A stretch of 64,000 nt of DNA from Prostheceraeus crozeri (Eukaryota; Platyhelminthes; Polycladida; Euryleptidae), in assembly GCA_907163375.1 (NCBI GenBank), contig CAJQUW010010463.1, forward strand, positions 1 through 64,000. Reading direction: 5' to 3'. Position 1 is the first letter of the stretch. Every line of letters begins with the position of its first letter. The position numbers and the translations under genes were made by a program. Below are positions 1 through 64,000 of this stretch, in pieces. The notes beneath the pieces were generated by a model that saw only the letters and a list, made by a program, of their open reading frames with translations, was not told where the DNA came from and did not search any database.

Positions 1-1299
1 TGACAGACAACGATTTGAAAATCATTATCTATGGTGACCCTTTTAATACGTATTTTCAAATTTTGAACGATTTTCTATCAATCTTATAACAGTCTTTTGA
101 ATTCAATGTTTGAACACAAGTTGAAGACATAACAGAAAACAATGTTTCCGATTTCTGCATACGATTAATTGCATGAATTCGTGTTATATTCTTTAAGATA
201 ATAGTTTGAACACTACAGTGTGCAATGGGCAGAGTAAGGTTAAGAAAAACAGCATTAGTTTTATTTCTAAGGTCATCCGTGGGATGAGGTGAAAGTCAAA
301 GGTCGAAAACCGCCAATTTTTAACAAATTTTCATTAGATCACTATTTGAAATAAAAAATGGCAACAAAGACTAATATGCCATACACTAATTGAAAGATCT
401 GGTCAAGGTGTTTAATATAACAATGATTATTAATCGCTCTGAGATTACATCATTGTGCTAGATGAGGTCAAAGGTCAAATATTAGTTCACCTCAGATATC
501 ACTAAAATTGCACATTTTAGTATTTAGTTTCTGCAGGTGAAGGAACAACCCAATTCGGTGACTTTTATGGAGACACTGAGGCTCAAAGCAAAATAATTCT
601 GAAAATTTTCAATAATTGCTGATCAGATGCAGAACTAAAAAATACAAAAATAGTAGAAAATCATATTTGAATTTCAAATTTCAAACATCATATAATAAGC
701 AGACAATTTCAAATTCAAATATTCATCAACTTATTTCATCAAGAATTGATGCCGGAATATTTATTAGAAGTGAATTTACACCGAAATCAGAAAAAAATTC
801 CAAACATTCAAATTTTAAAATGTCTCTCAAGCCAAACGTGAACTCTGAAGCCACGTGACGCTGATAGGGTCCAGATGGGAAAGGCTTAAGTGTCATCACG
901 ATGTTTAGATTAAGGTTTAGGATAGCGCCTCGAATTATCCCTCTAGTCACAATTACATAATAACGTTTATTAACGATTCTGCTTGAATTATCAAGTCATT
1001 AGGACTTCAGACCCTTGTCAGGTAAGCAGACAATTCCAGTCTTGTGAATTATTAATAACTTTTTTAATATCAAGATGCTCGTAATTTGGGTTGGTATTAA
1101 GAGGTTTTCTTTGCGGTAATAATTTATTTATTTATTTATGGCTAATTAACTATTTCTTTTTCAACTACCTAAACACGATTTTGTGATATTAAGCCAAAAG
1201 TATTTATTGTCCGTCTGTAAAAAGTTGCATAATATGTAGAAAGTAAGCTACTAGAAATCTGGTGGGCATAGCTTGCTTGCGTTAAAAGATATTCAAAAA

Positions 1300-1348
1300 A
1301 TTCGCCATGGGGAGGGGCGAAAAACGCCCCCAATGGGGCAAGGGTTAA
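1300..1348 (-). mobile_element. possible piggyBac-like end
   Basis: Read on the minus strand from TTAA at 1345-1348, the sequence is CCCTTGCCCCATTGG, continuing into a short palindrome gggcg/cgccc. It is similar in form to piggyBac ends. The partner end was not found. Confidence 0.25.
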
Positions 1349-4300
1349 CTATTGTTGGGTGCTCGCGCAAAGGCTGTAGAGAGCTTACCACAAGAAGCAA
1401 TGTACATGCCTACATTCCACAGTTGTAAAATGGTTACTTTCCTGTGATTCTTTACGCTCAGTAGAATGTTGATTTGTTGAATTTCAACTATTAACTATCA
1501 TCACTTCAACTAATGATTTTATTAAGATAATAATTAGCAATACATTAATATGATTTATTATCATTAGGTCTGGAATTGTTTGTAATTATTCATGCAAAAG
1601 AAATAACATTAACATGTCACAGAATTTCATGAATATACATTTACATGCTGCTCAATAAACATTACCTGTATAAAGACATTTTTTGTTATAAGCAATTAAT
1701 TAATTGTCTTCTTCATGATTGCAATCATTTCAATAAGCTGGTAATTAATAAATCAATAAAGTTGTTATGTACCAGAATCGCTCAATTTGATTGCAAATGT
1801 TGGTGGTCAATTAATCAATAATTTGTCTTTGTACGAGCAATTAATTTAGAAATATCAATTATTATTTCAATTAGTTTTCCAACCCCTGAAATAGATTGTT
1901 CTGCTCATGATCCAATTAGCTTCAAAAACATGAATTTAGTACGTCTGTCTTGAGTCAATTTTAACGTTAATTTTCGGCGACGGTTGCGTAATCCTTGCAT
2001 AATATCTTGGAAGATGTTGTTACATGGTAATCTCAATGCGTTCTTCCTGTTATTGAGTCTATGACTTCCATACAGCCTGGATTCAATCATTGAAACCTAG
2101 GTGAACAAAGGTCAGACAAATTAATTTCATTTTCTATTGAACAAAATGAAGTTATATAGACGCTAACACGGAATCGCTTCGATGTATACTTTGTAATTTA
2201 ACAACAAGAACAGCGTGATCTCTGCATTGTTTATCAGTGCTTGTTATGGTATACGAATAGGATTATGCATCATTAGCGCAATCATAATAAGATGACTTAC
2301 GATAACTGATGGATAATAGCTGAAGAGTTTATTAGTGCAAGTCCAATGCGGACAACGAAATGATCTTAAAATTGGACAAGATCTTCTCAACGATGATGTC
2401 ACGAACCTGAGAAAGGATATCACATAAATCATTCTCCCCATCATGAATATATTTCAGTAAATTAATTGCCCAAACTTATAATTACATTAGTAAGTGGTGG
2501 GTGATTGAATTCAGTGGAGCAGTAGGAATGTGGTTATATGTGAGGGATGAATTTTGTTTCAATTTTGATTAATGCATGTAATGAGTATTAATAGCGCATA
2601 CTTGACGATGAATCCTGAAAGGTGTGCTGACAGTCAATTATGTTACGAACGTGCATGCATGAATATAAAGTCAACACCGAAAAAAAATTTCTTTCATGCT
2701 TATGAAAATTAATTGACGTCGGATAAATTGATTTACTTGATACTATATTCTTTATCGGACCACAATTAATGCATATATAAATATTTAAGTCAGATCTTAA
2801 TCTCATCTCTTGATTGTTTTTCCTTTCGGGGTTTCGGCATGTTTAGAAAGCTGTGCGCTAGCCGCACCTGCTCGCACCAGTGCACCGAAGGGTGCGACGA
2901 AAATTTTGAAAAGCTACACTGAAGCTACATAGCTATACTTCGCTATAAAGTATATGCGAAATGTAATTTGTTTTGCGATCTGGATCATAGAAAGTGGCTA
3001 CAGTCTTTGCTCTGGATTGTTGTGTGATAGTCAATCAAAGCTTCAAAATATTGGAGGTAGGATCTCCATCTTCCACAATAAAGATTCACATTTTTTGGAA
3101 TTCAGTGCAGATTTCTACGAAGATTCTAATACATGTAGTCCAAAGAATTCGAAAGAGATTTACATAGGCCGGCTTTAATTTCATTTTGTCAACACTTGCA
3201 CGTGACTCTCATCATACTTAACCCTTGTGTCTGTAGGATGCATGCAGTTCTAATGGAATTCTTTAAAGCCAGATGAAGGTAGAAATTATATAGATATGTA
3301 AATCACAAAATATCAATATTCTGATCAATAATCGTGCATGCATCTATTTCATCACTCAGTATCCGGCAGCGATCAAGATGGGCCGATTAGCCACCGAAAC
3401 GTCTGCTACAGGAAAGAGCATGTATTACTGTCAAAGCATTTTCCTAAAACCCCTATTTGAGTATGGATAACGCACAAAAAAATGGTAAAATGCTGCAATG
3501 ACTAAATCACTGTTAGAGATAGATGAAACTTCGTGTTTTTAATTGATTTTTAAATGTATAAATATAACATAAGACGAGTTTACTTTTGACTATTCTTCCA
3601 AAATATTGACGTGATTTTCAATAGGGTTCATTTTCATTGAAAGTTTGAATACAATTGATAGATAGAATTGAATAATGCTCTCCTAGGTGGATTCATTATA
3701 CTGCATGCTTGAAATATTTTTCTCTACAATTTACTGTTACTAAGATAGCAGATGGATGAATTAATTACAATTGAAACTATACAAGAATAATTGAATTTGA
3801 TCGAAATTCGCACATTTCGTTGCACCATCCCGAGAACCGGTGCATGCAGATGAACCGGTGCTCCGTGCATTATATGGAGGCAGTAGGCTATATGACACAT
3901 TTGAGCGGCATGTTTCGGATCTGTCAATAATGGAAGCAAAGTGAAAACATATTTGTTATTTTGCAGTACAAACATGAGCGAGTTAAAGCGCATGATTTCC
4001 ACTTCCGCATTCAAAAGTTCACACTCCATATTAGGCTATATTGAGCTGTAATCTATATTTAGATTTGAGTGATGCTTCAGGAATTAATTGATTTAATCTT
4101 AGATGGGATTCCTAGCACTATTCCTATCAATAATATCATATTTGATATTTTGTGAGCAATCAATTAATTGTTTTTTGAATTAATGAGCATCAAATGGAGA
4201 ACAGTTAATTTTTGATAACACCTGGAATTGACTGTGTGTAAATATAGAGGGGGATGCAAACACAATTATTGTTTTAGATTCAATGTAATCGGTGTATTAA

Positions 4301-5823
4301 TTTGAGCTATAAGCAGAGACACTGCTTTCAAAATATTAACTGAAAAAGTTCTTCAAGTTAAAATGATGCTTCATCTATTGATAACAGATAGGTCGCATGG
4401 CAGTAAAAATGGATGAAGTTGCATTCCAATTGTCATTTAGAAATCAAAGCAGTAGTTGATTTATGTGTTAATTTATAACAAGTTGTCTGCTGAGAAGCAA
4501 TGAATTTCAGAGCAAAACATCTTATTGTATTCTCTGAGATATGAGTTTGTCTCCAACTGTGTTGTCATGGCACTCCCATTTTCCCCGGTGAAGTGAAGAC
4601 CAGAGTTAATAGTAATAAAACTATGAAAGGATTCGCTGTTTCTCTTCTGATATGAGCAAAAGCAAGCTGAAAAATGGAAAGAAAATTCACAAGAGTCTCT
4701 TGCCGTGAAAACTTTTCTGCTCAACATTGATTCAATTAACAAATTTTTGCAGATCAATGTACAATTTTATTGAAAGTAACAGCCGCAGTATGAATTCATA
4801 CTATTCAAAAACGTCCCCGAAGTTGTCAGTTAGGATCTCTCGATCCATCAAAAGAATATGACAAGTTGACATTTGCATTTTCCTCTTCTCACCTGATTTC
4901 AAAATAACATAATTTTACGTCATTATTAGAAAATGTAACAATATAAGAAAATTGTGCGCAATGTATCTTTGTTGCAATGACGGAGGAAGAATGTAACTTG
5001 TATCTCATAATGATGACATCAGCATCGATTTATTTTTAGATACCTTAGAAATCTGAGTTAGCGAATATCTACACGTGGGTTCATAGTATTATTACCCACC
5101 CAGCGACTTGATGCAGTAGCTATGACTGCCCGGGCAATATATCAGTAATCATTTGTTTAAGAAACTGATTCTATGAATATACTGATCCTTTGAATATATC
5201 TATATTGAGTGCCTGCATACTTACAAATTACCTACACAGTGTACAATGTAAACATCTGACAACCAGTGGCGACAGCACAGAAACACTGTTAGGCTAACAT
5301 ATCTCTGAGAGTGTCACTCACCCATTGAAATTTGCTTGTCACTAACAACTCACTGTTTCTGTGCGGTCGCCCCAGAATATAACATTTCAACAATTTGACA
5401 TCTGCTTATCTGGCAATATTGTAGTTGCTAGCGGCAATATGGTAATCCATTGAAATTACATTACAGTTTGGGGGCAATATCGCGGATGATAATATCGGTA
5501 CAGCCCATTGACTTCGGACGATAATGCAAGCCCTCGGGCAGCTACGCAGCCCAATCGGGCTTTATCTATTGCTATCTACCACATTTACAATCTCACTTAA
5601 GACTATCGGTCCGTAATGTGCCTGACTTCAAGAGAAGTAATGAGCGCTATGCATACATTTCAGCGTTCAGGAACAATAGATGTTTCTATCCCTATAGCGC
5701 ATACATGCATAGCTGAATAGAAAAATTCTTGCCACTCATTGAAGTGAAACAGCGCTGCATGCATGTGTATGCGTTTATGACCAGGCAGGGAAGGCTCGAT
5801 CTGATTTTATGAAAAAAGAGTTG
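1349..5823. other. no gene recognised
   Basis: AT-rich sequence with only short noise frames. I see no splice-flanked coding exon, RNA gene or bounded element here; the first 1.3 kb is similar. Confidence 0.5.
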
Positions 5824-5831
5824 ATTCTCTC

Positions 5832-6087
5832 CATAGAAATTGACAACAATAAAACCCCTAGAATGGAAATTAAGCTTCATGCAATGCACAATAACGGCAC
5901 ATAAATCGCACGCATTTTCACTTAGATGCACCTGCCAACGTCTGTATAATTGGGTTAGAATCAGTCACATGTGTAAATCGAAGCTTTTAATTGGTTCTTC
6001 ATGCCCCAACTTAGTTCCCCCGGATGTGCCGCGACCTTGAGTCAATTTCCATTCTAGCGAACTTCAGATAAACAGTTTATTTCTATG
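5832..6087 (+). mobile_element. 256-bp nonautonomous DNA transposon (MITE), copy 1
   Basis: The element begins CATAGAAATT and ends AATTTCCATTCT...TTTCTATG. Its ends are inverted copies: CATAGAAA at the tips and CTAGAATGGAAATT further in. It is flanked by a perfect 8-bp direct repeat, ATTCTCTC, at 5824-5831 and 6088-6095. An 8-bp target duplication is typical of hAT (also P) transposons. It has no coding capacity. A second copy with its own different 8-bp duplication lies at 55002-55263, and a partial copy starts at 32807. Confidence 0.9.
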
Positions 6088-6184
6088 ATTCTCTCCCTGA
6101 CTCTATTTGGTAAAACAAAAGTAAAAGTAAATGGAACACAGTCACGAAGACTTGCATAGACAGTAGAAAGCACGTGATCTACAA

Positions 6185-6385
6185 GGTCAGTTGTGGTTTT
6201 TGCAGGCAATTTTATGTTGGCTCTACAAATCGCGCGTTCAGTACCAGATTTATGGAACATTCCCGCAGCACAAAGACAATGAGAGTTCGCTTTCTGAACA
6301 TATTCGTATTCTACGCAATGAGAGAATTATTTTTTACAGATCTGTAGGATTCATTGACAAACAATGTGATCCATTATTAACATGC
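6185..6385 (+). pseudogene. Penelope-like element fragment (GIY-YIG endonuclease region)
   Basis: One frame reads Gln-Phe-Tyr-Val-Gly-Ser-Thr-Asn-Arg-Ala-Phe, then Arg-Phe-Met-Glu-His. This matches the GIY-YIG nuclease pattern that follows the reverse transcriptase in Penelope-like retroelements (Tyr-x-Gly-x-Thr-x-Arg ... Arg ... Glu-His). After a frameshift the neighbouring frame continues with His-Lys-Asp-Asn-Glu-Ser-Ser-Leu-Ser-Glu-His-Ile. No intact reading frame remains, and no reverse transcriptase was found upstream. It abuts the MITE at 5832-6087. Confidence 0.5.
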
Positions 6386-7220
6386 CTGATCTGAATTTGA
6401 ATACAAGAAATTGGCTCCGAGTAATCGCAGACATGAAATATGTGTGGTCAACGGCTGATATGTAGGCCTAAGCTAGGACGTGTCAATTGTTCCGTCCTTC
6501 CCGTGATCAAGGGCGAGGTCAAACGACTGTGCAACATTCGCTTTAACTTTCAATTTTGCCAAATAGAACCTGTATGAGAAACTGAATGATATGTATAGTT
6601 GGCTCGTTAACTATCTGTGGTTATTCGGGTAAAAGCTGTAGAGACCTTATCGCCACCGTAGGAAATAGCGTCTAATGATGATGAGCTTGTAATAAAGATC
6701 AGATTGGTAGCTATCTGTGATTGGTTTGCCAGAAGTGTGTCATACACATAGGGCGATTAGCTACTTTTTTCAGGCGCTTTTTGTTGGAAACTATGAACCT
6801 CGAACACTTGAGTTGCACGTACCTCATTTATTTTCTTGTCCACAGAGAAGCGAAAAATGAAAATAGGAATTCTTGTTTTGCATCTGTAAGCTTGCAAATG
6901 GAGCGCGCGTTTTTCGACATCTTGCTGACGGATCGCTTGCATAGCACTCCATGTGAATATTCTCAAGTCCAGTTGAATGGAAAATCGAATTGTAACTGCG
7001 ATTCCTATCGACTTTTTCTTCAAATTTCTTTTTACGTTTGTCATGGACAGGTATAAATAATGTAGCGAATGCGATGCATGGATGATATTTCGAGTAGATA
7101 AGCAATGACAACTAATTATTAATGACCGCAAGGAAAAAGTCAAAAGCGATTGAAATTCATCGTTTCAACCCATCTGTAAATGCCACGTTGATGTGTTCAA
7201 TACTCTTGATCTAGTTCAAT

Positions 7221-7255
7221 ACTCTTGACGAATGTGATGTCGAAACGTCGAGCAA
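7221..7255 (+). repeat. retroelement-tail-like hairpin
   Basis: CTTGACG at the left pairs with CGTCGAG at the right (one G-T), around a loop containing gtcgaaa. Hairpins of this form with a GAAACGTC core are common in 3' tails or repeats of Penelope-like and other retroelements. It lies about 0.9 kb after the GIY-YIG fragment; whether they belong to one element is unknown. Confidence 0.3.
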
Positions 7256-7259
7256 ATTA

Positions 7260-10200
7260 TATTTCATTTTTAAATACACGGTCATGAACTGTCTAGAATG
7301 GATTTATTTTCACACTATTACCTACCAATGATCACCTTCGTTGAATCGAGGTTCTTATAAGTTTAGTTAAAAGTATCTATCAATGTATTTGCATATTTAT
7401 TATTCATGAATAACTTCCAATAACAATTCCAACTTCTTCTACCAGCTTGTTGCTAAATCATCTGCTTTGCTTTTCCTTCTTCTTAATGCGACTTTAGGTG
7501 GAACTTTAGACATCTACATTTCTATCTTGTTTAAAAGTTAACTTGATTGTTCATAATTTTGATTACTACTCAAATTAAGATCTACCAGATAAATCCTTTC
7601 GTTTGGCATCACTGCTCAGTAGACTAATAGGCTCTCTATAAATATTTAAACTGATTAATTTCAAATTTGGATAGACGCTGATGTACTAGAAGTTAACATT
7701 ATTTTATCCTCTCCAACTCTCATATATAATTGAACAATGTATGCATTACTTCAATTACGCAATTGCCTTTCTCTGATTGTGTGAGTTCCGGCTTTCTTCT
7801 GCAACTCCATTACCGTAAGTGTGGTGAGGATATGAAAGCTGAAAGTTAACGAAATAGTGTCCTCTTCATTTTGATATCAGCATCAACAACTGATAGACTG
7901 TAAGGGATTTCACGAGAAGTTACACCAAATTCTAGCCATTAATTTGTTCTTCTAAGTGACTACACAAGGTCGTTCAATTCGAAGACTCAAATTACTCATT
8001 CAGTTTTGTATTTTAGAATGATGCTTTTTGTAGTCTACTAAATAATGTTGCTGACTGAGGGTTAGAGATTTTGAGATTGAAATTTGATACAAAATTGCGA
8101 GCACAGAAAATGAATTTCACAATGTATCTCACAATATGACAAGTTGTCCTTCTCAATGAACTTAGATTAATGCTCATGCGGCCACTTGTGCTGCTGTTTA
8201 TGCCAAAAATAGTACTCAAGTCACTTTATTGTAATGTATTCTGTCAATTTCTATTAATTTCATGAAACAATATAGTGAATGACCGTGCAGAATCAAGTCA
8301 TTATCAGAATCCCGATTCTGAATGATTTTTAAAAAGGAGCTTTTATTATCATAGGGTAGAAAAGCTATTGTTTATTCAAGTACATCAATACGAACGAAAT
8401 GACCAACTTGCGGGGAAATGGCAAAAATCAGTTTCTGCCTAAACATTTTGACTGAGCTGGATTCCGTGAATTCTAGTGAGAGATTGAGAAATGGTTGAGA
8501 CGAATCTTCGCATGTAAAGTCTTGATTTAAAACCACACGTACACGAAACATTCGCGAGGAAAAATATAGGATCGCATGGCGTGTGGCAGTTCATTATCTT
8601 GATCACTTCAATCCATCACGCTACGGTGACATTGAAGAGATGACTGCTGCAGAATTCAAAGGCATTCTTCGCACGTGTGTCGAGATTAAGCCGCTTATGT
8701 TAAGAGTTGACAGTTAAAACACAAATGAGGTCTTGGAGACCGCATAAAAAATTCGATTGACTTCAGTTTTCTCTAATTTAGATATGGAAGTTTATGATCA
8801 TGGATTTATCGTCTTAAATGCTTCACTCGTCAATATTTTATAAAAAGATGGATTTCAAAATTAATTCAAAAATGACTTGTCATTTGTTTTGTATGCAAGA
8901 ACATCTTGGGACCTCAAATATGTCTATCTATTTGAAATTTTCGATTTAAGTTCCTGCTTAGATTAGATTAGAGATTCTATAGAGGAAAAATCAGCAGCAC
9001 GTACACTGAAAAGCACGCGTGTTAGCTCATACACAAGCTGTAATGGGCATAGAAGCCCAAACTGCATCATAGACTATGTTGCTTATTGTGCCTGTTTTCC
9101 GGGGCACCAAGAGTCATAAATCAATTCATGGAATGAAGAAAATTGTTTGCGCTTCAATGATTCATTTAGACCAGTGGAGCAGAGTAGTACAGAATTACAA
9201 ACTCCACTCCGCTCCCTTTGAACTACATGTACTACTTGTAGATCCTGCTGCGACTATTATGGAGTCACACTACACTCCAGCTAATTTTCTTAAATGCTCG
9301 CTCCGCTCTAGCTATATATTTTGGAGTTCAACTCCGTTTCAATTCCATATTTTCCTTTTGTCAGCTCGATATTCACACTATCATTTAATGTAACTCAGCT
9401 CACAGACCCAAGTGGGATATTTGCAGCACAAGCTGTGTGACTTGCATGAGACAGCTCCTGAAAGTATTCATGTATCTAAGTGCTACTTGTGATGTGGAAG
9501 AATTTCATTGAATTGTGCTAAACCTGAAGGCATCCATGCTGGCCCATGCAGTGCATCCACAGAGAAAATGCATCACACTCAGCCTGAATTGCTTTCTCAT
9601 CCGCAGTCAATACTATGCTCTGTTTGGTGCAATCTTTTATACGTAAATGTCAATGCTATAAGATAACTACATGTAGGCATACTAGACATTTGTTACAAAT
9701 TAGAAATAATTTTCTGTGTGCCTCCATTTAAATTTCTGTGCAGCCAAAACCCTGATGTTATTTCACATTTTGTTTTAATATGTATCAATTGATGTTAAGA
9801 CAAAATTCTCTAAAATAGTCTCAACACGCTCATTCAACAATAAGGGAATGGATCCGTCTCTGTTTTTCACTTGAGGAATTTATGATTGCTAGAGCACGTT
9901 ATAACTTTAAAATTATTCATATGTAAAGGGTGTGGATGAGCTGAAACTTCAATTAGAACGGGATAGCCTTTCAAACGTCGTCAGTGCAGGTAGCAGGATG
10001 GTTGGAAGTCTCTCCGAAATAGACGCAATGACACTGGTGACAAGTGTACTAATGAGCCCATCTAATTTTAAAATCAGAGGAAACTGCATCTTTATTCTGA
10101 AAAAACTGATCTGAGTGCTGATCTGACATTCACAGCATTTGGCAAATTTTTGTTCAAATTATGTACATTTTCTCTTTCAGAAATTGACAACTATTTTTAC

Positions 10201-11234
10201 GAATGCACAGAAGATCTCAGTTCATGAATTTCATATTACTAGAAGTGGGTGGATTTTCTATTTGAGACTTTTGATAAATTATCTTCTCGCATCATCAATA
10301 GATTGTTTTTTTTAGTCGGTGTTGATAAACATTAGCTAAGTTTATTTACAGGATATGGAGAAATCCATTTTGCGTGGTTATATTGGAGATGTTATAGATA
10401 TTGCAATAATTATGAATAAACAAGCTTCACGACTCTGAGAAGATGATGTCGAACAGTCAAATTCTGTCGGGAGTGAAGAAATGCAGTGATATGATATTAA
10501 AATACAAGAAGCAGCACAGTGACCATAACATAAACATAAAATGACTGATTAACACAAAAAAGTCGCAAAAGTACAAAGTGATGCAGAAATACACATAAAT
10601 TCAAACATAAGGAGCATTCCTTTGTTCAGCTCTACCCAGTCCAAGGTAGTCAATGCTGTCTCACACCATCGATTGTCGATTATTGATGTTAGTCCTGTAA
10701 TCAATTCATTTTCACAATAATGTGGTAGAGGCCTGCGATATAATAAAATTCTGGGTGACAAACAGCATGAAAAACTCAGAATATGAAGGCATGGTTTCCC
10801 ACTATTTCATGCGAACGTAAATCAACGAACACATGAGGACTGCATCCTTTTCGTATTTCATGGATTAGGCCTATCATTTCTCATCAATTCCAATAGTAGG
10901 ACTGTTGGATTGCACTTCGTTCAGGTCACTTTGCTTCCTTGCCACACATTTTTTATCTGCTTATCTAGTACATGATGTGAATTCATTAAGCATTTCGGGA
11001 TTAATGCCTCACAATAACAATTTCAGGAGATTATTTCAACGATAATTCATTGATGAAATGATGAAAAATTATCGGTCACGCTCTGATTGATGTGACTTAA
11101 AGCTCACAGTAATATTTATGTTTGCTGTTGTTGAAACTTGCCCTTCCTTCAGTTATTCTTCAAATTGTTGCACAAGACCCTATCAGTTCATTGCCATATT
11201 TACATATTACTTTGATACAGATTTTTGAGATTGC
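7260..11234. other. no gene recognised apart from the 8526-8717 frame
   Basis: Around 9160-9340 a G+C-richer stretch repeats motifs such as actccactccgctcc and ctccgctct, possibly the remains of a DNA transposon, but no ends could be fixed. A 61-nt exon-like frame at 9929-9989 is discussed among the rejected items. Confidence 0.4.
8526..8717 (+). CDS. possible exon or coding remnant, unrecognised
   Basis: An open frame of 63 codons without a starting methionine runs to TAA at 8715-8717. Its middle reads Tyr-Leu-Asp-His-Phe-Asn-Pro-Ser-Arg-Tyr-Gly-Asp and continues with balanced acidic, basic and hydrophobic residues, unlike the Phe/Ile/Lys-rich noise frames nearby. It could be the last exon of a gene or a piece of a decayed mobile element. 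No clear acceptor with a pyrimidine tract was found. I assign no function. Confidence 0.25.
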   Translation, partial: FKTTRTRNIREEKYRIAWRVAVHYLDHFNPSRYGDIEEMTAAEFKGILRTCVEIKPLMLRVDS

Positions 11235-11280
11235 ATCATTCTCTGAACGTCTCATTTTCGGCCTCACTCCGTCCAGAAAC
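11235..11280 (+). repeat. possible third R1 fragment
   Basis: A short match (ctcattttcggcctcac, then cagaaactg and ggctg) to the 3' half of R1. It is too short to be certain. Confidence 0.35.
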
Positions 11281-12439
11281 TGGCTTTGGCTGAATGCATA
11301 AGTCTGAATGCGACAAATTGCTGGCGCACTTGGATTTTATCAACCATGATAGCAAATAGTGCAAATCGGCTGTATATTGCATGTATATCTATGCACATTA
11401 CGGATATGACTTTTTGACTTTTTTCGAAATTTACATTTCTTGTATTACAGCTCGATGAGTTCTTTTTAAACTGATCAAAATGTGTTTTTTCTTAGTTATT
11501 GCAAAAAAAAAGTTCACCCCTAACTTCAAATTTCTAAAACGATTTTCACAAGAGATAGTAGACCTACATTTTCATTTTCAGAGCTTGAAAATGTCTCATT
11601 ACCAAAGATCGCTACATCTATCTTAAATTTATAACAGTTAGGAATGTATAATTATTCCATGCGAAAACAAATCAATGAGCTTGAGATGTTATTTGGTGCA
11701 AAAATCAGCAAAAACATGGACCATGCAGAGGCTCTCAGACATTTTGATAACCATCACCTATGAACTTGATCTGTGTTTATCCATTTTTTAATGCTCTATC
11801 CATTGACAAAAGAAAGATGAGGAAACCGACTCAATTTGATATGCATCAACTTTCTTGGACTTAAATTATCAAACTGACAAAGAAAGCTCTTACTGAAATT
11901 GCCATGATAATTTTGATGATAATGGTTCATAAAGACTTATGATTATTCGGAACTAGTCATCATGAACTTATCATAAATTCATGAATACATTCTCGTACAG
12001 GAGGGAATAATATGTGAAGGTTCAAACTACGATAATATCAACAACATTGATGGGTGGAACAAATAAAAAGCCATAATTGTTATTAACTTGGTGTAAATGA
12101 CCTTTGTTCACCTGATATTTGCGTAGAAAGAAACTGCCACGTATTTTGCTAGACAATCCCCAAGAACAATCTCTACAGAACAACAACAGGATACCGCTAA
12201 AATTCCAAATTGTTGGTCGTTATTGCTAAATCTATCAGATGAATAAAAGAACGAACGAATAGGCCTACGTGAAAGTCGAAGAAGATGTCGCATTTATGGG
12301 AACACAACCTGAATTTTCTTGTTTTATCTACTCAAACTGTGGAAGTTAAACTTGATAAATTATTGAAAACATGTGACGATTGTGTGAACCGATAGAAATA
12401 TTATTGAAGTTTTGATATTACGAAAGAAAATGGTGTTTA

Positions 12440-13385
12440 GTTGTGCAGCGAGGATAAACGTCTACACCAAATTCGGATAAATCGGGTATACGACGGAGAA
12501 GGCTACGAGTCCCATTACAATCCATCCTTCCAAAAGGAGAAAGAAATTCATTCAACCAACGTCCTCGAATTTGAATTTAATATCATCTGAAGAACCGGAA
12601 ACAGATTATTGACAGCGAGTCTCAAGAGTCAGATCATCTAGGCGATCGGTCCACTAAAGGTAGAAGAAAATATCATAAGACAGATGCAGTTACCAAATGT
12701 GTGGTATCTTCGAAGTTATCAACTCGCAAGGCAGCAAATGTGTCATCAACTGTCAGAATCTGGAGTAGACATTCACACACCTACACAGTCCGGCATGTGT
12801 AAGTCCACCATCAAATAGACGAACTTAAAGATGAAATGAAAGAGACTTTGAGTGTAGAATAGTGGTCGCTACATTTCGATCGCAAGCGAATTGACAAACG
12901 AGAATATCAAGCATTGGTTTTAAAAAATGAGAACAGAGAAACAAAGCTATGCTTGAACTACCCAATGGAAAGGCTGATACGGTTGTCCAAGAAATAACAG
13001 CAGTCCTTGATGAATGTAAGCTGTGAGCAGCAGAAGGATGATTGCTGCTGTCACAACTAATGTCAATGCTGGAAGACGACATGGAATTGTCATTCAATTG
13101 CAAAATTTAATTGGTATAAAACAACTGAAAATACTAACAACAACTAGATTATTGGTTGTCAATACCAGCATATTCTTGATCGAGTGCTTCGCTCGGTGAT
13201 GGATGACAAACTCAGCGGCACCAGTACCTCACCCTATATAGAATATCAATTCGTTCTTGACGTTTTGAACTACGAACTATTGACGGCGAATTTTAATAAT
13301 TGAAATGAAGATATATCACAAACACAAGGATAGCGTGACGATATAAAATATTTATTTCATTTGACCAGAGTTTCCTATTATCTCT
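12440..13385 (+). pseudogene. broken DNA-transposon transposase, family unassigned
   Basis: Successive frames of the plus strand give fragments of one protein separated by frameshifts and stops. They read Leu-Ser-Thr-Arg-Lys-Ala-Ala; then Ser-Glu-Ser-Gly-Val-Asp-Ile-His-Thr-Pro-Thr-Gln-Ser-Gly; then Trp-Ser-Leu-His-Phe-Asp with Glu-Tyr-Gln-Ala-Leu-Val-Leu-Lys-Asn-Glu; then a Gly-Cys-Gln-Tyr-Gln-His-Ile-Leu-Asp-Arg-Val-Leu-Arg segment; and finally a Thr-Ser-Pro-Tyr-Ile-Glu-Tyr-Gln-Phe-Val segment. I recall this arrangement from transposase-like proteins that are abundant in arthropod and cnidarian genomes but cannot name the superfamily. It is clearly dead. Its 3' end runs straight into the Tc1 fragment that begins near 13385. 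Confidence 0.5.
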
Positions 13386-13652
13386 GTAACTGAGTGGCTG
13401 AACACCAATCAGATCGAAGTGCTTGATTGGCCGAGTTACTCACCCGACTTGAATCCGATTGAAAATTTGTGGGCGATTATGAAGAAAAAAATATCAAAGA
13501 TTGAAATCACATCCCTCAGTCATCTTGAGGAAGTGATAAAATCTGTTTGGTGCCGTGATATCAGTGCCCAACTGTGCAAAAACCTTGTATTTTCAATGCC
13601 AAACCGTATCAAAAAAGTCTTGAAAAACAAAGGACACGCTACGAAGTATTGA
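13385..13652 (+). pseudogene. Tc1/mariner transposase C-terminal fragment
   Basis: The frame includes Leu-Asp-Trp-Pro-Ser-Tyr-Ser-Pro-Asp-Leu-Asn-Pro-Ile-Glu-Asn-Leu-Trp, the signature around the third catalytic acid (here Glu, DDE type) of Tc1 transposases, and continues to a normal C-terminal end with a TAA stop. The N-terminal DNA-binding region and the first two catalytic Asp residues are missing. The start shown is where Tc1 similarity becomes readable, joined to the other broken transposase upstream. No terminal inverted repeats were found. Confidence 0.88.
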
Positions 13653-13659
13653 TTTTCCT

Positions 13660-16600
13660 GTATTGATGCTCCTTGATTTTCGTGTTACACATTGTTTTCT
13701 GATATTTTGTAATGAAATAATCGATGATACATGTGCATATTTTGGTTTAATGATGATTTCCCTCTTTTTTTACAAGATAATTAAAAATTTCTTATGCCAT
13801 GGCGAATACTGTAGTTTTGATGAAAAGTTCATCTATTCATGATACAGGAATATAGGGTTAGAAAAAATTCAAATTCCTAATGCACGTAGATAAAGCGCAG
13901 GTGCGCTATTGTATCTGTGCTATACATATGGGCCAGGGTTGCACATATTCTGGTTAAATTAATGAAATTTTGGAAAACCGAGAGATAGGAGAAATTTATC
14001 GTCACAAAATCCAACAATAGATCCGACTCCGGCTGTGTATTATCCATGGATCGGCGGTAGATATTGATTGACCACTCAATGGGGGCTAAATCAATAGGCC
14101 GAAATTGTAGCGAAAATTTCGGATTTCTGCATTAAAAATCTAAGTATAATGGCTATTTTGGCTATTTGTTCATTAAGTTTGTGGCATCTATCTTTGACCA
14201 GTGATTATAGCGAAAAATTGCAAAGTGTCTTTGAAAACCGGCGACTCAGTTCTGCTCTCACCTCTTGATAACCTTTGTGGAATTATTAGCGTACTGCATC
14301 TATATTTCATTCAACCTGGATTCTTTGGGAGTAATTTTGTTTGGCAGCAATGACATTTAGCCATTGCTTTCTTTGAAGTGGGGATGTTTCACTCAAGTAG
14401 CACAGCATGTCTATTGAGTAATAATTACTTTCTTATCTACATGCATAAATCATACATGTACAGTAGCCTATATTGAAATAGTTTGTAAAGTATTAATATG
14501 CGCAGCATCTACGATTGCAAGCTATGCGCGAATGAAAACCACATGCATCATGACACACTTACGCGCAATTATTTTCCGCTTGTGAAATAAAGCAGTTGTG
14601 AGCTGTCATCAGGCAGTGTGATAGAAATGTAGACCTATTTTGCTGCAATGAAACAACAATGTTGCACACTATATTGCAAAAAAATTAAAATTGCATTTAT
14701 TTGATCAAAAAGCAGAAACAATTTTGTAGCAAAATATAATATCTACTTTGTTGAATGAAATTGCTAATTCGTAGTAAATTGACAGCTGTGTTCTGTATTC
14801 TCACTTAGACTTTCTTTAGGGTAGATGTTGAGTATATCATTTGCAAATTCAAGTTTGGTCGAAAAATTCAATCGATTTTATCTTATTTCATTTTATAAGT
14901 AAATTAATAAATTTTCAAAAATCAAAAAATGCACATGAAACAAGAAAGTATCATCTTATAAATTCTTCAATGTAATGAGTTGAGTAAATAATACAATTAA
15001 AATTATGAAAAGTACAGTTGTAAATAGATCGATGAAAAATATATCAGCAAGACTAGCAGAAAATATATTTATTAATTTATTCAGACAAATTTATATACAG
15101 CTGCGCACCCAGAAAAGCTCATAATGCAAAAAAGCTACATTGAAATCATAAGCTAAGCCTACTGGAAATTGTCATAAATTTGAAGAACTAGTAATTATCC
15201 ATCAAATTTTCTTTATACGACGCTTGAAGGTCAATAAACTTGCGTGCAGTTCCTCACAGAAGGTCCTTAGAAGCAGAATGCACGACCTCTCAGTTTTGAT
15301 TATTCATTATCATCACAAATCCATTGCTGAATGATCAGGCGTGCCGTTGGAGTGGTGGTCCCCCAATCCCAACCCAATTCTAATGTGAATTTCCATTCGG
15401 ATCCCATACCCGAGAATTCCAATTTCAAAAATGTGATGCTTCTAAAGTTATTATTTTGGTTGCCTTAAAGCAGGTGTACCTTCGCATGCACATTCAGGTA
15501 ATTATTCTTGACCTGTATTTCAGAAAGATTTGAGGCATTTTTTTGAATTGTGACATACTATGAGATGCATATCCTATTCAACATGCAGATAGGCTAAGAC
15601 AAATGCCTTTGGTTAAATTCGAAACGATATCTGTTGTAACACACATGCTTACATGTGGTTTACTTATTTGCCAACTATACGAGTTGATATTTCGTCAATC
15701 TAGTGGGAGAGAGACTATGAGACCATGACTCAGACATGTCGTAGCCTACATGCCTTCATGTTGCCATTATCTAATATTGAAGCACTAGGTTTATAGGTTC
15801 TTTTAATCTACTTCGCACGGGGGGTAGCATGTAAAAATGTGTCCATCAGAATGCTTACGTGTTTTATATTTTGCGAACTATTCCAAATTATGCAATGAAG
15901 AATTTTTCTACTATTTTTTTAATACAACTACTTATTGAGCAAGTGTGATTTCCTTAGTCTTCGGATGAGCACAGCGTTAATCCCATAAACCGCACTTTGA
16001 TATATCAAAGCAAAAACATCATGCTTTGAAAATGATGATTATGTAATTACAGAATCATCTTTTCAAATGCGTAAAAAATCTGGATGTATAATATCAAAAA
16101 CCTTATAATATTGCAACATCTTTAAAGCAAATCATCGTTCACAAGAATTTCTGCAATACCAGTTTGAGGTACTTGTTCATATGTGTAGCAAGCCTACTCG
16201 TCCACATCCTTCGTAATCGAGAATCAGAAAACGGCTGTTGTTGTGAAGAACACTGTGACGTTGTAATGCGTCACATTTGCATCTTTTTCATGACTGCGTG
16301 AAGAATAAAACAAAGGACGGCAAAGAAATCCGTGTGCGATTCACGTACAAGAAACAAACCGCAACAGAATTACGATAATAATTGATGCATGATAAACACG
16401 CTTTGATAGTGTCATCATTTCAATTGTAAACACAGAAAGCAAATTCAAAGAATATATTAATATATTTATTTAGTGACTTTATCAACCCAGGATGCTTAAC
16501 TTAACCTCTTTTAGATTATGTAGACATTGAATAACCTTAGCCTGGACTAATAGTCACATGTCTATTGTCCAAATCAGCACTATAAATTTCACGTTTTCTC

Positions 16601-16760
16601 ATTTGAATTTTGCTTCGTATGGATGTCTTTACACAAGTAAAACAATTATAGAAAAATTACATATAATCAACTTGGCTTCTCATTTAATTGTAAGAGATTC
16701 ACAATCACACATCACAAATCAGTTTGTCATCGCCGATCAGGATCGGCGCAGACCATAACG
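13660..16760. other. no feature recognised
   Basis: AT-rich sequence without convincing open frames or bounded repeats. Confidence 0.5.
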
Positions 16761-16769
16761 AATGTCCCA

Positions 16770-17160
16770 CGATCTTGTACTAATCTTGCCAGTATTTTCC
16801 TAGAGAGTCGCGCCATCTTGTAACTGATCGACCCAACGAGCTCTTAATTTCGCAAGGAATCCATTCGGTTACTGCTCGCGTCCATCGATTGTCTGTCCTC
16901 CGGATGAGGTGTCCGGCCCATCTCTTCTTCCACTTGTCGGCCAAGTCGACCGCATCCCCCCATCTGTGGTTGGGGTCTGTTCTTCTCGTGTTCCGCTCCA
17001 CGTTCCGGACCCGGCGGGTCATACGGCGCGCGCAAGCGCGTGAGCGATCGATCGCGCGCTGAGTGATTGCAAGTTGTTGTCGGTCAGCGTAGTCATCGTC
17101 CACGTTCGTAACCCATAGAGAATTTTCCCGCAGTAACTGCTGTTGACAAGGTTAGCTCTA
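16770..17160 (-). pseudogene. non-LTR retrotransposon reverse transcriptase, 3' fragment
   Basis: Read on the minus strand, one frame gives Cys-Gly-Lys-Ile-Leu-Tyr-Gly-Leu-Arg-Thr-Trp. After a frameshift near 17100 it continues to Trp-Ala-Gly-His-Leu-Ile-Arg-Arg, then Arg-Trp-Thr-Arg-Ala-Val-Thr-Glu-Trp and Val-Thr-Arg-Trp-Arg-Asp-Ser-Leu. This is the C-terminal region that follows the reverse transcriptase core in many LINE ORF2 proteins (RWAGHV...RW...RP..RW.D pattern). The catalytic region is absent, as expected for a 5'-truncated copy. Its G+C content is clearly above its surroundings. Confidence 0.8.
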
Positions 17161-18504
17161 TGTTATGGATCCCTTTATGGTTAGTGTAAACTTACTGGCT
17201 ACCTTTCTTTTACGTGCAAAACTAACCAGTTTTTGTGGTCCATTGTTAACTCTTGGCCCGGGTATTCATAGCTGTGAATACTATCAATACTATTGTATTG
17301 ATTACTCGCTTTAATTATCATTTTGATAGTATACTTTATTGGGGCTTTCGACTTATCTGGAGTTTGCAATTGACGACTTGCAGAAAACAACTTAGGTTGT
17401 TTTATAAAACGGAAAGAGCTATAAATGAATAGACTGCTGTGCATTTGAAAAACTGACTTCACCAACCCATTCTGGGGCTATGCAGAAGCTGTAAATCATT
17501 GAAACTGTCTGTCAGTACAAAGAAAGAGAAAATTAGATTGGGTTCTAAATTTCGTTTTGAAAAAGAGCAATCTTGAACTTGACAAGCTTAATTACTAAAT
17601 CCATCTCTTCAGACCAAGAAAAATATTTTTCATTATAGATGATAGATGGGGCATTTGCTTGATGAATGAATACAAACATAATGTCAAGTCATCTGCAGAT
17701 TTCAAAATTTCATGTAGACCTTCCAATGTACTTAAGAATGTGGTATCGTAAAAGCATGAAGTCATAGATATATACTGAATATATAACAACTATCGTATAT
17801 CATATTGATATTCACGCAATATTCTTCACGAATCATTTTTTCAGATTAAGCTCATTCACATTTTACCTTTCGCGGTTTTGCACGATTAATGATAATTCAG
17901 TTTTCTTCCTCCATTGTTCTTTATATCAACGGCAGTGATATTCAATCTATCTAATTCATTCAAAGGTTTGATGATAAAACCTTTCTATTAAAGTTGTAAA
18001 TCTGTCGATGCAAATTAAGATTCATGTCACTTTAGCACGGAAATTGACTGAGCAGTGATTAAATTCGTTGTTCTGGTGCTTATATTGGATGACACTGACA
18101 TTAATATTTATCGTAAAATTTCTATTCAACGCGTTTTCGAAATATGGCTGCTTTACTTACTACATGCTCCATCGAGCAGCTATAGTCTATGCAAGTGAAT
18201 GCGAGTATGTTGGCTTGAGATGTTATTTATGGATAGACAAACTTAACTGATAAAATATAAAGTTACCGAAATTCATGAAACTTGTAAAGTATCCGAAAAA
18301 AATTCGGAATTAATCACGACACAAATTCACTAACGCTCCCGCTTTTCTATCCATGTGAAGTACGAAAACTAATGACGTACAAACTCTACTAGATACTATT
18401 TTATCGGACCCTTATTCTTTGAAGATAAACAGATCCTGGAGTTTCAGATCCCTAGCATTTCATATGAAAGATATTTTTTCATTTCTGCATGCGTCTGTAC
18501 ACAC

Positions 18505-18532
18505 ACACACACACGCACACACGCATGTCTGT
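18505..18532 (+). repeat. CA microsatellite
   Basis: An interrupted run of CA dinucleotides with a few CG interruptions. Confidence 0.9.
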
Positions 18533-18886
18533 CAGTTGAAAATCAATAACTGCTCAATACCAAACTACCTCTGAAAAAAAGACCGTAGAGTATAATGTAA
18601 ATAGCCTATGAGATCCTTTTTAAACCGGCAACATGATGAGACAAAAATAATTGTCATGGTTGGCCTTCGACTGATAACAAAATTGACTGCACAGTGCCTA
18701 GTCTCCCAACTCTGAACCATAACATTGATTTTCATAATATATTTTTGTATAGGTTGTTTAAAGTTGCACTATTTATATGCTGCATCATAGATATAGAAAT
18801 CATAACGCAAAGGTATAGAGCTGCTTTTGACTAACTATGTATCTACCCTTTAGTCCATATCCAAATTTTAATGAACTATGAGATTC

Positions 18887-19189
18887 GCAATCAGCAAGTT
18901 AGTGAAATTTCTACGTGCATTCATTCAATATCACTTTCAACACACTGCTGGCAAATCGCCTAATTCAGTGCGCCTGCAATATTCAACAAATGCTGCTTTT
19001 TACATACGCAATGTAAATGGAATAATTGAATATTGAGTTGCATCCTAAGGTGCAAATGTAAAAAGATGTAAAAAGCAGCAATTATCAATTAATTATTGCA
19101 GACACACTGACTTTAAAGCGATTTGCAGTAGTGTGTTAAAAATGATATTCAATGAATGCCCATAGAAATTTCACTAACTTGCTAATTGC
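18887..19189. mobile_element. foldback element with arms of about 110 bp
   Basis: The left arm begins gcaatcagcaagttagtgaa and the right arm, reverse-complemented, begins gcaattagcaagttagtgaa. The match continues for about 110 bp to a shared gctgctttttac, leaving a loop of about 60 bp. It has no coding capacity. Target duplications were not recognised, so the superfamily is unknown. Confidence 0.8.
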
Positions 19190-19199
19190 AAAATTTACT

Positions 19200-22100
19200 C
19201 AAATTTACCCGGCTATGGCTGTAACTTTAAAAAGGGAGCTGTGTCGATGTTTAGAGGTGCGAACTGGACCTGCTGTTGATTCCTGATATTGGATGAAATA
19301 GCAGCTATTCAGGTCTGTTACCATTTTCAACTGAGGATGCAACTACTTATTTAATCATTCTATTTGCGTGATGAACGGTGGCCTTCAATGCGAGAGAAGA
19401 TCCAAATATAATTCTTGCATGAAGGTAAGCCATAAGGGATCTTTCGCACTTCGAATTTCGATCTTCAATAAGGTACACGCCACAGGCATTGATATAAAAT
19501 GACATCATCAAAAGCATCTATATGTGAATTTGCGGTGCACCCTAAGATGCTCATAAGTGCTCATAAGTGCTAAGATGCACCCTAAGTATGCTCATTGAAT
19601 TTACAAATTAGTATACTACAGCACCACTACAGCACAGCATTTGCATACCTACTGCTAATTTGCACCGTAGTGGCGCAGCTATTTCGTGAGTTGCGCAAGC
19701 TAATTTAATTGGCAGTCATACTTTGGTTGAATATGTTTTATTCTTTATAATCACACAATGCGATGTCTTGAATATTCAAATCGGTTATTTTTCATGACTG
19801 ATGATTCAAATAGCAGTTGTGAAAATAAGCATTGAAATGAAATAGGCTCAAAAAGTGGCATAGAAAATTCAATACTAAATTCAAAGAATTTATTCGGAAA
19901 CATTATATTTTTAATAAAAGTTTAGTTTAAATAGTGAAATTCAACTTTTTTGAAATACACCTCTTTTGAAATGTGTGAAGCGTCATACCTTGCATTGCAA
20001 TGAAAAAAATCATATCATGTCCTAAATGCACAATCAATTGCGACATCAAAGATCATGCGATGAATGATTTCATTATCAATTGATCAATCGAGCATAGCAA
20101 TTTTTGAGTAAATTCCATGCCTTGCTCCATAGTACATCTTGTAGAGTTGTGATTTCTCTCGGCATTGGCAGATGCATTAATGAAATAAGCAGAAAATTGT
20201 CTCATCTTTAGCTAAGAAGTTTCTGTCGATGAGGTTGTGAGGATAATGTGAATTAAAGTTAAGGCTGTTCTAGCGACGGGAATAAATCCACGTGGAAAAT
20301 AGTTGAGCGGCGTTTCAATATGATTGCAGAATGCAGATATCCGTATTGCCTTCCTGCATGCCGTAGTCGGCGAAGATACATCCGGTGTTAGTCAAATTAC
20401 CTCACAGAGACAATGTGCTTAGATCCAGCACATTAGTGTTGTTAGGTTATGGAAGTGCGCAGTTTCAGTAATGACAATGTCATGGTAGTGTATGTGACAG
20501 CAAAATAGTAGTTAGTGCAAATCCTGTAAATGTTACTGTAGAGAAAATGGTGTTTTTATAAATAGGTCCCTAGATTTCTCTGTCAATTAACACACGTGTA
20601 TCTTCAGTAAGGAAATGGCAATTTAAGGATTAGAGTTGTTTTCATACAAGCTCTAATTTACACTTTTAATATCAAACTAGCACACCATGCAGCTAAGGAC
20701 ATTCATTACCTGAGAGTCATATTGAGCAAACGTGACTGCCAGCGTTCACATTATTACATCATAGCTGGTCTCTCGGGGGAATGGTGCTCAACTTTGATAC
20801 ATGCTTTTGATAAATACATGTGCAACAGGAAAATTCCACACAGGTTCATTCATTTCATTTTAGCCTTTATGAAAAGCGTCATGTGTTAAAAAATACTATT
20901 AGTCTAATGTTAATTGTCACGTATATGTGTAAATAAAAATCCTGCTAAGAGCAGGAATTATTTCTCATTGATGTATAGTTATATTTTGCATATAAATTCG
21001 GTGGTCTGGCAATTATGATCAGAGATCTCTAATGATCTATACATGGATTTATGTACAGTGAAAATAATAAATTCTAAGTGTTTAAATTAAATTAAATTAA
21101 TAAAAAATTAAATTATTCAATTAATTTTAATTAAATTCTAAGCGGCGACATTTGCTTAAGGTGACTTTTGAGAGTGACGTCTATTGGAAAGCGTGTTTAT
21201 TTGTGTTTATTGGACATCTTCGTCTTTAGATGGGATGCAAGTTAGAGACAACACAAATTGTAACTTCGGTATCAAGCTTGGATATCAGAGGATGTTGTTT
21301 AATAAAATACAAGACCTTTATGAATATCATTTTCTCGAAATCTTGACCTATTTTGAGCATGGCCATAAATGTTGCATTTCGGGTAAATAGCCAGTGGGAA
21401 GTGCGGCATTTTGTCATCAATTCAAGTGGTCAAAGGTTACACCATAGAGTAAATATGTTAAGTAGAGTGGTAGCTCCATATTTATTAAATCCCCAAAGTG
21501 TATACACCTTCGATTTTATTAAATGAGCTCAAGGGAGATACAGTCGGATTTGTTTCAAAATGTGAGATATACACATTTATGCAGTTTTGAAGAAATTACA
21601 ACGGAATTGACTGATCAAGATGGCAAAGCAGAAGGAATTGATATCATTTTACAGACTGTGCTTGTCATGACGGCCTTGGAGAGGTAATATTTCTTAAATT
21701 GGCAACTCGATGACCTGCTATTGCTTTCATGAATTAAGAATATGAAATTTCAGCCAAGAAAGCACAATAAGATGTCGACTTTTTCATAAAGACTTCCATT
21801 ATAAGACGGATCATATGAAATTCCCTTGATAATCAGCTTAATTTCCGCTTAGTTAGGATGATTATTAGCAAATATTCATTCCTATTGATATCCAACTTGT
21901 TGGATACTACTTACATAGAGGAGTCATCTCAGTAGTATATAAATTTTGAAAATTTTGAAAATTTTTAGAACTGCTCAAATAATTTTTTGGACCACGCGAA
22001 CGCAATCTGAAAAAAGAAGAAACTGAATCTTTTGATATAAAAATTTTCACTGTCTACAGATACTTTTTTGAGTCGACACTCTACATATACCTACTCTATG

Positions 22101-23220
22101 GGTTACTCTCTTTAGGATATTGTTCTTCCTCCAGTTACACAAAAACCTTAATTTAATAAATTGTAAACATGCATTAAGAATTATCATTTGAATTGATTTT
22201 AAGTGACAATTTACGCCTGTCTGTGTCATTTTCAGTGCATATTATTAGTCTAGTAATGACAGAAGCATGATTAAGTTTCCTAGGCCTACCTTACTTAATC
22301 TCATACATGTGTCTTTGCTATTACGTGACAGTACATGATTAGTGTCTAAATATACTCATCATACTTTACATAACATGCCTTAGGCCCAAAGCTCTTTCAA
22401 AATATGATGAAATTGCATCTACATTAATTGATCTTCGTATCAGTGTATTATAATGTGGATAAGTATTTCTTAGTGGGAGTAATTTTCGATAGTTAAATGT
22501 TACTGCCAGAGTAATTTTTATCAGGGCTGCACCGGGTCGCAAGATCACTTACTTCTTTACCTGACTTTTAGGTATTTTACATTTGGCTAGTCAAAGTAGC
22601 AGTTTCATACTTTACCGCAATCAAGAGTTTATCAAACATTATCAAGCAAAAAATTAAGCGCAATCAAGTCGGAGAAGGATGAGTGACGTAGTATCTGCCA
22701 GAATGCTATGGAAATCAAATTCTCATATTAATAGTTTTCTCCTTTATATTGTAAGACAGAGAAATGTGCAGAATGTCATAGCTGATCTTGAGGTTATGTA
22801 TGAACTCAGATGTTTCATTTCACTGTTATTTCTATATTGTTCTTGCATTCATGTATTAATGTTTTTATGATAGATGTGAAAGAAATGCATGTAGGTAATA
22901 CTAATACTTTGACAGAAGGAGTTTTCTTAATACCAGTTGTCATGGAGAACTCCATGTATGATCAATTATTTGTTGGAATTCCAATGAGAAAATTATGATG
23001 TGATATTGATTAGTGATATTGATATGATTATGATGAGTATGATATGATATTACATTTCAAGCAAAGTTCTAAATTTATGAATCCTGCATAAAAAAGACAA
23101 AAAGATTTCTCTGTCGCCAAAATTTTAGGTTGACGACAGTGTCAACATTTCGGAGATAGATTTGGAACTGGTTAGTTGTTAGGATCAAGCCTGAAGAAGG
23201 TGTGTGATAGAAAAGATATC
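19200..23220. other. no gene recognised
   Basis: A small direct repetition of gctcataagtg and taagatgcaccctaag at 19535-19590 is the only local structure. Open frames near 22.7-23.0 kb look like noise. Confidence 0.45.
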
Positions 23221-23280
23221 TTTCGGAAATTTACAATGACTGAGATAAATAAGCGCTAAATCAAACTGCCGCTCTAAGAA

Positions 23281-23346
23281 GGTACGCCTGGTTGGATTTG
23301 AACTCACAACCATCTAAGTTATCTATTAACCAACTCAGTGGATATC
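23281..23346 (-). repeat. tRNA-derived SINE head, diverged copy
   Basis: On the minus strand the segment has a D-arm-like ctgagttggttaat and a T-arm GTGAGTTCAAATCCAAC that fits the pol III B box. The acceptor stem is not paired, so it is not a tRNA gene. The body that follows (minus strand, about 23280 down to 23225) contains ggcagtttgatttagcgc then ttattta, matching ggcaatttgatctatcg then tttattta after the tRNA-like part at 39632-39704. The two are copies of one SINE family. Confidence 0.65.
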
Positions 23347-23671
23347 AATTGACTGGATCAATTAGATTTTTTGTAAAAGTTAGATTTTCGAAAATTGTCT
23401 GCCTGTAAGTTTATTGCGATGTCATTCAGCAGCTAGTTTTGCATTATGTCGCTCCATATCTGATCACGGCGCGTCACTCGTGTGTGCCTAGATGCTGCTG
23501 TTGTTTGTAACCAGTCTGATTTTCACCTGTTGAAGGACATTGTGCAAAAGCTTATGAGCTGATAAATTTATATTCGAGCCCACCAACGTGTCTCCTTGCA
23601 CACACATCGGCATGTAAACTGGCTCGATGACTCCTCCATTGAATGATACACTCAATTTACATAGACTTGGC

Positions 23672-23893
23672 AGTTCACTTCATCGACAGGACATTTCATC
23701 GACAAGTGGATGATATTTGCTCAAGAGTATCATGCATCCATAGATAGCCAAAGACATAAATTAGATCAATTATTCATAGACATCAAGCTATGATGTCTTT
23801 GAGCTTTATCAGGGACTCCGATGTCGTCTGATCCTGGACATAGGCATTGATGAAAGGACCTGTCGATGAAATAACCCTAGCGATGAAGTGAAC
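23672..23893. mobile_element. MITE with TTCATCGAC-rich inverted ends
   Basis: The left end reads gttcacttcatcgacaggac and the right end, reverse-complemented, reads gttcacttcatcgctagggt followed by atttcatcgacaggtcc. The ends are inverted repeats with internally iterated TTCATCGAC units. The element is about 220 bp and noncoding. Target duplication was not resolved. Confidence 0.6.
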
Positions 23894-23909
23894 CACAATC
23901 ACACATATT

Positions 23910-24055
23910 TGAATATATTTAAAGATCAGTATTTAGTTGATTATTATTATAAAATAATTATTTTTTATATTTAATTAATATAGTTAATTTGATTAATTAA
24001 TTTTTAATAATTTAATTAATAAATAATTAGTATTATAAAATCATTATTAAGTTGC
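23910..24055. repeat. A+T-only low-complexity stretch
   Basis: TTAATTAAT-like simple sequence nearly free of G and C. Similar short stretches lie at 21075-21140 and 36630-36690. Confidence 0.85.
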
Positions 24056-24649
24056 AATCAGCGCGGCTTAAGTATCCCAATGCAATCAAACATGCCTCCG
24101 ACATTGTCTTGAGACAAAAAAATACTTTTACTACTTCTATTTACGCTATAGTAACAAGATGACAGAATTGGAGACCGATTAGGAACGATTGATTTATATA
24201 GAATCATCGAAATCTGTGGGAGGGGCTCCGGGACTCCCAGAGTTTTCAATGTCCAAATTCGCTCGGGTAAAATGGGGTTGAGAAAAGCACAGATGGAAAA
24301 TTCGATGAAATTCAAAATATTTAATTATTAGCTCTTAAAATGCGCAAAAATGAAATCAACACAAATCAATTATAAATTGAATGCTTGAAGTTGAACACAA
24401 AATTTCCTCGAAACATGGAAAATTTCAAATATTGCATATATTTTATTTCTTATTTTATTTAAAAGACAAGTGAGCAGCTAAAACTTCCCTTTTGTGTCAT
24501 GTTGCATAGCAGTATAATTTGTGCTATTAATCGTACCATCAAAATTATGGCGCGATTGGAGATTTCATTGAGGTTCGATTAATCGTGAAAAGCACTGAAA
24601 GTAGAGAAGCAATCATTTTCTTGTTGTTGAAAGTTTTCTTAATTTTCAG

Positions 24650-25114
24650 GTATTGGACGAGATTGTGGCTCTAAAACTGAAATCGAAAGTTGTGGAAAGT
24701 TCATGCATCGTCGAAGAATTGGAAAGTGATGACGAGAGTGCACGTTTCAATGAGCCAAATTCCACAACAAATTCTGTAGAAGAGAAGACTCGAAGACGAG
24801 CTGCTCAGGCGTGGCAGATTATACGCACCAGATTGAACGAAATCAAGCAACAGAGGGCAGAAAATTCGGCGGTTAAGGGTTGGAATATGTTCGCAAAACA
24901 TGCCAGGGCTATGTCAGATTTGGAAAAAGCCAGGGAAGATTTGTATTTGCGCTATGGTGTTTATGGGCCCTCAGAATTTATGCAGAACATTACCACATTG
25001 CCCAGTGGAAAACAAATTTCTGTTGTGGCCAAATCAAGGTCATCGACTCCATGTGTTTCCCGTCCTTCATCCCGAACCAAACGATCTCGGCGTGTCAATA
25101 CCGCGAAATTTTGA
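24650..25114 (+). CDS. 3' terminal exon of an unrecognised gene
   Basis: A strong acceptor (pyrimidine-rich tract, then aattttcAG) at 24648-24649 is followed by a phase-0 open frame of 154 codons ending in TGA. It starts Val-Leu-Asp-Glu-Ile rather than with a methionine, so this is an internal start from an upstream exon. An acidic stretch (Glu-Glu-Leu-Glu-Ser-Asp-Asp-Glu) is followed by a helical, charged segment rich in Arg, Lys, Glu and Gln with regular Trp residues, then Arg-Tyr-Gly-Val-Tyr-Gly-Pro, and a basic Ser/Arg/Lys tail. No membrane segment is seen. The composition looks coding and unlike the surrounding AT-rich DNA. I do not recognise the family. Upstream exons were not identified with confidence; the gene ends before the Ly6 gene starts 2.8 kb downstream. 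Confidence 0.6.
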   Translation, partial: VLDEIVALKLKSKVVESSCIVEELESDDESARFNEPNSTTNSVEEKTRRRAAQAWQIIRTRLNEIKQQRAENSAVKGWNMFAKHARAMSDLEKAREDLYLRYGVYGPSEFMQNITTLPSGKQISVVAKSRSSTPCVSRPSSRTKRSRRVNTAKF

Positions 25115-25119
25115 AATTG

Positions 25120-27790
25120 CATTTTTATGTTCATGACTATTTGTTGTTCTTTCATCGCTCGTTGGATTTCAATTTTGAAGACTTTAGGCATATTTTCTAT
25201 TCGTATAGTATAAAGAAGATCCCACTTTAAATTTCATTTTCATTCCGTGTAGTTAGGACTGAATAGACAAAGATTGGATTTTGAAAATATATAAACTAAT
25301 TAATGTATCAATATGGAAACATGGCTGCGATTATTTGACGATGTGCACTGTATATTATGCAGATTTCGCCGGAATCCCTTGCAGCAATCAAATGTAGCCA
25401 TACTATCATAGCTTCCGATTGCTAAGTAATGAAATCTTCCGCCGCTCTGCTCCGATCACTAAAAAAAATTCAAAATTGAACAGTAGGTATTCATTAAAAG
25501 AAAAGTACTGCTATAAATTCATTAATTAATTATTCAAATAATTCAAAGATGATAAGTACTGTTCTTCTATACAAACAATTGACTTTAACTAAACTAATAA
25601 ACTAATTATAAAGAGACTAATATTTAAAGTCATTGATGCAACCCTACGAATATCTTAAGAAAATGGCAACTAATAAGTCAATAGAAACATTATCACCCTT
25701 AATTCCACGACCGCACTCGTCTGACCTAAGATCGAGCCTAAGACAGCGGTGGAGACGAGCTCGCACCCTCTTCACTAGACGATCCGTAGCCTGGGAATAA
25801 AATCTTGGGATTTCGGAATTTGCAATGCCTGGGATCCGGAGATCCCGGGATTACATTCCCTACATGTTAGTAAGGATTTCAACATGGAGATATTTAAATA
25901 TTAAATAGAGAGATGTAATATATATATATATCTTTTTATAATGTAATGTAGGCTTGCTGATAATATAATAAAAATCACTCGTAATATTTCCCCATGCCCA
26001 GATGAAAATTAGAAGTACCACTCGTAATTTTTGCTACTTTCAGTTTCAAATATCCATGAGTATTTAAGACACACTAACAGACTACTGAATTTTGTCTAAT
26101 AATGGTAGTATAATGACCTAAAGTGGTTAATGAATAATGCTGTAATAATGCGCATGACATGATTACTGCTGAAATATAAAACAAGTCCTCAATCGAAATC
26201 TTGGAACAGTCTTGAGCACGTAATTCATCGAATGTTAGGAGTCATGTGCAAGTCGGATTCCGAAATGAAGTAGGTTCAACAATTGGATTGATGCAAGTCC
26301 ATGACGTGGTCATTTTCCTCAGAATGAAATAACAGCAATGCTTTTTTAGAATCTGGTAAGCTGCGATAATCAATCAGTATGCTTCGCCTTGCTTTTCGAA
26401 GTAGCTTGTTCGCATTGCAAAGCACCAATATCTGACATACAGCATAAGCCTATCACCGGTACGTCATGCTATCAGCAATGAATTCAGGCAAGTTCAAAAC
26501 ATTTCAGGTAAATACATATCTGTAGGCCAAGATAATAATCACATTTATCATTGATAAAATTGATATATGGGAAATAGTAGCGCTTACTAAGAAATATTGA
26601 GAAAGATAAATTCCTATGAGAATTCTAAAAGCGCGGTGATGAATATACAATTCATCCGGATTTCCTCAGTAACGCGCACCTGTCATTTATTTTGTCGACT
26701 ACAATACGGAGCGTCACACTATCAACAATGAACTCGTTCAGATCGTAGGCAACTCAAGCCGGTAGAATGTCTCATCGATTTTTTTCTGACGATCAATTTT
26801 CTGCAAGAGCGCATACAAAAAATTATAGTTGATAAAGAAATGCGAAGGCTTGTGCCAACTTGGATTGGGCAATTTCATGTACCGATGCTGCCTCAGAAAT
26901 AACGATCTTTTGATCTAGTTCTATTAGACATCGCATTTAAACCTTTGCATTAATTTGTTGGTAGTCGCGTTTGTTCTATCAATAATGAAACTGAATACTG
27001 CAATCATAAAAGGTAAAAAAGAAAAAATGCCGAATTTTATTGTGGGTAAAGTCAATGTAATACTGGAATGTTTGCGAGTCATTCAGAGAGTAGCTTGAAT
27101 GATATATTAGAACTTTCTGAAAAATGCAGTAAAAAACGACGGCTAATCATCTCATGCCATTCAAGAAGCACACTTGGTGAACAAATACCATTGATCGTCA
27201 TTTTTTTGGGTTACAATTTTATGCGCACGTCTGTTCATTGACACGAATAGTTGAGAAGCTTGTTTTTTTTACCTTCTGTCAAATCATGAAAAATTACCTC
27301 CCGTTCGACGCCGTCAAGTTCTATAAAGAATCAGCGGTATTCATTATGAAACTGCTGGTGGACAATCGGTACACCGGTGCGCTGCTGGAAAGCAGTGGTG
27401 TACATATTCATGAGGGCATCCGATAATTCTCAAAATGCTATCTGTTGATTATGATGATGAAATGTAGTGAGTATGAACTATGACTCACAATTTATTACGG
27501 ACAAGAAATATATCTGAATTTATTTTCCTTTCATTGAACTGGAGGATCTAACAGAATGCAATGACTACTGACCGGCATAGTAATGAATGTCACACAGATC
27601 AGTACCATATGACCTTCACTATTTTGCTGCCTGAGGTCAGTCATTCACGGCTATTTCGTACTTGATTTAATTTTTCATTGTGCAGTTATGATTTCGTTGA
27701 GGTCTTTTGATTGAGGGCCTAACATAAAGCACCGATTACCCGCCCATTGTTAGATTCTATAGCGTCAAACTTCGTGATACGCGCACGATT
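25120..27790. other. 3' flank of the 24.65-kb exon and intergenic DNA
   Basis: A G+C-richer patch at 25785-25860 (cctggga, ggatccggagatcccggga) looks like a transposon terminus but its partner was not found. A short TATATA run lies at 25918-25932. Nothing else is evident before the Ly6 gene. Confidence 0.4.
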
Positions 27791-27794
27791 TCAA

Positions 27795-27933
27795 TGACGT
27801 ATGAGGGTTGATTGTGAAAGCGCACACACCACACACATGTTTGGAAGGACTACAGCCGCGCGCAGTGTAATCATCGTTGCAACACCGTTTTCACAATTTC
27901 ACGGTAACCTCCACAATAGCACGTCACGTCGCC
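27795..27933 (+). promoter_or_regulatory. possible proximal promoter / 5'UTR of the Ly6 gene
   Basis: This stretch directly upstream of the start codon is visibly richer in G+C than its surroundings and holds two TGACGT cores, at 27795-27800 and, inverted, at 27921-27926; these are CRE-like half sites. No TATA box is evident. Promoter function is an inference from position. Confidence 0.2.
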
Positions 27934-27985
27934 ATGAATCGAGTTGTCTACTGTCTTGCTCTACTTTTCTGCGTTATTGCTACAA
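27934..27985 (+). CDS. Ly6 gene exon 1: signal peptide
   Basis: The exon opens with an ATG in a good context (gccATGa) and encodes MNRVVYCLALLFCVIAT plus the first base of the next codon. It ends at a strong donor, GTGAGT at 27986. With exon 2 it completes a textbook signal peptide: a short basic n-region (Asn-Arg), a hydrophobic core, and a small-residue cleavage site after Thr-Gln-Ala at residue 20. The intron is phase 1, as expected for the Ly6 family. The reading frame joins exactly to exon 2 almost 13.7 kb downstream, which is the main reason to pair the two. Length and position fit the usual first coding exon of a small secreted or GPI-anchored protein. The transcription start was not located. 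Confidence 0.8.
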
Positions 27986-28499
27986 GTGAGTAAAAAGTTT
28001 AGTAATTCTTTCTATAACGGAAAGGGGAATTTTCGGACTTCGTGACTGCAGTCCGCATACATCCGCTTGTATACAAATGGAGAATTTATGAAAATTCATC
28101 CATATCATACTCATGCATATGCCTACATAATTTCACAGGATGACTATATCTATGGATTCCAAATGTAGCCTAGTCAAGTAGATGAGTTGTTATGCAACAA
28201 GAGGATTTTCACCAAATACATAGTCTTAGATGTGAATCTTGATTAAGTAATTGATTGGAATGAGAAGGCATATCTCAGAGAGTGCGAGTGATATAGATAG
28301 CTTCTTATTCGTTATGTATGCCAGAAGATGGTTGAATGAGGATAAAATTGATAAAATGATGTTGTTTGCAGATATTTGGAGACTTGCCAAAACTGTTAGC
28401 TTCATAGGCAAATTCACACGAACATTACAGGTAATGACCTAAACACATTGCATGTCAAAAATTATGGCTATAGACATAGACCTTTCCATTTAATTCTAG

Positions 28500-28740
28500 A
28501 AAGCGTAGAAAATTTCATTTTTATGAAAAGCTTCAATGTGCGTCTCATTGGATTAGCATGCGTTTTCTTTACTTGTGTCTGACAAGCAGAGGAACCATGT
28601 AGAACTCGGCAGACGCTCAGATTCGTAGTAACCACATGGTGCACAAACTGCACACTGTACATCATTCCGTGAAAGTCTCATTTACGGCCTCGTTCCCTGC
28701 AGAAACTCATTCTGGCTGCCGACCTAATAGACGCAAAATA
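28500..28740 (+). repeat. dispersed repeat family R1, copy in Ly6 intron 1
   Basis: It shares tagaactcggcagacg and, further on, ctcgttccctgc with aaactca and ctggctgcc with the copy at 52090-52300. It is noncoding. A weaker third match lies at 11235-11280. Confidence 0.65.
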
Positions 28741-31639
28741 TACTGTATGATTACAATGTATAATCAGATACTTGACATGACTACAACTCAGATGAGATAC
28801 AAAAATGAGGCATCATGATAAGTACAAGATATCTGTTGAAGCATGAATGGCTACCTCTGATAAATGGCAATATCTATAAAAAATCGCATTGGTTAGATAA
28901 CTTCCTATTTTTCAATACTCTCATATTGTCAACATGGTGCCTACATCTTAGTGTTCGGCATGTCAAACCAACAAAGCAGTTGTGTAGTCTCCAAATTATG
29001 CTAATTCATTTATTTTGCTTCGCTCATTGCAGATTATCCGCCTCTTTTGCTCCAATATCCAACATTTTGATAATCGATCAACACATTTTGTTGATGTTTC
29101 ATAACCGTTGACAAAACACTGAAAATCAACTGTTTGGCAGACAGCAGATCACGCTCTGTATCATCACGAGGCGCCGGCAATGATTCTTATGTCAATATCT
29201 CCTTACGTTTCTATAACGCGGGCAGGGCTGTGTCGTGACATCTTGATCCGCATCCAACTCTGGTAGGGAGCACCCTAATGCATTGCTTAACCTTGATCAG
29301 CTCATTTCTAGAAAAAGTTCTAAATTGCAGAGCCTGATCCTTACCAATTTCAGCTCCAAAAGTATACTCCATGGCGTATTAATGCCTGGGCCTGAGTCTG
29401 AGGACGACGCAGTAGTTGCACAGTCATACATTGTTGGTCAAAGCTTTCTGTTAGAATGCCATCTCACTCACTTGCTACCCTGATGTACAGGTTCATACTG
29501 TAGTGTTTGTGTTCAGACCACCAAACTCTTTGAAGTGTAAACTTTCCACTCGGCAGATTTCAAGTCAAAGAACGTTGTATTGTATATGCTTGTCTAATTA
29601 TTTACACAGGAACATAAACATTCTGAGATCGTCAATGGGTTTGACTTACATCCAAGATGTCTGAAAATTTCTAATTTGGATATGTCCGATCGACGGACAG
29701 GTGTCACTACAACTTCATGCATGATTTTTGGCTGTGATTAGAGATGCCAATATACCCGATATACCACGATCATTGCTTGCTTAGACTGCATTTCAAGCAG
29801 AACAGCATTGCAAACCAAATTCTGCTCAACCACTATAGAACGCATTATTTACTAAGTTAGAGGTATTCAAATTGCGATGAACCATGGTAATGAAATTAGC
29901 CTATTCTTTGATTGACCAAAGTCAATCCCATACACTTCAACTGAAAGCTAACGGGGGCCTGTAGTATCTAATGAGGATTTCGCACTTAATGATGAAATTT
30001 CGATGCTTTAAATGTCCTGAAACAGTTTTCGACCATGTATTTAGAAATCTTCAACAGAAAGTTTTCAGAATAGAAGTTCCATAATTGTGTCAAGTTGAAA
30101 AAGAAATAAAGCCTTCTTAATTTCCATCAAAAAATTTTGATCATTTTATTCACTTTATTCAGCTGCGCTTTAGCGAATAATTACTTTATTTCTTTTCAGT
30201 GACAGTCAGAGGCTATTTGATATTTCGGATGGCCAAGTGTATATAAAATCACATTGCAAATGTCGTGAGCTATATGGTAAATACTGTCATTGCGCAAGCT
30301 TGGCATTGAAATATCGGCATTTCTAAAGCTGTTAGTATTCACATCCTTACAATGTACATTTCATCTTCATCTTGAAGTAATTATTGCTTTCACCCAATAG
30401 CTACCTTGATTTATAGGTTAATGATACATAACTGTGAAGAATATTAATAATGCCCATAAAAATCAATACCTCGCATATGCAATTTAAATCGAAATCTGGC
30501 AATAATGGTTGCTAATCGCATCGACAAATAAAGAATTTAAATGCAAAGCGTGACAAGTGCCAAGAATTTAAGAACCTCAGATGGATAGAAATGGACAAAA
30601 TGGATAGAATAGAGGTAGACTGATACTCTAGGTAAGTCGGAAGCATTTTAGCGCGATTTGTTTTTAGCTTATAAGCGCGATTTTGCGGTGCCACTTATAC
30701 AACATTGCTTTTGAATTTCTTTGAATTTGAATACCTTTTGTGTTGGAAGGTTTGAGTGCTGATTATAATCAAATTCGAATTTGAAATCAATCAGTTGCCA
30801 ATACTCGTGATTGTGAATCAGTATTCAATTATCATATCAGCTATCAAGCAAAGAATCGCTCAAAATTCTATCACGACCGCCTTGCTGGTACATTGGCCGC
30901 CAAAACCCCGGCTACAGATAATGTGTGATGGTCTGGAGCTGTGAATATCAATTTCGAGCACAGATTGAGCCATTTATGTGAAACTTCTACTTTTTGAAAA
31001 TATATTTTGTTAACATGAATCAGTATGCGAACCATTACTCATGCAAATACATGGGCCCACATTACTATAATGCCGCAATGCTGAACAGTGAACAATTTTG
31101 CTTACTTATGACTGCGAACAGATTTTTCACAAGTTGCATTAAGAATAAGTTGCTGTAAAGATCCTATTGTGCATTAAGAAAAATGCTTTGGCAATCGTTG
31201 TTAGTGACTGAAAGGCCTCGCCTCAACAAGTACTCGACTGCTTCTATCGAGAAATCTTTGGCCTGCCCTAATCTTGTAAAGTAGCAGTTACATTTTTGTC
31301 CTTGACTTTTGTTCCAGCAGTGACAGCAGGTATAAATTGCAAGGTTCATATTGTACCCACTATTTTTACCTCTTCTAACCAGTCATAAAGCTTTCGTTGT
31401 GTCAATGTATGAACTAATTTTCAGCAGATGAGTAAGCTCTTAGTTATATTCTCATTCTCATGGCCATTTCAGCCATGTTTTGAGATAAGAGACTACACGA
31501 TGTGCTAATTGAGAATTTTTATGTGCATCTATCAGATTACTTATGGGATCCGCATTAACTTCCGATGGCAAATAGATACATAGAGTGATTCATAACTATC
31601 ATTCAATCTCTGTTGAAAACTAAGCTGATGAACATATAA

Positions 31640-32275
31640 ACAAAACGCTCACTAACTTTATCCAACACCAATATTGAAGAAGCTTCCAATACCAAAATTC
31701 TTGGGGTTGTCATTGACAATAAAGTGCATTGGAGTGATCATGTTGACTATGTTTTGGCAAAAGTTCGAAAACGAATATATATACTTCATACAGTTTGAAG
31801 CAGGTGAATGCCCCTGAAAATGTCCTTTGGATGGTATAGGCTACTGCTCGATGTTCAGGTCTGTAATGAGCTATTCATACCCAGCATGGTGTAATATCAG
31901 CAAATCCCGCTACAAATTATTGTTAAACTACGAACATCGTATTTGTGAATTGTTTGGTGCTACCTGTAAGGTTAATTTTTTGACTTTTGTCTATCGGTGT
32001 GTCAACGTCTTGCAGAGAAAGCTCGTGATTCTGCTCATCCTCTCCATTCTATGTATGACTTTGCTTCCACAAGGTCTTCTGCAAGACATGACTATTCTCA
32101 TAGAAAGCTGAAAACCAAGCGTTTTAAGGACTCATCTATTAAGTTTGCTTGACGTTTATTGGAATTTTGTTTTAATACTGTCCGTTTATTATTCTATTGT
32201 CTTGATCGTATTACCATTTCCAACTGATCATTCGAGGTGCAAATAAAGCAATGATTATTGTTATCATTATTATTG
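31640..32275 (+). pseudogene. LINE (CR1/jockey-like) reverse transcriptase 3' end with 3' tail
   Basis: A frame near 31690 reads Thr-Lys-Ile-Leu-Gly-Val-Val-Ile-Asp-Asn-Lys-Val-His-Trp-Ser-Asp-His-Val, the usual block after the catalytic core of CR1/jockey-type reverse transcriptases. Following frameshifts it continues as Ser-Val-Met-Ser-Tyr-Ser-Tyr-Pro-Ala-Trp-Cys-Asn, then Tyr-Glu-His-Arg-Ile-Cys-Glu-Leu-Phe-Gly-Ala. The end carries Lys-Arg-Phe-Lys-Asp-Ser and a stop, a short 3' UTR, aaataaagc, and an imperfect ATT/ATTGTT microsatellite. That is the expected 3' tail of such an element. The 5' part is missing. Confidence 0.82.
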
Positions 32276-32753
32276 TAAAAAATGGATCACTTTCCTTTTT
32301 GGCTTAATTTGATGTATTTTGTTACTTAGATTGTGCAAACAGCATCAGTGGGAAGGTGTTTTTATCATGATTTTGTTGATGCGCTCAATAAACTACGCAA
32401 ATGAATACTTGAATAGATTGTCTTGAATATTGATGAATGAAGAATCCCAGCCATTTCTGTCAAAGGCAGACCCGGATCAGCATTTACAAGCCGCGTGATT
32501 AGCCGATCTCTACGTTTAGGTTGTCTTTCTTGTACGACCAGAACCGTCAATTAAAACAGAGCTGGAATTCATAGTTAGTTTAATGACACCACAGATGTAA
32601 ATTTGTATGCGTTAGCCTATCTAGTTTTTGTTGGCAGCTCTTAAAAAAGTTCTTATTTAACTAAAGCAACCACTTATCATGAGTATTGATTCTTTCTCGT
32701 TCATAGCAGTTGCAACTCAGCTGATCAGGACATTCCGTTAATTGGCAATAGTT

Positions 32754-32799
32754 GGGATGTCTATGAATGCTATGATATAATATTATTCATAGACATCCC
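32754..32799. repeat. perfect 15-bp inverted repeat
   Basis: GGGATGTCTATGAAT and its exact complement ATTCATAGACATCCC are separated by about 16 bp. The structure lies just left of the partial MITE at 32807 and could extrude as a hairpin. Confidence 0.8.
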
Positions 32800-32806
32800 T
32801 GGCAAT

Positions 32807-32905
32807 CATAGAAATTAACAATACCATATAAAGTCCTTGAATGGAAATTGCATGAAAATTATGGCACACGCCGGGGGAACTTAGTTGGGGCAAAAAGCAA
32901 ATTGT
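32807..32905 (-). mobile_element. partial MITE, copy 3
   Basis: It starts catagaaatt, continues through gaatggaaatt and the segment ccgggggaacttagttgggg, matching the reverse complement of the right half of the 5832-6087 element. The far end and a target duplication were not found, so the copy is truncated or diverged. Confidence 0.65.
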
Positions 32906-35122
32906 GCGAACTGGTTTTCTTGTTTTGTGGTTGGCATTTATATTTATCAAGTCAATTTGTGATCTGGATTTTTACCCCTAGTCCAAAGATCATGTACAGA
33001 AAAGCAATAATGAATTTACAAAATGCTGCAGCGACAGGATGACAAAGAAGGAAATCCTGTAAAATGTTCTGTACGTTCATCATTTTGAAATATCGTTCCT
33101 ATAATCAATCAAGAGTATCATCAGACACATACGCAAGTTGTAATGTCGATTTACAGAGCATGCATTGCTCCAGCTTGAAATCGGAGGCCAAGAAGTCTCA
33201 GAGTATTCATTTTACTTAAAAGGGTTCCCCTGTTCAATATATTTGAACAGTTATCAATACTTTTGCATGCTTTCGAATATGAGCTTCCAAAATATCATCA
33301 CACTATATCATATAAGTCATTTAGTGATAAATTGAAAAGTTCCAGCGACATTTCATTTATCTGAGAAATGACTGTCGGTAAAGAAGCTTTCAATGTGTTT
33401 ATTCCAGAAAGCGCTAGGTTTCTTAACCACTCGAAGGAGAAATTATCCCATAAATAGAATTTTTATCTTTGAATTCTTGAGTCTTACAACCAGTATACCG
33501 ACCACATTCGATTATGACTCTGAACCAATTTTTGATTCGCATTCCAGTATTGAAAAATTCGAAAATAGTTGTCAATGACTGCTACAAATAGACACAGCAC
33601 ATTAATCCATGGAATAGTAGGCTATTTCACATGAAACAATACTGCCATCTCACTTAAAGTTCTTCATGAAAATCCTGCAATTTGCTTTCAACAACTTCCA
33701 CAACCAACTTGGCAAATAGTTTGACTATGATGCAATATTTTAGATCGAAGCAGATCTAGAAACCATAGATTTTTCCATGTGCTATCATTGCATATACGCA
33801 AGATATCAAACTTTCAATCTAGTATACTATTATCCAATTCTATGCTGACAATAGAGTGCGTCAGGATCCCTTCTGCGGAGAAGTCTAAGTTATGATGTCA
33901 GCTATCCAATCAATTAATGACAAAGTTCACAGTGATGAAGTGATGACCATTAACAATTTCGACAACAAAATTATTGATAAACAGCAAACAGCGATTACTA
34001 CTGGGATGGCTGAATCCCGCTATATTGCGACGAACATGCCAAAACTAAACAGACGACATGAGCTGAACAGAGTGAGTTGCTTTCACTGACAAATTTGTAT
34101 CATATAGACCCACTTACGCAGCAACAGTTTGTAACCCTTGACACTCGTCGGGTGAATCTATTTTACGATATACATAGATGTCACAAAATTGGAAGAGATT
34201 TTTCTTTTGGATTCATCATAAATAACATGAACGCCTTTGCTTGAAAACAGTCGGAATCTATCCATAAAATATCATTTACCTCCTCAAGAGAGTAGTACAA
34301 GCATTGATATCTACTCGCACTTCACATTCGTGGATTCTCACCGTCCACAGCTACTCAAATCAGTGTTTGATGACACCTTCAAAACCTCTTAACGTTCTCA
34401 AAATGTGTAATTTCGATTTTAGATGTTGCCTAAAAATTACCAGTATTAATTTATGAATGCAGAAAGATTCGCAATTTAATAAATACAAAATAGTTGAGTG
34501 ATATTATTCATAATCCATCTTGCTTGCTCGTTTGACGAAATTCAAGACATTGCTTGTATAAAATTCTAAGCAGACAGAAAGAAATTTCATACTTCTAACC
34601 GACTTTCAGTTCTCTGTGAACTACATCAATCCAAGGTTTCCAGGTCAGTATAGTCGATACGATAGCAAGCTTTGCGTCGCAATATTCATTTCTTTAATAC
34701 TCGTAGTTACAACAGCATTATATTGTAAAATTTAGAATCTGACAACAAGAAAGGAACAAGTAATTTGCGACTGCTTTATATTCCAGCCTGCCGTATATAG
34801 GCCGAATCTCGATTATTTTATGAAATTCTCACTGCGAATAGGTGGCTGACATTGCATAAATATATTCCATGGTGATGGATTACTGTGTGAGCTCAAATCT
34901 TTGTGAGTATTCGTACAAATTTTGAGATGATCACGAGCTTTCTTTGCTCTTTCAGTAGGTTTCATTACCTATAATCGTTTAAAAATCATTGTAGAAGTTT
35001 CAATCAATTATGTGCAATTTTTAAATGTGAACATTCAAATTATCGGTCCAGTAAATACAGTTTCACAAATAAGCATGTATTTCTTTAATATGGATCAATT
35101 AATCATGAACTGACAATTGATT

Positions 35123-36072
35123 TTAACCCTTGTACTACGAAAGCTGACATTGTTTTGCCACCCATATATTCATTATTTCCACATTCTGTTCAGACTTGAC
35201 CTGCATGCTTGAAGCTTTTTATGTTTAAGTCTTTTCCTATCTTATTGATTTGACAAAGTTTTGTCCACTCTGGCTTTGTATTTACCTCTGGACAAAGGAG
35301 ATGGCAACTTTTTGTCATCTTTCGTTAATAATAATGGGTATTTTTTCCAATCTCTAATTTTACACATGCTGCCACATTATTACCCTTAGTAAGCATGAGC
35401 TGTTTATTGTACTTAAACACACACCCACACACATACGCACACGCGCGTGCACAAGCGCACCCCCCGTGTGTACATCCGTGCACACGCATGTCTATCGACT
35501 TTTATGTACATTCATTACGATCATCGGCCGACAGCATCAATGACTCTAGCTTATGGAAGTAACTTCATACATCGTACTACTGAATGAAGACATTGGATAA
35601 TTTTCACATATTGAAAGGAGTTACCATAGATAGTTCAACCACTGATGATAGATATTTCAGGATTCAAATTTCACTCAAGCCTGCCGTAATTTTATATCTT
35701 ATTTTTCTTTGAACGATATAATGAAAGCAGTTAGTATGAGAGATCGTTTGCTCAGCACAAAGCAGTTTTCGACATTGTGCGGTCAGTCATAGAGAGCGAC
35801 ATACCCTTCTACAATATTCGATGTCATGTGTTTGAGACACTAGATTTGGTGAAGATGTGTTCACAAGTTCACAGCAATGCACTCGCAGACTGACTTTGTT
35901 TCAATGTTCGTTCAATATTGTTTTATGTTTGATACAAATTTCATACTAATTTTATGCTTTAAATACATAAAATTATGAACTAAACCCTTTTACCCATTTG
36001 ATGACGGGTGGCAAAAATGACATCATTCGTAAGCAATTAGGTGCAAATACCCTTTCGGAGTACAAGGATTAA
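35123..36072. mobile_element. nonautonomous piggyBac-type element flanked by TTAA
   Basis: TTAA at 35123-35126 is followed by CCCTTGTACTACGAAAG. The other end, reverse-complemented from TTAA at 36069-36072, reads TCCTTGTACTCCGAAAG. A second shared block, TTGCCACCC, follows within each end. TTAA target sites with ends of the form CCCT are diagnostic of piggyBac. The 942-bp interior has no transposase frame and includes a CA-rich tract at 35417-35480. Confidence 0.75.
35417..35480 (+). repeat. CA-rich degenerate microsatellite
   Basis: A run of acacac, cacgcgcg and related dinucleotides inside the TTAA-flanked element. Confidence 0.85.
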
Positions 36073-36265
36073 TTATCCATTGCATATCAAAAGAATGGTC
36101 TGAAATTTGACGAAAAAGCTGCCAGATGTAAAATTTTATTCGTGCATCTATCTCTACAGTAAAACGTCCTTCTCAGGTGGGATTTTGCGGAAAAGATTAA
36201 AATTCGAATTTCTGTGACACTATGACATGAAGATAATTGTTTTGTAGATGTCATGTATAAGATTT

Positions 36266-36588
36266 CAAAATGGTCTTGAAACAAAGTCTTGATAAAATTC
36301 TTCATGGGAAATTCACAAAATAAGGTCTCAATAGCAGAAATGACTTCAGCAACATCTAAAACCTACGTATCTGTTAAATTTTAGTCGAAAGCTTAATAGC
36401 TTGATAATTTGAAAGCGGTGCTGTAATTAGGACTACTTCCATGAGCCGTGAGAGACTATCGACTTTCTGGCTAAAATTTAACATATACCTATGTTCTAGA
36501 TGTTGCTGAAGTCATTTCTGTTATTGAAACTTTGTCTTGTGGCTTTCCCATGGACAGTATTATCAGGACCATTGTGGAGACCATTTTA
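36266..36588. mobile_element. foldback element with arms over 120 bp
   Basis: The inner arms 36303-36391 and 36473-36553 are close inverted copies, sharing for example cagaaatgacttcagcaaca in opposite orientation. A weaker outer match extends to aaaatggtct at 36267 and its complement at 36579-36588. The loop is about 80 bp. It is noncoding. Target duplications were not resolved. Confidence 0.8.
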
Positions 36589-38219
36589 CACCAATACTAG
36601 ACTTATAAAATTACGAAATCAGTCACTTATTATATATATATTTATAATAAAAAATTAATAATATTTATATATTAATTATTAATTGATATTGAGTACACAC
36701 TCTTCACTGCTATCTATATGTAGTTATTGTTGATATTCTATCATAGATTCTCGGAGTCATAAATTGATGTTATCTTGATGTGTGTCTAAAACACTGACAT
36801 ATTCGACGACGATTGGGACCTGCAATTTATCTGACTGCGTCATCCAATCGAAACCAGGCGAAGTTGTACATATTGTTCTTCTGAGAGAAGTAACCACTAA
36901 TTTGATTTGAAAAAACTTTTCCAATTCTCTTAAATGATCTTGTGAAACGTCGAACAATTCGTCTTTCGAGTTTAGAGCATCCGTTTTAATTTTATCTGAC
37001 ATTGATAGTATCTTTACAATTCTCATATGTTTGTTGAACAAGAATGGATGAGAATTTGTAAAGAAAATATCAATGTCAGAAATTTAGATAAAGATAACAT
37101 CAATCTCAGACGGAGCGTGCTCAATTTCATTCACTAATTTTATGATCTCATGCATGACATCCACAGCTTGCTATCTTCATCTCATAATACTACAGACATT
37201 CTAATTTTTGTGTATGTCATCTAATTGAACGTTTCTGCAAACTTTCTCGCTTGAGGAGGTCGTTTTACCATGAGAATTTACGCATCAATAAAATTTGACA
37301 TCTTATAGCAGCTTGACTTGAACTTTTTATAGTAAACTTATGAACCTATGTTATTTCATCGTTAGTATGTGATTCTCAGCATGTGTATACCTTTGAAGAA
37401 CACAGGCCTTTCATAGAAAGAACTAACAATAATTCGATAGACGAAATATATGAATGCAGAAGATAAAGCAAATTTCTTGATTTTTTCAAATTGAAAATAC
37501 AATATGTTGTTTATGAAATCCATGATTCCACAAAATACGAAACTGCGTCAGTCATTCTAATGTTATACAGTGACAATCGCAAGTGACATTAATACAAAAT
37601 CTGAGATGATATTGAAATAGTATCATGTATCAATCGGAAATCATTTTTTCATTTTGAAATTAAAAAAGTTAACTCAAATAAATCTGATTGAAAGTGAGAA
37701 TAAAAAGAAATAGTCCACCGGCTTACAAACTTGCATCACGTTGTATGGTTGGAATATTTTTAAAGTTTTTAGAGTATGATTTCATTACTCAATGGGACAT
37801 TCGAAATTTTCCATTATGTCACAGTGCAGGATCGCAAGATTTTTAATATTTTTGAATAAAACAGAATTCCGAGATCTATAGTATGTGGGATGGTTAATCC
37901 ATTTCATATTTTTCAAAATTTCAAACCATTTAAAGACTAAGATGGGTTTCTTTCGGCTATTTACAGCAATTATTTGATTGAAGACAAAACTCACATAAAT
38001 GTTCGCGACTATACAGTATGTATGTGTGCATTAATTAATGTTGCTTGATCTCAGAATTGTCAAGGGTCACATCTTCTAAAAGACAGTGATCAAACTTTTC
38101 GCCACCAGACCTGGATGTTGGTAGCCCTGCTTCTAGTGATAAGACTGGCGAAGGAAAATAGATAATTTGGTACAGGTAATTCTTCATCAGTTGGCCAGCG
38201 AGCGATTTACAGCGGTGAT

Positions 38220-38417
38220 GGATATGAAAAGTTTAAAATCAAAACTTCAGATGCTTTCATATGGCCACGCCTGTTCTCTGGGTATATACAACAAGTGAAT
38301 GATGTCCAACGCTAAAAGATAAATATAGCTCTGTGCATTGGTTCAATGTTGTACATACCCAAAGAACAAGCGTGACCATTTGAAAGCATCTGAAGTTTTG
38401 ATTTCAAATTTCATATT
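38220..38417. mobile_element. foldback element with arms of about 75 bp
   Basis: The arms at 38220-38296 and 38347-38417 are inverted copies sharing atcaaaacttcagatgcttt. The loop is about 50 bp. It is unrelated in sequence to the foldbacks at 18.9 and 36.3 kb. Confidence 0.8.
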
Positions 38418-39570
38418 CAAATCGCTTCAACTTATGAATGTAAAAAGTATTTCAGTTAAAAACTGCACATCCTTTAACCGAAGTCACGAATTTACTCGAA
38501 TTTGCGAGTTTTAAACGAATTTGCTGCATCCATCCATTGATGATTGTAGAATAGCTGCTCTAATTCAATTATGAAACTTATCAAAAGTATTCAACCCATC
38601 CGTGAACCACGAAATGACATGGCCTCTTCAAAAGAGTTTTGAGGTCCTTACATGAACTCTACAAGAACTTCTGCTTTCCTTTGATTGAACACAGTAATCA
38701 GATTTTCCACCTGATTTGCAGTTGGCGGTCATTCTTAGAGTCGTACGTAATACTCTGCGACGTATATGACGATCGAAGTGCAAATGCTGTGTTGTTAATG
38801 CGAAGTGTCGGTTGCACTGTTGATGCAGTTGCGGTTGTAAGCATTGAAAATCTTTATCGTTGTCAATCGACAATAGAATTATTCGCCTTTCATCGTTCTG
38901 GTGAGTCAGTGCGTGTTATTGACAGTCAGTGCAACTCTTGATTTAGAAGTTTTAACTTATTGTTTACTTAAAGCAATCTGGCTACGTGAGCCTACCCATA
39001 CTACAGGACACATAACAGATAATCATCATTTGGGATATTGACATGACTAGAGCCACTGCATGAAATACCGTATGTAGCTGTATGCTCAATTGGATGTGAA
39101 AATTGATGAATTTTATTACAGGCTAAAGTTTATGCACCATAATTATAGTGACAATCAATGATTGATTATTGAACAGAGTTCTAAAAGTTGCCATATAAGT
39201 TTTGTAATATATAGATGCTAAATAGGCTATGCACCAAAAAGTTACTGACTGGAATCCTCACAGCGATCAGGTTGTGAATAAGATATGTTTAGTAAATTTA
39301 GCAACTAGACAAATAACTGAAAGTGTTATGTTTTTCCTACGATGGTGAGTGGTAACTGCCTTGCAAACAAGTCAGTTTATCTATTAATTGCAACAAGTGA
39401 CGGACACAAATCAATTAATTATAATTATTCTATCTCATCAATCAATGGATTGCGACCAATTAATTGCAATGCAATTGAATTTTGATGACCCCGCACTGAC
39501 TTTTGTGGCACGCTGAGTCATTTCAGATGAGAATATGTGACTGAGTCTATTTCGATGCTTGATCTTTATG

Positions 39571-39704
39571 AAGGTCATTAACAACAATGAAATTAAATAA
39601 ACGATAGATCAAATTGCCATGCAGAAGATGTGCGGCTGGTAGGATTCGAACCTACGACCAAGGTTAACCAGACCTGTGCTCCAACCAACTGAGCTACGAG
39701 CCAC
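39571..39704 (-). repeat. tRNA-derived SINE, better-preserved copy
   Basis: The minus-strand head (39704 down to 39632) folds into a near-complete tRNA cloverleaf with A box TAGCTCAGTTGG and B box GGTTCGAATCC. The anticodon loop CTGGTTA would read GGT (Thr). An acceptor-stem mismatch, an extra base before the D stem and a poor base pair in the anticodon stem argue against a working tRNA. It is followed by a tail shared with the copy at 23225-23346. The intact internal promoter makes it a candidate master-like copy, but this is inference. Confidence 0.7.
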
Positions 39705-41104
39705 TTATGCGACTGTGTCAGTTGGCAGGATCAAGTCCTCACCACCACACATCAGTTGTCATAGCAATTATAATCAATGAATAAATAACTCGTCACAATT
39801 GTGACCGCCGACATTAAGGCAAGTTGCGGGGATCGATTGTCCACCAAAGCATTTTAAACCATGTCATAGATGAAAAAGCACAGTTCATACATGTAAGTGA
39901 TTCCAATCATTCATTACCTTTGTATACGTGCTGATAATCTCCCAAAACTGAATTGGATTTGAAATATCAAGTAAAGAATATACGATGACTACAACATCGA
40001 TGCTCGTATCATTGAATGAAGCACTAATTTATGGGGAAATGCTACCGGATCATTGATGGTAGATGGCTCCACAATACCGGATAAGGTTTATCAAAACTTG
40101 ATTGCATGAAATCGCTCTTTTCATTCAATTAATTGAAATTTGAATTACTCGAGAATGGCATTAAATTGATTTTTTGATTATCTTTTTGAATGACAGCTTC
40201 ATTTCATAATATAAGTTAACGGTCGTGTATTACATGCAATGAATAATTGCCTGAAGAATCCTAGACAGTAGGTGTGCAGATGCTGGACACTTGCAGAAGA
40301 TGACCCTGATATTAATTGTAATTTTCCTGAACGGAAAAAGGGTGCGGACTACAAAACACATAACGATCATAAAGCAAGGACCACTTAAATTTCGATGAAA
40401 TTCAATCGATTCTCATGCCTTCCAGTTGCATCGCACAACAACGTACCATACATCATTCGAGACATTACATTCTCAGCTTTAAAATGAGCTATAATAGACT
40501 TGCTTTTATTATTGTATTTGCTGAGCAGTGCTCAAAATATGAAAATCGCTCAATTTACAAATCACAATTTTTCAATAAGAAAGCACGTGAGTACGATAGT
40601 TATTCAGGCACGGGGAGAACGAGCATTTCATGAGATCTCTTTTGACATGCTGTACATCAAAATCGGTGAAATAATAAAAAATTAGTGATATCGTGAAGTT
40701 ATTACAAAATCATAACCTTTTTGGTTGAAAATGTTTTGCTCTCACGTTTTTTATGGTCAGCTCTGTCATTTTCTGCTGAAGAAGGCAGACAAGCAGGCGG
40801 TCGTTATAGTACTGGACTATATAGAGAATTTGAAAAATGATAATATAATTAATTTGAAATTCAGTTAATTTTTGGTAATCCCTGCCGGATATTACGCTCT
40901 CATCCCTTAAAAACCGAGAAACTCATCGCAAAATAACTCTCATAGCCTTTCTGAAAAATGCTTGTCAGCTATGAATAATGGAACGAGAATGGGACCATTC
41001 TATTAAAGAAAATTTTTTGTATCTGTCGAACGACAACATTGAGTTATCGCTGTTTATCATAGATAATCGCTGTTCACTTACGTTTGGGCTAGTCTAAAGC
41101 GGGC

Positions 41105-41355
41105 CATTGCATGCAATTGTAGTAAGTGATGGAAATTGACATAGATATTCGTCTCTCCTTGGCTTACGTGACTGGTTAAGCGTGCGAACCTCAGCCAGTA
41201 GATTGCGGTTTGGTCTGTCAAGGGGGAAATGCGTTAATCTTTGACTCAATTCTTTTAGTGACAAATTCGTCAAGTGGGAATATTATTCACACCGCTCTAC
41301 TTTTCACGATCTATATTTACTGACTGTGTACGTTTTATGTGGTGTGGCTTTAATT
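41105..41355 (+). repeat. dispersed repeat family R2, copy 1
   Basis: It aligns with 61380-61650, sharing aatattattcacacc, tctttgactcaa and atgtggtgt in the same order. It is noncoding and lies about 350 bp before Ly6 exon 2. Confidence 0.65.
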
Positions 41356-41701
41356 TGCAATACGTTCAATGGAAAATTGATCTTCCTGCCCCTCCAGACC
41401 AGTTCTGGCCGTGACCATCAATGCTGATTAATGTCATCTCTTGAACTTATCACTCTGATGTTTATCAATTTATTCCTTTTTATGGTGTTAAGTGGTTGAC
41501 CTATGACTGATTAGCATTTTTTGCATGACGGCATAATGGTAATAATATGACATAAGCATTATCCAAGAACATGGTCATTTATGACCGGAGCCCGATGTCG
41601 TCTGGTGATCTATAGTCCCTGTGATTTATTCCATATGCATTCTTTCAACATTGCAGGAATTATAGACACTGAGTAACTACAATATTTTCCTCAATTTACA
41701 G

Positions 41702-41821
41702 CTCAGGCACTGAAATGTCACGTGTGCAACAGCAAACTTAACCCCGACTGCGGGACAGCCAAAGATACAATTAAAGATTGTAAAGCAGGGGAAATGACGT
41801 GTATGAAGCAATATCAGGAAG
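41702..41821 (+). CDS. Ly6 gene exon 2: first half of three-finger domain
   Basis: The 120-nt exon lies between an acceptor with a pyrimidine tract (tttacAG) and donor GTAAGT; both flanking introns are phase 1. It encodes residues 18-57, starting Thr-Gln-Ala-Leu-Lys-Cys. Five cysteines fall at residues 23, 26, 34, 44 and 51: a Cys-x-x-Cys pair, an Asn-Pro-Asp-Cys-Gly motif, an Asp-Cys and a Thr-Cys. This is the N-terminal half of a Ly6/uPAR domain (finger I and the start of finger II); spacing resembles quiver/sleepless-type proteins. It cannot fold alone and needs the five cysteines of a last exon. This is the only copy of exon 2 found, in contrast to three last exons. It is not a complete ORF because it begins and ends inside codons. 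Confidence 0.85.
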
Positions 41822-42659
41822 GTAAGTCTATTCATTCATAATTAATAGAAAATTGATATCTTTGATATTGATTGCATTCTGAAATTGCATTTGAAGATAA
41901 AAATTGGCCGACATGTACAATGTATGACACTGCTAATTCGGCAAACACGCCGATAATGTTGTGTAATAAAATTATTATTTATTAATAATGTTATGTATTT
42001 ATTATTGTCTACTGTACACCGCATTTTCTCGCATAGAACACGCCCTAGAACACATTCGCCACCAACTTCTAGAAGTCGCATATTAATTGAAGAAAACAAT
42101 CATCCCGTCATCAAGAAGAATCCGCACATGAATTTCTTTATTAAGAATATTTTGTAAATTATGTTATAAAACCACTAGAGCGGCAGTGTGACTATATGCA
42201 CTGTATATCTGACGATAAACAGTTTGACAATGGCTGTCGATAACTATTGTTGTTTAGCATGTGACATATCCTTTACAAATCACGATCACTTAGCCGTTAA
42301 AATCATCATGTAATTGCTTGTTTAAGAGATTTATTTTCATTGTTGTATTATCATAAATTATACTTCTTATTGAAATTATAAAAAATGATAGAATCAGTAG
42401 CCGCTCATTTGACTTTTATAAAAATCGATATGAAACAATCAATAAAAATGAAGTTATCGAAAAAACAAACTTTTATCACTTTTCTAAAAATTGGGACTGT
42501 TCAATAGATTAGAATTTTCCCGGTAGAAAATTATATTGATTTAATATTCTGCCAGTTTCAGTGTCATACCGTCGTCAATTTAATCGACTGATCATTCTGT
42601 CGGCTTACTTATCTACGTCGCTTTCGTGCTTTGAGTCCATTTGTTCCAAAGTCATTGGG

Positions 42660-43000
42660 TGAGACTGCTTCTCCTTATGGATCTCCTGCAATCTGACGGT
42701 CAGGGGCTGCTTCAGCTGCTAAGTTAAGCAGACGGCAATCGGATGCCACCGATTCGTCCCAGGTCTTCTTTGGACGCCCTTTCATGTTTTTCCCGTCACT
42801 TACAACTTCCAAACTCCCTTTACCCAGTCTTCTTCCTTCTTTCGATGCACATGTCCAAAACATCTTAAACGATTTCTGCGGATGATGTTACTTAAGGGCT
42901 CTAAGTCTAAGCGTGCTCTCAATTCCACGCTTGAGTAACGTTTCCTGCGTGACACACCACACATTCAACGCACCATGGACATCTCAGCCGTGTATTAAAT
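42660..43000 (-). pseudogene. LINE reverse transcriptase 3' fragment in Ly6 intron 2
   Basis: The minus strand yields Cys-Gly-Val-Ser-Arg-Arg-Lys-Arg and Arg-Leu-Arg-Cys-Phe-Gly-His-Val in one frame. After a frameshift it gives Lys-Gly-Arg-Pro-Lys-Lys-Thr-Trp-Asp-Glu, then a terminal Asp-Arg motif. This is the conserved C-terminal tail of LINE ORF2 proteins. It lies in the intron between Ly6 exons 2 and 3A, in opposite orientation to the gene. It is a different copy from the one at 43555-44155. Confidence 0.8.
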
Positions 43001-43554
43001 CAGTGCAATTTTCTACCGGCAGAATTTTGCTTAATGAACGGCCCCATTGTCAGCGATCACTAAAAATCGAAAGCTGAAGCACAGACTCAAAGCCTTATAC
43101 ACAGACCTAGCCTTCAGACAAAACCAGTCTTCCTAGAAATATAATTTACAAAAACATGCCCTGCTGGTTGTATTTGAGAAAATGCGGTGTATTCAATTTT
43201 CTGGCAAAAAACATATGATACTATTAAATGAGAAATCAAGGTTATCATAGAATTTTGCTGAACAACGAATAACGTGAAGTTGAAAAATTAAACAAAAAAT
43301 GAACAAAATGAAAATTTATTTTCATCAAATTGATTTCTGGCATCCTTAAAATCATCATAGATTTTCGAATAGGATAAATTTCACTTCAAATGACTGCTTA
43401 ATATTGCAACTAACATTAAGACGAATATTTAAGAGAGTAAAATACAGTGACAACCGGCTATACGTAAAGCATGTTTCAATGCCATGCTTCGCTTTGTCGT
43501 TTTGAATAATTGCTATCCAGCTTCTTCGTTTTCTACGTCCGTCCCTGATTATTC

Positions 43555-44155
43555 CACTAGGAGGGGTCGGCGGCCAGAATCCTTGAGCGCCAGAAGCTCC
43601 TGTCTAGAGGCTCCACCGGTTCCACTCGTATGCCTTTAAAACCCTCCTGTATGCAAGGCATCCATCGCTTCCTCGGTCGCCCCCTTTGTCTTTTTCCCTG
43701 TACCACTTGTTCCACGGTCGCCCTTACTGTGTCGGTCTTCTCCATCCGCTGGATGTGTCCGTACCATTTCATTCGGATCTCTCTCACTCTGTCCACAATA
43801 GGGTTCACTCCAAGCTATTTTCTTATCACTTCGCTTCTCACCCTGTCCTTTAGAGTTACTCTTTTGATTACTCTTAGCATTCTCATTTTTTTGTCCTTTC
43901 CAGAAGTTGCTCCTCTTTCAAAGTCATCGTTCAACATTCTGAGCCATATAGAAGTCCTGGTCTGATCATCTCCTCGTACACTTTCGTTTTTTATTTCCCT
44001 TGGCATCTTCTTATCACAAATGACTCCTATCAGTTCTCTCCATTTTGTCCACGTCACCCTCACTCTGACCTGGACTGCTTCTTCGGATCCTCCTTTCTCA
44101 TTGAGTGTCACACCGCGGTACTTGAAACTCACTGGTTGCTCTTCTTAAACCTCTC
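43555..44155 (-). pseudogene. LINE reverse transcriptase 3' fragment, best preserved
   Basis: Read on the minus strand, a frame of about 190 codons is broken by one in-frame stop at 43815-43817. Before it are Phe-Lys-Tyr-Arg-Gly-Val-Thr-Leu-Asn-Glu-Lys-Gly-Gly, Trp-Thr-Lys-Trp-Arg-Glu-Leu and Cys-Asp-Lys-Lys-Met-Pro. After it are Met-Lys-Trp-Tyr-Gly-His-Ile-Gln-Arg-Met and Arg-Gly-Arg-Pro-Arg-Lys-Arg-Trp-Met. A short out-of-frame stretch in the middle suggests compensating frameshifts. It covers the thumb and C-terminal tail of a LINE ORF2 protein without the catalytic core. It is G+C-richer than its surroundings and lies in Ly6 intron 2, antisense. Confidence 0.85.
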
Positions 44156-45070
44156 AAATATCCAGCTAATATTTAAAAAAACAAGTAGAGCTCGTTTTCA
44201 TCTCTCATGACTTGCAGTTTCTTGCAATTAAGTTAAACAGATAAACATATGTAAATGCTATTGCAAGCTATATTCACTCGATGCCGGGGTGAACTAGCAC
44301 TCTGCCATATTTTGTGTAATTAGAATGCATGAGAGAATTGTCCACTTTCCATGTGTAAAAATTCATATGAGTACATGTACGATTTAGGATGTCAAAAATA
44401 TAAACAAATTTCATGCATCGGTTTTCCTTTTAATCTAAGGTCTGAAATAACGATCTTTTTAAAGAAGAGCGACATCGTTCCCTTTAAAATCATTGCCCTA
44501 GAAACGCATCCCCGATATTCCCACTGGTTCTGAATATACGCATATTCGCTCAACGCAATATTTTCCTGAAATGCATCATTTGCATTAGTGCATTAGCGGG
44601 GTGTCACTGTACTTAAGTAAAGTCAGCAATTTTCACCTATTTCTGCTGTGAGATAATGGATGTCAGTGAAGTGATTAATCATTAAATATCTTTCTTTTGA
44701 TAATTCTGGATAGCTTCAGTCACATACAGAACACTGTTTTATTCATGCAACTGCATGATCAAAAATCCAGGACTTTATAATATGCATGTACAATACAGTA
44801 AAATTGAATGTGATATGCATCATATAATGATACACAGCGCATTTGCTCCAAGTCCATACGACATGAAAATAAAGACTATAAAATAGTATATAACAAATGT
44901 AGTTGCATGTAATTCTAGCGAATTCATGCCAGGTAATTCGCTGAATATTATTAATTCGCACTTCCCATGTGAATATAAATTTCTGTAATTCAAAAATTAT
45001 TCTGATACATTTTGGTTAATTTTATGATACAACATATTTAGTAGTCATTTTCAGTTCTTGCGTTTCAATT

Positions 45071-45362
45071 GTGATTCGCTGTTTTCCGTGATTCTGTATA
45101 TGAACAGTGATTCGCTGATTGCTGTGATATTATACACATGCTGTGATTCTTTGACTTTTGTGAACTCATGAACCAACCGTGATTCGCTGATTTTCATGAA
45201 TTTATGAACCAATTGTGATTTGCTGCATGATTTCCGTGATCCTATGCACAATTTGTGGTTAGTTGATTTTCGACATTTTGCGAACTAATTGTGATTCACT
45301 GATTTCCGTGATCCTATACACATGTTGTGATTAGTTGATTTTCATCATTCTATGAACAAGTT
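45071..45362 (+). repeat. 36-bp tandem repeat, eight units
   Basis: Units begin GTGATTCGCTGATT or close variants at 45071, 45107, 45143 and 45179, with later units in the same register. The period is 36 bp except for one 40-bp unit. Because 36 is a multiple of three, the antisense strand carries a spurious repetitive open frame. It lies in the intron between Ly6 exons 2 and 3A. Confidence 0.9.
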
Positions 45363-46459
45363 GCGTTGTGATTTGCAAACTTTTGTTGTGATGAACGAAT
45401 GCAGAAGTTAACATGAAAGCATTTCTCTAGCTGTGTATATGAAAATTCGTGTACTTTCAAAATAAAAACTTGAGAGCAGAGGTCGAGAACATATACCGAA
45501 AATGTTGAAGATGATGATTAAAGAACGATCATGGTAAAGAAAGAATGTTAGGTTTTGGCAACAGATATGATCAATTTATGATGATCATAGGATCAACGTT
45601 TGAAGTGAATAAACGCCCTCAAAGAATACATTTTTAATTTATTGCAAAGTGAAGGCAATTGTCAATGCATTCGATGTGATACCGACCACACAAACAAACA
45701 ATATCAATTGAACGAGCATTGTTTTTGAACAATTAAATATCTATAATTATATTAGTTGCAATGCAGAGTTGGATTAATGTAACAGGACAAAGTTTGTCTA
45801 TCGTTTGTCTGTTAAAGACTCATGGCTTTGAATATTGAGTTCTATCCATCAATGGCAGAAAATGAAATTTTCTTGCTTTTGTCTCAGTACCTGGGAACAG
45901 TGGATGGCAAATCTGACATATCGGAAGCGCTCTACTAAAAATGATCCACAGCTGAGAGCAAATTGAGTCTCTCTGCCATTGAGTACGTTTGAGTATTTTT
46001 TGGATCAAAGTGAGACCTAGCGGTACCGTCCAATCACATACTGAATCAGTGTTGTCAACATAAATGCGATATAAAGTGTTAAAGAAATCGTCTGACAGAC
46101 TCCGTTCAAGGCAATTCCGAAACCGGTAGTTTGCTAGCGCAAGATTGAAAATGAGAATAATCAGAGACAGACAGTATACAGAATTCCGAGCGAAATTTTA
46201 CATTTCTAAGGTAAATACATGCACGTGCATGCATGCATGTGTTTTTCTGGCATCTACAAATCTCAGTGGAAAATCCAAGCACTCGGAAATCGGTGTGAAG
46301 GTCATCGCTTGCGGTCGGAAAATTAAATGCGAATTTAAGTCTTACTTTCCTAATAGGACACTAAAATTCTGGTGAACTTGCAACGTAGGCGATCAATGAT
46401 GATGATGTCAATCAAAATTAGGCACCTCGTAGACACAGGCCTCGAAATTTTGGTGGTGG

Positions 46460-46803
46460 AATCATCTCGTAGTGCAATCCTCTCTTAGTACAATCACCTC
46501 GTAGTGTAATCCCCTCTTATTACAATCACCTCATAGTGCATACACTCCTCTCGTAGTGCAGTCCTCTCGTTGTACAATCATCTCGTAATGCAATCCTCTC
46601 TTATTACAATCACCTCATAGTGCAATCTCTTATTACAATCACCTCATAGTGCAATCTCTTATTACAATCACCTCATAGTGCAATCCTCTCTTATTACAAT
46701 CACCTCATAGTGCATGCAATCCTCTCGTAGTGAAATCCTCTCCTTGTAAAATCCCCTTCCTGTGCAATCACTTCGTAGTACAATCATCTTGTTGTACAAT
46801 CAC
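46460..46803 (+). repeat. CT-rich minisatellite upstream of exon 3A
   Basis: About ten imperfect units of roughly 29-34 bp with a core such as cctctcttattacaatcacc then tcatagtgcaat; each looks like two related half units of about 16 bp. The pyrimidine-rich strand is the sense strand of the Ly6 gene and ends about 130 bp before the acceptor of exon 3A. Confidence 0.9.
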
Positions 46804-46930
46804 TTGCACCCAATTCAATAATACCTCAGCATCTCCAAAATCGGGGCATTCGTCCGTGAATTTGGTCCCGGTAGATTCTTTTATCTATACTGTTCTGTCT
46901 GATTGAATTTCGCAATTTAATCTCTTCCAG

Positions 46931-47136
46931 TTGAAGGTGACATCATAATTAATCGTGGATGCAGTAGGGAAAATAGAGAAAAATACATTAGATGCCGGGA
47001 ATATATCGGAACCCATGAGATCAAGGCAAAGAACTGCTTCTGTCGAGAAGATAATTGCAACTCAGGTTCTCACTTAACAATCTCAATTTCCTTCACAGTT
47101 GCATTGCTGGCAGTTGCAAATCTTCTATTGGTGTAA
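46931..47136 (+). CDS. Ly6 gene last exon, copy A (finger III and GPI-anchor signal)
   Basis: The acceptor is cttccAG, phase 1; the stop is TAA at 47134-47136. Joined to exons 1-2 it completes a 125-residue protein. Cysteines at residues 68, 79, 93, 95 and 100 give the classic ending Cys-Phe-Cys-x-x-Asp-x-Cys-Asn. Asn-Ser-Gly-Ser at 101-104 provides plausible GPI attachment residues, followed by a hydrophobic tail of about 20 residues running to the very end, as in GPI-anchored Ly6 proteins. An ATTAAA at 47379-47384 could serve polyadenylation. By hand alignment it is identical to copy C at 45 of 67 residues, with no gaps. A CT-rich minisatellite ends about 130 bp before the acceptor. It is probably a functional last exon; expression is untested. 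Confidence 0.82.
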
Positions 47137-47830
47137 TGCTGCAATAAGTGAAAGTTAATTTGACGCAATGATAGAAAATGGTTTGAGTTTTTGGAAGTTT
47201 GTAGTTCTAGTTTACATGTAAATAATGATTTCAATATCACTTCATTTTGTGTGATTTTGTTGTTTGTCACTTTGTCGATCAGTCTACACTTTTCATGCAG
47301 TCAGCGAATATGACATTCTGTGACTGCATGATCTGTTGTACTATTGTCTATCTTATGTCGGAAATGCTGTTCTTCTGCATTAAAAGATTTAGATATTTTC
47401 AGTTTTTGTAATGTGATCTTTTGCACATTATGCTTGCAATTATCCTTGATATTGTGTAAAATAGTCCTATAATATATTGCTTTGGGGATTTATCGCTGTT
47501 TTGCAATTACAAAATTGTCTTAAATTATTGGATCATCGATGTGATTTTGATCAGGTGTTGAGCTCAGGTGCAAGGTGTTGAACTCACAGCAGAGTAGACG
47601 TACTACTAGAGGTTTCACGCCGGGTCACAGAGTCCAATGGCTTGATAAGTTAAACTGCGAATTTTATACGCTAGGCTTCGTTGCTCTGAGTCACTTTGTG
47701 TGCTGTGCTACATAAATTTGTCCAAATAATGAATTAATAAAATATTAGAAATTTCTGTGTGTTCATTGAACAACTTGTATTTAATGAATCCATATTCGCT
47801 TCAATGATAACTGCTTGACATTGCTGTGGC

Positions 47831-48100
47831 GCAAAGCTTCAGACACTACTGAAGTGTGTGAGGTCCTTGTCAATGAGATTCCAATCAGCGGTTCTTACAA
47901 TCATGATGCAGAAAAATCTGCAGCATCTGTTGACGCTCATTAATCAAAGGGAGCTCCAGAAGTCGATAAATTACTAATAAAGGTTCCTCCTTGCAATATA
48001 GTGGAAAAGAACGATATCAGAAAATTTTGATTCTTCAATGGAATCATGGAGTTTGGTAAGAAGGTGAGTACTGGAGCAGGTACAGTCAGAATTCCAATCT
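47831..48100 (+). repeat. duplicated intron segment upstream of exon 3B
   Basis: This stretch aligns with 55699-55945 over most of its length, for example around the shared string attccaatcagc and the shared gagcaggtacagtcagaatt. The segment at 47861 begins 711 bp before exon 3B; its partner at 55725 begins 700 bp before exon 3C. The matched distance indicates one duplication that carried the exon with its upstream intron. No cysteine-rich coding content was found in it. Confidence 0.7.
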
Positions 48101-48571
48101 TCTTCTTTAAAACGGAGATAATTCTACAGAACGATGATGGAATTAAGCGAATAAATGTATAAAATATTGCTGATGTCAACAGTTAAAACCGCTAAACTCA
48201 TTATCACAAGAAGATAAGGACATTTCAAGCCAATCAGATTTGATTTTTGAGCAACTGATTAAATTATTGAAGGATTTTACAATGTTAACTAGAATACACG
48301 AAAGCTGAAACGACTAACTATATATTCCATGATCCTGCTTGTGATCATTGCCTTTACAATCTTGATCAAGTTGCAGATTTGCCACTTTAAAAGATACATG
48401 TCATTTCAATCCATTGCTATGAACTGTGTAATGAAATAAGGGTGAAACTCGATTGTAAATTAGCAATGGATAATATTTGAATGGTAAGTGATAGCTAATT
48501 AAAGGTCTTGTGTAATACATAATTATACTTTCTGATTTATTTGAATTTTGCTAATTTGCCCTTATTTACAG

Positions 48572-48801
48572 TTGAAGGAGAAATAATTATAAATCGTGCG
48601 TGCAGCAAGGCCTACGTAAAAGAATTAATCAAATGCACGGAAGTAATTGGAACATATGAAATCAGAGCAGCTAACTGCTTCTGTCAAGTAATTGGATGCA
48701 ACGCTGGCTCCCAACTATCAATTTCAATTTCTTTCAATGTTATACTGATGGCAGTTGCAAGTCTTTTGTTTAGCATAGATAATCATCAATTTGATGGCTA
48801 A
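48572..48801 (+). CDS. Ly6 gene last exon, copy B (divergent C-terminus)
   Basis: The acceptor is atttacAG, phase 1. The exon opens with the same Val-Glu-Gly start as copies A and C, keeps all five cysteines, and is open for 75 residues after the shared valine, giving a 133-residue protein. Three differences stand out. The Arg-Gly-Cys of A and C is Arg-Ala-Cys. The Asp two before the last cysteine is replaced by Ile in Cys-Gln-Val-Ile-Gly-Cys-Asn. The stop codon used by A and C is missing, so translation continues into a polar tail, Ser-Ile-Asp-Asn-His-Gln-Phe-Asp-Gly. The tail follows the hydrophobic segment and may weaken a GPI signal, giving a secreted or membrane-spanning form. A possible polyadenylation signal ATTAAA lies at 49083-49088. 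Alternatively this is a decaying duplicate, although frame and splice site are intact. Confidence 0.72.
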
Positions 48802-50189
48802 TAATCGTCCGACTCCACATTCAGCTACAAGCACGTGGAAATTGCGCGAAGTCTATGACTTCCAACTTTGCTTGAATTCCGTAAATATCGCCTCGTCGCT
48901 CAGTCGCGCTACATGCGCTTCATCTGTTCTTTTGCTTCTCTGAAGTGTACATGCAAATACTTGCCTATTATATACTGCAAAACGACATCTTCACCGATGA
49001 AGAAGTCAACGACATGCACCAAACAAAACGGCGACGCTCGTTGGCTACGGGAGAAAGATGGATGACTAGGGCTACTAAGTAAATTAAATTTCCTAAAATA
49101 ATTAAAAAAAGGTAACAGAAAAAATTTTATGTAAACAATGTGTTCAGAAATCAACGGTGATGGAATTGAATGAAATAATGGAATCCTTTATACGATTGTG
49201 GATTCTTTTAGTGATTTTAGTAGGTTTGTTTTTGAAAATAGTGTATATAATTAATATAAAAGCATATTCAGAAACATCGTCAAAAATATCTGATGCAGTT
49301 CAATGCTATTTCACCGGATGCATACTAAGTTCAACCATACGAGCACAACCAACCATTGTGATAGTAGAGAGGCACTTCAGCATTTTGCGACAGTTTCTTC
49401 CAAAGACCGTAATTTCATTCCCAAAAACATTCATGGCTACTAAAGGATGTGATTAGAGACTAGGTAAATGTTGAGCATGAGTCTACCCAGACCAAAACAA
49501 GATAGCCTTATCTTAGGAAGTCTTATCAATTATGAAGAACTGCTACTATGTAATATATTCCGACAACGGAGCCTCTAACCATACGATGGTGTCTGACTTT
49601 AAAATTGATGGCTATTATTCCTGTGCATGTCAGAGTTAGTGGACCAATGATATTATTACAATGATGCTACCAGTGACGTAGAAGACCTCAACAAAACGTA
49701 TTTTGTTATGGCTGTGCATCCTATCATTAATGAAAGACAAAACATTTATCAAAAAAGCAGAGGGCGGTTGTTGAACAAATAGAAAATAAACGCAATGATG
49801 GGGTAGTTGTATGAAATGAAGCAGATAGGACTATTTTCAATCCATGAGAAGTCGAATGGTTTCAGAGCAATTATACAGGGTGCTTCAAAAAGCCCTTTAT
49901 TTTCAAACGGCTATTGCATGGTATAGACTCAATCTTGAATTCACATTTCGTGCCTTTAATAATGCCTTCAATTTCATGCTTTAATATAACTAGAGTCACC
50001 AACGTAAGTGCATGAGACTTGCCATTGACTTTATTTTCATCTTGATGTCAAAACTTTGGATTGCAAATAATGACCCATATGATAGAGAAAAAAAGAAAAA
50101 CGGTATAAACGATTTTTTCAGTAAATTTCATACGAGCAATAACGGCAACAAACTCAACTAAGTTGCACCACTAAACGCACAGAACAGCC

Positions 50190-50510
50190 AACTCCTCCTC
50201 CTTCGGCGGATTAGTCTTCGAAACGGTTGCCGCTTTCCTGCTCAAGAATTTTCGTCACCGTCCACAATCTTGCGCTTTCCGTATGCAGTCCCTTAGTGAC
50301 ATTCCTGTCGTGTGTCGAATGTCGTCTGACTAGCGCGTCTTGCATCGCCCACGTCCACGATTGTCGTAAACCATTCCCTTGAAGAAGGTCTTTCTCCAAT
50401 CCTTGTTTCCTACTAGGTGTCCAAAGTAACGAAGCTTTCTTTCATCAATCATGGCAAGTAGTCGTTCCACTCTACCAATTTTGGCCAAGACCCATTCTTT
50501 GCTCATTCAC
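50190..50510 (-). pseudogene. LINE reverse transcriptase 3' fragment
   Basis: On the minus strand a frame opening at 50506 reads Met-Ser-Lys-Glu-Trp-Val-Leu-Ala-Lys-Ile-Gly-Arg-Val-Glu-Arg-Leu-Leu, then Lys-Leu-Arg-Tyr-Phe-Gly-His-Leu-Val. The tail, with one stop, includes Ser-Asp-Asp-Ile-Arg-His-Thr-Thr-Gly-Met-Ser-Leu. This is another LINE C-terminal tail, from a different lineage than the copies at 42.7 and 43.6 kb. Confidence 0.8.
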
Positions 50511-50573
50511 TCATACCATCCTACTCGTAGCAATCGTCAATAGCATCATAACTCGAAGCTGGCTATTCTCAAA

Positions 50574-51200
50574 TTAGCATTCAACTTGCCCACCGTCTAA
50601 CTCGATGCAGTCACGACATCGTTTCAAGAACGAGTCGCGGTTAGATTCCAACATGCCTGTTGAAACGGTTGCTATATCAGATTCGATATGTTGTGTAAGT
50701 CGTCAGACATTTCTGTCAACAAAATCTTGTAAACCTGGTCTCTTCCAGCTCCTCAAAAAATCATATATTTTCACTTCCTCCAGTCTAGTAGGTAATTCAA
50801 TCAATCCTCTTCTTCTGATCGATTGATCGATCTGATCGTGAGATTTTCATTCTACAAAGTCCGAACTGCACAACATAAGGAGGACTCCATCTTGCTGATA
50901 AAATTTGCTTCGATCTAATCGCTTTCTGAAAGTATGGAAGCACTGTTCCTCTGATCACATTGCATGACGGGAGTGGATAATTTTTCTGTGTTGATATCAT
51001 CATCAATTGCGCCTGTGGAATCAACCATGTACCACAGTGCAATACCATGACGATCTTGAAGTTTCGCAATTTGCATTGGGGATTGCTTGTTGCCCAAAAG
51101 TGAACATAATGCATATTTACCACACCATTTGCACGCCAATCTGCTTCGTTAGATAAATGTGTAGAAGTGTGCAAATGCTGGTGAGTGGTGATTATCAATT
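50574..51200 (-). pseudogene. mariner/IS630-type transposase, degenerate
   Basis: On the minus strand the sequence begins near 51150 with Asn-Glu-Ala-Asp-Trp-Arg-Ala-Asn-Gly-Val-Val-Asn and Phe-Trp-Ala-Thr-Ser-Asn-Pro-Gln. After frameshifts comes Gln-Gln-Asp-Gly near 50900 (second catalytic Asp block), then Arg-Arg-Gly-Leu-Ile-Glu-Leu-Pro. It ends with a C-terminal segment Lys-Arg-Cys-Arg-Asp-Cys-Ile-Glu-Leu-Asp-Gly-Gly. The order fits mariner-type DDE/D transposases with the third catalytic block eroded. Its last 100 bp recur inverted at 51218-51317. Confidence 0.75.
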
Positions 51201-51217
51201 AATCATTAGCGAAATTA

Positions 51218-51317
51218 CAACCGTTTCAGCAAGCATGTTTGAATCTTCCCACAACTCATTCCTGATACGATGTCGTGACTGTATCGAGTTAGACAGTGGT
51301 CAAGTTGAAGGCTAATT
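51218..51317 (+). repeat. inverted copy of the mariner transposase 3' end
   Basis: In the plus direction this encodes a transposase C-terminus ending Arg-Cys-Arg-Asp-Cys-Ile-Glu-Leu-Asp-Ser-Gly-Gln-Val-Glu-Gly and a TAA stop at 51313-51315. It matches the 3' end of the minus-strand transposase at 50574-50674. The two copies are clearly diverged, so they are separate old insertions or an old rearrangement rather than a recent palindrome. Confidence 0.75.
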
Positions 51318-52089
51318 CCAGAAAAGTGACTGATCTGAGCGTTTAGTAGTTCAACTTACTTGACTTTGTTACCGTTATTACTCATATGAAAATTACTGAA
51401 GGAAGAAAGAAAAATCGATGCTTTATACTTTTTCCTTTTTTCTATCATATGGGTAATTATTATTTGCTGTACAAAATTACTCATTAAACATACATTGTTC
51501 AATATTTCTTTCGTACAGTGAAAATTCAAATGCAAGTTTTGCTTGATTATAACTTCCATGGGATTTTGAGCCTTTTTCCGTGGAAATGAAATGGAAATGG
51601 AAGTCATCGAAATTCTTCCACGGCAGCTCTGCAATGGACGTCATAAGAACACTATAAGGCTATAAGACAAGCTTTCAACCCCTGATTTTGTTGCGATGCA
51701 GTACGACACAGTCTGTGGTTCTTTCATGGAACAAAACACATGTTAATCATGTTGGCCACAGATTGCAGTCTTTGGCAAAAGTGAAAGTATCTTTCTTTTT
51801 CCTGATTAAACGAAAAGTACTGAGCCCAGAGTCATAATTTTTGACATGAAATTGAAGCTAAACACATTCAGATTTGGCAGTCCTTGATAAGCATCCACAA
51901 AAATGTTTAATCCACATTGAGCCACATTCTCGCATACATTGCCGACTAGAAACATAGTGGTAACACATGTACATGATGGGAAATGACATGAAGACATTCT
52001 ATGCCAAAAGTATGACTCAAGACTTTGTATGTTTCACTTAATAAGTCAAAACATAGAAAATTTCATCTTAAACAAAAAAATCTGAGTCC

Positions 52090-52300
52090 CATTGGATAAA
52101 CGTGTGTTTCTTTGATCCTGTCTGACAATAAGAGGAACTCACTAGAACTCGGCAGACGTGCAGATTCGTGGTAGACAAAGGGTGTAGACTGTACAATGGG
52201 TGGACCAAAAAATTTTTAGTGTACATCATTGTGTGAAAGTTTCATTTTCAACCTCGTTCCCTGCGGAAACTCACTCTGGCTGCCAGGCTATGAATGTCGC
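52090..52300 (+). repeat. dispersed repeat family R1, second copy
   Basis: It aligns with 28500-28740 in the same orientation, with an insertion of about 25 bp in the middle. It lies in the intron between Ly6 exons 3B and 3C. Confidence 0.65.
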
Positions 52301-52789
52301 GCCAGTCGCATGAACCACTAAACTGGGTCATGAAACACCAATGAAAGCCTTAGAAGTACACATGAGGCTGGATCTAATCCAATTATAAGAAAATGCGTGC
52401 GTTTTTGTGACACCATTGTAAAAGGTTTATTGCTGTCAACTTCTATGGACAGTGGAATCTCGAATACCGATGCACCTCATTCTTAACTATTTCCATTCAG
52501 GTCAAATCCTTTTTATCACTGAGTGATTTGAATTGTTACATTGAACTACAGCTTACCCATGAAGAACCTTAATGAAGAGACCCTGTCAAGAGACGTTTCT
52601 GAAACATTCCAGCGGGTTTTTCCTTATCTCATCACTGGAGACAGTGATGAGATACAGCAACAACTGGCGATTGCGAATTAATCCACAAATGGCTCCTCCC
52701 TCATCGGGTCTGCTTATTCGTTAAATAGGCCTGCTAATCGCAGCAACAATACATGAATTAGCAAATTAGGCTCAACGTCACTACTCTCT

Positions 52790-52965
52790 CATACTGGGGC
52801 TTGGACGGTGCTGACATAGGCAGACTTTATCTGGAGCGTTGTGATCCTTTGGTCCGGGTGCCCCTTCCTGACGACTTCCAATGACACTTTCGAGGCTCGA
52901 TCTCTGAACCAGGTGATCGCCAGGCCAAGCACTTAACCACTGTATCACGGAGACATGGATGTCTC
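52790..52965 (-). repeat. second tRNA-derived SINE family
   Basis: The minus strand reads gatacagtggttaagtgctt (A-box region) and GGTTCAGAGATCGAGCC, whose GATCGAGCC part fits the B box. It then continues into a non-tRNA body containing ggaagtcgtcaggaaggggc. It differs from the SINE at 23.3 and 39.6 kb. Confidence 0.6.
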
Positions 52966-53289
52966 CAACCGTGAGTCTATTGAGCGACTCGCATGAAATA
53001 TATCTGGACAGAAGACTGATATCTTCAGAAAGAAAAATAGGCAGGGCCTCTATCTTTCCGGAGCTATTCGATAAAGTTAACACTAGAAAGACCAACTTTT
53101 TTTATTACCGTTAAAGACCTTTGGGTCAATTGACCCCTTATATTGAAAAGCATTATGTATGAATTGAAGTTTTGCTATATTGATGTGAAAACGCAAAAAA
53201 ATCACGACACTGATTACAATTCAGTTTTAAATTTAATGGGATTGTATGTAAAGTTATAGCTTTCAAACCTTCGGATGGGAAGCTAAGGG

Positions 53290-54758
53290 AGGTCTACATT
53301 GAATTACTACGATGGTAGAATGTACAACTGACAGATTGGTGAGGAGCACTTGCCACATACAAACTTTTCACATGAGCAGCACAACAATTTTGTTTTGTTT
53401 GACTTAATTTGCAAATCTCACATCTTGTTCGCAAATTGGATAAATCACTGTGATGACTTGAAGGCGCAATGTTAGAAATATGGGGAATGCGGTCGTTTTC
53501 TGGATTATGCTTTGGAACAAAGTACTTGTCCAATGTGCAACATGAAATCACGTCGGGATTCTTGCATTTGACATATTAATCTTCGTGCCAAGGACGCAAG
53601 AGTGCACACACAAATGTCTAACCAAGTTGTAGAATACAGCGAGAGGCCATCTTCTTGAGGCGCCTTTTGTTTCGAATACAACCGTGTAAGATCTGATCTG
53701 CAGTATCTTACTCACACTTCGTTGCGGTTTAATCTGTCATCATTTTGGTTTTTTCTTCGGGTCAGTTTATCGACAATGGTTGATTGTGTTCTGTTGACAA
53801 AACACTTATCCCATGCATGAATAGTATCCATGATTTATCAATTTAAGTATCAATGATTTATCAATGTGACATTTGATGTTGCTCAAAAAATCATGCATGG
53901 AGTTTATTGCAATCAATTGCGAAGTTAACATCAATTTTAACCTGATTTATACTTGAATCATCAAATGCAAGTTTTAAGATATTATAATGCGTTATTTTTG
54001 GTTCAAAAATGATGATCGATGTATTTTGACAATGTATTTTAGCTTTCAATCATTAAACAATGCTTACAACAATGATTTTCAATTTTGAATTTTCAGGGGA
54101 TTTATTTGGAATCATCGATCATGGATTCTGTGGCCATGGGATGGGGCTACTAGTGTATCGTCAAATTGGATGTAACGTTTGATTTCTTTGTATCTATTTC
54201 GACTAGCGTCTGTTGAAAATATTTATACCATATTTCTTGACTCCAGAAAGATGAAAGAGGTTGATTCCTTTCCTTGTCAGTACACCTCGTAATATCAATC
54301 AAGCCAACGAATGACAAGCAAGTCATTTTCTGGTGTTGTTTAAAAATTGTTGGTTCTGTGCGCGTAGCCTCGGCCATTGTAAAGTTCACGCATTTGACGC
54401 GCATTATCATCTTTCCAAGAGTTCTATGAAGATTTCATACTCGTCATTCACCGATTCAATATATAACGTGGAGGGACCTGATTTCGGTGTCTTACCAATT
54501 TTCTGGCAGGGAGATCTTTTCTCTTGTATTGACACTATCAATATCACTTCAGTCCAACAAGTACCGTAGGGTGACGTGAAATGTAGGAATTTCATCTGTA
54601 TGATTTCGCACTGTTATCTGTTTCAGAAGAAGATTCGCTTCTCTCCATAACTTCGTCATCTTCGTCCGTCGCCTCACTACAGGAGATGAATGTAGTGGAG
54701 TTCATTTTCAATTTTCGTCATCGTCACTTTGATAATTATCGTCGGAATCATGAGTCAT
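53290..54758 (-). pseudogene. piggyBac transposase, degenerate
   Basis: Starting at a minus-strand ATG (54758-54756), the N-terminus is acidic: Asp-Ser-Asp-Asp-Asn-Tyr and then Ser-Asp-Asp-Asp-Glu, with Glu/Ser/Asp-rich stretches, typical of the family. Near 54300-54200 are Phe-Val-Gly-Leu-Ile, Asn-Gln-Pro-Leu-Ser-Ser-Phe-Trp and Phe-Gln-Gln-Thr. Near 53650 is Arg-Arg-Trp-Pro-Leu-Ala-Val-Phe-Tyr-Asn, a piggyBac landmark. The C-terminus has Arg-Cys-Glu-Ile-Cys with later Cys and His residues, the remains of the zinc-binding domain. Several frameshifts and stops make it inactive, and parts between 53.8 and 54.1 kb are unreadable. Confidence 0.8.
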
Positions 54759-55001
54759 TGCTCAAAATTCAGCAGCTGTAGTCTTGAACTGTGAGCCATC
54801 AGACACCAAGTGAAGCTTAGAAAATGCACTGAGTGACTAACACGCTGGTGCAACAAAGACGAATCGATAAACCACTTCTAAACTCTCAATATCCTGCTAG
54901 CTCGCAGTTATCACATGCAGAGAGTCTTGTCACGTGGTGTATAGAAATCGGACGATGTGAAGTCAGCTGTTATAGAAAAACCAGGTCATTCATTTTCATC
55001 C

Positions 55002-55263
55002 CATAGAAATTGACAACAATAACACCTCTAGAATGGAAATTATAGCTTCATGCACTGCACAAATAACGGCACATAGTTCGCACGCATTTTTCACTTAGAT
55101 GCACCTGCCTAACGTGGTATCATTGGGTTTAGAATCAGTTCACTTGAGGTAAATCGAAGTTTTAATTGGTTCCTTCATGCCCAAACATAGTTCCCCCGGA
55201 TGTGCCGCGACCTTGAGTCAATTTCCATTCTAGCGAACTTCAGATAAACAGTTTACTTCTATG
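55002..55263 (+). mobile_element. 262-bp MITE, copy 2, nested in a piggyBac element
   Basis: This aligns end to end with 5832-6087 in the same orientation, with small indels. It has the same CATAGAA termini and is flanked by a perfect 8-bp duplication, TTTCATCC, at 54994-55001 and 55264-55271. It sits between the transposase remnant and the outer end of the piggyBac element at 53077-55595, so it inserted after that element did. Confidence 0.9.
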
Positions 55264-55698
55264 TTTCATCCATAGAGATCGGATCTTACTCTTTACATAA
55301 AAGTCATCACTACATTCTTAGCCGCATGTTGAGTTCAAACAGGATAATGTGAATCTGCGATCGAATACAATGAAGAACAAACATGCATGAAAACATTTTA
55401 AAATACGCCATAAAGAAACATCAATCAGAACTAAACAAATTCGGTTTGACGCATCAATCAATTAGTCAGGATACTCTGATTTTGAATTACATTGCTTCTA
55501 CAAGTTTTCATTCGTTGATTTGCCTTCGTCGCCTTGAGAACATAATTTATGGGTCAATTGACCCATCGGTCTTTGACGTTCAGTCACAAATTTAACGGGA
55601 AAATCAACGAATTACTATGTTGATTTTGTGTAACTTAAAGTTTTAGGAAAAGTCAAGGAAGATCGGTGCGCTACAGTTACTCATCACATTTTGTTAAA

Positions 55699-55945
55699 AA
55701 GCTTCAAACATTTTTGAAGGTTTGAGGTCCCTGACAATGAAATTCCAATCAGCATTTCCGTTTACCACAATGAAGAAGAATCTGCAGCATCAAAAGACGT
55801 TAATTTATTAAAAGAAGCTCCGCAGTCGCTAAATTGATACAATATCATGGAGAAGAACAAATTTTATCAGAAAATCGTCATGGAGTTTGGTAAGTAGACG
55901 AATACATGAGCAGGTACAGTCAGAATTCCGATCATCTTTTAAAAC
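55699..55945 (+). repeat. duplicated intron segment upstream of exon 3C
   Basis: This is the partner of the segment at 47831-48100, at nearly the same distance before its last exon. Both copies hold a donor-like GTAAG after a shared ATGGAGTTTG, but no matching open exon precedes it, so it is read as intron duplication rather than a further exon. Confidence 0.7.
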
Positions 55946-56424
55946 TGAGATATTTCCTGTATTTGACTAGTAGGATTGAGAAAATTACTAACAATTATTT
56001 CACGTATTCAGGAGCTTGAATATGGGTATCAGCATAATTATAACTTTCAAAAGTCTGATGTGGTCATCAGCATAGCTAAAGTTTTTAAGAGCTTGATTAT
56101 AGACATTTGCATATTCAAAGTTTTCTGGTAATTGATTGTGAATGGGTGTAATCAAAGTTTTCTGGTAATTGATTGTGAATGAGTGCAATCCAAGCTTCCA
56201 GCAAACTTGTTCTGATCATCCATATGATGTGAGTTTGTCATATTTAAAAGGCTTTTGGTGATTGAAGATACTTCTCATTTGAATGAGCATTTATAGAATT
56301 TGAAATTGAATATTGAAATGCGCAATAATGCTTGAATAGAAAACTATAACTGATTAAAAATATTTATAACTTATACTTCTACTTTTCAATCTACTTTAAT
56401 TTGTAAATATGCTTTCTGTTTCAG

Positions 56425-56630
56425 TTGAAGGGGACATCATTGTTAATCGTGGATGCAGCAAGATAAATAATGAAAAAGAAATTAAATGCACAGAAATAAT
56501 CGGAACCTATGATGCCAAAGCAACGAACTGCTTTTGTCGTGAAGATGGATGCAACTCAGGGTCCCACCTAGCTGTTTCAATTTCTTTTACTGCTGTGCTG
56601 ATGGTCGCTGCAAATTTTTTATTGCTGTGA
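56425..56630 (+). CDS. Ly6 gene last exon, copy C (finger III and GPI-anchor signal)
   Basis: The acceptor is tgtttcAG, phase 1; the stop is TGA at 56628-56630. It encodes 67 residues after the shared valine, the same length as copy A without gaps, and keeps the Asn-Arg-Gly-Cys start, the Cys-Phe-Cys-x-x-Asp-x-Cys-Asn end, the Asn-Ser-Gly-Ser putative anchor site and a terminal hydrophobic tail. The predicted isoform is 125 residues and GPI-anchored. The 3' flank near 56715-56755 resembles that of copy A near 47229-47270, and an AATAAA lies at 57113-57118. It is 14.6 kb from exon 2, with a piggyBac element, a mariner wreck and a SINE in between. Residues that differ from A cluster in the loop between the sixth and eighth cysteines, so isoforms would differ mainly in the presented loop. 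Confidence 0.82.
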
Positions 56631-57419
56631 TGTTCACGAAATGAACAATATTTTTGACTCTATCATAGTTGACTTTTTTCAATTGTTTGTAAGTTGCAGT
56701 TTTGGCTTAAAGATGTTATGCTATTTCACCTTGTGTGATTTACTGTTGTTTGACACGCCTCTTTCATACTATAAAAATATTGAGATTATAGCCATTTTTA
56801 TAATGTGATCCATCACTCAGTAGGCTAGTCAAAATACATGATGTTGTGTAAGCTAGCCTTACACAATATATTGTTTGTTAATTTGCCATTGTCGTGCCTT
56901 TTATTCATAGCATGTCTTATTTTCTATCTACAGGATTCTCGAAAAATTTCATCATCTGACCTATGATGTTATGAAAAAGAATGCTTGATTCTAAAAGTTC
57001 TAATCAATTTCGATGCGCTATTTTAATCAATTAACGTAAATTCTCATGAGCAATTAATCAATTGACATCAAAGTTTCAGGATTAAACTTCATCTATAGTT
57101 TTTCATAAATGAAATAAACAATAGTCATTTAAATGTACTTAAATCATGCAGGTGTCCTACATTTGGTAAAAGCAGCCAAAATAAATCTACGACAGCTACT
57201 TTCAGAGAGCTTGAAAATGAGAAGAAAAGAAATGATGATGAATGCTGATCGGAAAATGCGAACACTGAAAGAGAAAATCGCAGAGAAATGAGGTGTATAG
57301 ATGCGTAGTCACATGGATAAGAATTCGCATTCTATTTGAAATTCTTAGGTCAGATCTCCTGTGTGTTCGAGGAGAGAGTCCACTTTAGGGAAGAAATGTA
57401 TGAGATGATGTCCACCTAA

Positions 57420-58257
57420 GGCCTCTGTCACACACGAAAAGCGTCTTCCATCTTCCATGTCACTCGCATTTTTTCACATTCTTCAGAAGGCGTCTTCCAT
57501 AAGTCGTGATGAGACGATTTTCATCTACCGTCTTCCGCCTTTCCACCTTCCATCTTCCACCTACCGCAGTCACAATACGGAAATCCATTTCCGATTCAGT
57601 CAGCGCTTTTTTCTATTAGCCGTTGCTATGACTACTGTCTAAGCTCTTCTCTTCCTCATCCTTGTCCTCGTCCGACATGGTGAACAAAGAGAAGTTTTCT
57701 GATACGTTGCTTCTCTTTGCAAATCATAGCTTCCTATGTCTTCCCTCAGACGTCACTTCAAGTTATTCTAATTTTAGAACAGTCTGACGGAAGATAAAGG
57801 AAGCTGTTATTTGCGAAGAGAAGCAATGTATCAGAAAACAGCTCTTTGTTCACCATGTCTGACGAGGACAAGATGAGGAAGAGAAGAGCCTTCTAGAAGA
57901 GGAGGAATACTTTTTGGAGAAAGATAGTGAGTCGAAAGATAGAATGAGAATTTCTATGTCTTGTGTTAATCAGCAGGTCAAAGTAAATGTAAATCAAGAA
58001 AGTAGTCATAGCAGCGATTAATTGCAAAAATAGCGATGACTGCATTGGACATAGATTTCTCCTGTGTGACTGCAGTCCTTGGAAGATGGACAATGAAATA
58101 CGGAAGATGGTAGATGAAAATCGTCTCATCACGGCTGATGGGTCTTCCATATATCTTCCATATCTATCCATTATTTTCGCCTTATGAAGAATGTGCAAAA
58201 GGCGAAAAAGGGTGACATGAAAGCTGGAAGACATCTTTTTCTGTGTGACAGCGGCCC
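57420..58257. mobile_element. large palindromic DNA transposon, Harbinger-like ends
   Basis: The ends are inverted copies reading GGCCTCTGTCACACACG and GGGCCGCTGTCACACAG. Long blocks also match in inverted orientation, for example gatgagacgattttcatcta. An inner pair at about 57650-57740 and 57795-57890 contains the same ATG-bearing segment twice, the right one reading Met-Ser-Asp-Glu-Asp-Lys-Met-Arg-Lys-Arg-Arg before a stop. Ends of the form GG(G)CC..GTCACAC and an acidic start suggest PIF/Harbinger, but no matching 3-bp target duplication was found. Confidence 0.65.
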
Positions 58258-58269
58258 TTTCGTTTGCCG

Positions 58270-61200
58270 AGCTATTTTCACTTATTTCCCGCCTTTTTAA
58301 AAACTTTGATGTCATATTTATCAAAAGGTGTTTACCGATGACTATTTTCCTTGGTTCCTGCTCTTCTAGGACATTAAAGATGTAGGTCACTTAAGGTAAT
58401 TGAATATCTTTCTACAGTGATCATACTGGTAAGAATCCAGATGTAGTTTGATTGCACAGTGTAGCGCATTTTTTCTGAAATAGAGTTATTTGTGCAAAGT
58501 TGCAATATTGAGGAGCTACTTAGTAGCACAAAAATTTCTCATTTTACCAAGTCGTATTGAAAAACATTTTTCCCTTTTTATTTCTGAACTATGGTAATAA
58601 AAATTCAGCGACAAATACAGATGAGTGTAGGCCTAATCAACGCTGTTCAACTACGGTGCACCACGGATGGAAACCTGCTTCATTTCATAATTTCATGGCG
58701 ATCCTTTACGGGATGGCGGCCGGCAAATTAAGTAACCGACAGGCTGGCATTTCAGGACCAACGTTAGGCTGATTTTACCTTGTCCATACCGGAGGGGGGT
58801 CGACCGTCAGTTGCATTTTTGCTTCGTAAAGCTGTTTTGTGGTCCTCGTAAAAATAAAGCGGTCAACCTTCACTTAAGTGAGTTTTACTTCTATTTAAAA
58901 GTTTTTCACCAAATTCGTTGGATCTGTTGGAACGAAAACCTGGATTTACTAGAACGTCAAATTTGTAACCTATTCAAACAACACTTTTTGAAAGTCTGAA
59001 TCTATGGTTTGAATTATGGTATTTTTTGCAAACATCTTGTATTACTAAGTACATGCAAATTCTAAAACTTCTGAAAAAGCAATTTTCATTATACAGCATC
59101 AATTTTCAACAGAAGTACAGTATTATATAGATATAAGTCTGTGAATCACATCATGGTCATCCAGAACATCATAGTAATCGAATAGATATTGAAAGTTCAA
59201 AAAATTTGCTTTTGTTGGCCAAGGTTTTCCTTTTTGCCAACAATCTATTTTCCCAGAAATTGAACATTTATGATATGTCTCAATGAAAGAATGATAATAT
59301 AAGCAATCGATTATTGCAAATACTGATGTAAATATACCACCGTATACTGAATGAATATGCTGATATATACTATACACAGAAGGCAGTGTTAGATTTGAAC
59401 TGAACAGCAGAAGGGGGAAATCAGATGGTAACTAAGCCATTTTCTCCAAATGTTCGTTTAAACGCGAATTTCGACCGAAAGTTTTTGGTCAACGTCGTAA
59501 TCAAAACCGGGAAATTTGTGATCAAAAGAATTCGGGATCCATTCAATTCTTATGGTGCCACTCGATCGTCCTCGCACCAATAACCTCCGCGAATAATTTT
59601 TAAAAATAGCTGAGGGATAAAAGAGATGATCAAGTTATATTTATTAGGGACTCTCCTATTCAAGTACAATGTATTACCCACATATGGCTAAATAATTCTT
59701 CAAATTAGGTCCGTAGACACCATCCTTGTGAATAAGAAATTTATGTTAGGTCTACGTGTATAAAAGTCCAAATTACCAGAGGATCACTCTATATTTTATT
59801 GCAATTGGGCCTACAATGAATTCAGAAAACCGGACTGCATCAACATTCAAATAGTGAAAAGGTCTGATTTCTAATTCAGCAGATTTTTTACTGTATTAAT
59901 ATGAAAAATGCCATGTGTACGTCGTCGACAAGACCCTGAATAAAATAAGATATCATTCTGGATTCCACACCTTTTGTGATGGTTATGGTGCCTTGACTCC
60001 ATATAGCATTTTCTGCTTCTCGAATGTATTCGCTATCTTTCATAACTAAGAAGTCAAATTACTGATAAAAACGTTCATGAAGAATCGTGAGGAAATTAGG
60101 CCTACAATGTTGATGTGACTCTTACACAAAAGTAATAAATTGATTTTCAATCAATCTGGTTGAGGCAATGTAAGGAATGTAAGGAGGCAATGTCCCCCTC
60201 AGGAAAGGAAAGCATTTTTTCAATGCCGGAGATGAGACAGTGCAGGAGAACTTTCCACTTTCCCTTCCGTCAAATCCAGCACAGATAGTAGACGTGATTT
60301 ATAGTTTTATACGTAGGCCTACTACAACAAATTTACTAGTATTTTGATGCTAGAGTACATGACACTAGTAATTTTGTCTGCAATATATTCTTTTTTTTAA
60401 TTTCATACAATGCCTTGCTTTCCTATCATTAGAGTCGCAAACTTAGAAGAGTACAATACTAGACTGCACGGTTTCTCTTACTTCACATGGACTGCTTGCA
60501 TGTATTTGACCCCTGTATTCGTAAGGTGGTCACTTGACCGCAAGTGGCTTGTGACGCGTAGCCCATGTCATTCGATGACGACCAAGACGGTGTACCAGCA
60601 GATAAATAAGAGCTATAAAAATATATAAAACGTATCAATTTGTCGCTGTTGACAAAATGTAAACGCTTGGCCTGAATAAGTGAAGTTTCACTAAATCATG
60701 AAACATGATGTAGTAATGATTTCGGGAGTGTGATACCTGGAAAGATCAGTAAGAAGAGTCCATTGTCCAGAAATGTTAGCTTGTTGCCCCCCCCCCCCCA
60801 TTAGGGTTATTTCTACCGAATCTTGAAATACGAATGTTGACGCTTTGTCTATGCTTGGCCTGATAAGGGTTAAGTACCGTTTATTAAAAAGCTTAGTAAT
60901 GGCATTTTTAAATTAGTGCATTTTCCTAATAATTTTAATTCCGTGGGTATCTGCAAGTCGACTGTCCTCTTTTTAACCAGGCACATTCGAAGGTGGGTAT
61001 ATGTGCATAAGATCATTTTGAAAATACATAGAATTGGCTACTTATGAAGAAAAAACATCTGCATTTCACATACGCATATTTGAGTTGCATTCAAACCTAT
61101 TCAAATCTTATCATTCTCTTTTTGTACTCATAAGCAATCATAAGTAACGTGTCAGGACAATCAACCAGTTTGGCATTGTAAATAACAATTATTAAAGATA

Positions 61201-61370
61201 TTTATAGCCAAGGTTTGGCAAAATTTCAACATTTTTAAAAATCTGTCAAAATCAGCGACCTTAAATTTTGAATTATTCTGTACACTGCGAAGATGAGTGT
61301 GCTAGAGCATATCACAGATATGGATTCTTACGTCTGCTCGGGTTAGTCTAGAGGTGATATGGTTCTATCT
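58270..61370. other. no gene recognised
   Basis: The phrase gcttggcctgataagggttaa near 60852-60872 resembles acgcttggcctgaataag near 60663, suggesting a small direct repeat. Otherwise featureless. Confidence 0.4.
60787..60800 (+). repeat. poly-C tract
   Basis: A run of about 14 cytosines, unusual in this AT-rich window and a possible assembly or sequencing weak point. Confidence 0.9.
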
Positions 61371-61379
61371 CAGCCACAG

Positions 61380-61650
61380 TATGCAATGGCAGCAATTGAT
61401 AGAGATTGATTTAGAGATTTATCATCTGCCTTTGACTTGCGTGATTGGCCAAGCACGCGCAATGCATAATGTCAATCGTATTAGGGAGCTACAATTGTCA
61501 CATTGAAGATTGAACATCTGTATGTAAGTGAAAAGTATGTATCTTTGACTCAACTTTCCTCCGTGCTAAATTCATCAAATGGAAATATTATTCACACCAT
61601 TCGACTCCCTCTCGATCTAAATTTACTGTGAGCTTAATGTGGTGTCAATA
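61380..61650 (+). repeat. dispersed repeat family R2, copy 2
   Basis: The same order and orientation of shared blocks as at 41105-41355, with moderate divergence. Confidence 0.65.
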
Positions 61651-61659
61651 GTGATGTGC

Positions 61660-64000
61660 GGTCAATAGATGCGGTGCATGTGGTGAATGCCTAGCTTAAA
61701 ATCTGTAAATTAACCATTTTTACCTTTCCCAACATTGCGGAAAATTTGGGCATAAGCTTCAATGAAAGGGCTGTCTTATAATCGCATCTTATAGAGCTTT
61801 AACACCGTTGACTCGGTGAGGCATCGCTGCATTCACTGATGCCATCTATTTGCATTGACAAATTCTCAGTCTGTGCACACTGTCTACTCGCGCAGCAGTT
61901 CCTATACAAAGGGCTGCGAAATGAAATGGTGACTGCATTCGGCGAAGTTATCGCATCTCTCACGTTAGGGAAAATGATGCTGACAGGCCAGATCGCATCA
62001 GGCTGACAAAAATGACTTGTGTGCATGTGTATGCATTGTATGTACCGATCCGATTTGTTATATTTTTCATCATACATGTACAATGTACATGTTTTGGGAG
62101 AAAAGAGCGAAGAGGAGTCTTATGTACAATGTAGAACTGTCTTGGACTTTGCCACCGATTTGTTTAACAGGGCATTCGATGTCAGAATATTTGCCGAAAA
62201 AAGCTGGCCGTTGAAGCTGGGCGGCCGACGCACGAACTTCAAATGAACACCGAAGCGTCGAAGGATGGAAAAGCGTGTATTCGCCGCAATACGACGATAT
62301 TTTCGTGGAAGTGTGGAAACCAAAATTTGAATGTCAATTGTGAAACTTCACGTGTAACCTACGAGTGAGGCAAGAAGGCTAACCTCCGTGATAATGTCAT
62401 CGATGACTTCGTCAAAAAGTCCAGGAGGATGGACTTCATTTAAATAATTTCATATATTGACACTGTGAAGGACAAGAGATCCATTGGAACAAATAGTTTT
62501 ATATAATTCCAATAGCAGCCACCAGAGCATCAACCAAAAATGTTCAAGATTCTAGAAACTAGAATTAATGCCCTTTTTGATATCGAATATGATAAATGCT
62601 ACGTGTAAGGACAATGGCTAACTTTGAACGCATGAGTGTTTAAAAATATCAAATTCCGATTCTGCGCATCGCTGGCCAGCCTATCGATAAGTAACAACAC
62701 ACATAAAGTCGATGAAAATGGCTGCAATAGCGCTTCTATAGACATGTTGGTGCCCGTAGTTGTAGAATCGCAATGCTAATCATAATGTTATAGTGCTGAA
62801 ATATTTACATTCAGCAATTCAATTTACTGATCTCATAAAAAAGACAGTCTTCTTTGTAAAATCGTTGTGATTTACATTGCACTCATTTTGACTGATTGAC
62901 TGCAACATGGAATGCAATTCACGCCTATCACTCGCTCATTTCGAAGTCATCAACATAGTCCCGAGAATAATTTGAAAATCATTAAAATACATACAGACAA
63001 AAAAACAGCATAAAGCTGTAGGTTGTGTCCATTTGCATGACGATGACAATTTCTTAAAAACAAGAACTTTTAGCACTAGATCAAGGTGTCCTCAAATCTA
63101 GATCGTTTCTGACCGTCGGACGGGCTGGAAGTTGGCTTCCATCTCTCGTGCATCATCGAAAAGGGCTAGCGTCCTTCCATCTAAGTTCATTGATGAGGAA
63201 ATGAAGACAGTTTAGTTCAAGTTCACGATTTTGTGAACCAGCTCAATTGAACGGAGTTCTTTCATGCTCTCGATGCCATGAAGTATCATCTTCGCTATTC
63301 GATGAAACCACGTGCAACAATCATTTGCAGCACAGCATTTCGAGAGATTACTATTTAGCTTATTACTTAAAGTCTTGTAATTTTATGATGAATTTTATGA
63401 TGAGTATTGCCAAGATTTCATCATCTCGAAATCGATATCGCATTGTGAAAATGAAAAGTATGATTTATAAAAACTGTGCTATGACCTTTTTTAACTTGCG
63501 AAAATGTCGATCATAAATTTCGGAATCAAAATAGCACTTCAAAGTGGAAGAATTCTGAATTTCGAAATCGACTTCTTAATGATGATTTTTTTCACTTAAA
63601 AACCCTGGTTTACCAAATTAGTCAATCGAGGAGGTTAGCGGATCATTTATTGATATATTGGCCCCAAATGCTGGATTCTTTGTATGAACCGTCAAACTCA
63701 ACCGATCGCCGCAATAATTGATATTTGAATCAGTGAAAACCAAATTTCAATTTTCAGTTGCTGCAAGCCGAATTTCATTTGAATAGGACTTCGAGTTTGT
63801 ATACTAAAGTTGATAGCGTAAATGTAATCATAAAATAAATGAAACCACTCATTGATTTTAGCGGAAAAAGTAAAACGTCACCGGCACTTCAAGTGACTTG
63901 TAACCATGATTGAAATGCCTACACAGCCACGAATTGTTGACGGGCAAACTATACTAAATTTATGCTCAGATTGTGTCCTCATTTACTCGTGTCTCAAGCA
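61660..64000. other. no feature recognised
   Basis: Short overlapping frames on both strands at 61.8-62.3 kb and 63.2-63.5 kb lack splice context and recognisable motifs. Confidence 0.4.

Follow-up and report, generated by a model that had tools for sequence, protein, structure and literature searches.

A Quiver-type Ly6/uPAR gene with a probable array of four alternative terminal exons in the polyclad Prostheceraeus crozeri

The exons at the locus and their family

The DNA analysed here, referred to as the window, comprises the first 64,000 nucleotides of contig CAJQUW010010463.1 of Prostheceraeus crozeri. It contains a candidate signal exon, one exon coding for the first half of a Ly6 domain and three exons coding for the second half, with a fourth of the latter lying just beyond its end. 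The features are the following.

27934..27985, + strand: candidate signal exon, coding part of exon 1, MNRVVYCLALLFCVIAT(T), ending in phase 1
41702..41821, + strand: exon 2, N-terminal half of the Ly6 domain, with five cysteines (C1-C5) and phase 1 at both ends
46931..47136, + strand: last exon 3A, coding part including the stop (47134-47136), with five cysteines (C6-C10) and a hydrophobic tail
47137..47504, + strand: 3'UTR of 3A, given up to the end of its homology with the 3D 3'UTR; by eye, the counterpart of the AATAAA of 3D is AATATA at 47471
47833..48124, + strand: intronic block before 3B, ending 447 nt 5' of the acceptor
48572..48801, + strand: last exon 3B, with five cysteines, a C-terminus longer by IDNHQFDG and the stop at 48799-48801
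55698..55956, + strand: intronic block before 3C, ending 468 nt 5' of the acceptor
56425..56630, + strand: last exon 3C, coding part including the stop (56628-56630), with five cysteines
56631..56898, + strand: 3'UTR of 3C, matching the 3'UTRs of 3A and 3D in two separate pieces
contig position 64597-64802, same strand as A, B and C: fourth last exon, 3D, beginning 597 bases beyond the window end

The + strand was scanned up to position 46900 for an ATG followed by a hydrophobic core and a phase-1 donor, and the stretch at 27934-27985 (donor CAA/GTGAGT, phase 1) scored best among six candidates, thus giving a place to the single signal exon that the initial annotation had listed with no location. 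By a simple score, the donor of exon 2 (AAG/GTAAGT) lies at the 99.9th percentile, and the acceptors of exon 2, A, B and C lie at the 92nd-98th percentile among 3333 AGs. Each of A, B and C is preceded by AG and starts in phase 1, matching exon 2, with the residues E-V at every junction. The four terminal exons share the strand, are all open and carry five cysteines each, and comparing the last exons of the window with one another by tblastn gave E values of 4e-23 to 8e-30, so that a chance likeness is excluded. Exon 2 and the three last exons are therefore as initially annotated in coordinates, acceptors, phase and cysteine number. The count of three was incomplete, as it lacked 3D, and the 3' end of B turned out to be altered.

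Within the window, nhmmer and tblastn found neither a second exon 2 nor a fourth last exon, 3D being found only past the window end, and no copy of exon 1 or 2 was found elsewhere in the contig. In the 2.05-Gb genome of the animal itself, exon 2 has a single match at E up to 1, in a search that scored only the best candidates and in an assembly that may be incomplete. A search with exon 3C gave four matches at E <1e-18 (itself, D, A and B), all on this contig, and the next two are weak (E 0.47 and 0.66).

The products of the joined exons all score above the cut-off of 27.3 bits of the Pfam QVR family (Quiver, PF17064), namely 42.2 for A, 36.2 for B, 43.8 for C and 42.0 for D, scores that rest on inferred exon joins. 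The ten cysteines, five in exon 2 and five in each last exon, follow the LU order with its C-N end, the final cysteine being followed by N. Candidate exon 1, exon 2 and the last exons are all in phase 1, and the second intron falls between C5 and C6; Ly6/uPAR genes are described as having three exons, phase-1 introns and intron 2 at the tip of loop 2 (PMC6600238). By these sequence features the gene is assigned to the Quiver-type Ly6/uPAR genes. It resembles Drosophila quiver/sleepless and boudin-type genes in its single ten-cysteine Ly6 domain, hydrophobic tail and QVR membership, but those genes are described as forming clusters by gene duplication, and the parts of that account consulted do not mention a terminal exon array (PMC6600238). 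No homologues were found in the protein collection. Compared with solved structures, the exon 2-3C product gave three weak matches (E 0.04-0.09 over 34-37 residues), all to snake neurotoxins, which are not taken as evidence of function.

Divergence and constraint among the terminal exons

Among A, B and C, there is hardly any variation in the ten residues leading up to C6, with 7-9 of 10 identical per pair, and the linker between C6 and C7 is the most variable stretch, with 2-5 of 10 identical. The proposal that part of finger II is swapped is thus not borne out. The C-terminal hydrophobic tail is probably a GPI signal. The tails of A, C and D are alike, which speaks against the suggestion that the isoforms are attached differently; only B, with its eight extra residues, might differ. 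Beyond the best 15-residue hydrophobic stretch there remain one residue in A, seven in B and five in C (NFLLL).

Exons A, C and D are under purifying selection, with pN/pS of 0.22 (0.10-0.43) for A-D, 0.29 (0.16-0.48) for C-D and 0.44 (0.27-0.76) for A-C, a signal that averages over the time since duplication and is compatible with recent loss. The branches of these exons are short, and neutral evolution would retain frame and cysteines in 8.6% of cases at 0.12 changes per site and 4.3% at 0.16, so that retention alone is not significant for each of them. Exon B is weakly constrained (pN/pS 0.50-0.56 against all others). It has lost the shared stop and 3'UTR, its homology to the other exons stopping at 48770, and the eight residues that it adds past the stop position of A, C and D are hydrophilic. 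It differs from D at 27 of 67 amino acids, within the range of 23-35 obtained by neutral simulation at the branch length of B. The acceptor of B is intact, and neutral simulation from exon D at 0.27 changes per site, the FastTree branch length of B, kept the open frame and the five cysteines in just 0.7% of 20000 runs; with other stop-free assumed ancestors at 0.2-0.3 they were kept in 0.5-2.8%. B may thus be relaxed or derived.

A and D are homologous from a point about 57 nt 5' of the acceptor to about 28 nt beyond the AATAAA of D, the homology hence covering the terminal exon plus its own 3'UTR. C matches both ends of this span with a gap between, its 3'UTR missing about 110 nt of the 3D counterpart. 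Downstream of A, an AATAAA is found at 47736, only 97 nt before the start of the block that precedes B; with the end of A placed at 47504, where the shared 3'UTR stops, the gap is 329 nt. Neither exon 1 nor exon 2 was found in this interval.

A conserved block upstream of 3B and 3C

An alignment of the B and C copies of the block, which is about 290 nt long, has 255 columns, of which 205 are identical (80%), and the similarity of the intron between block and acceptor is at the level of shuffled sequence. Searches of the window, and of contig pieces beyond it, detected no further copy, neither ahead of A or D nor at any other site.

Several identities were considered for the block. A Dscam-like pairing with intron 2 was rejected: the best window shared by the two copies reached -38.3 kcal/mol and two of 15 shuffled sequences were lower (best -39.2). 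A conserved RNA structure was likewise dropped, as only three of the 38 pairs in the two-sequence consensus fold are changed on both sides. At relaxed threshold, Rfam gave one match in 47700-48580, far below its cut-off. The string ATG GAG TTT G/GTAAG, in phase 1, is the same in both copies, and use of the block as a first exon was rejected because the product would be devoid of a signal peptide and of half the domain. No frame stays open across the whole block in the two copies alike. A short stretch ahead of a stop (NEIPIS...SAAS) does read the same in each, so that a small coding piece within the block might exist. A more speculative and unlikely proposal is that the block is a portable control cassette, such as an internal promoter or an exon-choice element, inherited together with 3B and 3C. 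These two isoforms would then be regulated apart from the others, perhaps with joining in trans. If this were true, the Ly6 gene would behave like a small lola-like locus, one whose product sits at the cell surface.

A probable single gene with a choice of last exon

A single exon 2, one array of last exons and the constraint on A, C and D make the choice of a last exon the best reading of the locus, as the initial annotation had proposed. We give a probability of roughly 0.77 to a single Ly6 gene with four alternative terminal exons, one of them chosen per transcript. The signal exon at 27934 and exon 2 at 41702 would be followed by A, B, C and D in tandem, and the single strong donor of exon 2 would be joined to one terminal exon in each transcript, with cleavage and polyadenylation behind the chosen exon shutting out those further downstream. 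All isoforms would have the same signal peptide, the same finger I and the same outgoing strand of finger II, and the differences between them would fall in the C6-C7 linker, in finger III and in the hydrophobic tail at the C-terminus.

Counted against this reading are the weak constraint on B together with its lost stop and 3'UTR and its neutral-range differences from D, the short branches of A, C and D, a selection signal compatible with recent loss, the failure to find relatives in the protein collection, and the precedent of dead exon 3 copies in snakes. In snake three-finger genes, extra copies of exon 3, sited before the original one, are reported as pseudogenised (PMC10421932), and only A and/or D might be in use here, with B and perhaps C as dead or dying duplicates. 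For B, the lost stop and 3'UTR, the hydrophilic tail and a number of differences from D within the neutral range agree with such a fate; its intact acceptor and the rarity with which an open frame and five cysteines survive neutral simulation argue against it, as does, for C, the C-D ratio of 0.29. Unlike the extra copies in snakes, none of the four here has lost its open frame or its five cysteines; the two cases have in common the duplication of exon 3 inside one gene. We consider this explanation unlikely. The last exons might also stem from separate, whole duplicated genes, each once with an exon 1 and 2 of its own that have been lost, left unassembled or become too divergent to recognise, since expansion of Ly6 genes by duplication has been described (PMC6600238) and the genome search for exon 2 had the limits given above. 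However, one exon 2 match beside four last-exon matches in one array argues against separate genes, no exon 1 or 2 copy was found in the contig, the space of 97 to 329 nt between A and the B block is short, and four intact last exons would require three lost partners, all of which makes this origin very improbable.

Transcription of B and C from their own promoters in the upstream block, followed by trans-splicing to exons 1 and 2, would account for the identity of the block, its matching distance from the acceptor and the loss of similarity in the intron that follows. It has precedents in Drosophila mod(mdg4), for which trans-splicing is reported for all mRNAs (PMC12692577) or for at least 18 isoforms (PMC4528330), and in lola, with one isoform reported as trans-spliced (PMC12692577, PMC4528330). 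These genes likewise combine constant 5' exons with alternative 3' terminal exons (PMC12692577, PMC4528330), but they are described as BTB regulators with variable zinc-finger ends, unlike a cell-surface Ly6 protein. No block was found before A or D, and with all four exons on one strand cis-splicing is enough, so that we regard trans-splicing as extremely improbable.

Returning to the choice of a last exon within one gene, a comparable arrangement has been described in the family. Human LY6K is reported to have its third exon duplicated twice, giving three apparently functional isoforms (PMC10421932), and with this precedent the novelty that had been claimed is not borne out. As read from its exons, the flatworm gene has one upstream set and several homologous ends, which carry acceptors, stops and 3' ends, B being without the shared 3'UTR. 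Both are Ly6 genes with multiple copies of the last coding exon, three in LY6K and four here; the present gene is of the Quiver family and the tails of A, C and D are alike, whereas secretion is reported for only some of the LY6K forms (PMC10421932). Among the matches listed in a literature search, no arthropod Ly6 gene with alternative last exons was found.

The diversity of Ly6 proteins is usually attributed to the copying of whole genes. By joining a fixed finger I to four back halves, the gene would provide natural variants that differ in a small number of defined regions, with which the contribution of the C6-C7 linker and finger III to partner choice could be tested directly. Together with LY6K and the exon 3 copies of snakes, the locus would suggest that last exons have been duplicated recurrently in distant branches of the Ly6 family.

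Exon 2, its junctions and four last exons

The initial annotation had described one exon with five cysteines followed by three last exons, and all of these are present with the boundaries it proposed. The window covers bases 1-64000 of a contig of 102,704 bases (assembly of 2.05 Gb), and examination in full of the 38.7 kb past it revealed a fourth last exon, 3D; the array extends past the window. A search of these 38.7 kb for further copies of exons 1 and 2 turned up none.

Exons of the gene and conserved intronic block (contig coordinates)
27934-27985: signal exon candidate, 13.7 kb upstream of exon 2
41702-41821 (+): exon 2, five cysteines, 3' end AAG/GTAAGT
46931 (+): start of last exon 3A
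47833-48124: block copy before 3B
48572 (+): start of last exon 3B
55698-55956: block copy before 3C
56425 (+): start of last exon 3C
64597-64802: last exon 3D, just past the window end, acceptor TTCTCTTCCAG, phase 1

By a simple score, the exon 2 donor lies at the 99.9th percentile of GT sites and the acceptors of A, B and C at the 92nd to 98th percentile among 3333 AGs. Every junction is in phase 1, the joined peptide reading ...QYQE-V-EG..., and exon 2 joined to A, B or C encodes a product of ten cysteines that runs through C-N into a hydrophobic tail. Against the Pfam Quiver family the A, B and C products score 42.2, 36.2 and 43.8 bits, respectively, all above the cut-off of 27.3 bits, and the 3D product reaches 42.0 bits. 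3D contains five cysteines and a TGA stop, with AATAAA 554 bases past the exon start, and is closest to 3A in a FastTree tree (support of the pair 0.955). Of six candidates for the signal exon, the one at 27934-27985 ranks highest. The predicted gene follows the usual Ly6 plan, given in PMC6600238 as three exons in phase 1 with an intron at the loop 2 tip. Two further Quiver-family matches in the genome (L001:1501-1743, minus strand; L002:1501-1767, plus strand) hold the full domain in one open frame, and so seem to lack the intron normally present in loop 2.

One front half and its surroundings

Four whole genes could also be considered as an explanation of the array. The exon 2 peptide, searched against the whole genome, matched only itself (one candidate, one scored), while for the 3C peptide six matches are listed, of which the array accounts for four (E 4.7e-39 to 1.7e-19), the remaining two being weak (E 0.47 and 0.66); the search scores best candidates only, and the assembly is possibly incomplete. 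Moreover, the distance from the AATAAA after A (47736) to the block at 47833, where the B unit opens, is only 97 nt; counted from 47504, the end of the 3'UTR common to A and D, it is 329 nt. Either way, little space is left for front exons. The single exon 2 match, the strong 3C matches confined to the array and this tight gap argue strongly against four whole genes. Read as alternative last exons, the array is predicted to use the junctions described.

Homology between A and D runs from about 57 bases upstream of the acceptor to about 28 bases beyond D's AATAAA, an extent that matches a terminal exon with its own 3'UTR and not an arbitrary segment; C has both ends of it and lacks about 110 bases between them. 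Directly upstream of 3A lies a tandem repeat array (46456-46806, periods 16 to 174 bases), which may have replaced older intron sequence.

The block copies are 80.4% identical across 255 aligned columns and end 447 (B) and 468 (C) bases upstream of the acceptor; none was found before A or D in the window and contig remainder. Between the block and a point 120 bases upstream of the acceptor, B and C are 43.7% identical (shuffled mean 44.4%), as compared to 66% in the last 100 bases and 71% in the exons. TCATGGAGTTTGGTAAG is the same in both copies and comes with a donor-like site, no reading frame is open through both, and Rfam gave nothing close to a cut-off for the B copy. Pairing of the block with intron 2 was no better than in shuffled controls. 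The block may be a control element, promoter or repeat. A repeat pair (5831-6091 and 55001-55267, 91% identical) has its second copy between 3B and 3C.

Elsewhere, the first intron hosts a tRNA-Thr gene (39630-39704, minus strand; Rfam 41.5 bits) with anticodon GGT (ARAGORN), which is unusual in eukaryotic Thr tRNA. An open frame at 24605-25114 (plus strand; 169 residues; unmatched in Pfam to an E of 1) may represent an exon of an adjacent gene, and a DDE transposase fragment lies at 13365-13652 (plus strand; PF13358, E 1.7e-10). Large near-palindromes at 18884-19192, 36267-36587, 38219-38419 and 57643-57889 (self-complementarity 74-84%) are perhaps foldback elements.

Constraint and differences among last exons

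Pairwise pN/pS (bootstrap range) is 0.22 (0.10-0.43) for A-D, 0.29 (0.16-0.48) for C-D, 0.44 (0.27-0.76) for A-C, 0.50 (0.32-0.79) for A-B, 0.50 (0.32-0.80) for B-D and 0.56 (0.36-0.89) for B-C, values indicating that A, C and D are under constraint. For their short branches the evidence is pN/pS, as an intact frame with five cysteines is uninformative there, being kept in 8.6% (branch 0.12) and 4.3% (0.16) of neutral simulations. B also has an open frame and five cysteines, and of 20000 neutral simulations at its branch length of 0.27 only 0.7% retain both; on the other hand, B and D differ at 27 amino acids, a number within the simulated neutral range (23-35). B's homology to the other last exons stops at 48770, just short of the common stop, and its frame continues into IDNHQFDG and then a 3' region unrelated to the other copies. 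B is thus the last exon that is doubtfully alive.

Last-exon choice had been proposed to swap part of finger II together with finger III. With fingers named from the Ly6 plan and cysteine order rather than from a computed fold, finger III (C7-C8) does vary among A, B and C (7-8 of 13 residues agree), but the finger II part is nearly constant, with 7-9 of 10 residues agreeing from the junction to C6. Since only 2-5 of 10 agree in the C6-C7 linker, the swap would alter mainly this linker and finger III.

Relation to known exon arrays

The initial annotation took a single last exon as the Ly6/uPAR rule. According to PMC10421932, two duplications of the third exon have occurred in human LY6K, and its three isoforms are all apparently functional; in snake three-finger genes extra exon 3 copies are pseudogenised. 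In PMC12692577 and PMC4528330, mod(mdg4) and lola likewise join a constant 5' part to alternative 3' exons, a likeness of exon layout that may or may not extend to their trans-splicing. Given the LY6K and snake exon 3 duplications (PMC10421932), the four-copy last-exon array in this Quiver-family gene is a further case of a reported arrangement.
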